The notes under the pieces: generated by a model
Database searches by the model: none
Told to the model about the DNA's origin: nothing
What the model saw: the letters and a program-made list of their open reading frames with translations, nothing else
From: Antedon mediterranea
Taxonomy: Eukaryota > Echinodermata > Crinoidea > Comatulida > Antedonidae
Reading direction: 5' to 3'
DNA: 64,000 nucleotides
NCBI RefSeq assembly: GCF_964355755.1
Contig: NC_092671.1
Coordinates: 33,871,304-33,935,303, forward strand
Shown here: positions 1 to 64,000 of the stretch, in pieces
Layout of the letters: every line of letters begins with the position of its first letter
Position numbering within the stretch: the first letter of the stretch is position 1
Made by a program: the position numbers and the translations under genes

Positions 1-72
1 ATAATTGTTTTATAAAATAATTATAATAGTAGGCATATATGCATGTATATTATTACTGTATCTGTGACTTAC

Positions 73-102
73 TTTGAGCAGCGTTTAATCCAGAAGGAGG
101 TA
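73..102 (-). CDS. Micro-exon 5 (30 nt, type A: PPSGLNAAQ)
   Basis: Acceptor TTTTTTTTTCAG, donor GTAAGTCAC. Phase 1-1. It encodes I-PPSGLNAAQ, one codon longer than the other type A exons. Further exons probably lie left of the window. Confidence 0.6.
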
Positions 103-2667
103 CTGAAAAAAAAAACAGACGTAACAATTATTGATATAGTTATGTTATATTAGCAAAAGTTAGGCTGATGTTTGAAATCTCGTTTGTGGGATAGATGACT
201 TTCTTTAGTTACTCACTTTCTACTCGACGGATTCTATCCTGACCTGAAATGAAATGAAAATCAGTGTATCAAAACCCACATACAATGTTTTGACATATAA
301 AAAGATGTTGATGCTGATTTAAACTTTTTTTCCCTAAAACATATAAAATTAAAATTATAAAAATCAGACTTTAAATAGGCCATTGTGTAGTTAAGTTAAT
401 CATATCCAAAGAAAAACAACTGGAAAATGTAATTGTAAAAAGACAAAATATAGTTTAAATTCAACCCGAAACCCACTTACATTATATTGTATTCAACAAC
501 AAAAAAATAAAAAATATTATATTGTTCTGTGGAACAATATTTCTTCAATTTTATATCATTTGTATTTAAAGCAGAAGAAAACAATAAGAACTTTTAATTG
601 TATATTTATTTCAACACATGTAAGTTCGAAATATCTATATCAAGTACTCACCTTCATCTCGACGGACTCTTTTATGATCTGAAACACATTATTTTAAAAA
701 AATAATAACTGGTTGTATCAGAAGCGCATATGAATTAATGGAAACAAGTTACTTTCAAATCGAAGCTATTGTGATTGTTTGGGGATGGATGAAGGTGATG
801 AGGTAGGTTATTTGTTGCTCCGGTAAAATTATACTTGGAGTTTAGTTCTATATAATTTATGTTGAATAAGAAGGGTATATTGTAGTTAACATAGGGTCTT
901 AGTGATACATGTTTTAGGCCAACTGGTAGCTGAGACTCTAATATTTGGTCGGTCCTATTCTTTGCCTTTTTTTGTATTACATTAATGACTACATTACTTT
1001 GAAAATAAAAGAATTAGATATCACATGATTTGCATAGTATTGATATTTCTGACATAGCTTCAACGGAAATGTAGGCAATTACAAATAGGCTTTTATTGCC
1101 AATGTTTGATTATTAAAAAAACGTAGGTCACACATATCATGTACATATTTTAGTATTTAGGCTTATTATCTTTTAAATTGAATTCAACGTGAAATTATCG
1201 AAAATACATGAACATTTGGTAATATGAATGTACCGGTATGCATTGTAACTTACTTTCACCGTTTAATCCACTAGGGGGTGCTGAAACAAAGATCAGACAA
1301 AAATCATGAACACTTTAAAATATTATTCTTTTGAGTATCGAATTACTTTGGAGTGTTATGATGGGGGCTTTACGTTATATATTGACTAATATTGTCTCCA
1401 TCACAGTGAGATTGTTGGAAATGTTTACTTTTGTTAGACAAAGTATAGTGTTTATGGCTGTGACGTCGTCTTTCTCTCAAATTTCAGGCCTATCAATTAT
1501 TAAAAACTGTGTACATGTTTTTGTAACTTACCTCCAGCGTTTAATCCATGAGGAGGTCCTGAAACAAAGAAAAAAAATATGATTGTTTAAATTGAGTAGA
1601 AAAACTTGACCGAAAACCATATTTTAACAACGTATCAGGAATATAAATATAATTTCAGAACAATCGCGAGATTGACGATATCGCCGCGCAGCCATCCACG
1701 TAAGTTGCTGTGACGTCACAAGTAAATGGCAAAATCTGCCTCATGAATTTTCACTGTTGTTAACATACAAGAGAAAGGTACCGTCACTTCAATTGCTAAT
1801 TTCAATTGCCTAAATTTGCCAAAATGTTTAGTCTGGTATTTTGAAGAAACACTTCAATATCCAGATTAGGCAAATGTAACAACAAAAACATTCAACATTT
1901 ATATTTTTTTACGATTTATTTAAAAAGTGTGTTTACTAGAAATGTTTGCGCTTTGCGAGACAATAAATCGAACTTTTTAATGTACGTGTGCAGGCGCGGG
2001 CAATTGCTGTTTGCCGCAAGTACATCTTTACAAATCGATTAAATTGGAAAAATATATAATGAAAAACTTGAAAGTATTATGTTGGTCCTATACTTTGATG
2101 CTTTGATGGAGTGAGGTATGACTGTATTCTATTTTGTATCACACGTGACTTTAACACAATATCGTGACTCTTTATATATGGCTCTATAACTTGCGGTGAC
2201 GCGCGGACAAAACGGGCAGGTGATTTAATCGTGGACCTATATCTATATACATATGATGTTTTCACAAAACAATAGAAAACGATAGCAATTCAATTGGATA
2301 AACACACCTTTTAAGTTTTGATTATCCAATAGCTTAAGTTATTTATTTTTAATAGTGGTGTTAAAACACCACTATGGTTTTTCTTGGAACTTATCTAACC
2401 CGTAAGAAATGTCACGTAATACGAAAACCAACGATTAAAATAACAAGGATATACGTGTTATAAAATAAACTTGTTAATATAGTAGTTTCAGTATTGTATT
2501 TTCTTGTTTGTCATTATTAATTTATGTTCTACAAATTAAAAACTTCTATCGTTGAATAATATACATTTAAGCATATATAGTACATGATAAAACAATGACT
2601 TACTTCCCATTGCCGAGTCAGCATGAAACAAAAATACTATAACAAATATAACTACCAACGATTGCAT
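73..2667 (-). CDS. Micro-exon gene for a secreted precursor protein (5' part; continues past left edge)
   Basis: I do not recognise this gene; its structure is clear. Seen: a start exon (2604-2667) encodes a 21-residue hydrophobic signal peptide and ends in phase 1. It is followed on the minus strand by five exons of 27, 27, 27, 27 and 30 nt, each with a pyrimidine-tract AG acceptor and a GTAAGT or GTGAGT donor, all phase 1-1 and all open in the one frame they share. Two module types are encoded: PPHGLNAG, PPSGLNGE and PPSGLNAAQ (type A), and HKRVRRDE and QDRIRRVE (type B). The R-V-R-R and R-I-R-R motifs fit furin-type convertase sites. Inference: a secreted prepropeptide or small variable secreted protein whose exons can be skipped or duplicated without breaking frame, like the micro-exon genes known from schistosomes. 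The 3' end lies outside the window. Confidence 0.7.
217..243 (-). CDS. Micro-exon 4 (27 nt, type B: QDRIRRVE)
   Basis: Acceptor CATTTCATTTCAG, donor GTGAGTAAC. Phase 1-1. It encodes G-QDRIRRVE with a second R-x-R-R site. Clear relative of micro-exon 3: shared TCCGTCGAG core and the same GTGAGT donor class. Confidence 0.65.
652..678 (-). CDS. Micro-exon 3 (27 nt, type B: HKRVRRDE)
   Basis: Acceptor TGTGTTTCAG, donor GTGAGTACT. Phase 1-1. It encodes N-HKRVRRDE; RVRR fits the R-x-[KR]-R furin consensus. Confidence 0.65.
1254..1280 (-). CDS. Micro-exon 2 (27 nt, type A: PPSGLNGE)
   Basis: Acceptor CTTTGTTTCAG, identical to that of micro-exon 1; donor GTAAGTTAC. Phase 1-1. It encodes A-PPSGLNGE. 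Exon and acceptor similarity to micro-exon 1 point to exon duplication. Confidence 0.65.
1532..1558 (-). CDS. Micro-exon 1 (27 nt, type A: PPHGLNAG)
   Basis: Acceptor CTTTGTTTCAG, donor GTAAGTTAC. Phase 1-1. It encodes R-PPHGLNAG including the split first codon. It shares the core TGGATTAAACG with micro-exons 2 and 5. Confidence 0.65.
1600..1960. mobile_element. Degenerate MITE copy (same family as 7146-7499)
   Basis: It shares long stretches with the element at 7146-7499: ACTTGACCGA, TTTCAGAACAATCGCGA, GACGATATCG, TGACGTCACAAGT, ACAAGAGA-AGGTACC and the TTTACGATTTATTTAAAAAG end. About 100 bp around 1800-1890 is absent from the other copy. It lies in the intron between the signal-peptide exon and micro-exon 1. 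Non-coding. Confidence 0.6.
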
Positions 2668-2668
2668 G
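2604..2668 (-). CDS. Start exon: signal peptide
   Basis: ATG at 2667, 21 codons plus one base, then the donor GTAAGT. The peptide runs MQSLVVIFVIVFLFHADSA then MG: a short n-region, a hydrophobic core and a plausible signal-peptidase site after DSA. An acceptor-like TTATTTTACAG lies one base before the ATG, so a non-coding upstream exon is likely. The phase-1 end matches the first micro-exon, which completes an Arg codon. Confidence 0.7.
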
Positions 2669-3082
2669 CTGTAAAATAACATGTATAGTGTTAAACATTG
2701 TCAAAAAAAAAAGATATGGAATGAATTGAATATGCAAAATGTATGTAAAATAAACAATAATGCATTGCAAAATCAAATTTAGCTTTCCAATGTTGCGAAA
2801 AGGGATTTTCTTCTGGGAGGCTAAGCTGTCAGGGTATAGGCCTAATTGTACTGTCTCGTTGAACAATAAAAACTCTCGCTTCAGATTTAGAAAAGCATTC
2901 AAATAATTTTAAAGTCTTACACTAAAAAAAAACCAAGAAATTAAACATTAAAAACTGTTGGAAATCTCCTTAGATTAGTGTGATACAATACATGAATGTA
3001 TACAACGTGAGTTGAAAGAAATTATATTTTTTTGGAAAATTTAATATTTTCAACATTATAATAACAATAACACTAACAATAA

Positions 3083-3085
3083 TAC

Positions 3086-3127
<42 letters not shown>
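3083..3127. repeat. (AAT)n microsatellite
   Basis: About 15 AAT/TAA triplets, directly followed by AAGCTTTATTTAATC, which resembles a LINE or SINE tail on the minus strand. From here to 4430 I see no gene, only AT-rich sequence with short meaningless ORFs. Confidence 0.7.
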
Positions 3128-4429
3128 GCTTTATTTAATCACGGATACTTAACTCAACTGAAAGTTATTTTTCAGAAAGACCTTAAAATCAGTTAGACCC
3201 CTTTACCGAATCAGTGATCATAAGCCTAACACTTACATTTTACTTGACATGGTGATACAATAACGCCAACTCGAAGAGTAAGAATGATTTATATCAAATG
3301 AACTAACGCATCAAATAGTCTGAATACTAAATGCTAAATGAAAGGAAGGATGAAGAAGATTGTTATATTAGGACAGTTTGAATGTATATGATTGGTCAAT
3401 TACTTTACACTAGATTGGAAGGGACGCGAGTTAGAGGCAAACAATGGGATGGGTCACTGTAGGTGTCAATGTTGACACTGCCCTTCCAGTTTAGGTGTGG
3501 ATTGGCTAAAATTCCAGTGCTCACCTAGTGATTCCCACGCTCACACGAAATACAGAAACTATGGTTATAGCAACTATTTCCATGAAAAAAACAAGACTGG
3601 GTCGTGATAGAAGGTTATAGAGAACAGGATACCTGGAAAAATCATCTATAGCATTATAAATCTATGAATTATAGTTTGTATGAACAATCGTATTATGATT
3701 TTCATCATGATATTCTTGACATACCGCGCTATAGAAATATATAAAACAATACCTTACATCGATATATTATTGATGTTTACATCATCAGTGCAACCTTTCA
3801 GTTTGATTGGAACAAACATAATGTCCATTGTTTGTAAGTGTCACATCCAGTTGTGTGAACTCTCTATCACCGTATGTACGTGGGCCCGGCCGATAATACT
3901 CTGAGCCAATTGAAACAGGCTCACATTGAAAAGTTGAAAGCATCTACATTGACGCGACAGTCTACTGGACACAGTTGATGAACAGTAGTTTACTACTGAA
4001 CAGGCTCACCAGAATAGAGAATAAATAAAAAAATAAAATAATATTAATATAACCGTAGACGCAGAGTTATTATTCGTATAGTTATTGGACCACATATTTA
4101 TTTTTAAGTTATATTACCACATGGCACTGCTATATTTACCCGATTTTTTAGTGCTGTATCTCCTCCTACTATAATATATCGAGTGTAATATGAATATTTG
4201 GCAGCATCTCATTTGTATCACATGCCTGTAAGCATGTAAGTGTTATATACATGAAACAAATGTGATGTTGAATTACCATTATTCATATTACTGAAAAAAC
4301 CTAGACTTCAGTACCGATAATTAATTAAAGTGGGTGCTTTATTTATGATTTATTATACATTTCGGAATATTGTTTCGTATACATAATTATGGATTGGCTT
4401 GTTTAACATAACCCAAGGTGCTTATCTAC

Positions 4430-5560
4430 ACTGTAAAACAAATCTGTAATTTTACAGATAATATTCTACATTTTTTGTTTGTTATTTATTTTTACAGCAT
4501 AATTTTGTTAAAAAATACATTTTTGCAGTGAAATTCTCTGTTATATTACGAAATTCCGTAAACTTACTACATATCTCTGTAAATTGACGGGAAAAAATAA
4601 TTTAACAACATAACTGTTGGAATTTTAAATTCATACTGTATTTTTACTGAATGTTTTAGGTAATTAATCTGTAATTTTACAGAGAATATTTTACAGATAC
4701 AGTTTACAAACTAATTATGCTAAAAATACATTTTTACTGTAAAGGTCTGTGTTATTTTACAGAAGACCATAAATTAACTACACATTTGTATATATATTTA
4801 CAAAATTTACAAAAAAATAATTATTCTCTTTGAAAATAAATAATATAAAATTACAGAACAAAATATCTATTTACAATTAACATTTATTTTACTGCCAAAA
4901 TACAATCAAATTCTCTTTTAATTCTACACATTTTCACTGTTTTATTACAGACAATGAAGATATCTAATCTAAATCTGTAATTTGACAAAAATACAGAGAA
5001 TGTTTTACAGATTCATTACGGCATAGGCCTAATGTGTTTTAAAAATATATGTTTGAAAGTGTTCTGTTATTTTACGGACCGTAGGCTGAAATTAACTATT
5101 TTTATTTGTAAATATACAGTAAAATAATTATTCTCTGTGAAAATTAAAAATAGGCCTACTGTATAACAGAACAGTTTCTATTTTCAATTAACATTTAGCC
5201 TACTGTAAAAACACAATCAGTTTTTCTTTAATTCTACACATATCCACTATTAATTTTAATTATTAAAATTAATTCCCTAACTGTTTGGAATTTACATTTT
5301 CGCTGTTTTATACGGACAATGGAGATCTATCTAATTGTTTTCTGTTAGTTTACAGAGAATGTTTTACAGATTAGTTACGGCAATTAATTAATGTTTTGCT
5401 GTAAACCAGAACTTTCTGTTTTTTTTTACAGAATACCGTAAATTAAATATAATTATAAATTTACAGTAGGCCTAAATCATTCATTTTTAATTAACTATTT
5501 AAATTCATTTTTATTGAAATAAATAATATTTTCTTGAAAAAAAAAATTAAACTAACCATC
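4430..5560. repeat. TTTACAG/CTGTAAA-rich degenerate tandem repeat field
   Basis: The module CTGTAATTTTACAGAGAATATTTTACAGAT recurs in diverged form near 4445, 4670, 4975 and 5340. Between copies lie related pieces such as CATTTTTACTGTAAA and AAATAATTATTCTCTG. Units are roughly 225-365 bp and rich in the inverted pair TTTACAG/CTGTAAA. Looks like an old tandem repeat or MITE cluster. No coding sequence. Confidence 0.55.
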
Positions 5561-6229
5561 ATTTTTTTTTGACACATTGTTTCAATTAATTCATGGGAAT
5601 ATCGGGAAGAATACGTTTTCCCTGTTCATGATCATTCAAACGAAAATCTTCTAGAATCTTCTTCTATTGATTCGAGCACGAATTGGAGGAAAGAGTCAAA
5701 GACAGGAAAGAGGAATCGCATGGCTGGCTGATTCTGGAGATCTGAGTGATCATCTGACCCAGAAGGAGCTACTGTAATATAAGGTCGAACTAACAAGCTT
5801 TTTCATTTGAACTTTTTAAGGTTGGTGAATGTGTAGGCCTACTTATTTGCATCTATATTCACTGCGTTGAGATTAGGTAGCCTAAAAACGAAAGGCCTAG
5901 GCCTATATAGGCCTGGCCCTAGGCTAGTGTAATTAGTATTAGGCATTTATGTAGGCCCTCTATAGCTAGACTTGATAACATATTAGTACTAACTATATTG
6001 GCTAGCTAATTGTTTGTTTAACCTAAGCTGAAATAAAAATACATAGGCCTAAATAAAATTGTAAAATAATGAAACAATATTCTTATTAAATAGCAATAAT
6101 ATAATAAGAAGTAAACAGTAAATAATCATATTACAGTATTGCAAATTGTATATAGAAAGTTGTATTACATTGTCGCCAAACCAATGCATTTATTTATTAT
6201 ACTAAACACTATTCAACGTACTCAATCAA

Positions 6230-6660
6230 ATCATATTCCATGCATTATAGAATTCATAGAAATGTACATAATTTCAACTTTCCCTGTGGTGTTCCAAACT
6301 GTTTTAAAACATTTTCTACTTACTCTGCATTTAACAGTCACATTAGTCGGAATCATAAACAGTATCGAGTGGAAAATTCAGTGGTTATCTTCAGATATAG
6401 GCCTACCTATAAAATGCAATGTTGGTATATGTGAACAGTATTGTAGTGATATGTCCTCTTTGATTAAACACATGAAAACCACATTGATTTTGGCACTCGG
6501 GTAAGTTGTCCCTATAGTTCATGCACAAAATCATTTAATAATAAATTATCGTTCAAGTCTCATGTATCTCGATACCATAGCTCGACTTTTAACCTTATAG
6601 AAAACTCGTACACCAACCGGAACATCGATATATTCTCCACCTCACCCATTTCCTTTTTCT
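6230..6660 (+). pseudogene. Broken C2H2 zinc-finger protein remnant
   Basis: Three zinc-finger-like pieces are visible in two frames. Finger 1 (about 6279-6350) reads CGVPNCFKTFSTYSAF then NSHISRNH, a C-x4-C-x12-H-x4-H pattern. Finger 2 (about 6415-6475) reads CNVGICEQYC then LIKHMK in another frame. Finger 3 (6507-6565) reads CPYSSCTKSFNNKLSF then KSHVSRYH, back in the first frame, followed by a stop near 6660. One shift must lie between fingers 1 and 2, another in the A-run near 6475. Such fingers occur in transposon-linked animal proteins, but no transposase is seen nearby. Degraded copy. Confidence 0.5.
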
Positions 6661-7145
6661 AGAAACAAACCTTTAGTTTGTGTCTTCGTTATTTAAAAAA
6701 ATAGTCCATCAAAAAAGTTATATATTTATATTTACATACCATGTATGATTTTCTTCATGGTCAGGAAAGCGACTTATACGTACCACACTATATGTAGAAC
6801 TAACATATCTAAATTAATTCGTCTCCTTTTCCATCCGTGCTTTCAATGAAAAAATACTGTTGAATCACCTTGTAGTTTATTTTGTATAGTGTATCTTTAT
6901 TAAAATTCTTTACTTGTTTATCTTTATTTGTATTTATATTTATTTTGTATGTCATTGCATTTTTATGTGAGCGTTTGTGCCTGTCAAGAATTTCCAAAAA
7001 ACACCAACTAAATCTAAATCTAAATCTGATTTGGATTTAATTATGTTACTTATGTAAATTCCGTTTTTAATGTTATCAAACAGAAACGAGATATTATCCA
7101 TTTTTTTTTAATGGTTCTAATAATGTTGAATATTCTGCACAGTTT

Positions 7146-7499
7146 GTTAAAGGACAACTTGACCGAGGACCATACGACTCATTAGGATTACCCCTCAATA
7201 GGGATGTACATTATGATTTCAGAACAATCGCGATATTTACGATATCGTTGCGCGCGCTCACCGTAAATTGATGCGACGTCACAAGTGCATGGCAAATCTA
7301 CCCTCGCTGTTGTTAAAATACAAGAGATAGGTACCATCACTTCAAATGCTAATTTGATTGAATTCAACATTTATATTTGTTTACGATTTATTTAAAAAGT
7401 GTGTTTACTAAAAATGTTCGCGCAATTGTTCTGAAATCATGATATTTACATCCCTAATACGTTTTTAAAATATGGTTATCGGTCAAGATGTCCTTTAAC
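7146..7499. mobile_element. 354-bp MITE with terminal inverted repeats
   Basis: The left end GTTAAAGGACAACTTGACCG and the right end (reverse complement GTTAAAGGACATCTTGACCG) form imperfect inverted repeats of about 28 bp. Inner inverted pieces TTTCAGAACAATCGCG and CGCGCAATTGTTCTGAAA add a second, nested symmetry. No ORF; a non-autonomous DNA transposon. A related degenerate copy is at 1600-1960. Confidence 0.75.
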
Positions 7500-8915
7500 A
7501 CCGGCTGTAGCATCAATGGTCGAACTTTTATTTAAGCTAGGTCCGAATAATTGAACACTGGCAAGTGACTGTTTAAACAAACCATTACTTGCCATTACGT
7601 CCGTGCGCTGTGTTCAAATGGGAACTTTCATTATTTCTAACTAAAGTTATTGATTTGTGACCAGTTCGTGGTTCATGAAATGAAACCATCGGCGTTATAC
7701 AGTTTTTAATATCAATAGTTGTCATACAATCATAGTTATAATAGCTACAATGTAAGCATAATATCATAGACTGGCTGCTATTAAGCTTTGGTCCCTGGTA
7801 TAAATTTCAAACAGATTTTATAAAAGTGTTAGGGTTATCTAAAAATGGTGTTGGTAGGCCTATACATTTTCTATAATTAATTAGATGTATTTTTTTTCCT
7901 ATACATAATTATTATTCATAATGTATTTATGAACACATAAAAGTGTTAGGATCATCTAAAACTGGTTTCAGAATAAATTGTTTATAATATTGTATGTATA
8001 TTTCCATATACCGGTACATACAGTATTCTAAATAATGTATTTTTTTTTAGTAACTATCTACTTATGCACGTTTATGTTTGATATCAATAGTATAAATTAG
8101 ATATCCATCATTATAAAAATAGATGGAAATATCATCAAGTACAATGTATGTCATCAGGATGAGTTCCTTAAAAATTAAGCTGTGTACAATCAACAGGTAT
8201 TATTATTGAATAAATCCTAAATTAACTGTAAATAGAAGTGGACGAATAAAGGCAATTTGAAGCAATACAAATAGGACTAGATATTGATTTATTCATAACG
8301 CCATACACATGTACAATGCTGAATTAAAAAAGGTAAACAGTCTTGTTCGTGAAGATAATTAATTGAAGTAATTTTATATCGTATTTTGGCCTACAGTTAT
8401 TAATTAACAGCTTTTTATGCAAAAATGTATTTATGTTTTTGGTTCAGAATGTTATTCAGATTCGACTTGATGTTTTAGATTATATTATACTATTATGTCG
8501 TTTATATTTTTAATATATCGTAAGTATTTTTAACTGCCTAGAGCTTCTAAAATGTATCCAGTAAATAATCTCGGTCTCACTATAATGAAAAAAAGGAAGT
8601 TGCTTATGGGACTTATTTCCAATGGGATCCTCAATAACAATTATGGAAAAGACAAAAAAGAAACAAATTACAATACAAAAAGCATGAATACTATGCAATC
8701 CACATATTGCATACTACCTAGATCAGTAGCATGAGTCAAAGAAGAATGATTGTTTGAACACGTTTAACAGTTAAACACTTAATGTACTGTAATGTGATTC
8801 GTATGGACATTTATAAGTCGATGATATATTTAGATTAAGAAACCAATATATTTATGGATAAGTTTGGATTTACATTACCAGTGTTTATAAGTACACATTT
8901 TACGATACCAGTCTT
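7500..8915. other. No recognisable feature
   Basis: AT-rich sequence with only short, composition-driven ORFs on both strands. I found no convincing exon, RNA gene or repeat boundary. Confidence 0.5.
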
Positions 8916-8921
8916 TCAAGT

Positions 8922-10035
8922 TCAAGTTCAAAAACCATTTATTTATTCAAAAAATGGCATTATACAGTATAATATAATTATAGGTGTGTACATAAATGAA
9001 AACATACTAAGCCATCATTTGGGGTCTTCTCTAGAAGAAAACAAGTTTCTTGTCTCGAGAAAGACCCCAGAAACAATACACATACATTTAAACTAATACA
9101 ATTTACTACATAAAATAATAAATAAAAACAAAAACGATGAAATAAAAATAGATACTTTCAGTGTACTACAATCATAATAATATTAAAATTAGTATAAAGA
9201 AATAAGATATTTTTTTTAATTTTTACGAAAAGTATAAAGAGATTTAAAATGCTTTAGTTTATCATCAAGATCATTCCAGATTCGCGGTCCTGAAACAGAA
9301 ACAAAATATTCGGAAATTGTCAGTCTAAAAGGTACATCAAGATGCTGAAATTTATTGTCGATACGTAAATTGTACTTGTGTGATTTTGTATGATGACTTA
9401 ATAGATTAAACATTGTCACAGGGAGTTTGGTATTAAAGAATTGAAAAATAAAGGAAGCAATTTGTGTTGTAAATAGATCATGTAGACTAAAAATATTGAG
9501 TTTTTTAAGTAAAGGTTGGGAAGGGGCGAGATAGTGAGAGAAAGTAATAATACGGGCAGCACGTTTAATTTGTTTATTAAGTTTTTCTAAATTTGATGGT
9601 TAGTCGGCTGCCCAAATAATGTTGCAATAAAGAAGATGAGGTTGTATAAGGGTGTTATATAACAAGAGTAAGATATGTTGTGGAAAAAAGTGTCTTAATT
9701 TACAAAGGATGCCAATTACTTTAGATATCTTTTTAGATACATACGCTTGATGACTGGTCCATCTCAAGTATTCATGTATATAAACTCCAAGGAATAGTAC
9801 TTCGGGTTTACGTTCAATAATATTATTGTTAATGTAAATATCAAGATTAGAGAAATCAATTTGTCTTTGTTGAGTACGAAATAAAATGTAATTAGTTTTC
9901 TGTACATTAACAATAAGCTTATTTGAGATGAACCAGTCAGTCATTTTATTTAGTTCAGTGTTGACGGTGTTATATAAGACATTGATATCAGAATGAGAAT
10001 ACAAAATTGTAGTATCATCAGCAAAGAATATGAGT
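8922..10035 (-). mobile_element. 5'-truncated non-LTR retrotransposon (reverse transcriptase 3' part)
   Basis: On the minus strand a reverse-transcriptase fragment starts at about 10030 with FFADDTTIL (the F-A-D-D catalytic box). It runs through SNKLIVNVQKTNYILF and FLGVYIHEYLRW to a stop at 9600. A second piece (9419-9216) carries the usual LINE C-terminal motif SGPRIWNDL. The two parts are separated by stops and shifts, so the copy is dead. The 3' end carries a TTGAAC-type short repeat (8918-8932). Same family as 47177-48237. Clade (Jockey/CR1-like) not resolved. Confidence 0.8.
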
Positions 10036-12600
10036 GAATATCAGAGTGTCACTTGATCTAGAAATGGTAAAAAATAAGGCATTTCTGAAATGAAAATAAT
10101 TCTTCAGAATGTACGGTGACCCCTTATTATGGAAGCCAATGAGTATCTGTGATCGATTTTCTTTTAATTTTTAATACATTCTACCTCAACGAATTATGTT
10201 ACTTATGAGTTGGCAATATTTTCTTTTGGATGACGTCATCACGTCTTAAAATTTAAATAACGGTGGTTACGTAATTTTACCTACAAGGTATATTTGAATA
10301 CCTACAGCTCTTTTGATTTAAAGTTTACCTCTATGTTTATATTTTAGTATGATAGCTGGTGAAATGTAGATATGAATTCATACAAAAATTAGGCCTATCA
10401 GATGTTGTGACGTTATCATATGGCCAGTTGAAGTTAAAAGGTAGTTTTTTCATCTCTTTCATCAAAGTTATACAATTTTTAAAGAGCGCGCACGGCCCTT
10501 CTCCGTGCCAAATTTTCTTCCAATTGTTATATTTTATTGCTAAATTCATTATCTTTCGATATTGTTATCCACAAGTTTTTTTTATAATGTCATCAGTGCC
10601 AAAAACTTGAACATGATGTGTGTCTGTAATTTCACCTATGCTACACTGTATATAGATATACACAGTACAGTATATACTGTACATAATTATTGTATATGGC
10701 ATATAATAGGCACAACTCAGCACAAAAAGCGTATAATAGGATGGCATACATCAACATTTTTCGATCGTATGTTAACATACGTGCATGTTTAAAAAATATG
10801 AATGTCAATAAAATGATAAAAATGATCATCTATAATTCGTCAAAGTGACGAATTAAATTCTAGTTGTTTTTTGTTTTTTTGTTGTTGTATCTTTACAGAA
10901 TCTTCGTTGATTCAGTATTCTGAGCCGAGGGAAAATTCAAAGATCACATTTCTCTATTTTTGAGATACGGATTGGGTAGGTTTGGTCAGTATGCGTACAT
11001 TTTTATTCTTTCACTTGGGTCTGTCTTGGGCGATGTTTGATGCTGTGTGGATGTTCAAACCGGTTCATGATATGATGTTTGATTCCTAAGAAGTGTGCGG
11101 TTGTCCTCTGTCTTCGGTACTATCTGTTTTTTCAAAATTTGTATTTGCATTTATGCTTCCAGCACTTCCTCTTGTGACGAGACCGAAGTATCGATTTGTT
11201 TTCAGTGTTTTTGGATTAATCCATGTAAAGCTCCGTTTACACTATCAAACGTATGTGGTGTGCCTAAATATGGTAGTGATATACCCAAATATGGTAGTGA
11301 TATGTCATCATCATGTCTATTATGGGCACCTCATATTTTTTTGTCACAAACATTTTAAAGTTTAGACTGAGCTTAAGGATGTGACAGATTAATTTGAGCG
11401 TTTGACTTGCCAAATGATGTTCATGATATGGCCGTAGCACCTACTTTCAAAAGACGTTATATTTTTTTAGTGCCACCTTTTTTAGCAAGCGTGCTTCACA
11501 CGGTTAGACAGAACAAAATCGTTCAATGTAGTTACATATTATAACCATAATCCCGTTTCAGCTTAGATATAATATGCTTTTTTTTATTCGAAACCTATGT
11601 TTATTTATTCATTTATTTATTTAACAACATATTTATACAGGATAAAACACAATCAAGTAGAAATAAACTTGTTTTGCAATGGGGTTGTCTTAAGATCTGT
11701 ATTTAAAAGTATCTTAAATTTGTTTCATTGTGAAGAAAATGTGCATATATTTTTAATTGCAGTACTAAGAAATAATAATAATATATAACACAAATATAAA
11801 TAACATGACAACTTTTAATGACGGATATTAACCAATAACATCAGTTAAAATTGATATGTATTGTACAAGAAATATTTTTTTTTTTTTTAAACAATGTTTC
11901 TGAATAAAACTGATTGTTGTTAGCCTTATTAGGAGTCTATGGTTGTTATAGCATAATATGTGTTTTGTGATGAAAATTATACGTTGTTTGTTCTTTTAAA
12001 CTAAGACGTTAATATATAATAATGACATAATTACTGTGTACAACATACTACGTTATGCATGCTTTAATATTTTTTCTTCTATTTTTGTGCATTCAGTTTA
12101 AATGTTCACTCGAGTTTGAAGTATGTTTAGTGTACTACAACTATAGCAAACATTAATGTTTACTGTACACAACCTTTGATTTTTACTGGTCTAAAATCCA
12201 TATCTACTTTTAACAAATACGTCTTTTTATATATAAATTTGGAGGATTATACATTTTCCTTCCACTTCGTCAATTTACATATACAAGTTAAGTACAGTCA
12301 TTTATACCATCATACCCACCGGGCCGGACGCAAAACAACGTTAATGAAGCGACAGTTAGACTCAATCACCAATCAAAACGTAACTTATTTTTAGTGCACT
12401 TTCATGATTTCTTACTTAATAATAGGGAAGAGTACACTTTCAATTTCCCTCTTTTCTGCTTAATAACCAACATCAATTTACTTATTTGAATTGTGTGCAA
12501 AAAATGATATTCCTTCTAAGCATTCATTCAAAATAGTTTGTCTCTTACTGGTGTTTTAGAATTGCTTTCAATGCTATATTCAAATATCTTAGTTATGAGA
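10036..12600. other. Intergenic, no supported gene
   Basis: Contains small palindromes (10628-10697 around ACAGTACAGTATATACTGT; 10836-10858 AATTCGTCAAAGTGACGAATT) and a TTTATTTATT stretch at 11600-11632 that may be a retrotransposon tail. ORFs at 11093-11365 carry a short direct repeat (PKYGSDIPKYGSD) but no known domain and no splice context. This is the 3' flank of the receptor gene. Confidence 0.45.
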
Positions 12601-12621
12601 AATCTCTAGGCCTATATTATA

Positions 12622-12815
12622 TTATTTTTCAAAACAAGCATCATCACTGTCATAATCATCACTCTCCTCGTCACTTTTATTATATTCATTTTTATCTTGT
12701 TCTTCTTCTGATGGAGTTGAACTTTCTTCATCATTAGATTCGTCATCAGATTCGATTTCATCATCACTTGATTTTTTCGATTCAATTTCTGATTCAATTT
12801 CTGATTCACTTTCCT
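12622..12815 (-). CDS. Receptor exon 33: terminal acidic tail with stop
   Basis: 194 nt coding, enters in phase 1. EESESEIESEIESKKSSDDE, then a long Asp/Glu/Ser run ending DSDDACFEK and TAA at 12622-12624. Many S-D/E contexts fit casein kinase 2 sites. The frame is fixed by the upstream phase; the Met/Asn/Lys-rich reading of the same DNA is the wrong frame. Confidence 0.75.
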
Positions 12816-15800
12816 CTAAGAAATTATATTCAAGATATATAAATAGGATTTATCAGTATCAGAATGTAATTTTACCGATTATCGGTACTGTATCTACACG
12901 ATGCCCAGTACATGCATCACATGTAATTCACGAGTATTTCCTAGTTGGCCTATCGTAATAACGTAAACAAATCCTTAACATCATTGCGTTATACAAATGC
13001 GATGCAGTCATAGGCCTATTATTATTATTCCTATGATACTGGGCAAATGTTGTATTATTTGGAGATAAAGCGATAGGAATCGGCTGATTTAAACATATAG
13101 ATATGTTATAAATAATAAAACAGACTATTCAAATATAAAAAAAGTGTATTATATCATACAGTAGTTAATTGAAGTAAATACTAATGTTTAAAACCGCTTT
13201 GTCATATTATATTGCATGGATTAAATTCAATAGTACTCTATATGTCATGAATTAATTACCATTTTCCATGTTGCCTGACTCCACGTGACTTTCATCTTCT
13301 ATGACTGCAATTCAAAAACATTTTAAAACAAAATATTATTATAACACACCTGAATGTATTAGTGATTGTGTTTGCGTGCCGTTTGGTTATTAGTTCTACC
13401 TTTCGGAAAAATTATATATAATTACGATAATTAATGGTTATATTGCATGTTCAACTTTCCGTAAACATTTTGAAAACACTGTCGGCCTACTACTAACCCG
13501 TGTCCGAAATTGAACCGCCGCTTCCTTTCTAATTAGCCAAGCTTCCGGCCTATCCTTTCACAATGCTTCAATGTAAGCAGCGGATTATTTTAATAAAAGT
13601 TTACTTTAGGACAGTAAGTGTGTTATAACACAAATTATTATTTGAATTCGTTGGAATGGAGAGAATATTTCATTTGTTGAAAGATTTAACTTCTCTCCGT
13701 CTCGTTAAATAGAGCTGTCAATCTTTCAACTCATGAAATATTTTGTTACCTTCTAAGTCATAAAAATGTATTATTTGTTATTATGACTGTGAACAAAATT
13801 ACAGTGTTTACATCTACATAATGGAACAAAAAACAGAGTATGCTGAAGATAAATGATGCTACAGTTTGTACTGTTATGTCGGTCATCTTGTGATTACAAG
13901 TACAAAATGTTTACACATCTCTGGCTTGTTACTTAGCATGTACACCGGGTTAATCCGTATTCATAACCAACCCACATTATAAATCGTTTTGATAAAACAG
14001 CGCCATCACAGTACTTGCAGTTATGTTTCATTGATATATGGGCACATTTTTAACGAAGGGCCTATTCACACAACGAATAGTTATCACTTTAAAAAACAAA
14101 CTTCATGCTATTTTACCTTTGTCTAACTCAGTAACCGATTGTCCTTGTTCTTCAAAAAACTCAGTGTTACTTTCATTATCTGTTCAAATGAATAAAAACA
14201 AATTAAAAAACTGGTCATTTTACTAATGTACCGTATTACATTTCCCATAACACGGAACTGTATACAAACGGTTAAACACAGATAGTAAACAACTAAACAC
14301 AAAAATCATACAGAACAAAAATGTTGCAATATTTTGTTAAAGTATTTACAAATAAGCCTTCAGAACAATACAATTTCGATTCCGAAAAATACAAATTAAT
14401 TATAAGGACTTTGTGAAATTTCTTACTTGGTTTGTTGGTTGGTGGAGTAGGAAGTTTAATATTTTAAATACGCAAATTACAACATACTAACCTGTTCCAA
14501 TATCTATGCCTATTGATGATTCACTACCCTGTAAAGTAAACAAAAAAAATAATTAAATCCCCCATTTATACTACGTGTGTTATTGATGATTACATGCTTC
14601 TATTAACTCCCAGATTCTCTGACCACCCTGCTTCTATATCATCTACCTGCTTCTATTATCTCCCTGCTTCTCATCACCCTAAAATAAAAACTTACAAGTT
14701 TGGTATCAGACGGTGAAGACCGAGTTAACATTTTTCGATTTATTCGTCTAACCTCACGCATCTAAAATTTAAAAATATGCATGCAAAATTACATACATCT
14801 ACCAAGTAGATTATTGTCATTTATTGGAGGATTAATCATGAATTAAATAATCTATTGAACTCTTAATTACATCATCAAGAGTGCAATATCAAATTGTGTA
14901 TCGTGAGTAGGTACTGCTTTTGTTTGCACGTTCATTTTTTGTTAAACAATGATGATCACGTTCGATCAACAAAGTAGTGTGCGCCGTGATTGTGCGAAAG
15001 CTACCTATGTTTAGTCGATTCACGACTTCCTATAGAGGGGGGAAAGATGCATTGCCGTGGAAAGTGATATTGTGTTCAAAGAGATTGTTTGACAGAAATT
15101 CCTATCATCAATGGTAGCACTAACTAAATATAAGAACAAGTTTTGTGTTTTGTGTTCTTACTTCTGCTTTTAAAGAATTTTAAAGAATCATATACAACTA
15201 ATTTCAAGCAGTATCTTAAACCATAGGCCTACCTCATAAGAAAAGTAACAATATAGTGCAACAAATATACCATTTGATGCAAATAATAAGCTGAACATTA
15301 ACCAAAATAGGTATTTATCATCCGCCATTACCGCAAACATCCACGTAAAGATAAAAAAGAGGGACAAGAAGCAGCTGCATTCTATACAGCACCTGTAAAA
15401 GAAACAAATAATAGCTATTTAGCATTTCATTTTTTTCCATCAACTTAATCACTTTGCTCTAGAAGTCGATTCATTTTAAGACAAGAATAGTCAAAAACAT
15501 CTTTTTATATCTGAGAACACTTTTTTAAATTAATATAAATGATCACTACAAACACAAGCTCAATCGTTGCATGTTATCGTCAAAGTAATATTTGCTTTAC
15601 AGTATTATCATGATTTTAAAAACTTACCGTACTTGTGCTACTAAATATTCTTTTCGCTTCTTTCCATCAACTTTTGTAATAAATATTATTCCGATAAATA
15701 TTATTCGAATCTGAAATAAAACAAAACTTACCATGAAAAACTTGACATAAATCACTGTGATACGAAATAAGTGTTTCTAATGTTGATAGTGTTGGAACAT

Positions 15801-18800
15801 TTATTAATAAAGACAAAACTAAATAAAACTGCTTACAAGAATCAGCGTCATTGCTGGGAAGATAAATGCAACCAAACTTCCAGTTTCGAACTTCAACCAG
15901 CATCTACAAAATGTAAATGTCGTCAATTATATGAACATTAAGTAAAACCGACCAAACCGTCCTTAACGGTTGAAAATGTGAAAAATAATCGATTCTAATT
16001 ATTTAAGCGGGTCGCTATAAATACCTGCATTGTATTATTGCTGTTTACAAGCTAGGCCTACTAACATAACATAACATAACATAACATAACATAACGCTAA
16101 ATAGACTAGGCCTAAGTAATTAAGTAAATTTATTGTCATTTGTAAAGATAAAAAAAGTATTTACATTGACATGAATTGAATCGTTTCTTAAACTAAAACT
16201 TAAACTAAACCCTGTTTACGAGAGGTCGTTTGACGGGAGCTACTTAATATGTAGTACCTTGTTTTTCTCTTTCTAAATAATCATAAACCATAATACAAAG
16301 AATGACCTGTTTTAATGTTTAATAAATATATATTTATTTATTTATTTATTTTATTTTATTCAGTTGTCAACCAACAGCGATGAAACCGCCACTAACAGGT
16401 TGAATCTAAACATAATAAATATATGTATATATAAATCCAAAGGCAAATTACAAAAAAAAATGACAATGCTGTGGGTATCAGTGGCTGGATCTCAATGGAG
16501 ATATAAAAAAATGCGAAAAGATAAATCAAAACGATAAAGTAAAATGCTATTTCATATCTTCCGCCGCATTAAATGATTTGTTCCATTGCACTCATAAACA
16601 TTCATTATTGGTATACTACATTATTATAAAGTTAATACGGGAGCAAAATATTTCTCAACGCATGTAACTAAAAGGTTTTCGTAATACTTGCGCACGCACA
16701 GATATATTTGTTTACAAAGTGGGCGGAGATTGCGCGTTGTATGTTGGAAAATAGCGTTAAAGTTAACGTAAACATCCAGAAAAGTTAGCAGAGCCGTTCA
16801 TCAGTGCGATATGTATGCATATATAATATTTAGGCCTATATTACAAAACGTCAATATTTGTATTCTTTACCCACTTATTTCGTTGTAACCATAATGAATA
16901 CCAAAGAATATTGCCGATAGACATGCCGCTCCACCCCATCCACAGATTAGGTAGCCTGGTTTCTTAGAAATACTTGAACCTTCAAATCGAATTTTGGCTT
17001 TTAACATGTAGAAATATATGCATTCGACAATCAACCACATCAGGATTGCCATGTAGAAGAAATGTATCAAAACTCCAAACGTAGTGCACAGAATCTATAA
17101 ATAAAAGATGATGTCGTATGATGTGTTATGTGTTGTTGCCTGTGTGCGCACCGCCGCTCCTAGTTTGGTTTTTAGTGTCAGCCAGCGTTATTTATCTCTA
17201 TTTATCTACCCCGTGATACTAACATTTCTACATTTTGACATCGAACTGGGTTTCGAAAATATACATCGAAAACGAAAATGGAAACGATACTGAAATGTCT
17301 TAAACATTCAGGAAAGTCTCTGCACAACATATTTTTACTAAACGAGAAGCAACTTTATCAGCATGATTCAATAAGGTTTATACAAAATCTTCAAAAAGTC
17401 ATTGCAAAATGCATGGTGAAGAAGAAGAAAAAAATTGGATCAATTAAGGCCATATACATGGCTGAAGTCGAGTGCGCAAATATGAATTAGTGTCTACCGA
17501 CCGACCAACATAGTGAGCTATAGAGTCACGTTTGCACGCGACTAAAAAGTACGCACATCCTATACGTATATGACATGTGCTCCCATTTCCTTCATGTCAT
17601 GTGTCGCGCACGCTATTTGGGATAAACCTTATCATCGTGTACGTACGCTGTAGTCCATAGTCTCTGAACTGATGATAAATGCAACAATCAATAACAACGC
17701 ACCAACCAACAAGTTGCAATATATAAATACTGACACAGGTCCTTTGAAAAGTCCCCTAAAGAAAAGAAAAGAGTATCAATTCGTGAAAAAACGAATGCTA
17801 TAAATAATAATTATAAAGAATATTATTTTTTTTTTCTTAAATAAAATGTATCAGGGTAAAATTACAGTTTTCTTCGCGTGGTAGTCATTATTTCACGTAG
17901 TATAGTACATTCTAAAAATTATCATAACTCTGTTTGAAAAACAACTTTGCCGATAAATAGTCCAAAGAAAGAAAATGTGTTTGTATCGTCTGTTGGCGAC
18001 AGAGAGTACATCAGCCCTGCCATGTCAGAATGTTGATTCAAATCCAATCTCCTAATGGTATTACTGTACTTAATTTAATAATTTAGTAATTCTTACCAAA
18101 TAAAATTTATGACTTTCAAGACATATATACATCCAATTATTGAAATGAGACATATGATATATATCCCTATACGTTCTGCTAAACTTTTAAAGTCGAATTC
18201 CTACAAAGAAAATAACACTATAGAATCCAACTGAGTCACTCAAAAACAAGAGGAAATATAACATTAATATTATTTTGAGAAAATGCTTTTGGGGTGTATC
18301 ATTAAATAATAATTGTTATAAAACAAATCTATATTATATAAATTGTTTTATAACAATCTGATGTCGTAAAGTAGCAACGGATTTTGAATAAATCTGCTGC
18401 TTCTGTGGTGGCGTTCTGTGTTCGTATAATAACAATAACAGTTAAAGCTACAAGGGCTAACTGATTTGGCCAAATATTTGTATTATTGTACATGTTTTAC
18501 AAAATGCTGAATTAAATAGAACTATATAGATCTTGTACAGAATTAAACACAAGGACACGTGATAACACAAGTATCCAATTAAATGACGACAAGGATTTAT
18601 TCATTTCATTTCCAAGATAATAGGATAAATTCTACTTAAAAGTTTAATGACAAAAGTTAACTTATGTAAATTTACATTTTATTTTTAAATATTGATAAAA
18701 AAAAAAGACGTACGCTATATTTTTCTGCTGGCACAAAAATTCCAAAAGTGGTTGTGTGTTCGCAACGACACTCCACTGGTGACATGGTCTCAATGACGTC

Positions 18801-21800
18801 AGTGCGCCTGCAGCCTAATGTAGACCATTTACTAAAAATGTAAAAATATACTAATTATCCCATTTGTTTCCTCAGTTATAGGATATATCACAAGATATCC
18901 ACTTCAGCTCGTCGATACTTTACAGAAATGTTTATAGTACGGCATATAAAATGGTAAAAAACAAATAAATAAACAAGCGACAGAATAATAATAATACAAA
19001 TCTTTCTTTCAAAAATAGATTAGTTGAGTTTTTTTCGGGAGGACGGATGAATAAGAAATTAATTTTACTTTAGTGTTTGCCATGATACTGTATTTAAAAT
19101 ATGCGATCGTATGTAGAGATATTTATAGAAAAGGCAACATAGTACTAGATGCAATACAATTTATAAGTAATAAAATATTCATACATTGAATTTAAGACGA
19201 CGAACTGGACTAATATAAACATTAAGGTAAATTTACACAGACGTGCGGTAACAATACGGGATAAGCGGAAAGCATTGATCTAGGCTATTTCGTACAACCA
19301 TCTACACAAAACGCGGAGCGGTCGGGCGGTTTACCGGAAACACGCTCAGGACAGATACATATTCTACGTGGAACAAGTTACGCGGGATTCCGCCTACCAT
19401 TACCGCTCGCCTGTGTAATACTCGAATTTGTAAATTGGCTTTAGACGGGATGCGAAATATGTTGTAGGTGATAATTGCCGATTGCCACTCCCGAATATTT
19501 GACCACTTGAACACTTGGCTGACTTTTATCTGTGTTTATTAAAACTTTACCTGTCACCTTCGTCCCAGAAACTACATACAGCATGTTCCTTGTAGTATAA
19601 TTTGTCTTCATGTTTTTCCTGAAATCATTTAACAAAGACAATTATTTGAAGAGTGTTTGTTCAAATCAGATAGCATTGATACGAGTGATGAATTATTTAT
19701 AATGTATGAGATTAATGGAAATGCATTCCAAAGTTTTACCTTCAACCTATTGAATATACAGTTAACATAACGCAGTTGAATTTAGAAGAGCATGCTAACC
19801 TGGGCAGTATGCCTTTATTTTATAGAAATATGATGAAGTCTGTTGTAAAATTAAACAATATCATACATGTAAAACCAAAAACTACCATGGAAATAAAGAG
19901 CCAACAATTGTGGGAAAACAGACATATCATATTGAACAATAAATCTATGTATTTTAAAGTATGGTTATCTTCTGGGTTTAAAACAATCGGAGATATTTAC
20001 ATGAATGATAGAGTACTTTCACCTTGTGAAATATTTCCTAAACTGTATAAACGGCATAACGCCTTAATTGAATATATGTAATTGTTAAAAGCCATACCAA
20101 AAGAGTGGAAAGAAATTATTGAAAAAGGTAATACAAAAAAGGAAGACAATAGTATTCCTAGTCTACGACTTTATATGAAAAATAAAGGAACCGTCTTCTA
20201 TAATCATTTTATTAATAGATGTTCAAAAATACCAAATTCATAAACAAAATGGGAAATAGAACTAGGTAAGGTAGACATTGATTGGAGTAATGTTTGGTAC
20301 TATAAAGTTTATAGACTAAAACATATACCTAAAGTTGCTCAATTTAATTTTAAACTTCTGCATAGAATACTACCATGTAAAAAACGATTGAAAATCTGGA
20401 ACTTAGCAGGTAATGATTTATGTGATAAATGTATAAACAAGGTTGAAACTGAAAAACACATGTTATATAAATGCAGTGTAATTCAATGGATATGGCTTAA
20501 ATTTAAAAATGTCATAGCTAAGAGCTTTTCAAACGAAGACCCAATAACTTGGACTACAGTGATTACTGGATCAAATAACATAATTGTAAATGAATTGATT
20601 TCATTATTTGTATTCTCTATATATAAGTTGCATATATTAACAAAACCTGAAAAAAAAGGAAACAACTATGAAAAAAAGATCTGGAATCTTTTTATTACTG
20701 AAGTAAAGCATTTAATTGAAAGTGAGTATAAGTGCTACTACTTTAAAGCTCAATGTAAATGGGGAGATATAAAGCAAAATCTCCTTAAATTAATGAAATT
20801 AAAAAAAAATGCTATTTTTATCTCTTAAATACATTGTATATAGGCCTAGTAACTATATTAGTTTTAAGATAATGTCATCCGGGTATGAAGCGACTCACAT
20901 ACACACAGAGCCAAAATATTACCTTGGACTTGCACTGTGTATGGACTCTAACCTTACGGTTTTCATTATATATATCATTCCATCCTATCCATTCTAAACA
21001 CCCTTTTTTCAAGCTTTTGCATTCTTCGTTTTCATCTCATCCATTTTTTTCTTGGTGAAAAGGGAAGATTCTTTATATTCTTCCCCTGAGTTTATAGCCT
21101 CTCTACCCAGATAACGGACACGAACAGAATAAAACAACAATAATAACTTTTTCATAAGTACGTTTTTTTAAAATCAATTTTTATCGTCAGTTTACTGCCA
21201 TCGACATATTTTAATTAATTGTATTTTTAAAAATGTATATGAATGTAAATGTGGTTACTTCTTAACATCAAAATAATCTTAGTCTTATGTATATACTGTT
21301 CAAAAGATATGTATTTTTTTAACAATGTACCTTATAAATAAGAGAATTATATAAATGTGCATATACACATATATTATTTATATTTATAGAACTATAATAA
21401 AAGTGGGACGAACCCACACAAGACAAAAAAAAATGTATGAGATTAACTATAGAACGCTGGAAGTTCATTTAGTGGACGCTTAGCATGCTGCTTAGTAAAA
21501 CAGTGAAGGCTTACTTTCAGTAAACAATGCCAAACTATCAAACGTTGGCTTTTAACTCCAGTTTCATTTTCAGATTGTAGTTGGCGGTTTTGTATTAACA
21601 TACAGTTGCTGTTTATTGACTATTAGTAATGGTTTAATGTCAGATGTTTAATTTTAATTTAAAATGTAGGAACCAAATTAAATATTTATTGTTTATGGTC
21701 GAGACCCAAGTTAAGTCAAATCATTTTACTTACAATTGATAGTTCCATGGAATAGTCAATAGCGACTGAGTGTTTTGAGGTGTTTGAAGCGACCGAGCAC

Positions 21801-24800
21801 GATATCAGACCACTTGCTAGTTCGTATGGAACAGGAACTATGTATTCACTTTTCAGAAAAAGAAAACATATGTATGAGAAAAGTATGATTGAACTTTATA
21901 GTTCTTAATTTTTGTTTAGACTAGGGAAGAGCTATTTCACTCTTAGGGAAGAGTTATTTCACTCTTCCATGGTTTAGATTAAATCCTAAAGTACAGTTCT
22001 AAATTCATTGACTCACTACTAATGGTTTTTTATTCGGTTTTATCAGGGCCTACCACAACATTTGATTTGATTTAATTTATTCCAATACCATACATAAATA
22101 ACACACATATATAAGAAGAAACAACAAACGCAATCATTTGTATGGAACCGTGAAGAATAACCCTCCAAATCCTCAAAAGGGGATTTACGTTACATCATCA
22201 TGAGGGATGCTCGTTGTATTGGAAATATTGCCCGAAACATAAAATAAAAGTAAATGGTGCCAGTCTTGTTTATTTATTATATTAAGTACAGTTACGTACC
22301 CATCATTTTGGTCAAAGGTCACGAATGATTTTTCGTGCCCTTCACTCTCTTCAAATGTTGCTCTTTCAAAAAAGGTAACTATGATAGATGCTGTACCTAA
22401 ACATATAGAATAAACTCTATATGTGTTACTTGTATTCTCTTTGTGTAATTACTGCTGATAGAAGTTGATGTTAGTGACAATATATTGACCTTGTTATATA
22501 AATGTATAATATACAATAGTGCAATTACTATTATAAATAATAATATCATATCTTAGCAAATTAGGCCACTTTAAAAATTTATTCCTAGCACTTTGCATGT
22601 GTATATCCATTTTAATGATATTGTAATGTTTAAATTTATATTCGAGCAAATGAATTTCCTTCTAGTTATAAGCAATGCATGATTGTGGCAAATTTCATAC
22701 ATGATGTCCTTCGGATGGCCTGAAGCCGTTGGTCCAGTCTCATAGTGTTATGGGAATCGTCTACCGGTTTGCTTATCTGGGTAAGCGCTGCACTGCTGAC
22801 TGCTAGGAGTACTCGTATACCTAACTGGGATAATATAGACGTATTACCCCAATAGAGGATATTTCCTCAGTATCCAGTTAATTTGGAGGATGGGACAGAA
22901 CAGTGTAAACAAAATATCATAATAGTAAAAGATAATAATCTCATTCTATACATTTAGAAATATATTATACCTGGAACGTTTTTGACTGAACTTGGATCAA
23001 CTCTCAGAAATCCTTTATCATTATTATCAATCTTTTTGGCATTGTCTTTTTCTGAATCTAGGATATCTCCTTTAGGTTGAAAATGAAATGACCAAACCTT
23101 TTGTTTCACTAATTCGACGTTTGAAGCTGTAATCAAATTAAGGACATACTATTTTAATAGAGCATTTAATTAAGATTAATTTGTTAAAATTATTACTTTT
23201 TTATTGTAGATAATTAACATAAATGCAAACAAAGGTATATTATTTGTATTAGTTTACAGACGTTATTTTTATTTGGAAGCGATAGAACATTTAGTTTAAT
23301 ACGTCTGTTAATTTGAAAAAATATGCAACAAATTTGCAATGCAATATTTCAAGAACGTTTAATTTTAGGAGATCTAGTCAAGGCGCCTATAGGCTGATAC
23401 ACGTTTCAATGTTTACCTACTTTGAATACTTAAATGGCATTTCCCAAACTTACCAACTATTTTTGAAGATCGTTTCCATGTTATGTTTAAGTATGAGTCC
23501 TTAGTCGCAATTTCTGTCAATATCTTTTCGGACGCTAAAATTATACCAATTTGTTTTGCCATGTTCTGTAAATTAAATTAATGTATGTAATACACAATGT
23601 ATGTAAGTGTGTTTGACGGGTTTGGTCTATACAAAAAGTCATCACAGTTTAAACATTCTATATTGCAATTAATCATTGGCAATAGCTTAAAGGTGTTGTA
23701 TTTTAAGCTTCTTTCACATTTGCTCTGGTCCTGTTCCGATTTGGCTTCGGTTTGGCTCCGGCAAATAAAATTGGATCTCCATGCCCATGTTTTGTTTTCA
23801 CAACGTTCAACAAAACAATTATTTTAACTCGATATGTGTGGCTCGGGAAAATGAAAAGTCACTAATGCTATACGCGAATCTGAACTTGAGCCGGATTCGA
23901 ACAGGAGAAAGTGTGAAAGACCATTTTAGAAATTATAATAATGATAGGGTTACCTTCTTGCGTTCTATAACAGTAGTTGTCACGTTAACTGTTTCCTTTA
24001 GAATAAGACAATCACAAAGTAAACGAAACAAAAAGGCATAACATAACACGATTAAAATTAAATCATTTCTATAGAGATGAAATTATTTAACTTATATATA
24101 ATTGTATTCTGTTCATAAGATTGATGTAAAAACATGTTTTTTAACGAATAATATTAAACATTTCTTAGATGATAATCTGTTCATTATCGCTATATAGAAT
24201 ATGACTGAAAACGACTTGTAGTTGTAAAGCAAGAAATTGTTAAGTCCTTGTTTTTACCAGGACAAATTATGTCAAACAATTGTTGAAGTTAAGCATTGCT
24301 TTCCGTTAGAAAGTTTTTGCTATGTTACTACTTTTGAATTGTAAGAAATAAAACAATCGTTTTGACCCTTCTCTTACCTCTGTCATAATGTCTGGCTCTC
24401 TATTTCCTATCAGTTCTGTAGTCTCTGCCATTAATAATAGAGTAATTTCTAAGTCATCTATTTCCGTTTCAGTCAATATTCGGGTCTTTTTTTTTTCTGC
24501 CGCAATAGCTGATATTTGTAAGATGTCCACATTGTCCGTTCCATTAAATAACTGTTGGAATAATAACAACAATACATATTAGATAGAATGTTTATGGACA
24601 CCACCACTTATGTAATGTTTTGATTAAATTGCTACATATAAGGTTTTTTTCCTGAAGTCAGTTAATGGAGGGATCCAATCAGATGATTAGTCACCTATAG
24701 TTTAGTTAGAATTCACAAGTTTCCTTATTATTTCCTTTATTAGCAGAACCATACCATTACTCGTAGGTCGGTGAAAGCAATCCGTATTCTGACCGTAAAC

Positions 24801-27243
24801 GTATAAGTCACCATGTTTCCAGTTTTATCAGTAGCTGTGTAAGTCACTTCTGTGATTCCAACCGGAAACACATCTCCGGGATTGTGAGTAGACTCAACAT
24901 GGGGTAACACTCCCGAGTTATCATCCGGGTACGGTGGATTCCAGTTTACCGTTACGTTTGAGTGAACTGTATCGAGGAATACTTGTATGTCTTCGGTAAA
25001 ATTTGTGAAGTATGGTACATCTACGTCTATTTCAGAAAAATGATAAGCTTATATTATTAAATATATTTTAAAACAAGAATAAATGGAAATCTGGCTGAGT
25101 TAAACATAATTATGTATTTAAAAAATAGTAAAATGTAAAATCTTTTATAAATCCAAATATATGTTCTTTATCAAAAACACCATTATTATAAACAAGCCTA
25201 AAGTAACAAAACTTACCATTAACAGTAATTGTAAACTGACATAACTCAATATTACCAGCTCTGTCAACTGCGGTGTAGGTAACTAAGGTATCATACAGCG
25301 GAAACAGGTCTCCGGGGTTGGCGTCTGACGTGACGTGTGGGAACACTTCAGAATTATCGTATGCTCTTGTTGCAACCCAAGTCACATTTGCGTAAGCTTT
25401 TCCAGGAACATTATCTACCTCGAAGTCTAAGGTACAGTTTTTAAAGTAAGGCTTTTCAACATCTAAATAAAAAGAAAGAAGAGCATTATTAGTAATGTGC
25501 GCAACGTGTAATCACGTTTCAACACTACACAAATATCAGAGGTTGTCATGAATTAAATGTTAATAGGCCTAAAGCCTGTTTTCCTGTCGACGTTATTCGA
25601 CGCTATCGTTAACAATAATCGGCGATCTTCTACATAAACATAGAAATGTTAACGATTTACAGGAAAAGAAACTCGCTGTCGTTATCATTTCAACTTGAGC
25701 GTTTTCAAACAATCGTCGTTGAACTGTTACCGATCAACGACGATAGCATCGAATAACGTCGACAGGAAAACAGGCTTAAGTCTTATTTCTCAACATGCAA
25801 ATGTCTCTGTCCGTTTGTAGGATAATTCGAATATAATATGAATGTACGGTCGGCTACACCAGAGCAACTCTTCCAAAGTTATCATAAAAGCACCTTACCT
25901 ATAACGGTTATATTAAACTGGCAATCCTGGATATTAGTGGCTCTGTCGGTCGCTTTGTACATCACTGTCGTTACTCCAAGACGGAAAACGTCACCCGGAA
26001 TGTGGTTCGATACAACACCAAGAACATCGACATTATCGGTAACATTCGGTAACTGCCACGTAACGTTAGCATAAGGTGATCTGTACCATGTTGAAGTTTT
26101 TATATTAACAGGGCAGTATATGAAGAGTGGAGGTTCTCTGTCTAAAATACATAAAACAAACTAAAAAATCAATTACTGTATAATACTGCGACTGTATTTT
26201 GCATTTATTTCATATCCTTATTCAAGACAATAGGCCTATTCTTACATCCAACACAGCACTCACTGTAAGTCGTTCTGATTATTACAGTGCTACAATACTA
26301 CTTTACTAACATTGTTGCCACCATTACTATCGTTAGTGCTTCTACTACATCTACTTCACACTTCTTTTCCTAATACCATTTTAAGTTACTTACCTAAGAC
26401 AAGAATACTAAAAGTATACCACTGTATGTTTCCTGATTGGTCGATGGCTGTATACGTCACATCTGTTTCTCCAAAATAGAATATATCACCCGGACGATGA
26501 TTCGACGTAATATTTAAAGGTTTGCCAGAGTTGTCTTCTACATCAACAACTGTCCAACTGACATGCGCAAAGTTTACACTTGTTTCAGTTAGAACAGTAA
26601 TATTCGAGGTTAAGTTGTAGAAAACTGGGTCTTCTCTATCTAATTACACATAAGTACAATAAAACATATATTATCCCTACGTTTCTATGCTGAGCGATAA
26701 CACCAAACTACATAATATAAATGTATAGACCTCTATTGTAAAGGAATACGTTTTACAGTAAAAAGTTTTAGGTAATTGTAATTTTTTGTAATACGTAAAG
26801 TCGTTTCAATAATTTGGTCATTCTTAACATTTCCTAAACCTATTGTTTTTTTAATGAAATCATTTTAAAAATGCAATTTTTAACGTCGGATTTAATTTGA
26901 AATGTCATATTCAAGAGAATGAATTGAAAAAGTTACCTAATACAGTAATTTTGAATGAAAACTCATTGGCGTTTTTGAATATATCGTACGCCCAATACGT
27001 CACAGTTGTATTTCCGATGTGAAATGTGGTCTGTGGTTGATGAGTAGAATTGATAAACACTTCTTCCATAGAATTATCAAAGACAGTCGGAAGAGTCCAA
27101 TTTAAAGTGGCAAAAGGTTGATTCGGGTCCGTCACGACCAAAATGTCTTCAGGTTGACTGGAGAACGATGGAATTTCTTCATCTAAGAAATAAATAAACT
27201 TAAATATTATATATATAACCAACTAAGAATAGATACTGTAATT

Positions 27244-27296
<53 letters not shown>

Positions 27297-28241
27297 CAAT
27301 GAAGTTGCGTAGCACTGTGTAAATTATATATAAATCATACTGTAAATTATAGAAACAGTGCTCATATTCGGAACATGATCTCATAATCGCGTCGAGCATA
27401 GCTCATTGGCGAAAGTTCCGTATTTTTTAGTTGTATGGAAAAATGTCTCTGGCGGGATTAGAGATCATGTTCCGAATATGAGCACTGTTTCTATAATTTA
27501 CAGTATGATTTATATATAATTTACACAGTGCTACGCAACTTCATTGATTTACATATACACAATGTTATTTAAAAAACCGTTGCGAATTAAAGTTGGAATT
27601 TATTCTGACTTGTTAAGCCTCCACTGATTGTGAGGGCGTTTGTTGTATGAGAGAATGTATCTGGTGGGTGAAAACCTGTGATAATACCATACATGGCACT
27701 GTGGTCTAGTGGTATGATACTCGCCCTGTAAGCGAGAGGTTGCAGGTTCGAATCCCGCCAGAGACATTTTTCCATACAACTAAAAAATACGGAACTTTCG
27801 CCAATGAGCTATGCTCGACGCGATTATGAGATCATGTTCCGAATATGAGCACTGTTTCTATAATTTACAGTATGATTTATATATAATTTACACAGTGCTA
27901 CGCAACTTCATTGATTTACATATACACAATGTTATTTAAAAAACCGTTGCGAATTAAAGTTGGAATTTATTCTGACTTGTTAAGCCTCCACTGATTGTGA
28001 GGGCGTTTGTTGTATGAGAGAATGTATCTGGTGGGTGAAAACCTGTGATAATACCATACATGGCTCTGTGGTCTAGTGGTATGATACTCGCCCTGTAAGC
28101 GAGAGGTTGCAGGTTCGAATCCCGCCAGAGACATTTTTCCATACAACTAAAAAATACGGAACTTTCGCCAATGAGCTATGCTCGACGCGATTATGAGATC
28201 ATGTTCCGAATATGAGCACTGTTTCTATAATTTACAGTATG

Positions 28242-28302
<61 letters not shown>

Positions 28303-31300
28303 TAAGCAGAATGTGTATGTATTTGTCTGGTTTATATATAGTAATTGAATAAATACTTTTTGAAAATTATAGTATTTTAGCCTTATTTTTGTGTTTGTTT
28401 TTATCTATGAGGTATCCTTTGATGTAATCTTTTAGAGAAGCAATCGTTTCTGATGTCTTAAGTAGAAACTACTGAAACTTCTGTCACTACAGATCTAAAA
28501 ACCCAGCAAATACATTGCCTAATATTATACATTTCATGAGATGTATTCACATAACATGTAGGCCTACTACAGTATATCGTGCATTTAATGTACAGCGTGG
28601 ATTTAAATATGCACATAAAGTACACCAAACATTTTGAAATTAACGTACATCATTCATTTACAGTCATGCATTGCAGTATAGTATATCATGCAATAACATT
28701 ATCATGCATTGCAGTACAGTATAACATGCATTTACAGAATCATCAGTACAGTATATCTTGCATTTGCAGTATCATACATTACAGTACAGTATATCTTGCA
28801 TTTACAGTATCATGCATTACAGTACAGTATATCATGCATTACAGTACAGTCTTGCATTTACAGTATATCATGCATTACAGTGCAGTATATCTAACATTTA
28901 CAGTATATCATGCATTTACAGTATCATACATTACAGTACAGTATACCTGTCACAAGTGACATAAGTTTTGTATTTATTTTGCAAGTCATTCTTACTTTTC
29001 CTTTTGTTTTCATTATTTAAACCTTTCTTTTGTTTTAGGAAACTATTGTTTGAAGCCAGTGGAGCAGAGTGTTTGTGTGAAGAGAAGGAGTGTGTGGAGG
29101 TTGCTGATTGGAGGAGAGGTTTAAGAGTTGAGTTGGTGTGTGAGTTGCTGATTGGTTGAGAAGGATAAGGTGGTGGTATGTGTGCAATTGAGGGAAGGTT
29201 GAGAGGGAGATGGACATTGAGAGGAGACAGAGAAGGAGGGCTATGTTAGGTTATGATAAGCCAGAAAGGAAATAAAGTGATATACATGAAGTTAATAAAT
29301 TGTGCGTTGGAAATGGTTATGCTGAAATAGAGCTGAAGCAGAAAGGAAATAAAGTGATATACATGAAGTTAATAAATTGTGCGTTGGAAATAGTTATGGT
29401 GATATAGAGCTGAAGCAGAAAGGAAATAAAGGGATATACATGAAGTTAATAAATTGTGAGTTGGAAATAATTATGGTGATACAGAGCTGAAGCAGAAAAT
29501 AGAGCTGAAGCAGGAAGGAAATAAAGTTATATACATGAAGTTAATAAATTGTGCGTTGGAAATATTTATGGTGATATAGAGCTGAAGCAGAAAGGAAATA
29601 AAGTGATATACATGAAGTTAATAACTTGTGAGTTGGAAGTAATACTATAAGGCAGTGCAGAAAGACATCAAGAAACATTTTAACTTTATAGGCCTATTTC
29701 ATTTATTTATATGTCAGAAAATAGTTGCAGTTTGAGAAGAATTATAATTGGGAATACAAGCAGAACGGGAGCAGAGGCGTGGGAGTTGTTTAGTTGCAGA
29801 ATCGTTTTAACTGTTATCTTTCTAATTTGTTTATGTGTCAGCGTAGGAGAAAAGGCCAGAAGGAACGATATTGTGGACATTGATTATTGTTTAATTATTC
29901 ATCTTGTGATATTATTGTATTTGGAAGGGGGGTCTCTGGGATTTATTTGACAATAAGACGATGATGTTGATATTTTGTCTGGAAGGATTGGGAATTTGGG
30001 AAAGTGTATAAATTGTGTGGGGAATAGGGATACTGTATCATTGTTTGAGAATTGGTTGGTTTTTTTTTGTGGTTTTTTTTTTGGGGGGTTTGGATTATAA
30101 AAGGAAGAATTGTTTGTCAAAGATTATTAAATTTACTTTTTACATTTATATGTGTACAGTTGTGGCTATTTACCGTTGTTTACCGGTGGTTACCAGATAT
30201 TACATGCATGCATACCATGCATTTACAGTATATCATGCATTACAGTACAGTATATCTTACATTTACAGTATATCATGCATTTACAGTATCATGCATTACA
30301 GTACAGTATATCATGCATTTACAGTATCATACATTACAGTACAGTATATCTTGCATTTACAGTATCATACATTACAGTACAGTATATCTTGCATTTACAG
30401 TATATCATGTATTTACAGTATCATGCATTACAGTACAGTATATCATGCATTTACAGTATCATACATTACAGTACAGTATATCATGCATTTACAGTATCAT
30501 ACATTACAGTACAGTATATCTTGCATTTACAGTATACCTTGCATTTACAGTATATCATGCATTACAGTGCAGTATACCTTGCATTTACAGTATATCACGC
30601 ATTTAAAGTACTAGATGGTACGCTCGCTTTGCTCGCGTACCATCTAGGTCGTGCCCCACAGATGGTTCTCGAATACATAATAATTTCAGCGCTAAAAAAC
30701 TGGCGATTTCAAATGTACGTACCCCAGGACAATAATACATGTCGTTTAGGCCTACAAGAACATATAAATATACACTGTGATTTATGTACTCAACTAAAAT
30801 TAGCACCCTGGGAATTACTTCCGAAAGAGAAAAATTGTTTAAGTCAAATTTAAACAAACTTAATTTGTAACATAGGGTTGAGGGATGGGGAAAAGGATGG
30901 GTGCAAAAAGGAACAAATCAAAAATTCGATTTAATCGTCAATAAATATTAAATTATCTAACTCAAGTTAATTAGTAGGCCTAATGGTTTTAAATTGTTTC
31001 TTAGAGCCAATTCATACTTAAGTTGGTTCCTACCCTACCCACCAAAGTTGTTCTGCGTTTAGGGCATGCGGTGCACCGTAGGCCTATCCTCTACTACTGG
31101 CTTTACAACGCTACTCATGCAAGTAAGGGAAGGGTGATGATGTGGGTGGTTTAACTGTAATAATTAAGATTTGTACATAATATAGGGCGACTGAAAACGC
31201 TAGCTCATTATCCGTTAAAAAAAAAATCTATATCCAACCTTTTTTGAAAAAAAAAATTGATCGAATATCTGTTATGAGTATACAATACAGTACTTGCCTT

Positions 31301-34300
31301 TACGACGCCTGAGGGAATAGACACTTGTGGAACAGAGACTGGAATGTTCCATTCATCGCAAATTAATACATTTGTATAAACGTATATTAAATCTATCAAA
31401 ATAGCATTTTTTAAAGAAAATCGGCCTGTCTTCAACATTATGATGCTGTACTCTAGCTGTTCAACTGGTTTTCAGCGATTAAAAACAATTATCGTAGGAG
31501 GAGATAGGAAAATGCGAAGCATCCTCGTATTATTGTATGCGGGTATTTTTCAAGAAGGACATGCATTAGACAGTGTATACCACGATCGGAAAACACCCAT
31601 ATTTGGAGCAAATCGTTGAACTTTAATTCGTTTTAATCGTCAATAACTAATTATCGAACTCAATTTAATTAGTAAACAGGGTTACATCAGGTGGTTAAAA
31701 TCAGTATCGAAAGTACGAACTAACTTTATATACCATCAAGTAAACATTCTAGAAATAACGCGCGATTTACTGAATTTTGCCCTTACGTAAATTTATATAT
31801 AGATATCATTTATTTAGAGTATAGGGGCCTATACTACGCATTTACAGTATATCATACACTACAGTACATCATGCATTTAAAGTGTATATGCTCTGCCATA
31901 TTTGATTGTTGTACGTGTTTCATTTGTATGTCTAACAGTTGTTTAAAGGACCTCATTGGAATTAGGTTGATTTTTATTTCATTTCATTTCTTGTATTTAG
32001 TCTCACATTATAACAAAAAATAACAAACAATAGAGAGAGAGAGACAGGATTCCCAAAAGCGAACTAAATCAAACTATCAAGTGGGTCTCCAAAACAATAC
32101 ATAATCCTCCAACAATAAATACAAAATTACAACATTTAAAACAACGACTTTATGTGCTATACTTTTGGTTTATTGTTGAATGTATTTGCTTGCAAATTGT
32201 TTGTATTCATATTTTCTTGTAATCTTGTGTTGAAACCAAAAAAAATCAAACAAATTAAATACCATTTACATGTCATTACCTATGATTGCAATATAAAATG
32301 TGGTAACAGCATAATTCCCAGCACCATCGGCGGCAACGCAGTTTACAGTATGGTTTCCAATTCTGAAGACATGTCCTGGGACGTGTGTGCAGTTAATTGT
32401 TGGAGTGTCCTCTGAGTTGTCTCGTGCAATATCTATAACTGACCACCATGCAGGTGCTGTTGGTAAACCTTGATCCGTGTTGATCATCATGTTACTTGGT
32501 CCATTGAAGAATATTGGTTCCTCATTATCTGAAAAAAATGTTATTTCTTTTTGGTCAAATGTCAGCACTTTAATAATTCAGTTGGAAATCCTTGCTGACA
32601 GTAAACAACCGTTTCATAAGTAAAAATAAAGCAGACAGTACAACACCTTATTTTACTAGTGATAATGATGTTTAAAAAGTCTTACCAACAATTGTTATTG
32701 AAAATCCACATTGTGCCTCATTGTCACTTGAATCCGTAGCGAGATAAAATACTTCGTGAATTCCAAGGCGAAATACGTCGTTTGAGTAATAGGTTTGGCT
32801 TATCAGTGGATTGGCACCCGAGTTGTCTGACGCTGTAGGGTCGCTCCAGACAACGTTAGTTGTTGGCAGAAGAGTGTCAGTCGGTACAGAAATATTGGTG
32901 GGACAGTTTGAGAATACAGGAGATTCATTGTCTATGATAAATTAAAGACAGTAATTAATAATTGTACAGTATTAATTGAAAGGTGTTTCACTAACTCTTT
33001 GTTGAATATACAATAACATTAGATCGAATACTAACCTATCACTGTCACTTTAAACTCACAGGTTGCTGTGTTTCCAGAGTTGTCTGTCGCTGTAAATTCT
33101 ATAGAAGTCTCACCGATTGGATAATTTCCACCAACAAGAGTCGCGTTATCGATAACTGGGTCGATTAAACTATTATCAGTGGCTTGTATCGCATTCCACG
33201 CCGTAGAACCAATTGCAGCACCAGGAAGTGTATTGACAACAATATCAGAATGGCAGTTGGTAAAAACCGGTGGAGTTACATCTGTAACGTTACAGAAAAT
33301 AATGGAAAGAAAAAGTCAACTTCTTATGAAATATAATCAGTCAAAGTTTTTTTTTTTAATATCGTCATGACCATCAGATTGAATGATTTTATTTTAAAGA
33401 TAAACTTTAGTCTCAATTTATTTACCAGATAACGAATAACTCACTTTCAATAGTCTGACGGTACACAACTACAGTACATACGTCACAGCATTACATACTT
33501 ACCTTCTAATCTGACTATAAATTGGCATTGCATTTCCAGACCACCCTCGTCTGTTGCAGTGACGGTGACAGTCGTATCACCCAAAGGAAATCTTTGACCA
33601 TTGGTATGAGTACTAGTAACACTTGGTGGAACGCCAGAATTATCAGAGAAAGTAGGATTTTGCCAAGAAACAGATCCCTTCGAGTCTGAGGGTAATACAC
33701 TACCTTCTACAACGTCTGGACAGAACCCAACTGTAGGTGGCTGGTCATCTAAAGAGAAAATCAGATTTTGAGCTACATCCTTATAACAAAAATATTTGAA
33801 AAAAAACCTTTTTTTCTATAACTATAGGTACCGATTTGGTTTGACGAACATGTTTTGACACCTCGACATAAAGCGTTTTTTACCGGTTACGCTGACATCG
33901 TAAGTACACTGATTCTGATTGTTAGCGGCATCGGTGGCTGTGCAAGTAATCGTTGACACTCCAATAGGCATGTTCCTTAAACCAGATTGATCACATGAAA
34001 ATGATGTAACTCCAACGTTATCAGAGGCTGGGGGATCTTCTAACGTTATTGCAGCGTGAGGTTGGTCAGTGTCTGTTGACAAATCAGTAATTTCAGTTGA
34101 GCATGCAATTACGGGGGGTTCTGCATCTGCAAGAAAGTCGAATAGGTGAACGGATTAATGTCATTCTGTGATTGTAACGTTTGCATACCATTTTAAAACA
34201 CCCAAAATATACACACATTTAATTTGTTTATGCTTTTAAAAACAGCATATTTGTTAAATACAAAAAAAAATGAATACAGAAGAAAAATGGTAGCTTACAG

Positions 34301-37300
34301 GGTGTAATCGAAAATTTAACATATATGAATATATTATTATGTGTAAATATAGTGTAAACTTACCAATGACGGTGACATCATAACGACACCCAGTATAAGT
34401 ACACCAGCCTTCATCGGAAACGTACAACTGGACAGTGTACGTTCCCACACCTACTACATCACCAGGGCATATATAGTCAGTCGCTATTCTGCAAGAGTTC
34501 GTAAACAAACCAGAATTATCTGATATAATAATCTCGGGCTGGTATACCATCGTATTTGAACCTGACGGTAGGTTATGTGATTCATCCGTACATTCGGGAC
34601 TTGATATCACCACATCCTCCCAATCTGCAAAATAATGTAAATATGTAAGCATAAATCTTGATATGATGAACGCTTCTGAGCGACTTAGTATTATTTTAAG
34701 TGTATGTTTTAAGGCTATGTTTGTTCACGGGTTTGTTCCAAGTAATCACACAAAAGTCACGCTTGTGCCGGTAATTAAATCTAAATCAGGGAATATCACT
34801 GATAAAGGGAATTATCGGCCAATAGCTTTGGCATGTGTAGCTTCTAAACTTCTAGAGTCATTGTGGTAATTCACTGGACTCCCATGACAAACAGTTTGAC
34901 TTCAAATCTGGTAACTCAACCGAATTGTGTATATTTGCTCTTAAACAGATTATCGAGCATTACAACAATCATGGTAGCCCAGTTTATTGCTGTTTCTTGG
35001 ACGCTAGCAAAGCCTTAGATAAGGTGAACCACTGGACACTTTTCAAGACCCTAATTGACAGGGGTACCCCTTCACCTGTAGTTAAGATACTGAGGTCATG
35101 GTATAGGAATCAGGAATTTGTCAGGTGGGGAAGTTCCGTTTCCGATTCTTTCACTGTTCGTAATGGAGTTCGCCAGGGAGGCGTTATGTCCCCTCTACTT
35201 TACAATGTGTACACTGATCCGTTAACTGTTGAGCTGACTAAGTCAAAAGAAGGTTGTGAAATTAACAGTCTTAAACTGAATTGCCTAAGCTTTGCCGATG
35301 ACTTGGTCCTTCTGGCTCCGTCAGTGACTGGCTTACAAAGCCTAATTGGACTCTGTGAAGGTTTTGGTAGTGACCATGATATTACTTTTAATGAAACCAA
35401 ATCCAAATGATTGCTATTTTGCCCGAAAGTCCGCAACCTCAAAGGTGTTTTACATATTACCTTAAATTGGGCACCTCTAATCGTTGATAAATCAATAACC
35501 TATCTTGGTCATGTGATCAGTAATAACCTGAGTAATGAAAGTGACATCAAACGTCAATATCGATCTATTTGCATTAGGGCCAACTCTCTAAATAGAAAGT
35601 TTGGAAAATGTTCTACTAAGACTAAATGTTAACTATTTAAGAGTTACTGTGTCAGCATGTACTGTTCAACCTTATGGTGTAGATATAATAAGAGCACTCT
35701 GAGATTACTGAAAGTATGTTATAACAATGCCTTACGTTTGCTGCTGAAGCAGCCTAGACATTGTAGTGCAAGCATGACGTTTGTCTTAAATGACGTCCCA
35801 TCCTTAGACGAGTTCATTAGAAAATCTGTTTTTAGTTTTAAAAATCGTGTGAATGCAAGTAGTAATTCCTTGATCATGACCATTAATCGCCACGTTCTTA
35901 ATGTATCAAGAATGCACATACAATGGAATGCTTTGTTGCATTGACTTTATATCTTTACATATCTTTGTTTTTGTTCTATGAGCTGTAAGATTAATATTTT
36001 TTTTCTCTCTTTTGCTATGGATATAATATTATGTCACTATGATACTCCGAAATAAAAAGATAAATGAATAGCGTGATGACACACGGATGTTGATATCCCC
36101 TAAACTTTTGACTGAATTTTGATTGACAAATTGGCTTCATAAAAACAGAAACCACAGAATATTGTACAGAACTTGTCACAGCCAATCATAAGATCAAATG
36201 ACAAGGCACGCTCAGCATTAATAATCAGAAATAAATTGAATGAAAAGTATACAATAGAAATAATATATTATCATTTTTTGTATTGTAGACGCGCCTATTT
36301 TCATTTTCAGTAAATTAACAACACGTGACCGTATGTTTTCTGTTGCAATTATTACAAGTTGTTTAATCAATAATTTTCAAAAAACTGATTATTATAATGG
36401 AGATTTCTTTTTGTAAACACCACCATCATATAAAAAATGTTAGTTTCAGAAAGTGCATAATTTATAGGCATACCATCAACATATACAGAGAATTTGCAAT
36501 AGCCTGTAGCTCCATTAAGCGTCGCTGATATTTCAACTAGAGTTACACCAAGAAGAAAGTTGTCGCCAGGTTGATGAGAGCTGGTGATCGGTATATCTTG
36601 ACCATCAATTTGAACAACTGGTGCAGTCCATGTTACACTTGCGTAGTTGACACCACTGTCTGTTTCCGTAATAATGTTTTCGGGACAAGAACTTTCAAAC
36701 GCACTACCAAAGTCAGGGGAGGAAGAAGTGCCTTAAAAAAAACCATAAATAAAATATGATAAGCTGCCTGTAATGAGCATTTAAATTGAAAATAAATTTT
36801 CCGCAATTTGCCAAGAACAGAGTTAATTTAGAACCATAAAACGCCAAATTATACTACTGCATTTGTGACGGTGATTATATTGATTGGGTAAACCTTGGAT
36901 TACGAATATTCTATAATCCATGGGTAAACAAACGTGTATGAGCTATTCGCATTATTTTAACTCTGAGTCAACACATTTTGGCACTGCATCTTTCTATTGT
37001 TTCAGTATACAGTTTCCCAATTTATTCTTATTAATCAACAGCGTATAAATAACACATAATGAAAATATGGACAGAGTATAAGCATGTACATAATTAATAA
37101 AAAATAATATTGAAACGTAAGAAAGCTTAAAGTGGAGCTCCACCCAGAAAATTACTATTTTTCATACATTTCAACTATTATTTAAAAATATCATCCGTCA
37201 TACTTCATATTTTTTTGAAATTTTTTCAATGAGTACGATTTTCTTGAAAATCACGCCTTTTTGAGTTTTTGGGGGATACCTTGTAATTTCCTATTCTTTT

Positions 37301-40227
37301 ACATGCAAAAGAGGGGTATATTTGAATAATCCTAAAAAATTAATTTCTTCACAAAAAAAAAAATTTAAAAAGCCTTTTCATGTAATTTTTCCAGATCTTT
37401 CTATTTCTGGTATTTTTTATCGCGTATACATTGCGCAATTTTGTGTAAATAGACACTTTCCCCGTTCGGGTCCAATTGGGTTTTTTATTTTGCTAGGGAG
37501 TCTGATCACGTGACATTTTTCACAATCACACTAGCAGCTGGCGATCTGTTATTTTGTCGCGATATTATTTTTGACGGGCGAAAAGTATATTGAAACATTC
37601 TGAATGTGACCCTATCATGTTTCATAGTGTAATAATGTGATTATGAGACTATTACTAAAATGTCAAATTTAACGAGATTTGAGAAAGACGGCTATATATT
37701 CAATAAAGCTAGGCCTAGGCCTACCAGATGCTGCGTGGCCTCTAGCTAGGCTGACAGCAGTGAAGTTTGTTCTGTTGAAACCCAACTTCGGCCTACCCAT
37801 GGGCCATGATAGGGTGCCTGAAAAGTTGATCGCTTTACTACTCTTGTTCTGTATAGGATTTTGTGTTTCACAATTCTTGTGAATGTGCGAGAAAACCCAG
37901 GAACGATAAATGGGGCGAAACGACCAAGAATTTTCAAACCCATGAATGCCATAGGCTTAGACAAAAATTCAAGGCTAGCTAGGCTGAGCAGACGGCTTAG
38001 CTAGGCCTAGGCCTAGCTTAAAGTTAATAAGCAATGATAAGATTAATTATGCTTTTGTTGTACATTGCAAATAATGAGGTTATACATGTAAATTATACTG
38101 ACATTTTTATCGTAAATATTACTTAGGCCTAAACAAATCGTATTAATTGTGTGTATAAAATTTATTCCCCATTTTTCGACACATAATTTACCAAAGGGGA
38201 GACAGTTCACCGGCGACTAAACGCGTCAGTCACTAAGTGTAACGCGTTTCGCGACGTATTGTAAACTAAGCCCCTAAGTTACTGAAAAAGTGTAATGTAT
38301 TAAAAAACACTATTTTCTAACTGATTTTTTAGAAATGGGTTTTTGAAAAATATTTCCGTGTTTTCCCTGTTTTTTTTTGTGTAATCAGTTTCAATTAAAC
38401 ATACTTAAACATAATATAAGCTGAGAAAGTCTGAGTGTAGCTCCACTTTAAGCAAATATAAAGTTATATAACAAATCAGAGCAGGGAAATTAAGATTAGG
38501 CCTGATCTTTTTTTTTACACGATCCTGGGTGTTTTTTTACGAGTTAAAGAGTGATCTGATAATAAAAAAATGTGTTTACTGATGGGTTGTTTGCAGAGAC
38601 CACAACGTCCATGACTACATCCAACCTCTTCCCAGTCATAGCTGAGATGGCTTTCTATTGAGTGACATAATTCCCACCAAACACTTTCCAGGTCATCAGC
38701 GTCATCAATAAAGTCAACTGGAGTACCATCAGTCCAATCTAGTTCTACATCAGTAAGCCTACCAAACGTTTGCGCCACTGCTACAAGACCAATAAAAACA
38801 CTACCGTGCCCCGAGTCTGCACACAGTCCTTTTACAAATTCATTCTCTGCATTAGAATGAATCGATATAGGCTGAGCACCAATTTCCTGGCAATTGCTGA
38901 CGTAATCATCATAATCATTGTTGTTGCACTCCATTGTGTAGCAGTTGCCTTGATAAGTATCTCCGGTACATGCTTCAGGGGACTCTGTAAAAGCAGTCAA
39001 GAGTTGATTCATATGTTTTTATTGTACGATAAACTTGTACCAAAGGTAATTAAAAGTTAAATGATTCAATATGAATATTTTTTTAACTTTTCAAATACAT
39101 CAATTTATTCGATTATTATATACAGTGATTGGAATTTGCTTTATAGGTATTGATTTGTCGAAGATCGTAATAATCAATAATCAAGAGGCAGTTCAGCCGA
39201 AGATGCTATATGTATCACAAATCGGATATCTTCTGTTATATTTATGTCTGTTTATAAACACCCTCAGATGGCAACCTAAGTATAATACCACGTTCTATAG
39301 TCTAGTTTAAAAGCATTTTAAATTATACCAAATGTGTTAAATGTTACAAGTTAACTTGTTTTATTTGAAGCCCTCACTTTTAAACTTTAAAAGTATATAA
39401 AAATTAAAAAATTAATATAACCACTTTTACGAACTTAAAATTACTGAAAACTTGCAAACTGCTCGGTTGCATGAGTTGTCTGTATAAATGTGTGAAATCC
39501 GTGTAACTCCTGAAAAGAACTCGTCTGATTCGTACAAGACAATTTTGTCAAGATTGTTATCAATATAGTCTAAAGCCGTTGAATCTGGAATAGATACTGA
39601 TGATCTACTTGCTTCGCCATCATTTAAAGTTATATAAACGTCGTCAGGGCAATTCGTTATGTTCGGGATTTCATCATCTGGTGAAAAAGCAGTTGTGATA
39701 ACTTGATTTTAGTTTGTTACAATACAAAATATATGATGTACTGTAGGCCTTCTTTAAGCACGTTGTAAATGATAGCAGCCTACGTTGTGTGTTTGTAATT
39801 GTATTTTTGCAGAGTGTGTCTGTTATAGGTATGGTTAATCCTTTAACTATTACAGATACAACTGATTTATACATTATAAATTGAAATAAATTTGGACGAA
39901 ATGTCCTACCAATAAATCTAATTGCTTGATTATATTATACTCTATGTATAAAAAAGAGTTTGAAAAATGAGAAATCAAATGAAATAAAGGTACCTGAAAT
40001 TATCACTTTGAATTTACATGTTGCTTCTTGGTTTCCATCATAACTCCTTGCTATGACTTCTACATTAGTTTTGCCAAATTCAAAATAACTTCCACTCTGA
40101 TGTGTAGAGGATGACTCATATCCGTCTGCAACTGTTACTTGCCAGTAGATACGTTTACGATTTGTTCCAAGATCTGCTGGCTCTCTTTGATTACCAGGAC
40201 AATTAGTAAAACGAACGGCCGCCATAC
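12622..40227 (-). CDS. Adhesion GPCR-like receptor: 14 HYR domains, C-type lectin domain, GAIN/GPS, 7TM, acidic tail (33 exons traced)
   Basis: Seen: 33 exons on the minus strand joined by AG/GT signals with matching phases; coding total about 5.87 kb (roughly 1,950 residues). Order: HYR, HYR, C-type lectin, 12 HYR, a region matching GAIN, GPS, seven helices of family B type and a Glu/Asp/Ser-rich tail. HYR exons are 234-261 nt and phase 1-1, as expected for shuffled modules. Known: HYR domains are immunoglobulin-like adhesion modules; GAIN domains self-cleave at the GPS; the freed end acts as a tethered agonist; the 7TM couples to G proteins. Inference: a surface recognition or adhesion receptor. 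The 5' end is incomplete: no signal peptide was found upstream of 40227. Introns are full of transposons but no coding exon looks broken. Weak spots: the donor of exon 2 and the exact end of exon 15. Confidence 0.85.
13260..13304 (-). CDS. Receptor exon 32: short acidic tail exon
   Basis: 45 nt, phase 1-1. VIEDESHVESGNMEN. Acceptor TGAATTGCAG, donor GTAATT. Confidence 0.65.
13668..13743. repeat. Short inverted repeat
   Basis: AATATTTCATTTGTTGAAAG and CTTTCAACTCATGAAATATT form an imperfect hairpin with a loop of about 25 nt in receptor intron 31. Possibly a small MITE core. Confidence 0.5.
14117..14179 (-). CDS. Receptor exon 31: short acidic tail exon
   Basis: 63 nt, phase 1-1. DNESNTEFFEEQGQSVTELD, then K. 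Acceptor TTTGAACAG, donor GTAAAA. Confidence 0.65.
14492..14528 (-). CDS. Receptor exon 30: short tail exon
   Basis: 37 nt, phase 0-1. GSESSIGIDIGT. A close copy with the same length and splice signals is at 51335-51371. Confidence 0.7.
14696..14761 (-). CDS. Receptor exon 29: membrane-proximal tail
   Basis: 66 nt, phase 0-0. MREVRRINRKMLTRSSPSD, then TKL. The E-V-R after TM7 is characteristic of adhesion GPCR tails. Confidence 0.75.
15233..15392 (-). CDS. Receptor exon 28: TM6-TM7
   Basis: 160 nt, phase 2-0. CFLSLFFIFTWMFAVMADD (TM6, with the T-W of the T-W-x-x-G motif), then YLFWLMFSLLFASNGIFVAL and YCYFSYE (TM7). Its donor GTAGGCCTA overlaps a TAGGCCTA palindrome. Confidence 0.87.
15628..15710 (-). 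CDS. Receptor exon 27: TM5 end and third intracellular loop
   Basis: 83 nt, phase 0-2. IRIIFIGIIFITKVDGKKRK, then EYLVAQV: the last turns of TM5 followed by a basic loop. Confidence 0.75.
15837..15903 (-). CDS. Receptor exon 26: ECL2-TM5
   Basis: 67 nt, phase 2-0. CWLKFETGSLVAFIFPAM, then TLIL. C-W-L and the F-x-x-P of TM5 match family B receptors; the Cys would pair with the TM3 Cys. Confidence 0.85.
16062..16095. repeat. (ATAAC)n microsatellite
   Basis: About seven ATAAC units directly after a TAGGCCTA palindrome, in receptor intron 25. Confidence 0.8.
16871..17094 (-). CDS. Receptor exon 25: TM3-TM4
   Basis: 224 nt, phase 0-2. ILCTTFGVLIHFFYMAILMW, then LIVECIYFYML (TM3, with the conserved Cys and the H-F-F-Y-M-A pattern), then PGYLICGWGGAACLSAIFFG (TM4, G-W-G kept but the usual following Pro missing). 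This exon first identified the family. Confidence 0.9.
17647..17755 (-). CDS. Receptor exon 24: TM2
   Basis: 109 nt, phase 2-0. VSVFIYCNLLVGALLLIVAF, then IISSETMDYS. N-L-L in place of the common N-L-x-x-S-L. Acceptor CTTTAG, donor GTACGT. Confidence 0.8.
18097..18200 (-). CDS. Receptor exon 23: TM1
   Basis: 104 nt, phase 0-2. LAERIGIYIICLISIIGCIY, then VLKVINFI: one hydrophobic helix just after the GPS, as in adhesion GPCRs. Confidence 0.8.
18714..18831 (-). CDS. Receptor exon 22: GPS autoproteolysis motif
   Basis: 118 nt, phase 2-0. KWSTLGC, then PVECRCEHTTTFGIFVPAE. The W-S-x-x-G-C and C-x-C-x-H-x-T pattern is diagnostic of the GPS. The cleavage triad is His-Thr-|-Thr, where His-Leu-|-Thr is usual; the catalytic His and the nucleophile Thr are kept. 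The tethered agonist would be TFGIFV. Confidence 0.88.
19551..19618 (-). CDS. Receptor exon 21: end of GAIN (C-x-F-W)
   Basis: 68 nt, phase 0-2. EKHEDKLYYKEHAVCSFWDE. The C-S-F-W-D matches the C-x-[FY]-W motif that begins the GPS. The split Ser codon joins to KWSTLGC in the next exon. Confidence 0.8.
19716..21431 (+). mobile_element. 5'-truncated L1/Tx1-type LINE inside receptor intron 20
   Basis: Flanked by the perfect 15-bp duplication AATGTATGAGATTAA (19701-19715 and 21432-21446) and ending in an A-rich tail (21424-21433). The coding remnant is the C-terminal part of an L1-like ORF2: 19776-20081 and 20388-20828 contain LCDKCINKVETEKHMLYKCS and WIWLKF, the usual C-terminal Cys/His motif. 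It is broken by stops and shifts. It resembles the C-terminal part of the 41270-46190 element. Opposite strand to the receptor gene. Confidence 0.85.
21734..21848 (-). CDS. Receptor exon 20: GAIN subdomain B
   Basis: 115 nt, phase 2-0. EYIVPVPYELASGLISCSVA, then SNTSKHSVAIDYSMELSI. The S-x-x-I-S and V-x-I-x-x-x-x-x-L pattern is that seen in GAIN domains just before the C-x-F-W segment. Donor GTAAGT. Confidence 0.75.
22300..22396 (-). CDS. Receptor exon 19: GAIN subdomain B
   Basis: 97 nt, phase 1-2. TASIIVTFFERATFEESEG, then HEKSFVTFDQNDG. Beta-strand character. Donor GTACGT. Confidence 0.7.
22971..23126 (-). CDS. Receptor exon 18: GAIN subdomain
   Basis: 156 nt, phase 1-1. ASNVELVKQKVWSFHFQPKG, then DSEKDNAKKIDNNDKGFLRV: typical of the start of the GAIN beta subdomain. 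Acceptor GATTACAG, donor GTATAA. Confidence 0.7.
23454..23565 (-). CDS. Receptor exon 17: GAIN subdomain A
   Basis: 112 nt, phase 0-1. NMAKQIGIILASEKILTE, then IATKDSYLNITWKRSSKIV. Found because exons 16 and 18 have incompatible phases without it; its length (3n+1) restores the frame. Confidence 0.7.
24378..24551 (-). CDS. Receptor exon 16: start of GAIN region
   Basis: 174 nt, phase 0-0. Acidic, helix-prone sequence (LTETEIDDLEITLLLMAE, then TTELIGNREPDIMTE), as expected for the helical GAIN subdomain A. Acceptor CCAACAG, donor GTAAGA. Confidence 0.7.
24755..25026 (-). CDS. Receptor exon 15: last HYR domain, no cysteines
   Basis: Starts in phase 1 and must end in phase 0. VPYFTNFTEDIQVFL, THNPGDVFPVGITEVTYTA, then MVTYTFTVRIRIAFTDLR. 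Both canonical cysteines are lost. Two in-frame donors are possible: GTAATG (exon end 24761) or GTATGG (exon end 24755); I cannot choose between them. Confidence 0.75.
25217..25462 (-). CDS. Receptor exon 14: HYR domain
   Basis: 246 nt, phase 1-1. KPYFKNCTLDFEV, NPGDLFPLYDTLVTYTA and LCQFTITVNG. Both cysteines present. A 206-bp MITE lies in the intron between exons 13 and 14. Confidence 0.85.
25572..25777. mobile_element. 206-bp MITE with about 40-bp inverted repeats
   Basis: The left end AAGCCTGTTTTCCTGTCGAC and the right end, its reverse complement, extend inward through GTTATTCGA-GCTATCGTT. No ORF. Lies between receptor exons 13 and 14. Confidence 0.8.
25899..26141 (-). CDS. Receptor exon 13: HYR domain
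   Basis: 243 nt, phase 1-1. PPLFIYCPVNIKTS, NHIPGDVFRLGVTTVMYKA and DCQFNITVIG. Both cysteines present. Confidence 0.85.
26394..26639 (-). CDS. Receptor exon 12: HYR domain without cysteines
   Basis: 246 nt, phase 1-1. DPVFYNLTSNITVLTET, NHRPGDIFYFGETDVTYTA and QWYTFSILVLG. Both canonical cysteines replaced (Leu and Tyr). Several N-glycosylation sequons (NLT, NIT). Confidence 0.8.
26937..27182 (-). CDS. Receptor exon 11: HYR domain without cysteines
   Basis: 246 nt, phase 1-1. IPSFSSQPEDILVVTD, THQPQTTFHIGNTTVTYW and EFSFKITVLG. Neither canonical cysteine is kept; the fold core is. Confidence 0.8.
27250..27292. repeat. (AT)n microsatellite
   Basis: About 20 AT units at the left edge of the tRNA-containing repeat block. 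A matching (AT)n of about 28 units (28244-28300) closes the block on the right. Confidence 0.85.
27695..27766 (+). tRNA. tRNA-like gene, anticodon TGT (Thr-type), copy 1
   Basis: 72 nt, followed by a TTTTT pol III terminator. Box A-like GTGGTCTAGTGGTA and box B GGTTCGAATCC. Anticodon stem CTCGC/GCGAG with loop CCTGTAA: anticodon TGT, but C at position 33 where T is nearly universal. The body resembles animal tRNA-Pro. The acceptor stem has two mismatches (GGCACTG against CAGAGAC), and the T stem has one A-C. Could be a tRNA pseudogene or repeat-derived copy. Confidence 0.55.
28062..28133 (+). tRNA. tRNA-like gene, anticodon TGT (Thr-type), copy 2
   Basis: Identical to copy 1 except A to T in the acceptor stem (GGCTCTG), which restores one base pair with the 3' strand and leaves a single mismatch. 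Same loop and TTTTT terminator. The better folded of the two; function unproven because of C33. Confidence 0.58.
28560..28950. repeat. Minisatellite array 1 (TTACAGTA-type)
   Basis: Imperfect repeats built from CATTACAGTACAGTATATC and TTGCATTTACAGTATCAT. Open in several frames, which produces long false ORFs. Same units as array 2. Confidence 0.85.
29264..29640. repeat. 77-bp tandem repeat, about five copies
   Basis: The unit contains GCTGAAGCAGAAAGGAAATA and TGAAGTTAATAAATTGTG. Copy starts near 29332, 29409, 29486, 29504 and 29581 give a 77-bp period with one 18-bp partial duplication. Confidence 0.85.
30200..30610. repeat. Minisatellite array 2 (TTACAGTA-type)
   Basis: Same unit as array 1, with a remnant at 31838-31880. 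Both arrays lie in receptor intron 10. It ends at a small hairpin (CTAGATGGTACGC and its complement, 30611-30647). Confidence 0.85.
31603..31810. repeat. Dispersed repeat, copy A
   Basis: Matches 53410-53612 in inverse orientation: AAATCGTTGAAC, CGTTTTAATCGTCAATAACT, GGGTTACATCAGGTGGTTAA and TTTTGCCCTTACGTAAATTT. Family unknown. Confidence 0.7.
32280..32528 (-). CDS. Receptor exon 10: HYR domain with relocated cysteines
   Basis: 249 nt, phase 1-1. PIFFNGPSNMMINT and YAVTTFYIAIIG show that the two usual cysteines are missing. A different pair is present in the core (TINCTHVPG and HTVNCVAADGAGN). Followed by a large repeat-filled intron of about 5.1 kb. Confidence 0.8.
32686..32931 (-). CDS. 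Receptor exon 9: HYR domain
   Basis: 246 nt, phase 1-1. Begins NESPVFSNCPTNI and ends QCGFSITIVG, with an FRLGIHEVFYLATDSS core. Both canonical cysteines present. Confidence 0.85.
33036..33281 (-). CDS. Receptor exon 8: HYR domain
   Basis: 246 nt, phase 1-1. PPVFTNCHSDIVVNT, TDNSLIDPVIDNATL, YPIGETSIEFTATDNSGN and ATCEFKVTVIG. Textbook HYR. Confidence 0.87.
33503..33748 (-). CDS. Receptor exon 7: HYR domain
   Basis: 246 nt, phase 1-1. PPTVGFCPDVVEG, FSDNSGVPPSVTSTH, FPLGDTTVTVTATDEGG and MQCQFIVRLEG. Both canonical cysteines present. Confidence 0.85.
33884..34126 (-). CDS. Receptor exon 6: HYR domain
   Basis: 243 nt, phase 1-1. PPVIACSTEITDL, ASDNVGVTSFSCDQSG, MPIGVSTITCTATDAANN and QCTYDVSVTG. 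Four cysteines, the classical HYR pattern. Confidence 0.85.
34364..34624 (-). CDS. Receptor exon 5: divergent HYR domain
   Basis: 261 nt, phase 1-1. SSPECTDESHNLPSG, then DYICPGDVVGVGTYTVQLYV and GCRYDVTVIG. Extra cysteines (NSC, YIC, WCTYTGC) suggest additional disulfides. A LINE fragment (34654-36065, opposite strand) sits in the intron before it. Confidence 0.75.
34654..36065 (+). mobile_element. Decayed non-LTR retrotransposon in receptor intron 4
   Basis: Reverse-transcriptase pieces in order: GNYRPIALACVASKLLES, YCCFLDASKALDKVNHW, VRQGGVMSPLLYNVYTDPL, LSFADDLVLLAPS, then the C-terminal part to 35944. Broken by a deletion near 34862 and stops at about 35408 and 35632. Ends with an AATAAAAAGATAAATGAAT tail. 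Nearly the same sequence as 51546-52560, which is in the opposite orientation. Clade not resolved. Confidence 0.88.
36474..36731 (-). CDS. Receptor exon 4: HYR domain
   Basis: 258 nt, phase 1-1. ESSCPENIITET, then SSHQPGDNFLLGVTLVEI and TGYCKFSVYVDG. Both cysteines present. A longer linker (GTSSSPDFGSAF) leads in. Separated from exon 3 by a TTAA-flanked transposon. Confidence 0.8.
37131..38447. mobile_element. 1.3-kb DNA transposon flanked by TTAA (Kolobok/piggyBac-like, non-autonomous)
   Basis: Inverted ends AGTGGAGCTCCAC and, reversed, AGTGGAGCTACAC, each bordered by TTAA (37127-37130 and 38448-38451). TTAA duplications are typical of piggyBac and Kolobok. No transposase ORF. Rich in TAGGCCTA inside (37707-37740, 37979-38010). 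Lies between receptor exons 3 and 4. Confidence 0.78.
38580..38984 (-). CDS. Receptor exon 3: C-type lectin-like domain
   Basis: 405 nt, phase 1-1, one whole CTLD in one exon. Visible: CTGDTYQGNCYTM, NCQEIGAQPISIHSNAENEF, SVFIGLV, LDWTDGTPVDF, SVWWELCH and, at the C-terminus, DWEEVGCSHGRCGLCK. The pattern matches the CTLD fold (WIGL-like VFIGL, W-T-D-G-T-P-V and paired C-terminal cysteines). The usual EPN/QPD and WND sugar-binding motifs are not clear, so calcium-dependent sugar binding is uncertain. Confidence 0.85.
39435..39677 (-). CDS. Receptor exon 2: HYR domain, weak donor
   Basis: Starts DDEIPNITNCPDDVYITL and ends NRAVCKFSVIL. The donor that keeps phase 1 is GTTCGT, a poor match; the nearby GTAAAA would break the frame. 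The domain core is less regular than in its neighbours. Confidence 0.65.
39994..40227 (-). CDS. Receptor exon 1 (first seen): HYR domain
   Basis: 234 nt, phase 1-1. Contains FTNCPGN near the start and ATCKFKVIISG at the end, so both HYR cysteines are present; FEFGKTNVEVIARSYDGNQ is the usual G-x-T-x-V core. Acceptor TTTTTAAAG, donor GTACCT. An upstream exon must exist. Confidence 0.8.
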
Positions 40228-41329
40228 CTTTAAAAATGTGTAAAGTTGTATAAGGGTAACATCTGTCCAAAAGTAAGAAGGTGTATTGTATTAAAACAGC
40301 ATTTTTACTTCTTTTTTTATAGTATCAATTATAGTAGGCCTTTACAGAATTTCGCAATAAAATATAACCCAAATAAACTAATGCATGAGAAGTTGGATAC
40401 TGGAAAAACATAAAACATAATTCTTATTATAATAGTCACGTGCAAACCCCATGGTTTACCTAGAATATCAAAAGGTACTTACATAACTGACATGTTTTAA
40501 ACAGCAACAAGATCTGTGTAATAAATAAATAAATGATTATTACATTCTAAATTGATCTGAATCCATGTTTGTATTGTACTTTTACTGAGGTTTAAATTAT
40601 ATTTTGTAATATTTATTTTTAATCGTTTATACGAATTTTGCATTAATTTCACTTTATTTAGCAATTTCAAACCATTAAAATTTAGCATTTGATAAGTACA
40701 CTATAATCTTATAATGCAATATATATCATTGTACAATTATTATACCAAATCTCAATTTGTAATACTAAATGTAAATCTTTATACCGTTGTAGGTTCCGTA
40801 ATATAAATTTTCTCTGACTACTTAATTGTGTTATATTTAGATTTTAACACAATATCAACATATTTTGTACAATATAATCTATTAACCTATTGACCACAGA
40901 CTGCTGTGTAATATCATTTATATGTCTATTGTTCATCATACATTGTCAACTAAACTATATCATAGGTCAACATGGATCTATCAATAGGGAGGTTTTGCAA
41001 TCTTACGAATACGATAACGACAACGGATACGTCACGCACAGGTATTCGTTTTTCGTAATCCAGTAAAAATCTGTTTCGCATGGCAACAAAATATTGAGGG
41101 CGCCGTCCAAAATATGACTGCGGTAAATTTGAGCGAAGTGCAGATACGTGTTGCTTGGTGCTTGGCTGCCTAGGCCTAGCGTAACATCAAAGCGAGTGAA
41201 GACTTTAAAAACTGCTATTTATCAAAATTGACCTGGCATTTTAGTAAATTACTTTAGTAAATTACTTTCTTTTTTTTTTTTTTTTTTCAATAACTTTTAT
41301 TTTCTCCTTTTATCAAAAACATTACACTC

Positions 41330-42445
41330 AACAGAACGTAACAAAACGGAAAACCAAAGACGTTTGAGGACGTCGCATTATCTCAATCGTCATTCTCTTT
41401 TTTCATTATCTCTTTCAATGTTTGATATACTGTACCACAAATACCTCATCATAATCATTTCTTAAGTTAAACCAGGCTATAATAACCCCTTGTCAATAAT
41501 GATTACCAAGTTTTGCATTTTCAACTCTTATTCCTTAATTTAGTTTACAATACGTTTTTGATATGGACATTATACTTATTTCAATTTTTTGCAATATTAT
41601 TCTCCACAGTTTCAGAAAAGAAGAAAGAAAATCAAAGACGAGTGAGGACGTCACATTATAATATTTGATTAAATCACTATACCTCATCATAATCATTTCT
41701 TAATTTAAACCAGGCTATTATAACATATTAACAATAATAGTTACAAAGTTTTGCATTATCTACTCCTATACCTTGATTTGGTTTACAAAGTCAAATTCTT
41801 TTTCCCATAACCATAATTCACCAAAACAATATAAGAGAAATAAATTGTCAAATTTTACTAATGCGTTACAATGAATTATTTCAGTTGCTTATGGGTGTAT
41901 TTCATTCAATTGTCGTTATCTCTTTCTAATACTGGTTCCTATTTTTTAATATGGACATTATATTTATTTTTAATTTTTGCGATATTATTCTCCACAGTTT
42001 CTGTAAAGAGTACCCATCTTTTAAAGTGAATGAAGTTAAGAATAATTTCATTTATCTTGCATTTATATATATATCTCTTAGCAAGAAGTAAAATCATATT
42101 AACAAAAGTTGAATATTTATATTTTTAAAAAAATACCAAAACATATGTCTATATTATTTAATCTAATAGTGATGTCTAATTTCCTGAACCAATAAAACAC
42201 ATCATCCCACAATTTAGAAGTTTTCTCGCCAGATCGTATTAGAAATTCTACTGTTTTTTGTTTTTTTTTTTCCTTACCACAAATAGAACATTTATCATCT
42301 TGAACCAGGCCAATTCTGTGCAGTAACTTATTTGTGAAAAGAATTATATGTATAAATCTGAACTGCAGGAATCGTGTTTTAGTGTCAGGATTACATTCGT
42401 AAGGCATCCTATAAATTAAACTCCAATCAACATTAAAAAGATCAG
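41330..42445 (-). repeat. Duplicated LINE 3' segments
   Basis: 41620-42430 repeats 42450-43250 head to tail; a shorter third piece lies at 41335-41510. The duplicated unit includes the ORF2 C-terminus (a broken copy at 42117-42407, related to 42950-43230) and the TTTAAACCAGGCTAT stretch that also occurs in the intact ORF near 43680. Confidence 0.8.
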
Positions 42446-42743
42446 AAAAGGAAAAGAAGAAGAAAGAAAATCAAAGACGTGTGAGGACGTCACATTATAA
42501 TATTTGATTAAATCACCATACCTCATCATAATCATTTCTTAATTTAAACCAGGCTATTATAACATATTAACAATAATAGTTACAAAGTTTTGCATTATCA
42601 ACTCCTATACCTTGATTTGGCTTACAAAGTCAAATTCTTTCTCCCATATACATAATTCACCAAAACAATATAAGAGAAATAAATTGTCAAATTTACTAAG
42701 GCGTTACAATGAATTATTTCATTTGCTTATGGGTGTATTTCAT

Positions 42744-45700
42744 TCAATTGTCGTTATCTCTTTCTAATAATGGTTCCCATTTTTTAATATGGACATTATA
42801 TTTATTTTTATTTTTTGCGATATTATTCTCCACAGTTTCTGTAAAGAGTACCCATCTTTTAAAGTGAATGAAGTTAAGAGGAATTTCATTGATCTTGCAT
42901 TTATATATATATCTCTTAGCAAGAAGTAAAATCATATTAACAAAAGTTGAATATTTATATTCAAAAATACCAAAACATATGTCTATATAATTTAATCTAA
43001 TAGTGATGTCTAATTTCCTGAACCAATAAAACACATCATCCCACAATTTAGAAGTTTTCTCGCAAGACCACATTAGATGCATTACTGATTCTTTTTCCTT
43101 ACTACAAAGAGAACATTTATTATCTTGAATCAGGCCAATTTTGTGCAATAACTCATTTGTAGGAAGAATTCTATGTATAAATCTGAATTGCAGGTACTGT
43201 GTTTTGGTATCAAGAGTACATTCATAAGGCATCCTATAAATTAAATTCCAATTAACCTTAACAAGATTAGGCTCTTGGTTAAATTCATTACTCCATTTTC
43301 TATAAGCCTTTGGGGTTATCTTAAATATATTATTAAGCAAATTGTACACAAAGGTGGTTGTTTTTTTTTTAACTTCCATTAATTGTAATAAAACTGGCGA
43401 TTTTCTTGTAGGGTTGGGATTAGCTAATTTTTCTCGGTAATTTTGAGAGATAACATTAACTAAACCAAAAAAAAGAATGAAGTTGCAATTTATAGCATAG
43501 GTATTTTTAAATTCAGTATATGTCATAAAGCGTTGGTTGTTAAGCCTTACATCTGAAATATAATTTACACCTTTTAAGCTCCATGATCTATAAAATATAG
43601 TTTTCTTATTAATTTTAATGTTTTGATTGTACCACAATACTTCATCAGATACATCGTCACCATAATCATTTCTTAGTTTAAACCAGGCTATTAAAACATC
43701 TTGTAAAAAGGAGTTACCAAGCTTTTCATAATTAATTCCTATCCCTTGTTTTGGTTTACAAAGCCAGATCCATTCCCCACCGATGCTCAAAATTTGTTTC
43801 CTAAATAATTGTTTCCATTTTCCGTTTGTGGTTGTGTCTAAAAATCTTTTAACCCAAGTTATTTTTAGGGCTTCATTAAATTTATAAATATTTGTCATTT
43901 TTAAACCTCCATTATCTTTATCATTATACATAGTCTCTCTACTTACTCTATCAGGCTTCCCGCTCCAAAAAAATTTAAATAGAGTTCGCTCCAATTTTTT
44001 CATAAATTCACTTGAAGGGGATGGGAGGACAGAGAATAAATATGTTAATTGAGAAAGAGCCAGTGATTTGATAATTGTAACCTTACCTATTGGTGTTAAA
44101 TCTCTTTGGGACCAAATATTCAGGATTTTCTTTAGTTTCTCAAATTGAACATCATAATTTAATTCAAAGAGTTTGCTTTTATCCAAAGATATGTTTATTC
44201 CCAGAAATTTAACCGGTCCTTTAGTCAATCTATAATCAGGAGTGAAGTTCTTAATTTTATTTTTCAGCCTACCAATATTTAAAAAGCTGGATTTTGCCTT
44301 ATTTAATTTCAACCCGGAAATATTACCAAAGTTTTCTATAACTTTAATTGCATTAGCAATGGATGTTTCAGTTCCATCCAAAATTAGAGTAGTATCATCC
44401 GCAAATTGGGTGATTTTTATTTGACTGTCAGGATTAACACAAATTCCCTTAATTCTGTTGTTTTCCCGTACTGCAATGCCCATTATTTCAGCACACAAAA
44501 TAAAAATATAACAACTTAGTGGGCACCCTTGACGCACGCCCCTTGTTATTTTGAAATAGTTGGATAGGTAACCATTATTGATAACACAACTACTTATATC
44601 TGTATAAAACAAATTGACCCAATTCTTTAAGTCATTTCCAAAACCAAAGAGATCAAGGCACTTATCGATATAAGACCATTCAATTTTATCGTACGCCTTT
44701 TCAAAATCGATAAAAAATAAGGTTCCTGGAATATCGTTTTTATCTGAAAATTCAATCAGGTCTATTATTAATCTGATATTTTCTCCTATATACCTGTTTG
44801 GCAAAAATCCGGTCTGATCATTAGAGATAATTGTTCCCAGAACATTCCTCATTCTGTTTGAAATGGCTTTTGTAATTATTTTATAATCAACGTTTAAAAT
44901 GGATATAGGCCTCCAATTTTTTAATAATAATTCATCTTTGCCATCCTTCGGAATTAGTGAAATTACCCCTCTTCGTTGACTATCTGATAATCTACCATTT
45001 TTAAAACAGTAATTAAATGATTCAACTAGAATGTCACCAATTTGATTCCAGAAAGTTTTATAAAATTCCACTGGATAGCCGTCACATCCTGGACTTTTTG
45101 AATTCGCCATAGATTTCATGGCAATTGTACATTCGTCTAATTCAACTTGACCTTCACAATTTTTCATTTCATTTTCGGATAGTCTAGGTATATTATTAGG
45201 AGAAATGCCAAGTTTTTCTAGCATTTCAACATTATTAATAGAACAATCACTACTGTATAACTTAGAATAAAAATGATATTCCTCTTTTAATACTTTCTTA
45301 TTCCCAGTGACAATGTTTCCTTTATCATTTTTTAAATTTAGTATAGATTTTTTATTGTGATGTATTTTCTCAAGGTTTAAAAAGTATTTAGAATTCTTTT
45401 CACCCTCTTCTATCCATCTACATTTACTACGTATCATTGCCCCTCTAGCTTTATAATTATATATTAATTCCAATTCTCTTTTTTTAGTTTCAAGGTTGAG
45501 GGAGGTGTCTGGGTTTGAATTTTCTGCATACGATATTTCTAGCTCATTAATTTCTTTTTCAAGCTTTTGTTGATGTTTATTACGTTTTTTTGCCTTTTTC
45601 ACAGAATAGTTAATAGTTTGACCCCTAATAACACATTTGATTGTTTCCCATAGGATATCTGGAGTCGCTTCATTATTCTCATTTTTAATATTTGTAATGC

Positions 45701-46034
45701 TTTGTTTAATCATATTGACATAATCTATATCCGTTAATAGTGAAACATTTAATTTCCAAGTTCCTTTACCCGGTTTTTCATAATTATTTTTAAAAGCGAC
45801 AGTAATCATTGAATGGTCCGTCCTATAACCAGATGTTATTACATTGTTTTCCACACATGTTTTAAGCGATTTAGTGATTAAAAAGAAATCCAGTCGACAT
45901 AATATAGGTGGGTCATTATTCGATTGCCAAGTAAATTTCTTTGAGTTCGGATTCATTTTACGCCATATATCTATTAAAGATCTTTTTTCCATACATTTTT
46001 TTATCTCATCACGGGCCTTAAAATTGGTATGCAT
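42744..46034 (-). CDS. LINE ORF2: endonuclease C-terminus, reverse transcriptase, Cys-rich end
   Basis: 1096 codons without a stop. The apparent Met start is internal: the same frame is open upstream to about 46190, covering more of the endonuclease. The order endonuclease - reverse transcriptase (F-A-D-D near 44400) - C-terminal Cys/His motif is that of the L1 clade. Intact catalytic boxes, but without ORF1 and the 5' end it is not expected to be autonomous. Confidence 0.9.
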   Translation of the reverse strand: MHTNFKARDEIKKCMEKRSLIDIWRKMNPNSKKFTWQSNNDPPILCRLDFFLITKSLKTCVENNVITSGYRTDHSMITVAFKNNYEKPGKGTWKLNVSLLTDIDYVNMIKQSITNIKNENNEATPDILWETIKCVIRGQTINYSVKKAKKRNKHQQKLEKEINELEISYAENSNPDTSLNLETKKRELELIYNYKARGAMIRSKCRWIEEGEKNSKYFLNLEKIHHNKKSILNLKNDKGNIVTGNKKVLKEEYHFYSKLYSSDCSINNVEMLEKLGISPNNIPRLSENEMKNCEGQVELDECTIAMKSMANSKSPGCDGYPVEFYKTFWNQIGDILVESFNYCFKNGRLSDSQRRGVISLIPKDGKDELLLKNWRPISILNVDYKIITKAISNRMRNVLGTIISNDQTGFLPNRYIGENIRLIIDLIEFSDKNDIPGTLFFIDFEKAYDKIEWSYIDKCLDLFGFGNDLKNWVNLFYTDISSCVINNGYLSNYFKITRGVRQGCPLSCYIFILCAEIMGIAVRENNRIKGICVNPDSQIKITQFADDTTLILDGTETSIANAIKVIENFGNISGLKLNKAKSSFLNIGRLKNKIKNFTPDYRLTKGPVKFLGINISLDKSKLFELNYDVQFEKLKKILNIWSQRDLTPIGKVTIIKSLALSQLTYLFSVLPSPSSEFMKKLERTLFKFFWSGKPDRVSRETMYNDKDNGGLKMTNIYKFNEALKITWVKRFLDTTTNGKWKQLFRKQILSIGGEWIWLCKPKQGIGINYEKLGNSFLQDVLIAWFKLRNDYGDDVSDEVLWYNQNIKINKKTIFYRSWSLKGVNYISDVRLNNQRFMTYTEFKNTYAINCNFILFFGLVNVISQNYREKLANPNPTRKSPVLLQLMEVKKKTTTFVYNLLNNIFKITPKAYRKWSNEFNQEPNLVKVNWNLIYRMPYECTLDTKTQYLQFRFIHRILPTNELLHKIGLIQDNKCSLCSKEKESVMHLMWSCEKTSKLWDDVFYWFRKLDITIRLNYIDICFGIFEYKYSTFVNMILLLAKRYIYKCKINEIPLNFIHFKRWVLFTETVENNIAKNKNKYNVHIKKWEPLLERDNDN

Positions 46035-46839
46035 TCTACCACCTTTTTTATCAAGAGTTAAGTCTAGAACACAATTAAAATCCCCTCCATAAATAATGTG
46101 ATTGCAGCAAAAATCATCTAGTAACTTATCTATTTCTCTAAAAAACTGAGGGCTATCTGCATTAGGGGCATATATATTAATGCATGTAAAAGTAAATTAC
46201 TTTCAATAAAGGTATAATTATATTATAGTGGCAGGAATCATTCCTGATTCAAATGCAAAATGTGCAAAATAGATCAAAAACTATACTCGTTTTGTAGTTA
46301 CGAATATGATGATATGGTGATATTCGTCAACACGAATACGCTTTACGAATATGAAATGGGGATCAGCTCAAAAGTTTCACAAATGTGTGACGTATCCGTT
46401 TTTGTTATCGTATTCGTAAGGTTGCGAAACCTCCGTAATAACTAAGACTAACATCCGATTTACACAAAGACGATAAAAATAGATTTGTATGCATTTTTTA
46501 TATATAACAAGTTTTCATCCTAGAACTTTTATATAAGATAGCTAACATCATGTCTTTCATAAAACTAATATTATACACGTCCAATTAAATGACGTCATGA
46601 TAAGTAAGAGCAATAATACCGAGAGACGGTGTAACGCTATGTTCTTACTGGATTTGTTTGTACTATTGGATTTTTCAACAACAAAAAAACACATCATAAA
46701 TGGTTATCCAATAGTTCTAGAAAGATAACTCTCCTAATTTATTTTTTTATTTGTAAGACTAAATGGGGGTTTATCTATTTCAGCTACTGCTGTCGTCCTA
46801 GTTTGTATCAGCCTTTGTTTGTTTGTTTTTTATTGATTT

Positions 46840-48240
46840 TCCACACAAAATGAATATGATAATTAAGTAACAATAAACATATATATACAAGAAAGATGTG
46901 TGGTTGGTGGGCAAATAAGTTCAAAGAACTTTAAGGCTTACCAACCAGAAAAGATACAATAAACATTATCAAGTATGACGAGTAATTAATACATAGTAAG
47001 AATATAAAATAAGAAGTAAAAATACATAAGTAAAATAAAAAAATTAAAAAGTAAATAGCCTAAATAAGAAAAACAGTAGTACTGTATAAGTTATTAAAAT
47101 GAATCATAAGTGTTTTAAACTTTAGCATTTGCACAAGTTATAATAAGTTACGTAGTATTTAAGTACTAATAAATTATTAATATTCAGAGACTAAAATCTT
47201 TTTGTAGTTGTATTTAAAACTAGAGACTGTACATTTTCTTTTTAACTCTTGTGAGATAACTCTCCAGAGCTTAGGTCCAACATAAAAAAACAAAGTGACG
47301 ACGGGGCTTATAAAACGACTTATCAGGAATAAAATTATTTATCGAACTTCTAGTGTTATGTGTATGAACTTCAGCAGTTTTTGAAAATAGAGAACTTATA
47401 TGAAAAGGCAAGATATTTTTAGATAAGCGGAACATAAATAGAGCTATCTGAAGCTTATTCAAATCATAAATGTTTAGAACGTTAAGCTTATAAAAAAGTA
47501 ATTTCGAATGTGATCTATAAGATTGCCCTGCACAAAATACGTAAAGCAAGTTTCTGTAATTTGAACAAGCAGTCATTATGGGTAGTCTCATTACTAAGCC
47601 ATGGGCACAATGTATCGAACTTATCTAAGGTAACGGCCCAACTTAAATTAATATATGAAAGAGAAGGTAAAACTAAGACATTGTATAATGTGAGTAGGAT
47701 TTGTTGATGGAGTAGATGTTTAAGTTTGTTAATTATACCTATGTTTCTAGCCTTCAAGCTACTGGTTGTATTAATATGTTGCTTCCATGTCAAATTTGAG
47801 TCAATAGTGACACCAAGGAACTTGATTTCATGAACATGGTTAATTAGCATTTTATCTATGTATATATTTTTATCTGTTTTTGTTTTGGCTTTAGGTTTTG
47901 AAAAAATAATGTAATTGGTTTTGGATATGTTAAGAATTAATTTGTTGCATTTTAACCAGTTTGATATGTTACAAAGTTCATTGTTCATGATATTAAATAA
48001 AGTGTTAAGATTAGAATGTGAATAAAATATGTTAGTATCATCGGCAAAAAGAATAAATTTGAGTATTCTAGAGCTGGAGGGTATGTCGTTAACAAAAATA
48101 GAAAATAAAAGTGGGCCTAGGATTGAGCCTTGGGGAACTCCACATGTAATAAGTGAGTAACTAGAAATAATAATAAATGCCAACATGGAAATATACAAGT
48201 CATAATGCATTAAGACAAGAATTAGGCGGGTTGTCATTGC
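46840..48240 (-). mobile_element. 5'-truncated non-LTR retrotransposon
   Basis: ITCGVPQGSILGPLLFSIF, ILFADDTNIFYSHSN, NISKTNYIIF and IKFLGVTIDSNLTWKQHI in one frame (48237-47515). This is followed in other frames by HTHNTRSS and VGPKLWRVIS to a stop at 47177. Same family as 8922-10035. The non-coding end runs to about 46840. Confidence 0.85.
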
Positions 48241-48254
48241 AAAAAAAAATAGAC

Positions 48255-48855
48255 AATTTCTTAACCTAATACTTTTTTTGTAAAATTATTTATAAGTTAA
48301 CACCAGTATATCTTTACTCATTATTTAATTTTGAAGTTTATAACTTGCGTAACGTCAGAAATATTATAATTCCATTTTGTAAGACCACATCATATAGTTT
48401 ATCTTTTGTCCCATCTATTATAACACATTGGAACGAATTAACAAATGAAATAATCCTCATCTCTTCTTGAGTTTAAAAATTGCTGAAAACCAACTTATTT
48501 AAAACAAAAAAAAACGTTCTTATTATGATACAGGTGATAAGAAGATTACCCAAATTCACACTAGAATCCGACTTGGTTTCAGCTGTCTTAATTCGCATTT
48601 ATTCTTACATGGAATTTGGGACAATCCAAATTGTACTTGTGGCTTTAACTTTGAGAATCCGCTTCATTTCTTATGTTACTGCCCTAAATATAATACACAA
48701 AGAGATGTACAAACATTTCTTGTTAATTCTGGAAGATTTGATTGATGTTTTTGTTTTTAAAATGTTGTATTTGTTAATATGAGGCCTCTTGAAGCTAAGG
48801 TGGTTCCACCTTGTAAGGGGCCTCTGTCTAATATACTGAATAAAAAAAAGTAAAA
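48255..48855 (+). mobile_element. LINE 3' fragment
   Basis: Frames around 48300-48470 read like the LINE ending NIIIPFCKTTSYSLSFVPS, then WNELTNE. 48620-48730 encodes CTCGFNFENPLHFLCYCPKY, the Cys/His tail motif of many LINEs. Ends in an AATAAAAAAAAG tail near 48850. Head to head with the element at 46840-48240. Confidence 0.7.
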
Positions 48856-48859
48856 AATG

Positions 48860-51060
48860 CCAACAAGCACAATTTTCGTCTAAAGTTATGAGAATCGTTT
48901 TGCTCCTTCTGGCTTATTTGTTTTTGGTTTAGTTTAAAATGATAGTTAGTGGACATTAAGAGGTAGACAGAAGTACCTTGCAGTAAAATAGAAATACTTT
49001 GACTTAGTGCTAAGCCGTATTATCATTCCATTTATTACAGAAATTAATTAGCATTGCTACATGACTATGCCTATATTGCTTGCTCCTGGCAAGATTGTAC
49101 TTGAAATGCAGTTTAACCCAATATATAGACAAACGATCTAAGTAACCACTTATCACAGAATGTTTGTATCAAAATGAAGATATGTGTTATATGATATTAT
49201 ATTATGTTATATTATATTACTATGAAATATGCTATAAACTATGTATCATGTTGATTTTTGGAAAATTATAAACTGTAAAACCATATGTAGTGAAAAAAAA
49301 CTACATTTGCAAGGTGGTTAGAAAGTTGAACATTTATAAACACGGTAACATTTAGGTTAAATGTGGTAGAACATTCTAGGCCTATCATTACATTTTATAT
49401 TATATTACATTTTAAAAATATTTTTTGTACATACTTCATTGTTTCAGACAATTTTCAAAAAGGCCAAAATCTCTTTTTTGCAAACCGTAACAAACTTTAA
49501 ATAAAATGTTTTCAATAATTGTTTTAACTATTGTACACCTACCTTAAAGTATAATTCCATATTTTTTCAAAGTTTCAATAAGCAGCTACTTTGTATAGAT
49601 ATAGACCTGGCGATTGCTTGTAACTCATTATTAATATTACGAAGATATTGTATTTTAAGTACTCTATTGATCGAATGATCGATAAAGATACGTACTGTTA
49701 TAGATCTTTGATTGGCTGTTTGATTAGTTTTGTTTCCATGGTAAATCCCGTGACCATTATAAGAACACACAAACATTTGAAGAAATTATAGATTAATTCA
49801 CTAATTTCATTCAATATCAAATATGAACCATGGTAAACTGTATGTTTAGTCACGTAAAAACGCGAATTTATAGCTTACTATGTCGTTCGGTTGGTCGTTC
49901 GGTCGGTACGGTAACACTAACTCAATTTTGTGCACGCGAATGCAGCCATGTACGGTATATTATATGGCCTTTTTAACGTTACTGCGTGTTATAATGAAGA
50001 ATATACTAATGTATAAACATTTAGAATCGGGCAACATGTTGTTTAAAGTTAAATGGTTTGTTGAAACATAACGAGTCAATCAAAATAAAATGTTTTTCTT
50101 AGGCAAATTCATATAAAAGTATTATATGATAAAAAAACTAAAATAAATACACAGAACAATAATTATATTGAATAATGCATACGGGTACTGCACTTTTAAA
50201 AAGTACAGTAGATATATAGATTTATAATTCATTTATTAAATTGCAATGATTTTTATGAATAATTAGACTTCAAATAAATAGTAATTTACACTGGACGTAT
50301 TTGACAGTTTGAGAAATATATGCATACAATTATAGGTCTAATGCATGCTATATATGCGTAATTAATGTTTGCTAATGTTATTATCGTGTATTATCAATTT
50401 GCAATGGAGGGCTATTTTTTTAATTTGGTTAAAACATCCAAACGAGCACATTGTTTGTTTGACACTATTTTTTTTAAACAAATGTTATCTTCTGGATGCT
50501 ACAGTGTGTGTTTTTATTTACTTAAGAGCAGTTTTTATGAGTCCGGGTCAAAGGTTACTATAAATGGAACTCTTTTCTCTTTTTTAATATACAGTTTATT
50601 GACTCCTTCACTTTACGACAGTACTTGTTAGATCGATTAATTTGGACAATAATATCGATCTTGTTTTATCGATCCACCGGAGCAATGCCCATAGTTTGTA
50701 GACCTATATAACTTAACGGAGTGCAAGTAATGGCATTTATTGAGTAATTTACACGTTTATCAATGTTTATGGAAACTCAGGCGCCATAAATATATTTCCA
50801 ACACGTTAAGTCAGAATAATAAAAAATTAAATTATAAATAATTATTCATTTTTCCACGCCGTCAACATCTCACGGTTGTGAACATTCGTGCAATTTAATA
50901 AACCCCTTAGAGCAATATATGATAAAAATAAGGGCCAAGAGACTCTTCCAATAAGATAATCAATCAATATAAGTGACCTCTTCTATTCTCTTATATTGAT
51001 TCTTCTCTCCTACTAACCAAGATTGCTGCCCATCATATTCTCATATATTGCTCCAAAGAA
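48860..51060. other. No supported gene
   Basis: AT-rich; scattered TAGGCCTA; a small inverted repeat AATCAATATAAG and CTTATATTGATT at 50961-51002. ORFs are short and without recognisable domains or splice signals. Confidence 0.45.
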
Positions 51061-51065
51061 TATCT

Positions 51066-51371
51066 TATATTTATCGGTAGATTCGTCATCAGATTCGCTT
51101 TCGTCACCAACTTTAGTTATCTGTTGAAACATAATTTGAACAATGTGTTATAACGATAAAAATCATGTTCCTACGGAAAGCGTTTAATACACAATTAATA
51201 GGATGAAACAAACATAATTAAAAAAAAAAATATCACTACAATATTATACCATAGTATTTGTAGTCTGTTTTTTTTTTCAAAACTGTGGTCTATTGGTTCG
51301 ACGAAGATGATGATTGATTGTTTTTTATACTAACCTGTTGTCATATCTAAACCTATTGTTGATTCACTTCC
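51066..51371 (-). pseudogene. Tail exons of a second, broken receptor copy
   Basis: 51335-51371 is 37 nt, as is receptor exon 30, with acceptor TTTTACAG and donor GTTAGTAT as in the original. It encodes GSESTIGLDMTT against GSESSIGIDIGT. About 200 bp further on, 51066-51110 encodes GDESESDDEST, close to DEIESDDESND of exon 33, but the phase does not fit directly. Upstream exons are absent; a LINE begins at about 51546. A decayed partial gene duplication is likely. Confidence 0.6.
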
Positions 51372-51545
51372 CTGTAAAACAAAACAACAAATTTAAATAC
51401 AAGATATCATTTTAATGTGTTGAGATTAGGCCTATAAGTTAAAATAGTGATGATAATGTTGGAGTGCGTTTAGCGTTCGCCTACAGTAACTCATGTTATT
51501 TGTAAAGAAATCATGCAAATGCGTGTGATCCTTGAGCAAGATTCT

Positions 51546-53413
51546 TTACCCTGAACAGTACATGCTGACACAGTAACTCTTAAATAGATAACATTTAGTC
51601 TTAGTAGAACAATTTCCAAACTTTCTATTTAGAGAGTTGGCCCTAATGCAAATAGATCGATATTGACGTTTGATGTCACTTTCATCACTCAGGTTATTAC
51701 TGATCACATGACCAAGATAGGTTATTGAATTATCAACGATTAGAGGTGCCTCATTTAAGGTAATATGTGGAACACCTTTGAGGTTGCGGATTTTCGGGAA
51801 AAATAGCAAGCATTTGGATTTGGTTTCATTAAAAGTAATATCATGGTCACTAGCAAAACCTTCACAGAGTCCAATTAGGCTTTGTAAGCTAGTCACTGAC
51901 GGAGCCAAAAGGACCAAGTCATCAGCAAAGCTTAGGCAATTCAGTTTAAGACTGTTAATTTCACAACCTTCTTTTGACTTAGTCAGTTCAACAGTTAACG
52001 GATCAGTGTACACATTGTAAAGTAGAGGGGACATAACGCCTCCCTGGCGAACCCCATTACGAACAGTGAAAGAATCGGAAACGGAACTTCCACACCTGAC
52101 AACAAATTCCTGATTCCTATACCATGACCTCAGTATCTTAACTACAGGTGAAGGGGTGCCCCTGTCAATTAGGGTCTTAAAAAGTGTCCAGTGGTTTACT
52201 TTATCAAAGTCTTTGCTAGCGTCCAAGAAACAGCAATAAACTGGGCTACCATGATCGTTGTAATGCTCGATAATCTGTTTAAGAGCAAATATACACAATT
52301 CGGTTGAGTGACCAGATTTGAGGGCCAACTGGTTGTCATGGGAGTCCAGTGAATTACCACAATGTTGTATCATTACAGACTCTAGAAGTTTAGAAGCTAC
52401 ACATGCCAAAGCTATTGGCCGATAATTCCCTTTATCAGTGACATTCCCTGATTTAGATTTAATTACCGGCACAAGCGTGACTTTTGTGAGACTACTTGGA
52501 ACAAACCCGTGAACAAACATAGCCTTAAAACATACACTTAAAATAATACTAAGTCGCTCAGAAGCGAATTTGAAATGCTCATTGCATAGACCATCATAAA
52601 TATCGCAGCTTTAGCATTGGGCAATTTATCAATTAATAGCTTAATATTATGGGGTGAAACATCAATTTCACCGTCTGTACAGTTTTCAAGAGTTTTATTA
52701 ACAACAGTCTTATGCTCAGATGAGTCAATACTATTAAATAAATCGGAGAAATGTTGACGCCATAGGTCACAAATGTCATTTTCCCCCTTAGCACTACCAA
52801 TAATGTTAGACTGGGAATTGGCGTAGCTGAATTTCTTAACCTTACCCCAGAAACTATTATAGTCCTTATCGTCAAAAGACTTGGCCATCGAGTCCGCCCT
52901 TAGCATTTCTTCGTTGGATTTACACTTTCTGAGGGCATTTTGGAAATTAGATCTAGTGATTTCTATGTGTTCATAGATGTGGCCATATCTTACCCAACCC
53001 ACGCCACTTCAAAATGCTTCCCGGGCATGTTTATGAAATCTAGCTACTCGGTTATTCCACCCAGGGACAACATTGACTTTTTGATTTTTAGTCGACTTAA
53101 AACACCACTCAGAACTGGCTTTCAGACACTCAATAATATTGTCATATAAATCACTAATATCATTGCAATGGCATTCATCTTTAGGCCTACATGAGGAATC
53201 ATTACAAAGTATACCATCGCAATTGAGAGTAAGGTTACTAAGTAAGGATTCAGTTATCTCATTAAAATTGTTTATATCCTCCCTCTTAACATTATTCCAG
53301 TTAACTTTGATAATTTTTGAGGATTCATGCATATTTTCACCCTTGTCATTACAATCATCACAAATATCAATGCCTAAATAGTCAAACGAAATAGGAAAGT
53401 GATCAGAACACAT
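51546..53413 (-). mobile_element. Non-LTR retrotransposon, endonuclease linker to reverse transcriptase
   Basis: 53413-53009 begins CSDHFPISFDYLG, the S-D-H-F-P end of an APE-type endonuclease. 53002-52538 is a linker. 52520-51546 is a 324-codon reverse transcriptase: GNYRPIALACVASKLLES, CCFLDASKDFDKVNHW, GVRQGGVMSPLLYNVYTDPL and LSFADDLVLLAPS. Lacks the 3' end seen in the related copy 34654-36065. Frames are broken between parts. Confidence 0.88.
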
Positions 53414-53612
53414 CTATATATAAATTTACGTAAGGGCAAAATTCGGTAAATCGCGCCTTACTTTTAGAATTTTTACTCGATGGTATATGAAGTTGGTTCG
53501 TACTTTCGGTACTGATTTTAACCACCTGATGTAACCCTGTTTACTAATTAAATTAAGTTAGATAATTAGTTATTGACGATTAAAACGAATTTAGGTTCAA
53601 CGATTTGCCCCA
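53410..53612. repeat. Dispersed repeat, copy B
   Basis: Inverse copy of 31603-31810. The LINE at 51546-53413 starts exactly where the similarity ends, which suggests that the LINE inserted into the repeat. Confidence 0.7.
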
Positions 53613-53619
53613 AATAGCA

Positions 53620-54212
53620 CCCGATTCTGTAGCTGTTAGTACATTCAACGTGGAAGACTATTGACAGTCTACCAGAGACCTATCTGACTGTATTAAGTAC
53701 TTTTAATACACGATATCGCTGTCATTAGGTTCCTATCTGGAGACAATTTGTAACGTTATAGGCTATATCCAATATAAAATCCACTCGGCAACCAGAATAG
53801 TATAGTAGCACAGGTTATGGTATTGCCATGCAAGAAAGGCCTAGGCCTAGTCAATTATTGTACGAATTACGTAATTAGTTTAGTAGCTCATCTACCTTTT
53901 TAGCAGGGCATAATGAATATCGTAGCTAGGCTAGGCCTACTAGCGTGAAATCAACCAATTATTTGGGTGGTATGAGGGGGTGGGTAGAAAGTTAAGTACG
54001 AGTTGCCATGGGTACGAGTCGACCAGGGTACACCCACTAGCCCCACTACTAGAGCATAGGCTATAGTCCTGCGAGAATGGGAAATCTGGCCTAGATTGGC
54101 ATAGGCCTAGATTAGGTACGCCGCAAAAAAGCTATCCTATGAGCATAAAAAGGCCTCGTAGTAGAGCCAAAGGTGTTAGCCCACTACTACGGATCACTAA
54201 TTAATCTATCTA
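53620..54212. other. TAGGCCTA-rich spacer, no gene
   Basis: Several AGGCCTAGGCCT runs; higher GC than its surroundings. No ORF or RNA gene seen. Confidence 0.5.
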
Positions 54213-57200
54213 GGCCCGGGCTAGCTAGCATAGGCCTATAGAGTTAATTTTAAATTAAGTAGGCCTAGGCCTGGTTGGTTGGTTGCTGGGCTTCAGTAAT
54301 TTCGGTCGCATTTTCGGCCTACTTTTCAGGACATGTGAGAGGTGAGGTAGGTTAGCCCAGCTAGGCTAACCTAACCTGTAAGTAGTATTCTAGCCCATCC
54401 AAGATGCCTGATGGGTACGAGTTGGCAGCCATTGGTACGAGTGGACCCGTATTCTAGCTAGGGTGTCCTGGTCAACCCGTACCCAAACCAACCCGTATGT
54501 AATATAAATATACTTTTAATAGCATTAAACATGGGTACAGGCGCGCCAGCCCATGATGAGTACGAGCCAGCCCATGATGTGCAGGAGTGGGCCAACATTT
54601 TGGGTATGAGTAAACCAAAATTTGGGTACGTTGTTGGCATGGGTACGTGTTGACCTGTATCCTTCTAGCTAATCTTACTAGGCCTAGAGTAGAGTAGGTC
54701 TATGCTATACCCAGACCGGTTACAATAATGGTCTATTCATTCTGTTTATACTGTAGCTTTATTGATAGCTGGGTTGGGGCGGCTTTTTCTCATTCTAAAA
54801 CAGATTTCCTTATCATAATAAAATAATATATGAATTTAAATGTAATATTGTATACATAATATTAGTAATTGCAATTGCATTTATTATAATTATATATTAT
54901 ACGGTTACCCCTTAATTATACTATAGTATAATTTTCTTGTTATATTTTACAATATTTTCTTCATAGTTCAACAATTTTTTCTTTCACAGGAGAAATTATC
55001 ATACTGAATCATCACACACCAAGTCTCATAAAGCTCTACAGTATTTCTCCAAGGTACTCCAGCTACATGGTATTGCCTTGAGGCTAAACTACAGTAAACG
55101 ATATACTGGCACTACCATCATTCCTGGCCCGTCAACCTGGACCACATTACAGTATGGTCCAACACATAAGTACAGTAGTCGTACTACTTATTCAAAATAG
55201 TGAATTACACCCTGTGGTCAAGGCCTTATTTGCTCTTATGCTTATTTCCTCCAAATACAGAGTACGTAGGGCTTTCAATTTGCTTTTATACCTGTTAATT
55301 TAAAAATCGTTTATGCCTATTGTTGCATAAAGTATCAAATTTAGACTGTAAATACTGGGATGATCACCCTAAATTTTCTTTTTCAATTAACAATTTTATA
55401 TTTCACAGCTGAAAAATGCACTAAAGCATCATATAGAGATTTTTTATTCATAACTGTTAAATTGCATCCCAATACATGGTACCTATATAAAAATACAAAG
55501 GCGGCCAACACAGATAGTTTGATATATACAGTACTCTCTTATAAATAGATGTATCTCTCCAAACTACTCCAACTACCTAATTAGCATACTACTGTACACT
55601 TTGTAGACAAGAAATAAATTGTATCCACCTAGAGGACTTATGGTAGTACAGTCGATCGTCCTGTCACTGGCCCGGTCAACATAATCTACGCCTAGATTAT
55701 TAAAGTAATTAAAGTACATTATTACAGAGATTTTTTTTTTTTTTGCAGAAATCAAAGTTATGTGTATAGAAAGCAGTACTCGTATTAAAAACTAAGCAGG
55801 TTATATTCTTGTACGCAAACTGGCAGGATATTTTGAATATTTTTTGTTGTTGAAATGATGGAATCCTAACTTCATTTTCCACGAGCTGGAGAGTGACAAA
55901 GACATATTACGACCCTTTTATTTAAATTTATTTGGATAGACCTCCATGTAAATTCATTAAAGGCTATATGATTGTTTTATATTTTAATATGTGATAGTAG
56001 ATAATCATTGTGCATAATGAAGACTATGAATCTAATATTTACTTGCATTCTCATCTTTTTAAAATTGTATTTATAATGCTGGTAATGAGTTTACTATTGA
56101 AAAAGTCATGTTTCCACTTATCTCAAATTGTGGCACACCTCTAACCTTGGTAGAACTGACTGTGTTCTACATGAGTACATTTATTCTGCCATATAGTAGT
56201 GTTTCCACCATACTTCAACCTGGTAATTGAATAAATTTCATCGGGGTAAAATTTAAACTAATTATCACCTTTTAACATAAAGTATCCTCCTGAAAAATGT
56301 TTGTACTGTACTTCATCTAATATCCATTACTTAATACTAATTTGGGTGATTTATGTCTAACTTCAGGAATGATCTGAGGCTAGAAGAACGAATTTCTGTA
56401 CATATAATTTATATAAAAAATAAACCAATGTTTTCCTAATAACTTAACCCCTAGGTTGATAACTAACAAAGAAATTATTGAAATTGTGTTCTTACAATAT
56501 ATGTGTACTGTATCTACATATGCATACTGCGTTCAAAAGAAGAATGTTTTATAGTTATTATAGGTTATTTCCAAATATTAATGGTCTGATATCTAACATA
56601 AACTAAATGTTATCAAACTATGTTTTTGAAAATCTTTATGATATAATAATTATAATAATATGAACATAATATTAAATTATATTGACTATTTTTGATAATC
56701 ATCATGTCCTTATAAATTCATTTATATTTATTTTGTGGTAATATAGTTTATATATTATGTATTAAATAAATTGGTAAGGCCCTGTACTGTTTATATTTAA
56801 GGAAAGTTTATATACACTTTTATTTTATGCCTACCAATATTAGTATTAATTGTTTATGTAACTATTTTGTCTAATTACATTGGATTTTTGTATAGGCCAA
56901 TGGCATTAATGTTTTTCTCAAATGCAAATTAGCCTAATAATGCCATATTTAGACACATAATTCATTGATTTCTGATATTCTGTACTTGTGTATGCATTAC
57001 TAAAATAGTAGTTATTTTATTACTTTTATAATGTATAAACATTTATTCATTTTTTTTTTACATTTTTTAATTTAAAAATTATTAAAATACCTATCTACCT
57101 TTCTGTTATTGTTACTATTATAATATTTTTTGAGGCAGATTGATTTCAATAAAAAAAAAATTAAAACAATTAATTTGACTTATACTGTACTATGTTAGTT

Positions 57201-57750
57201 CAGGAGATGAAGTGTGTGTGGGCAGAATCTGGTGTGTTGGAGGTTGGTGATGCGAGGTGTATGTTATCACTTTAAGACCTAAATTAGATGTTTTCTGAAG
57301 AAAAGAAGTAATAGGATAGGCTTTCAAACAACTTCAAGAAGATTCACACAGAAATAATTACTTCCCAATAAAATAGTATGTAACAGTGTATATTACAGTA
57401 CATTGAATAAACTCGAGCGGAAAAATAACACACATAAAAAAACATTCATTTTCTTGTCGAAAAGCTCTAGTTTTCTATTAATTTATTAATAATAATTATT
57501 AATTAATGAGCAATTATAAACATATTTTTAACATTTAATGCTTGAAGCTGATTCTACTCCTAACAAAGTTTCTTACCTCCAAATTTCATCAACGTATTCA
57601 AAGCACTTCAATAAATATCACATTGAACATTAAAAATTAGGGTTATGATAGAATTTTGCTTAAAAACATATACAAAAAACATCGATAAAAAATATTTTTC
57701 GTATTCAAAAACATTTGATACTTGGTATAAATGTTCAATATAGGTTGCTC

Positions 57751-57935
57751 CATCCATATTGCAAAAAATAAATAAATATCGAGCCATATCACTGATTTTT
57801 TAAATTTACGTTTTTACAAAATGTACACTTATGAAAGATCGTACAACTCCAACGCATTTTTTAAACCTAATAACGATTTTGAAAAAACAACCAAAAAAAA
57901 AAACGTTCATGAATGAAATTTTTTTTCTGTGAATA
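57751..57935. other. Palindrome spacer
   Basis: 185 bp of unique AT-rich sequence with A and T runs, between TAGGTTGCTC and GAGCAACCTA. It would form the loop if the arms paired. Confidence 0.85.
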
Positions 57936-60900
57936 GAGCAACCTATATTGAACATATAAAAAAAGTTTCAAATGTTTTTAAATCGAAAAGTATTTTTTAT
58001 CGATGTTTTTTGTATACTGTTTTTAAGCAAAATTCTATCATAACCCTAATTTTTAATGTTCAATGTGATATTTATTGAAGTGCTTTGAATACGTTGATGA
58101 AATTTGGAGGTAAGAAACTTTGTTAGGAGTAGAATCAGCTTTAAGCATTAAATGTTAAAAATATGTTTATAATTGCTCATTAATTAATAATAATTATTAA
58201 TAAATTAATAGAAAACTAGAGAGGGCGCTTTTCGACAAGAAAATGAATGTTTTTTTATGTGTGTTATTTTTCCGCTCGAGTTTATTCAATGTACTGTAAT
58301 ATACACTGTTACATACTATTTTATTGGGAAGTAATTATTTCTGTGTGAATCTTCTTGAAGTTGTTTGAAAGCCTATCCTCTTACTTCTTTTCTTCAGAAA
58401 ACATCTAATTTAGGTCTTAAAGTGACAACTATACACCTCGCATCACCAACCTCCAACACACCAGATTCTGCCCACACACACTTCATCTCCTGAACTAACA
58501 CAGTACAGTATAAGTCAAATTAATTGTTTTAATTTTTTTTTATTGAAATCAATCTGCCTCAACAAATATTATAATAGTAACAATAACAGAAAGGTAGATA
58601 GGTATTTTAATAATTTTTAAATTAAAAAATGTAAAAAAAAAATGAATAAATGTTTATACATTATAAAAGTAATAAAATAACTACTATTTTAGTAATGCAT
58701 ACACAAGTACAGAATATCAGAAATCAATGAATTATGTGTCTAAATATGGCATTATTAGGCTAATTTGCTTTGAGAAAAACATTAATGCCATTGGCCTATA
58801 CAAAAATCCAATGCAATTAGACAAAATAGTTACATAAACAATTAATACTAATATTGGTAGGCATAAAATAAAAGTGTATATAAACTTTCCTTAAATATAA
58901 ACAGTATAGGGCCTTACCAATTTATTTAATACATAATATATAAACTATATTACCACAAAATAAATATAAATGAATTTATAAGGACATGATGATTATCAAA
59001 AATAGTCAATATAATTTAATATTATGTTCATATTATTATAATTATTATATCATAAAGATTTTCAAAAACATAGTTTGATAACATTTAGTTTATGTTAGAT
59101 ATCAGACCTTTAATATTTGGAAATAACCTATAATAACTATAAAACATTCTTCTTTTGAACGCAGTATGCATGTAGATACAGTACACATATATTGTAAGAA
59201 CACAATTTCATTAATTTCTTTGTTAGTTATCAACCTAGGGGTTAAGTTATTAGGAAAACATTGGTTTATTTTTTATATAAATTATATGTACAGAAATTCG
59301 TTCTTCTAGCCTCAGATCATTCCTGAAGTTAGACATAAATCACCCAAATTAGTATTAAGTAATGGATATTAGATGAAGTACAGTACAAACATTTTTCAGG
59401 AGGATACTTTATGTTAAAAGGTGATAATTAGTTTAAATTTTACCCCGATGAAATTTATTCAATTACCAGGTTGAAGTATGGTGGAAACACTACTATATGG
59501 CAGAATAAATGTACTCATGTAGAACACAGTCAGTTCTACCAAGGGTAGAGGTGTGCCACAATTTGAGATAAGTGGAAACATGACTTTTTCAATAGTAAAC
59601 TCATTACCAGCATTATAAATACAATTTTAAAAAGATGAGAATGCAAGTAAATATTAGATTCATAGTCTTCATTATGCACAATGATTATCTACTATCACAT
59701 ATTAAAATATAAAACAATCATATAGCCTTTAATAAATTTACATGGAGGTCTATCCAAATAAATTTAAATAAAAGGGTCGTAATATGTCTTTGTCACTCTC
59801 CAGCTCGTGGAAAATGAAGTTAGGATTCCATCATTTCAACAACAAAAAATATTCAAAATATCCTGCCAGTTTGCGTACAAGAATATAACCTGCTTAGTTT
59901 TTAATACGAGTACTGCTTTCTATACACATAACTTTGATTTCTGCAAAAAAAAAAAAATCTCTGTAATAATGTACTTTAATTACTGTAATAATCTAGGCGT
60001 AGATTATGTTGACCGGGCCAGTGACAGGACGATCGACTGTACTACCATAAGTCCTCTAGGTGGATACAATTTATTTCTTGTCTACAAAGTGTACAGTAGT
60101 ATGCTAATTAGGTAGTTGGAGTAGTTTGGAGAGATACATCTATTTATAAGAGAGTACTGTATATATCAAACTATCTGTGTTGGCCGCCTTTGTATTTTTA
60201 TATAGGTACCATGTATTGGGATGCAATTTAACAGTTATGAATAAAAAATCTCTATATGATGCTTTAGTGCATTTTTCAGCTGTGAAATATAAAATTGTTA
60301 ATTGAAAAAGAAAATTTAGGGTGATCATCCCAGTATTTACAGTCTAAATTTGATACTTTATGCAACAATAGGCATAAACGATTTTTAAATTAACAGGTAT
60401 AAAAGCAAATTGAAAGCCCTACGTACTCTGTATTTGGAGGAAATAAGCATAAGAGCAAATAAAGCCTTGACCACAGGGTGTAATTCACTATTTTGAATCA
60501 GTAGTACGACTACTGTACTTATGTGTTGGACCATACTGTAATGTGGTCCAGGTTGACGGGCCAGGAATGATGGTAGTGCCAGTATATCGTTTACTGTAGT
60601 TTAGTAGCCTCAAGGCAATACCATGTAGCTGGAGTACCTTGGAGAAATACAGTAGAGCTTTATGAGACTTGGTGTGTGATGATTCAGTATGATAATTTCT
60701 CCTGTGAAAGAAAAAATTGTTGAACTATGAAGAAAATATTGTAAAATATAACAAGAAAATTATACTATAGTATAATTAAGGGGTAACCGTATAATATATA
60801 ATTATAATAAATGCAATGGCAATTACTAATATTATGTATACAATATTACATTTAAATTCATATATTATTTTATTATGATAAGGAAATCTGTTTTAGAATG

Positions 60901-61382
60901 AGAAAAAGCCGCCCCAACCCAGCTATCAATAAAGCTACAGCTGGCGCGTCAATTATGCATAAAGCATACGAAAATGGATGCTATTGTAGGATTGAGACTT
61001 AACTGTCCGATTTAACTCTCTTTCAGCACTCGGTACGTGTAGCAGTTCGAATTTATAAACCTGTTTGCATTTGTAACGATTTTTATCTATATTTAAGGAC
61101 ACAACAAGTAGCTTACGAAGACGACTCCAATATGTTAATAATTATGAATGAGTAAAATGGGAACACCCAACTTTTATCGCAAAAATCGTGAATTTATGTT
61201 TATTTATTTATCAATTTTTTTATTTTTTTTTAATTCATTTCTTTTTTAAGGCTCGCCCAACACAATATATTTGTCTTCAGTCTTTTCACACGCGTTCAAG
61301 AATTCATCAATCTCTTCTTATCGTTGCGGCATGTTCTTTGATCGGCATATCAGTTACCGTTTATTACTGATACGTCATTCTT

Positions 61383-61665
61383 GAGACGTTTTAGTGGGGA
61401 CTCCACCCCCACTAAAACGTCTAAATAATACGTTATAGGGGGGTCTCTGTTTTCGAGTTTTTCTCGAAAATAGAGACCCCCTATATAATGTAATATTGAG
61501 ACGCTTTAGTGGGGTCTCTGTTAAACAGAGACCCCCTATATAACGTATTATTTAGACGTTTTAGTGGGGGTCTCTGTTTTCGAAATTTTCTCGAAAACAG
61601 AGACCCTGGGTCTCGGGTCTCTGGTCTCTGTTTTCGAGGTCTCTGTTTTCGAGACACCCGTATCA
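61383..61665. repeat. Cluster of perfect hairpins (ACGTTTTAGTGGGG / GGTCTCTGTTTTCGAG)
   Basis: At least four stems in 280 bp: GACGTTTTAGTGGGG...CCCCACTAAAACGTC (61385-61421), TATAGGGGGGTCTCTG...CTATTTTCGAG reversed (61435-61483), GGGGTCTCTGTT/AAACAGAGACCCC (about 61512-61536) and GGGTCTCTGTTTTCGA...AAAACAGAGACCC (about 61566-61609). The stems reuse two sequences and CCCCCTATATAACGTATTAT links. Looks like nested or tandem MITE ends. Confidence 0.75.
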
Positions 61666-61786
61666 CAACAGACTGAATCGAAAAGGACGACGTGGTAAGA
61701 AAATTACTTTTCAATTATAATATTATGTATTATGTTGTTAACTTGCTCATGATAATTATAGTATATCGTTATTTTTGTTATTTCAG

Positions 61787-62007
61787 CAAAACTTCAACTC
61801 TACCTCTTAATCGGGCTGCTGCATGAAGAGAGTCAGAATGTTCACATCACAATGGAATTAGTTCATCGCGAAGATGTGTTGACCGGCTTCAGCGACAAGC
61901 TTACCGACGTGCAACTAGAACGCTCTTACGCCTCTGGGACGAGTATCGCGCAGGCCAACGATCAGAGAGATCGCTCCTTACGCTGGATCGCGCGTTATAT
62001 CAAATGA
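61787..62007 (+). CDS. Possible 3' terminal exon, unknown protein
   Basis: Acceptor TTTTTGTTATTTCAG, then 72 codons open to TGA, clearly richer in GC than its surroundings, and AATAAA within 50 bp after the stop. Reads KLQLYLLIGLLHEESQN, then MELVHREDVLTGFSDKL and so on, ending SLRWIARYIK. No family recognised. Upstream exons were not found convincingly; an ORF at 61188-61370 with an acceptor-like TTTTTTTAAG is one candidate. Lies inside the insertion in the right palindrome arm, so it may belong to a transposon. Confidence 0.35.
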
Positions 62008-62369
62008 TGTTCGCGATTTGTAGATGAGATAGATGTAAATATTGCTAATAAATAAAAGATTAAATAAATAGATAAATTAAATAACGTCTGTAGATGTAAA
62101 TAGAGGTAAACATTGTTAATGAATAAATTATTAATACATAGATAAATTAAATAACGTTTGTAGATGTAAATAAAAAGGTTTCAATTTGAATGATGAATGT
62201 AAACATTTGTATATGCGTTTTTGTTTTAAAAATAAAAGGATTGAATTGAAAAACAGTGTGAAACGAGTTTGTTTTGCATTACATTAACGTATCTATGTTT
62301 TGTTTTTAAATATATGTAAATATTTGTGTATATGTTTTTGTTTTAAAATAAAAAGATTGAATGATCATT

Positions 62370-63172
62370 GGCCCTGTTTCTGCTGCCAACTAAATACCGT
62401 ATATTATACGGTATTTTTTGAATACCGTATATATACGGTATATTTTTGGCAGCAGAAACTGCGCTCTTAAAAAATATACCGTATTTTGTATACCGTATTT
62501 TCCCCACAAAATTTGTGGATAAAATACGGTATTTACAAATTTATACCGTATTTTTTGTACCCGTTTCTGCTGCCAATAAAAAATACCGTTTTTTTTTTTT
62601 ACATGACAAAAGGTCAACATTCGTGTTTTTATTTTCTGTCGCTGTCAGCTGTTTTACACACGTGTATATATATATTCGGCGAAAATGAGGAGCGAAGACG
62701 TCACAGTTTTACTAAATAAATTTGTGTGGGGAAGTTAAAATGTCTGGCGAACTAAAAGGTAATAAAAGGGACAACCACATTTATAAAGACATTTCTAAAA
62801 AAATAAAGCAGGAGTATGGAATAGACTTGTCTCCAAAGCAAGTAAACTCAAAGCTGAAGAGCCTGCGAAAGCAGTACAACATTGCAAAATACAATAACTC
62901 GGGGAGGGAACGAATTAATTGTCCCCATTACGATGTTTTCTGTGCTCTCACAACATCTCTATCACTAGGGCTAGGCTGTTGAAAGTGAGACGTAAAACTT
63001 CCATCATCAAATAAATGAATGGCAATTTGGGTAAAAAAGATGAAATTTAACACGACCACCCAAGAAGTATTGTTAGCAGAAACGGGGTACTAAAAAATAC
63101 GGTATAAAAAATACCGTATTTTATACCGTATTTTTATACCGTATTTTGAGCAGTTGCAGCAGAAACAGGCCC
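62370..63172. mobile_element. Harbinger-like element with Myb-type gene only
   Basis: Ends GGCCCTGTTTCTGCTGC and, reversed, GGGCCTGTTTCTGCTGC, with a 3-bp ATT duplication (62367-62369 and 63173-63175). Rich in ATACCGTAT/ATACGGTAT palindromes near both ends. It encodes the Myb/SANT-like protein below but no transposase, so it is non-autonomous. It sits in a small tandem repeat: flanks AAAAGATTGAAT and AACAGTGTAAAGTGAGTTTG recur at 62233-62272. Confidence 0.75.
62722..62982 (+). CDS. Myb/SANT-like DNA-binding protein of Harbinger type
   Basis: 86 codons (or 80 from the second Met at 62740). IYKDISKKIKQEYGIDLS, PKQVNSKLKSLRKQYNIAKY, then NNSGRERINCPHYDVFCAL: the helix-turn-helix pattern of Myb/SANT-like domains that accompany PIF/Harbinger transposases and help bind transposon ends. 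Short compared with full-length partners (C-terminus ends GLGC then stop), so possibly truncated. Confidence 0.7.
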   Translation: MCGEVKMSGELKGNKRDNHIYKDISKKIKQEYGIDLSPKQVNSKLKSLRKQYNIAKYNNSGRERINCPHYDVFCALTTSLSLGLGC

Positions 63173-63769
63173 ATTGACAACAGTGTAAAGTGAGTTTGTA
63201 TGTTATTTTTCCCGTCAGAAACAAATAGAATATTTACAAAATATATCAAAATATAATGCTTATAAAACATTTAAAAAAAAGTTAAACTAATATTAATAAC
63301 ATACTGTTTTTACAATATTTATTTAAATATAATGATTATTATATAAAATCATTTTTAAATAAACACATCAAAAATAATAGAGACTACACTTCGATCTTTA
63401 ATTAGAGCTACAGTGTACAGTACTGCATTGATCGGCGTTCCATAGAAATCGCCGGAAGTTCGATTTACCGGAAGCGCGACCGAAATGAAACGCGACCGAG
63501 ATGATCCGATACCGACCAGGACACCCTAGCTAGAATACGGGTCAACTCGTACCAATGGCTGCCAACTCGTACCCATCAGGCATCATGGATGGGCTAGAAT
63601 ACTACTTACAGGTTAGGTTAGCCTAGCTGGGCTAACCTACCTCACCTCTCACATGTCCTGAAAAGTAGGCCGAAAATGCGACCGAAATTACTGAAGCCCA
63701 GCAACCAACCAACCAGGCCTACTTAATTTAAAATTAACTCTATAGGCCTAGGCTAGCTAGCCCGGGCCG

Positions 63770-64000
63770 CGATTTTTTTTTTCGTACATAAGTTGGGGAC
63801 CCCCTCATGAAACGTCACAAAATCAACATGAATAATTCATCAGTTAAATTTTCTTGTTCCGTGTGCACCCAAGCGTATAGCAACAAGAAGTGATTACACA
63901 AGTGCGGTACGATTCTAGGCCTATCTCCGCTGTTGAAGAATAGCGTTTTGTGTGGATTGTCGAAATAATCGGCCTTTAGTTTATGGTGTTTTTAATATAA
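63770..64000. other. Right edge, no firm feature
   Basis: A short + strand reading (63809-63890) gives KFSCSVCTQAYSNKK then a stop and LHKCG, reminiscent of half a zinc finger. Too short to call. Confidence 0.3.

Follow-up and report, generated by a model that had tools for sequence, protein, structure and literature searches.

At the left end of the window, a stretch of 64,000 nucleotides of the Antedon mediterranea genome (C2:33871304-33935303; the genome-wide searches covered 354 Mb in 18 contigs), lies a chain of very small exons on the minus strand, which we call gene A. An earlier note, made from the letters, had placed here five consecutive exons of 27, 27, 27, 27 and 30 nt, all in phase 1-1 and in one frame, behind a signal-peptide exon. 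The five tiny exons are indeed present on the minus strand (Table 1). All six noted segments have AG/GT borders and form one open frame, with a CAG acceptor before each and a GTAAGT or GTGAGT donor after each. The acceptor of exon 5 is the weakest among the exons of this gene. The exon described as encoding the signal peptide fits in phase, as had been claimed, and is hydrophobic, but it starts at 2668 and is exon 2; the ATG is found upstream, at 3250-3237, in a 14-nt exon with the sequence ATGTCAAGTAAAAT followed by gtaagt. Joined in phase, exons 1 and 2 give MSSKIMQSLVVIFVIVFLFHADSAMG, i.e. MSSK-IMQSLVVIFVIVFLFHADSAMG.

Table 1. Exons of gene A, the two modelled paralogues and further features. 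Positions are those of the window; eight-digit positions are those of contig C2.
Feature	Position	Strand	Description
TATA-like core promoter candidate	3286..3298	-	TTTGATATAAATC, upstream of exon 1
Gene A, exon 1	3237..3250	-	14 nt; ATG, MSSK + 2 nt; donor gtaagt; joins exon 2 in phase 2
Gene A, exon 2	2604..2668	-	65 nt; phase 2 to 1; remainder of signal-peptide-like start, IMQSLVVIFVIVFLFHADSAMG
Gene A, peptide micro-exon 3	1532..1558	-	27 nt; phase 1-1; (R)PPHGLNAG
Gene A, peptide micro-exon 4	1254..1280	-	27 nt; phase 1-1; (A)PPSGLNGE
Gene A, site micro-exon 5	652..678	-	27 nt; phase 1-1; (N)HKRVRRDE; RVRR a furin-type site
Gene A, site micro-exon 6	217..243	-	27 nt; phase 1-1; (G)QDRIRRVE; RIRR a furin-type site
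Gene A, peptide micro-exon 7	73..102	-	30 nt; phase 1-1; (I)PPSGLNAAQ; gene continues beyond the window edge
Gene A, candidate last exon (unsure)	33870244, outside the window		PPTGR-stop
LINE-like open stretch	9216..9599	-	LINE reverse-transcriptase C-terminus by eye; no Pfam match
Paralogue B1	33674308 to about 33688641	+	11 exons
Paralogue B2	33717710 to about 33727033	+	11 exons

The TATA-like box upstream of exon 1 is a candidate for the core promoter of gene A. When nine exon-1 stretches were aligned (that at 33610315 among them), a TTTATTTGA-like box was seen at a similar distance upstream in several. At the other end of the gene, no AATAAA or ATTAAA was located within approximately 500 nt after PPTGR-stop, and this exon may be a decayed copy rather than the true last exon. 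The gene A translation possesses neither W nor cysteine, and when it was searched as a protein against the genome, only its own exon 2 was returned. In Pfam, no family scored above the cut-off for the translations of gene A or of the paralogue B1, and a PDB search with the latter gave chance-level matches only (best E 0.16).

Relatives of these exons were located with sequence patterns. With an exact pattern, the 27-nt RxRR exon was matched 13 times in 354 Mb, 12 of them in C2:33.592-33.872 Mb and one on contig C8, and the reversed control gave 0. The exon-2 pattern, which allowed up to one mismatch, gave nine matches genome-wide, all of them exact, with eight in C2:33.514-33.825 Mb and one on C8 (control 0); the window's own exon 2 is too diverged for this pattern. 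For exon 1, six exact matches were found in 354 Mb, every one in C2:33.674-33.875 Mb, together with six at one mismatch (three on C2 and three elsewhere). Since the reversed exon-1 control itself produced five matches with up to one mismatch, inexact exon-1 matches were accepted only with agreeing neighbours.

Exon 1 or exon 2 thus marks 13 to 16 gene starts within approximately 360 kb of C2 and a further one on C8; this membership, together with exon 1 itself and the division of the micro-exons into peptide and RxRR-site classes, had escaped the earlier note. The upper figure comprises nine exon-1 copies on C2 (including 33671877 and 33610315 and excluding 33475139) and seven exon-2 copies with no known exon 1, while the lower figure allows for 33671877/33652754, 33610315/33600716 and 33860142/33824997 possibly being three exon 1/exon 2 sets. 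Scans and profiles covered 264 kb, that is, the window and the 200 kb to its left. In this region, five of seven exon-1 copies have, no more than 6 kb behind them, an exon 2 of fitting phase that is hydrophobic, as judged by hydropathy only; for the copies at 33860142 and 33671877 none was found within 6 kb, less than 1 kb having been examined for 33671877. Some of the exon-1 and exon-2 starts have no clear gene behind them. The exon-1 copy at 33610315 is followed in 4.3 kb by a single doubtful exon, NERICLNE, and no RxRR exon was found in the 5.7 kb following the exon 2 at 33652754, in contrast to the exon 2 at 33514112, which has RxRR exons behind it. A further candidate start, at C2:33475139, was rejected, since the following 6.3 kb contained no exons of the family.

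AT-rich DNA readily yields tiny exons by eye. The chain of gene A was compared with a null of 100 copies of the window generated by a first-order Markov model. Candidates were counted on one strand, in the densest 2.6 kb, under fixed criteria: a pyrimidine-rich acceptor, a GTRAGT donor, and a length of 21-60 nt that is a multiple of 3 and open in phase 1. The Markov copies contained at most four candidates in 2.6 kb in the looser setting and at most three with a stricter acceptor, each maximum being reached by one copy in 100. The real 2.6-kb stretch contained seven and five, respectively, or five and four without those that are parts of the signal-peptide exon. Candidates consisting of intron plus exon were set aside, and a generic splice-site matrix proved too strict to help here. 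The count by itself is only modestly over chance, and it is the homology among the exons that carries the case: the exons are homologous and confined to one cluster plus C8, and the controls for the site exon and exon 2 found nothing. That splice-like sites have fallen into line by chance is hardly credible, and in this the earlier note judged correctly.

Two classes of micro-exons, which we designate peptide and site exons, occur on both strands of the 264 kb. All internal exons of the modelled genes A, B1 and B2 are in phase 1-1, with lengths of 27-54 nt that are multiples of 3. Site exons contain R-x-R-R with about three residues ahead of it and about two behind, as in HKRVRRDE, QDRIRRVE, HNRVRREE, HDRVRRGEE and HGSRIRRDG, or in YDRIRRQA, YDRARRYA, YDRYRRQA and RERIRRQT. 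Peptide exons encode approximately 9-18 residues; among them are PPHGLNAG, PPSGLNGE, PPVKKSGLNAD, PAAKRSGLNAE, SSIIEINAE and PPKKINTE and, in plus-strand genes, TPSWDEMITN, TRYIWNDINDD and APPPPPPPAVWNYGTTE.

B1 and B2 have an identical order of 11 exons, from the start to a common terminal exon, IGKINMNKTSNRTNNND..., with the stop of B2 a few residues earlier. In B1, the order reads MSTKLGSLVLAFLVVFVQCA-KAPSPPHPPAVWNYGTTE-NYDRIRRQA-RTPSWDEMITN-NYDRARRYA-NYDRYRRQA, continuing with RTPSWDEMITN-NYDRARRYA-RTRYIWNDINDD-IGKINMNKTSNRTNNNDPEIVL. The copy on C8, which was read in part and in which no exon 1 was found, contains RMQTLVVVFLAVFFFNGGCGE, ITFPGGFGGGR and IQPTGGHG, then HERNRRDK, PPAVTGINVES, HDRIRREE, PPGPSGRINVES and again HDRIRREE; weaker candidates were set aside. 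At C2:33594597, an exon 1 (a pattern match) is followed 0.93 kb on by a fitting exon 2 in the right phase and next by RxRR exons, giving a gene with LAVFLFQAEFGQCQ, PWEEECIDLNGNTK, CMSVYNRIRRGL and GDRILRELG, and a relative at 33514118 has CISAYNRIRRDI and GDRIIRST. There are two RxRR sites in A, four in B1 and three in the part of the C8 copy that was read. B1 contains one cysteine, in its signal-peptide part.

Decay is nevertheless common in the cluster. At E 3e-6 or better the site-exon profile had 24 matches in the 264 kb, of which 17 were its own seeds, and six of the seven others were without a GTRAG donor. Besides decayed exons and orphan starts there are repeats and tandem arrays, all of which a dying or silent cluster would leave, one of once real genes that are now mostly pseudogenes. 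We regard this as very unlikely for the cluster at large, given that A, B1 and B2, as well as the parts read of the copies at C2:33594597 and on C8, keep their frames open, and their phases and splice sites intact, across several exons.

The tiny exons of gene A had been predicted to be skippable without loss of frame, and so they are: 32 of 32 skip combinations keep the frame open (the unsure last exon being included), as do all 256 of 256 in B1 and 256 of 256 in B2. Likewise, no pairwise exon junction creates a stop (0/36 in A, 0/81 in B1 and 0/81 in B2). In 42 of 45 pairs of site exons and 52 of 55 pairs of peptide exons, the exons resemble each other more than the introns flanking them do. 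This comparison used 10 of 17 site seeds and 11 of 15 peptide seeds; likeness had played a part in choosing the seeds, which favours this outcome. A comparison of B1 with B2 shows one difference in 108 positions of site exons (a silent change) and nine in 156 positions of peptide exons. With the last exon left out, 311 of 322 exon positions are alike; for five introns the figure is 815 of 859, two later introns having been dropped (one was not computed and one has a large gap). The introns being nearly as alike as the exons, the two genes are too similar for dN/dS, and selection is not measurable from this pair.

We propose that these genes probably form a clustered family of secreted multi-peptide precursors which would be cut at RxRR, with the peptides and the cut sites placed on separate, skippable exons. 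On the best explanation, a gene of this family has its 5' part at the left end of the window. R-x-R-R is the furin-type consensus. Exons 1 and 2 would encode a signal peptide, through which the precursor would enter the secretory route, and there a furin-type convertase would cut after each RxRR. A freed peptide would then begin with the residues behind one site, continue through one or more peptide exons and end with the residues ahead of the next site; predicted examples are QARTPSWDEMITNNYD(RARR) in B1 and EEQPPGPSGRINVESGHD(RIRR) on C8. Were splicing to drop a peptide exon, the peptide would be lost, and were it to drop a site exon, two peptides would be fused. Because peptide and cut site each have a frame-neutral exon of their own, the skipping or duplication of a single exon would be enough to alter the freed peptides or to fuse two of them. 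From the sequence, we infer that the genes are transcribed and spliced, with alternative use of exons, and that their products are cleaved and serve as secreted effectors or signals which change fast. What is new in this design is that the cleavage site has an exon to itself; if the proposal is true, splicing would set the identity of peptides, which goes beyond variation of a protein.

Precursors of neuropeptides, hormones or gamete (sperm-activating) peptides would be a special form of the family proposed here, and their odds overlap with it; taken by itself, this narrower reading is possible but doubtful. The standard design of a neuropeptide precursor combines a signal peptide with several peptides that basic sites delimit (PMC9793003), and it is seen in echinoderm neuropeptide precursors such as that of SALMFamide (PMC4313774, PMC9793003). 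The genes described here resemble such convertase-processed precursors in their predicted signal peptide and in the repeated R-x-(K/R)-R sites that would bound short peptides. Furthermore, some of the predicted freed peptides begin with Q, and gene A possibly ends in GR, although this end is unsure. On the other hand, the C-terminal amidation glycine, which is common but not universal in neuropeptide precursors, is missing ahead of the RxRR sites of B1, where YD precedes each site, and none of six peptide strings tried was found in openly licensed literature. The genes also differ from the SALMFamide type in having peptide and site each on its own micro-exon, and in belonging to a clustered family with 13 or more starts. 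So many diverse and decaying starts are unlike most neuropeptide genes. Since the peptide exons vary and the sites are constant, a product acting as a secreted effector (in defence, venom-like or in mucus) or as a gamete signal suits the family better, in our judgement, than a conserved neuropeptide. Another clustered, diversified set of secreted immune genes, assembled as mosaics of elements, is 185/333 (SpTransformer) of sea urchins. Those genes consist of two exons, one of which contains the mosaic, and are thus unlike the micro-exon chain seen here.

Gene A had been likened to the micro-exon genes (MEGs) of schistosomes. MEGs possess a signal peptide and consist mostly of very small symmetrical exons, the majority being multiples of three (PMC4350168, PMC10526429); the short exons range from 6 to 81 bp, mostly 15 (PMC10526429), and the genes "appear to be restricted to platyhelminths" (PMC4350168). 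In anatomy the likeness holds: the internal exons of A, B1 and B2 are very small and symmetrical, and the start is strongly hydrophobic, by hydropathy, in five of seven exon-1 copies, as an N-terminal signal peptide would be. It does not extend to sequence. The motif that follows the signal peptide in MEGs, FL-hydrophobic-hydrophobic-F-X6-W-polar-(K/H/R) (PMC10526429), was not seen by eye in A, B1 or B2; A is without W, and the first W of B1 and B2 does not lie six residues behind such a stretch. Furin goes unmentioned in the main text of PMC10526429 (0 occurrences).

A second group for comparison are the bicycle genes of aphids, putative gall effectors that change fast and have many micro-exons, nearly all starting from codon position 2 (PMC9168663); they have approximately 17 exons on average, and their proteins carry CYC motifs (PMC9168663). 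The family in A. mediterranea likewise has very small internal exons which start at codon position 2. The CYC motifs, which in bicycle proteins are paired, are absent from the translations of A, with no cysteine, and B1, with one. RxRR exons are a further difference, not being mentioned for bicycle genes in the excerpted text of PMC9168663.

With these two systems in mind, the products might also be MEG-like or bicycle-like proteins that work uncut, the RxRR exons being binding or charge elements and splicing yielding a pool of slightly differing proteins. The anatomy shared with schistosome MEGs (PMC4350168, PMC10526429) and the exon phase shared with aphid bicycle genes (PMC9168663) are in keeping with this. 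We nonetheless think it quite unlikely, for R-x-R-R is the most constant element among otherwise dissimilar copies, and such constancy favours processing over general charge. The micro-exon genes for secreted, fast-changing proteins of flatworms and aphids look like tools used against a host. If our proposal of a precursor family is true, it would add a third case, in an animal that is perhaps a free-living deuterostome, and would suggest that the design evolves repeatedly and is not bound to parasitism. No relevant published account of this gene design, of echinoderm micro-exons or of furin-cut antimicrobial precursors in sea stars was found in openly licensed literature.

A more far-reaching version of the precursor proposal, which we put forward tentatively and hold to be rather unlikely as a whole, is that of a splicing-controlled peptide library, in which site and peptide cassettes would be interchangeable, the mix would be set per cell or tissue, and at least one cassette (TRYIWNDINDD with its acceptor) would be LINE-born. 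The LINE-like stretch in the window was first noticed through a profile match (E 0.0038), before testing. Its SVSGPRIWNDLDDK part resembles the TRYIWNDINDD micro-exon of B1 and B2, in frame, in the same strand sense and with the acceptor region included. When 20,000 slices of 170 bases were drawn at random from the 264 kb, leaving aside two B1/B2 stretches, the B2 exon matched the LINE end best (seven overlapping slices, score 41) and family exons next best (38). With the B1 exon, the LINE and a family exon had equal scores (38), and with the truncated B2 copy the LINE was outscored by a stretch beside another B2 exon (45 vs 41). No such likeness to the LINE peptide was found for PPHGLN or PPSGLN, where 5,000 and 3,205 of 5,000 shuffles, respectively, reached the observed value, as did 1,176 of 5,000 for TPSWDEMITN; the corresponding figures were 32 of 5,000 for the PPPAVWNY exon and 0 of 5,000 for TRYIWNDINDD. 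As a lead only, a LINE end may have supplied the TRYIWNDINDD cassette, an origin that would account for a ready-made TTTCAG|GA phase-1 cassette.

In keeping with a deuterostome such as an echinoderm, the window has two HYR exons next to gene A, which like flatworm chromosome sizes make a flatworm genome unlikely, and a C-type lectin exon of borderline score.

The feature list for the window and the neighbouring part of contig C2 is given in the table. On the minus strand lie two HYR exons of one or more neighbouring genes, together with a C-type-lectin-like exon that scored slightly below the cut-off (22.1 versus 22.6 bits). Further candidate HYR-like open frames, judged by eye, were seen at window 25110-25511, 36367-36732 and 39935-40324.

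In the long LINE frame, the endonuclease match fell below the cut-off. More reverse transcriptase-like pieces were noted by eye at window 9216-10040, 34856-35410, 47271-48285 and 51546-53413. The repetitive stretch shows strong GC skew (0.309) at window 28-30 kb.

Outside the window, G000:C2:33791090-33799253 contains a self-match 4478 bases long, 100% identical and offset by 3686 bases. Either this segment was duplicated in tandem very recently, or the match is an artefact of the assembly. A short word, TAGGCCTA or GGCCTA, was seen repeatedly in introns and intergenic DNA (L025, L037 and C2:33869700-33870290).

Features located in the window and in the micro-exon cluster on C2
Feature	Location	Strand	Remarks
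Two HYR exons, one or more neighbouring genes	window 33483-34154 and 38515-39018	-	E 6.6e-19 and 8.3e-12
Repetitive stretch	window 28555-30853	+	frames read as HYSTVYHAFTVSYITVQY-like repeats
LINE frame	window 42744-46196	-	1150 aa without stop; reverse transcriptase and zf-RVT above cut-off
Long tandem array	G000:C2:33697022-33699425		within micro-exon cluster; shift about 68 bases
Long tandem array	G000:C2:33742761-33744809		within micro-exon cluster; shift about 40 bases
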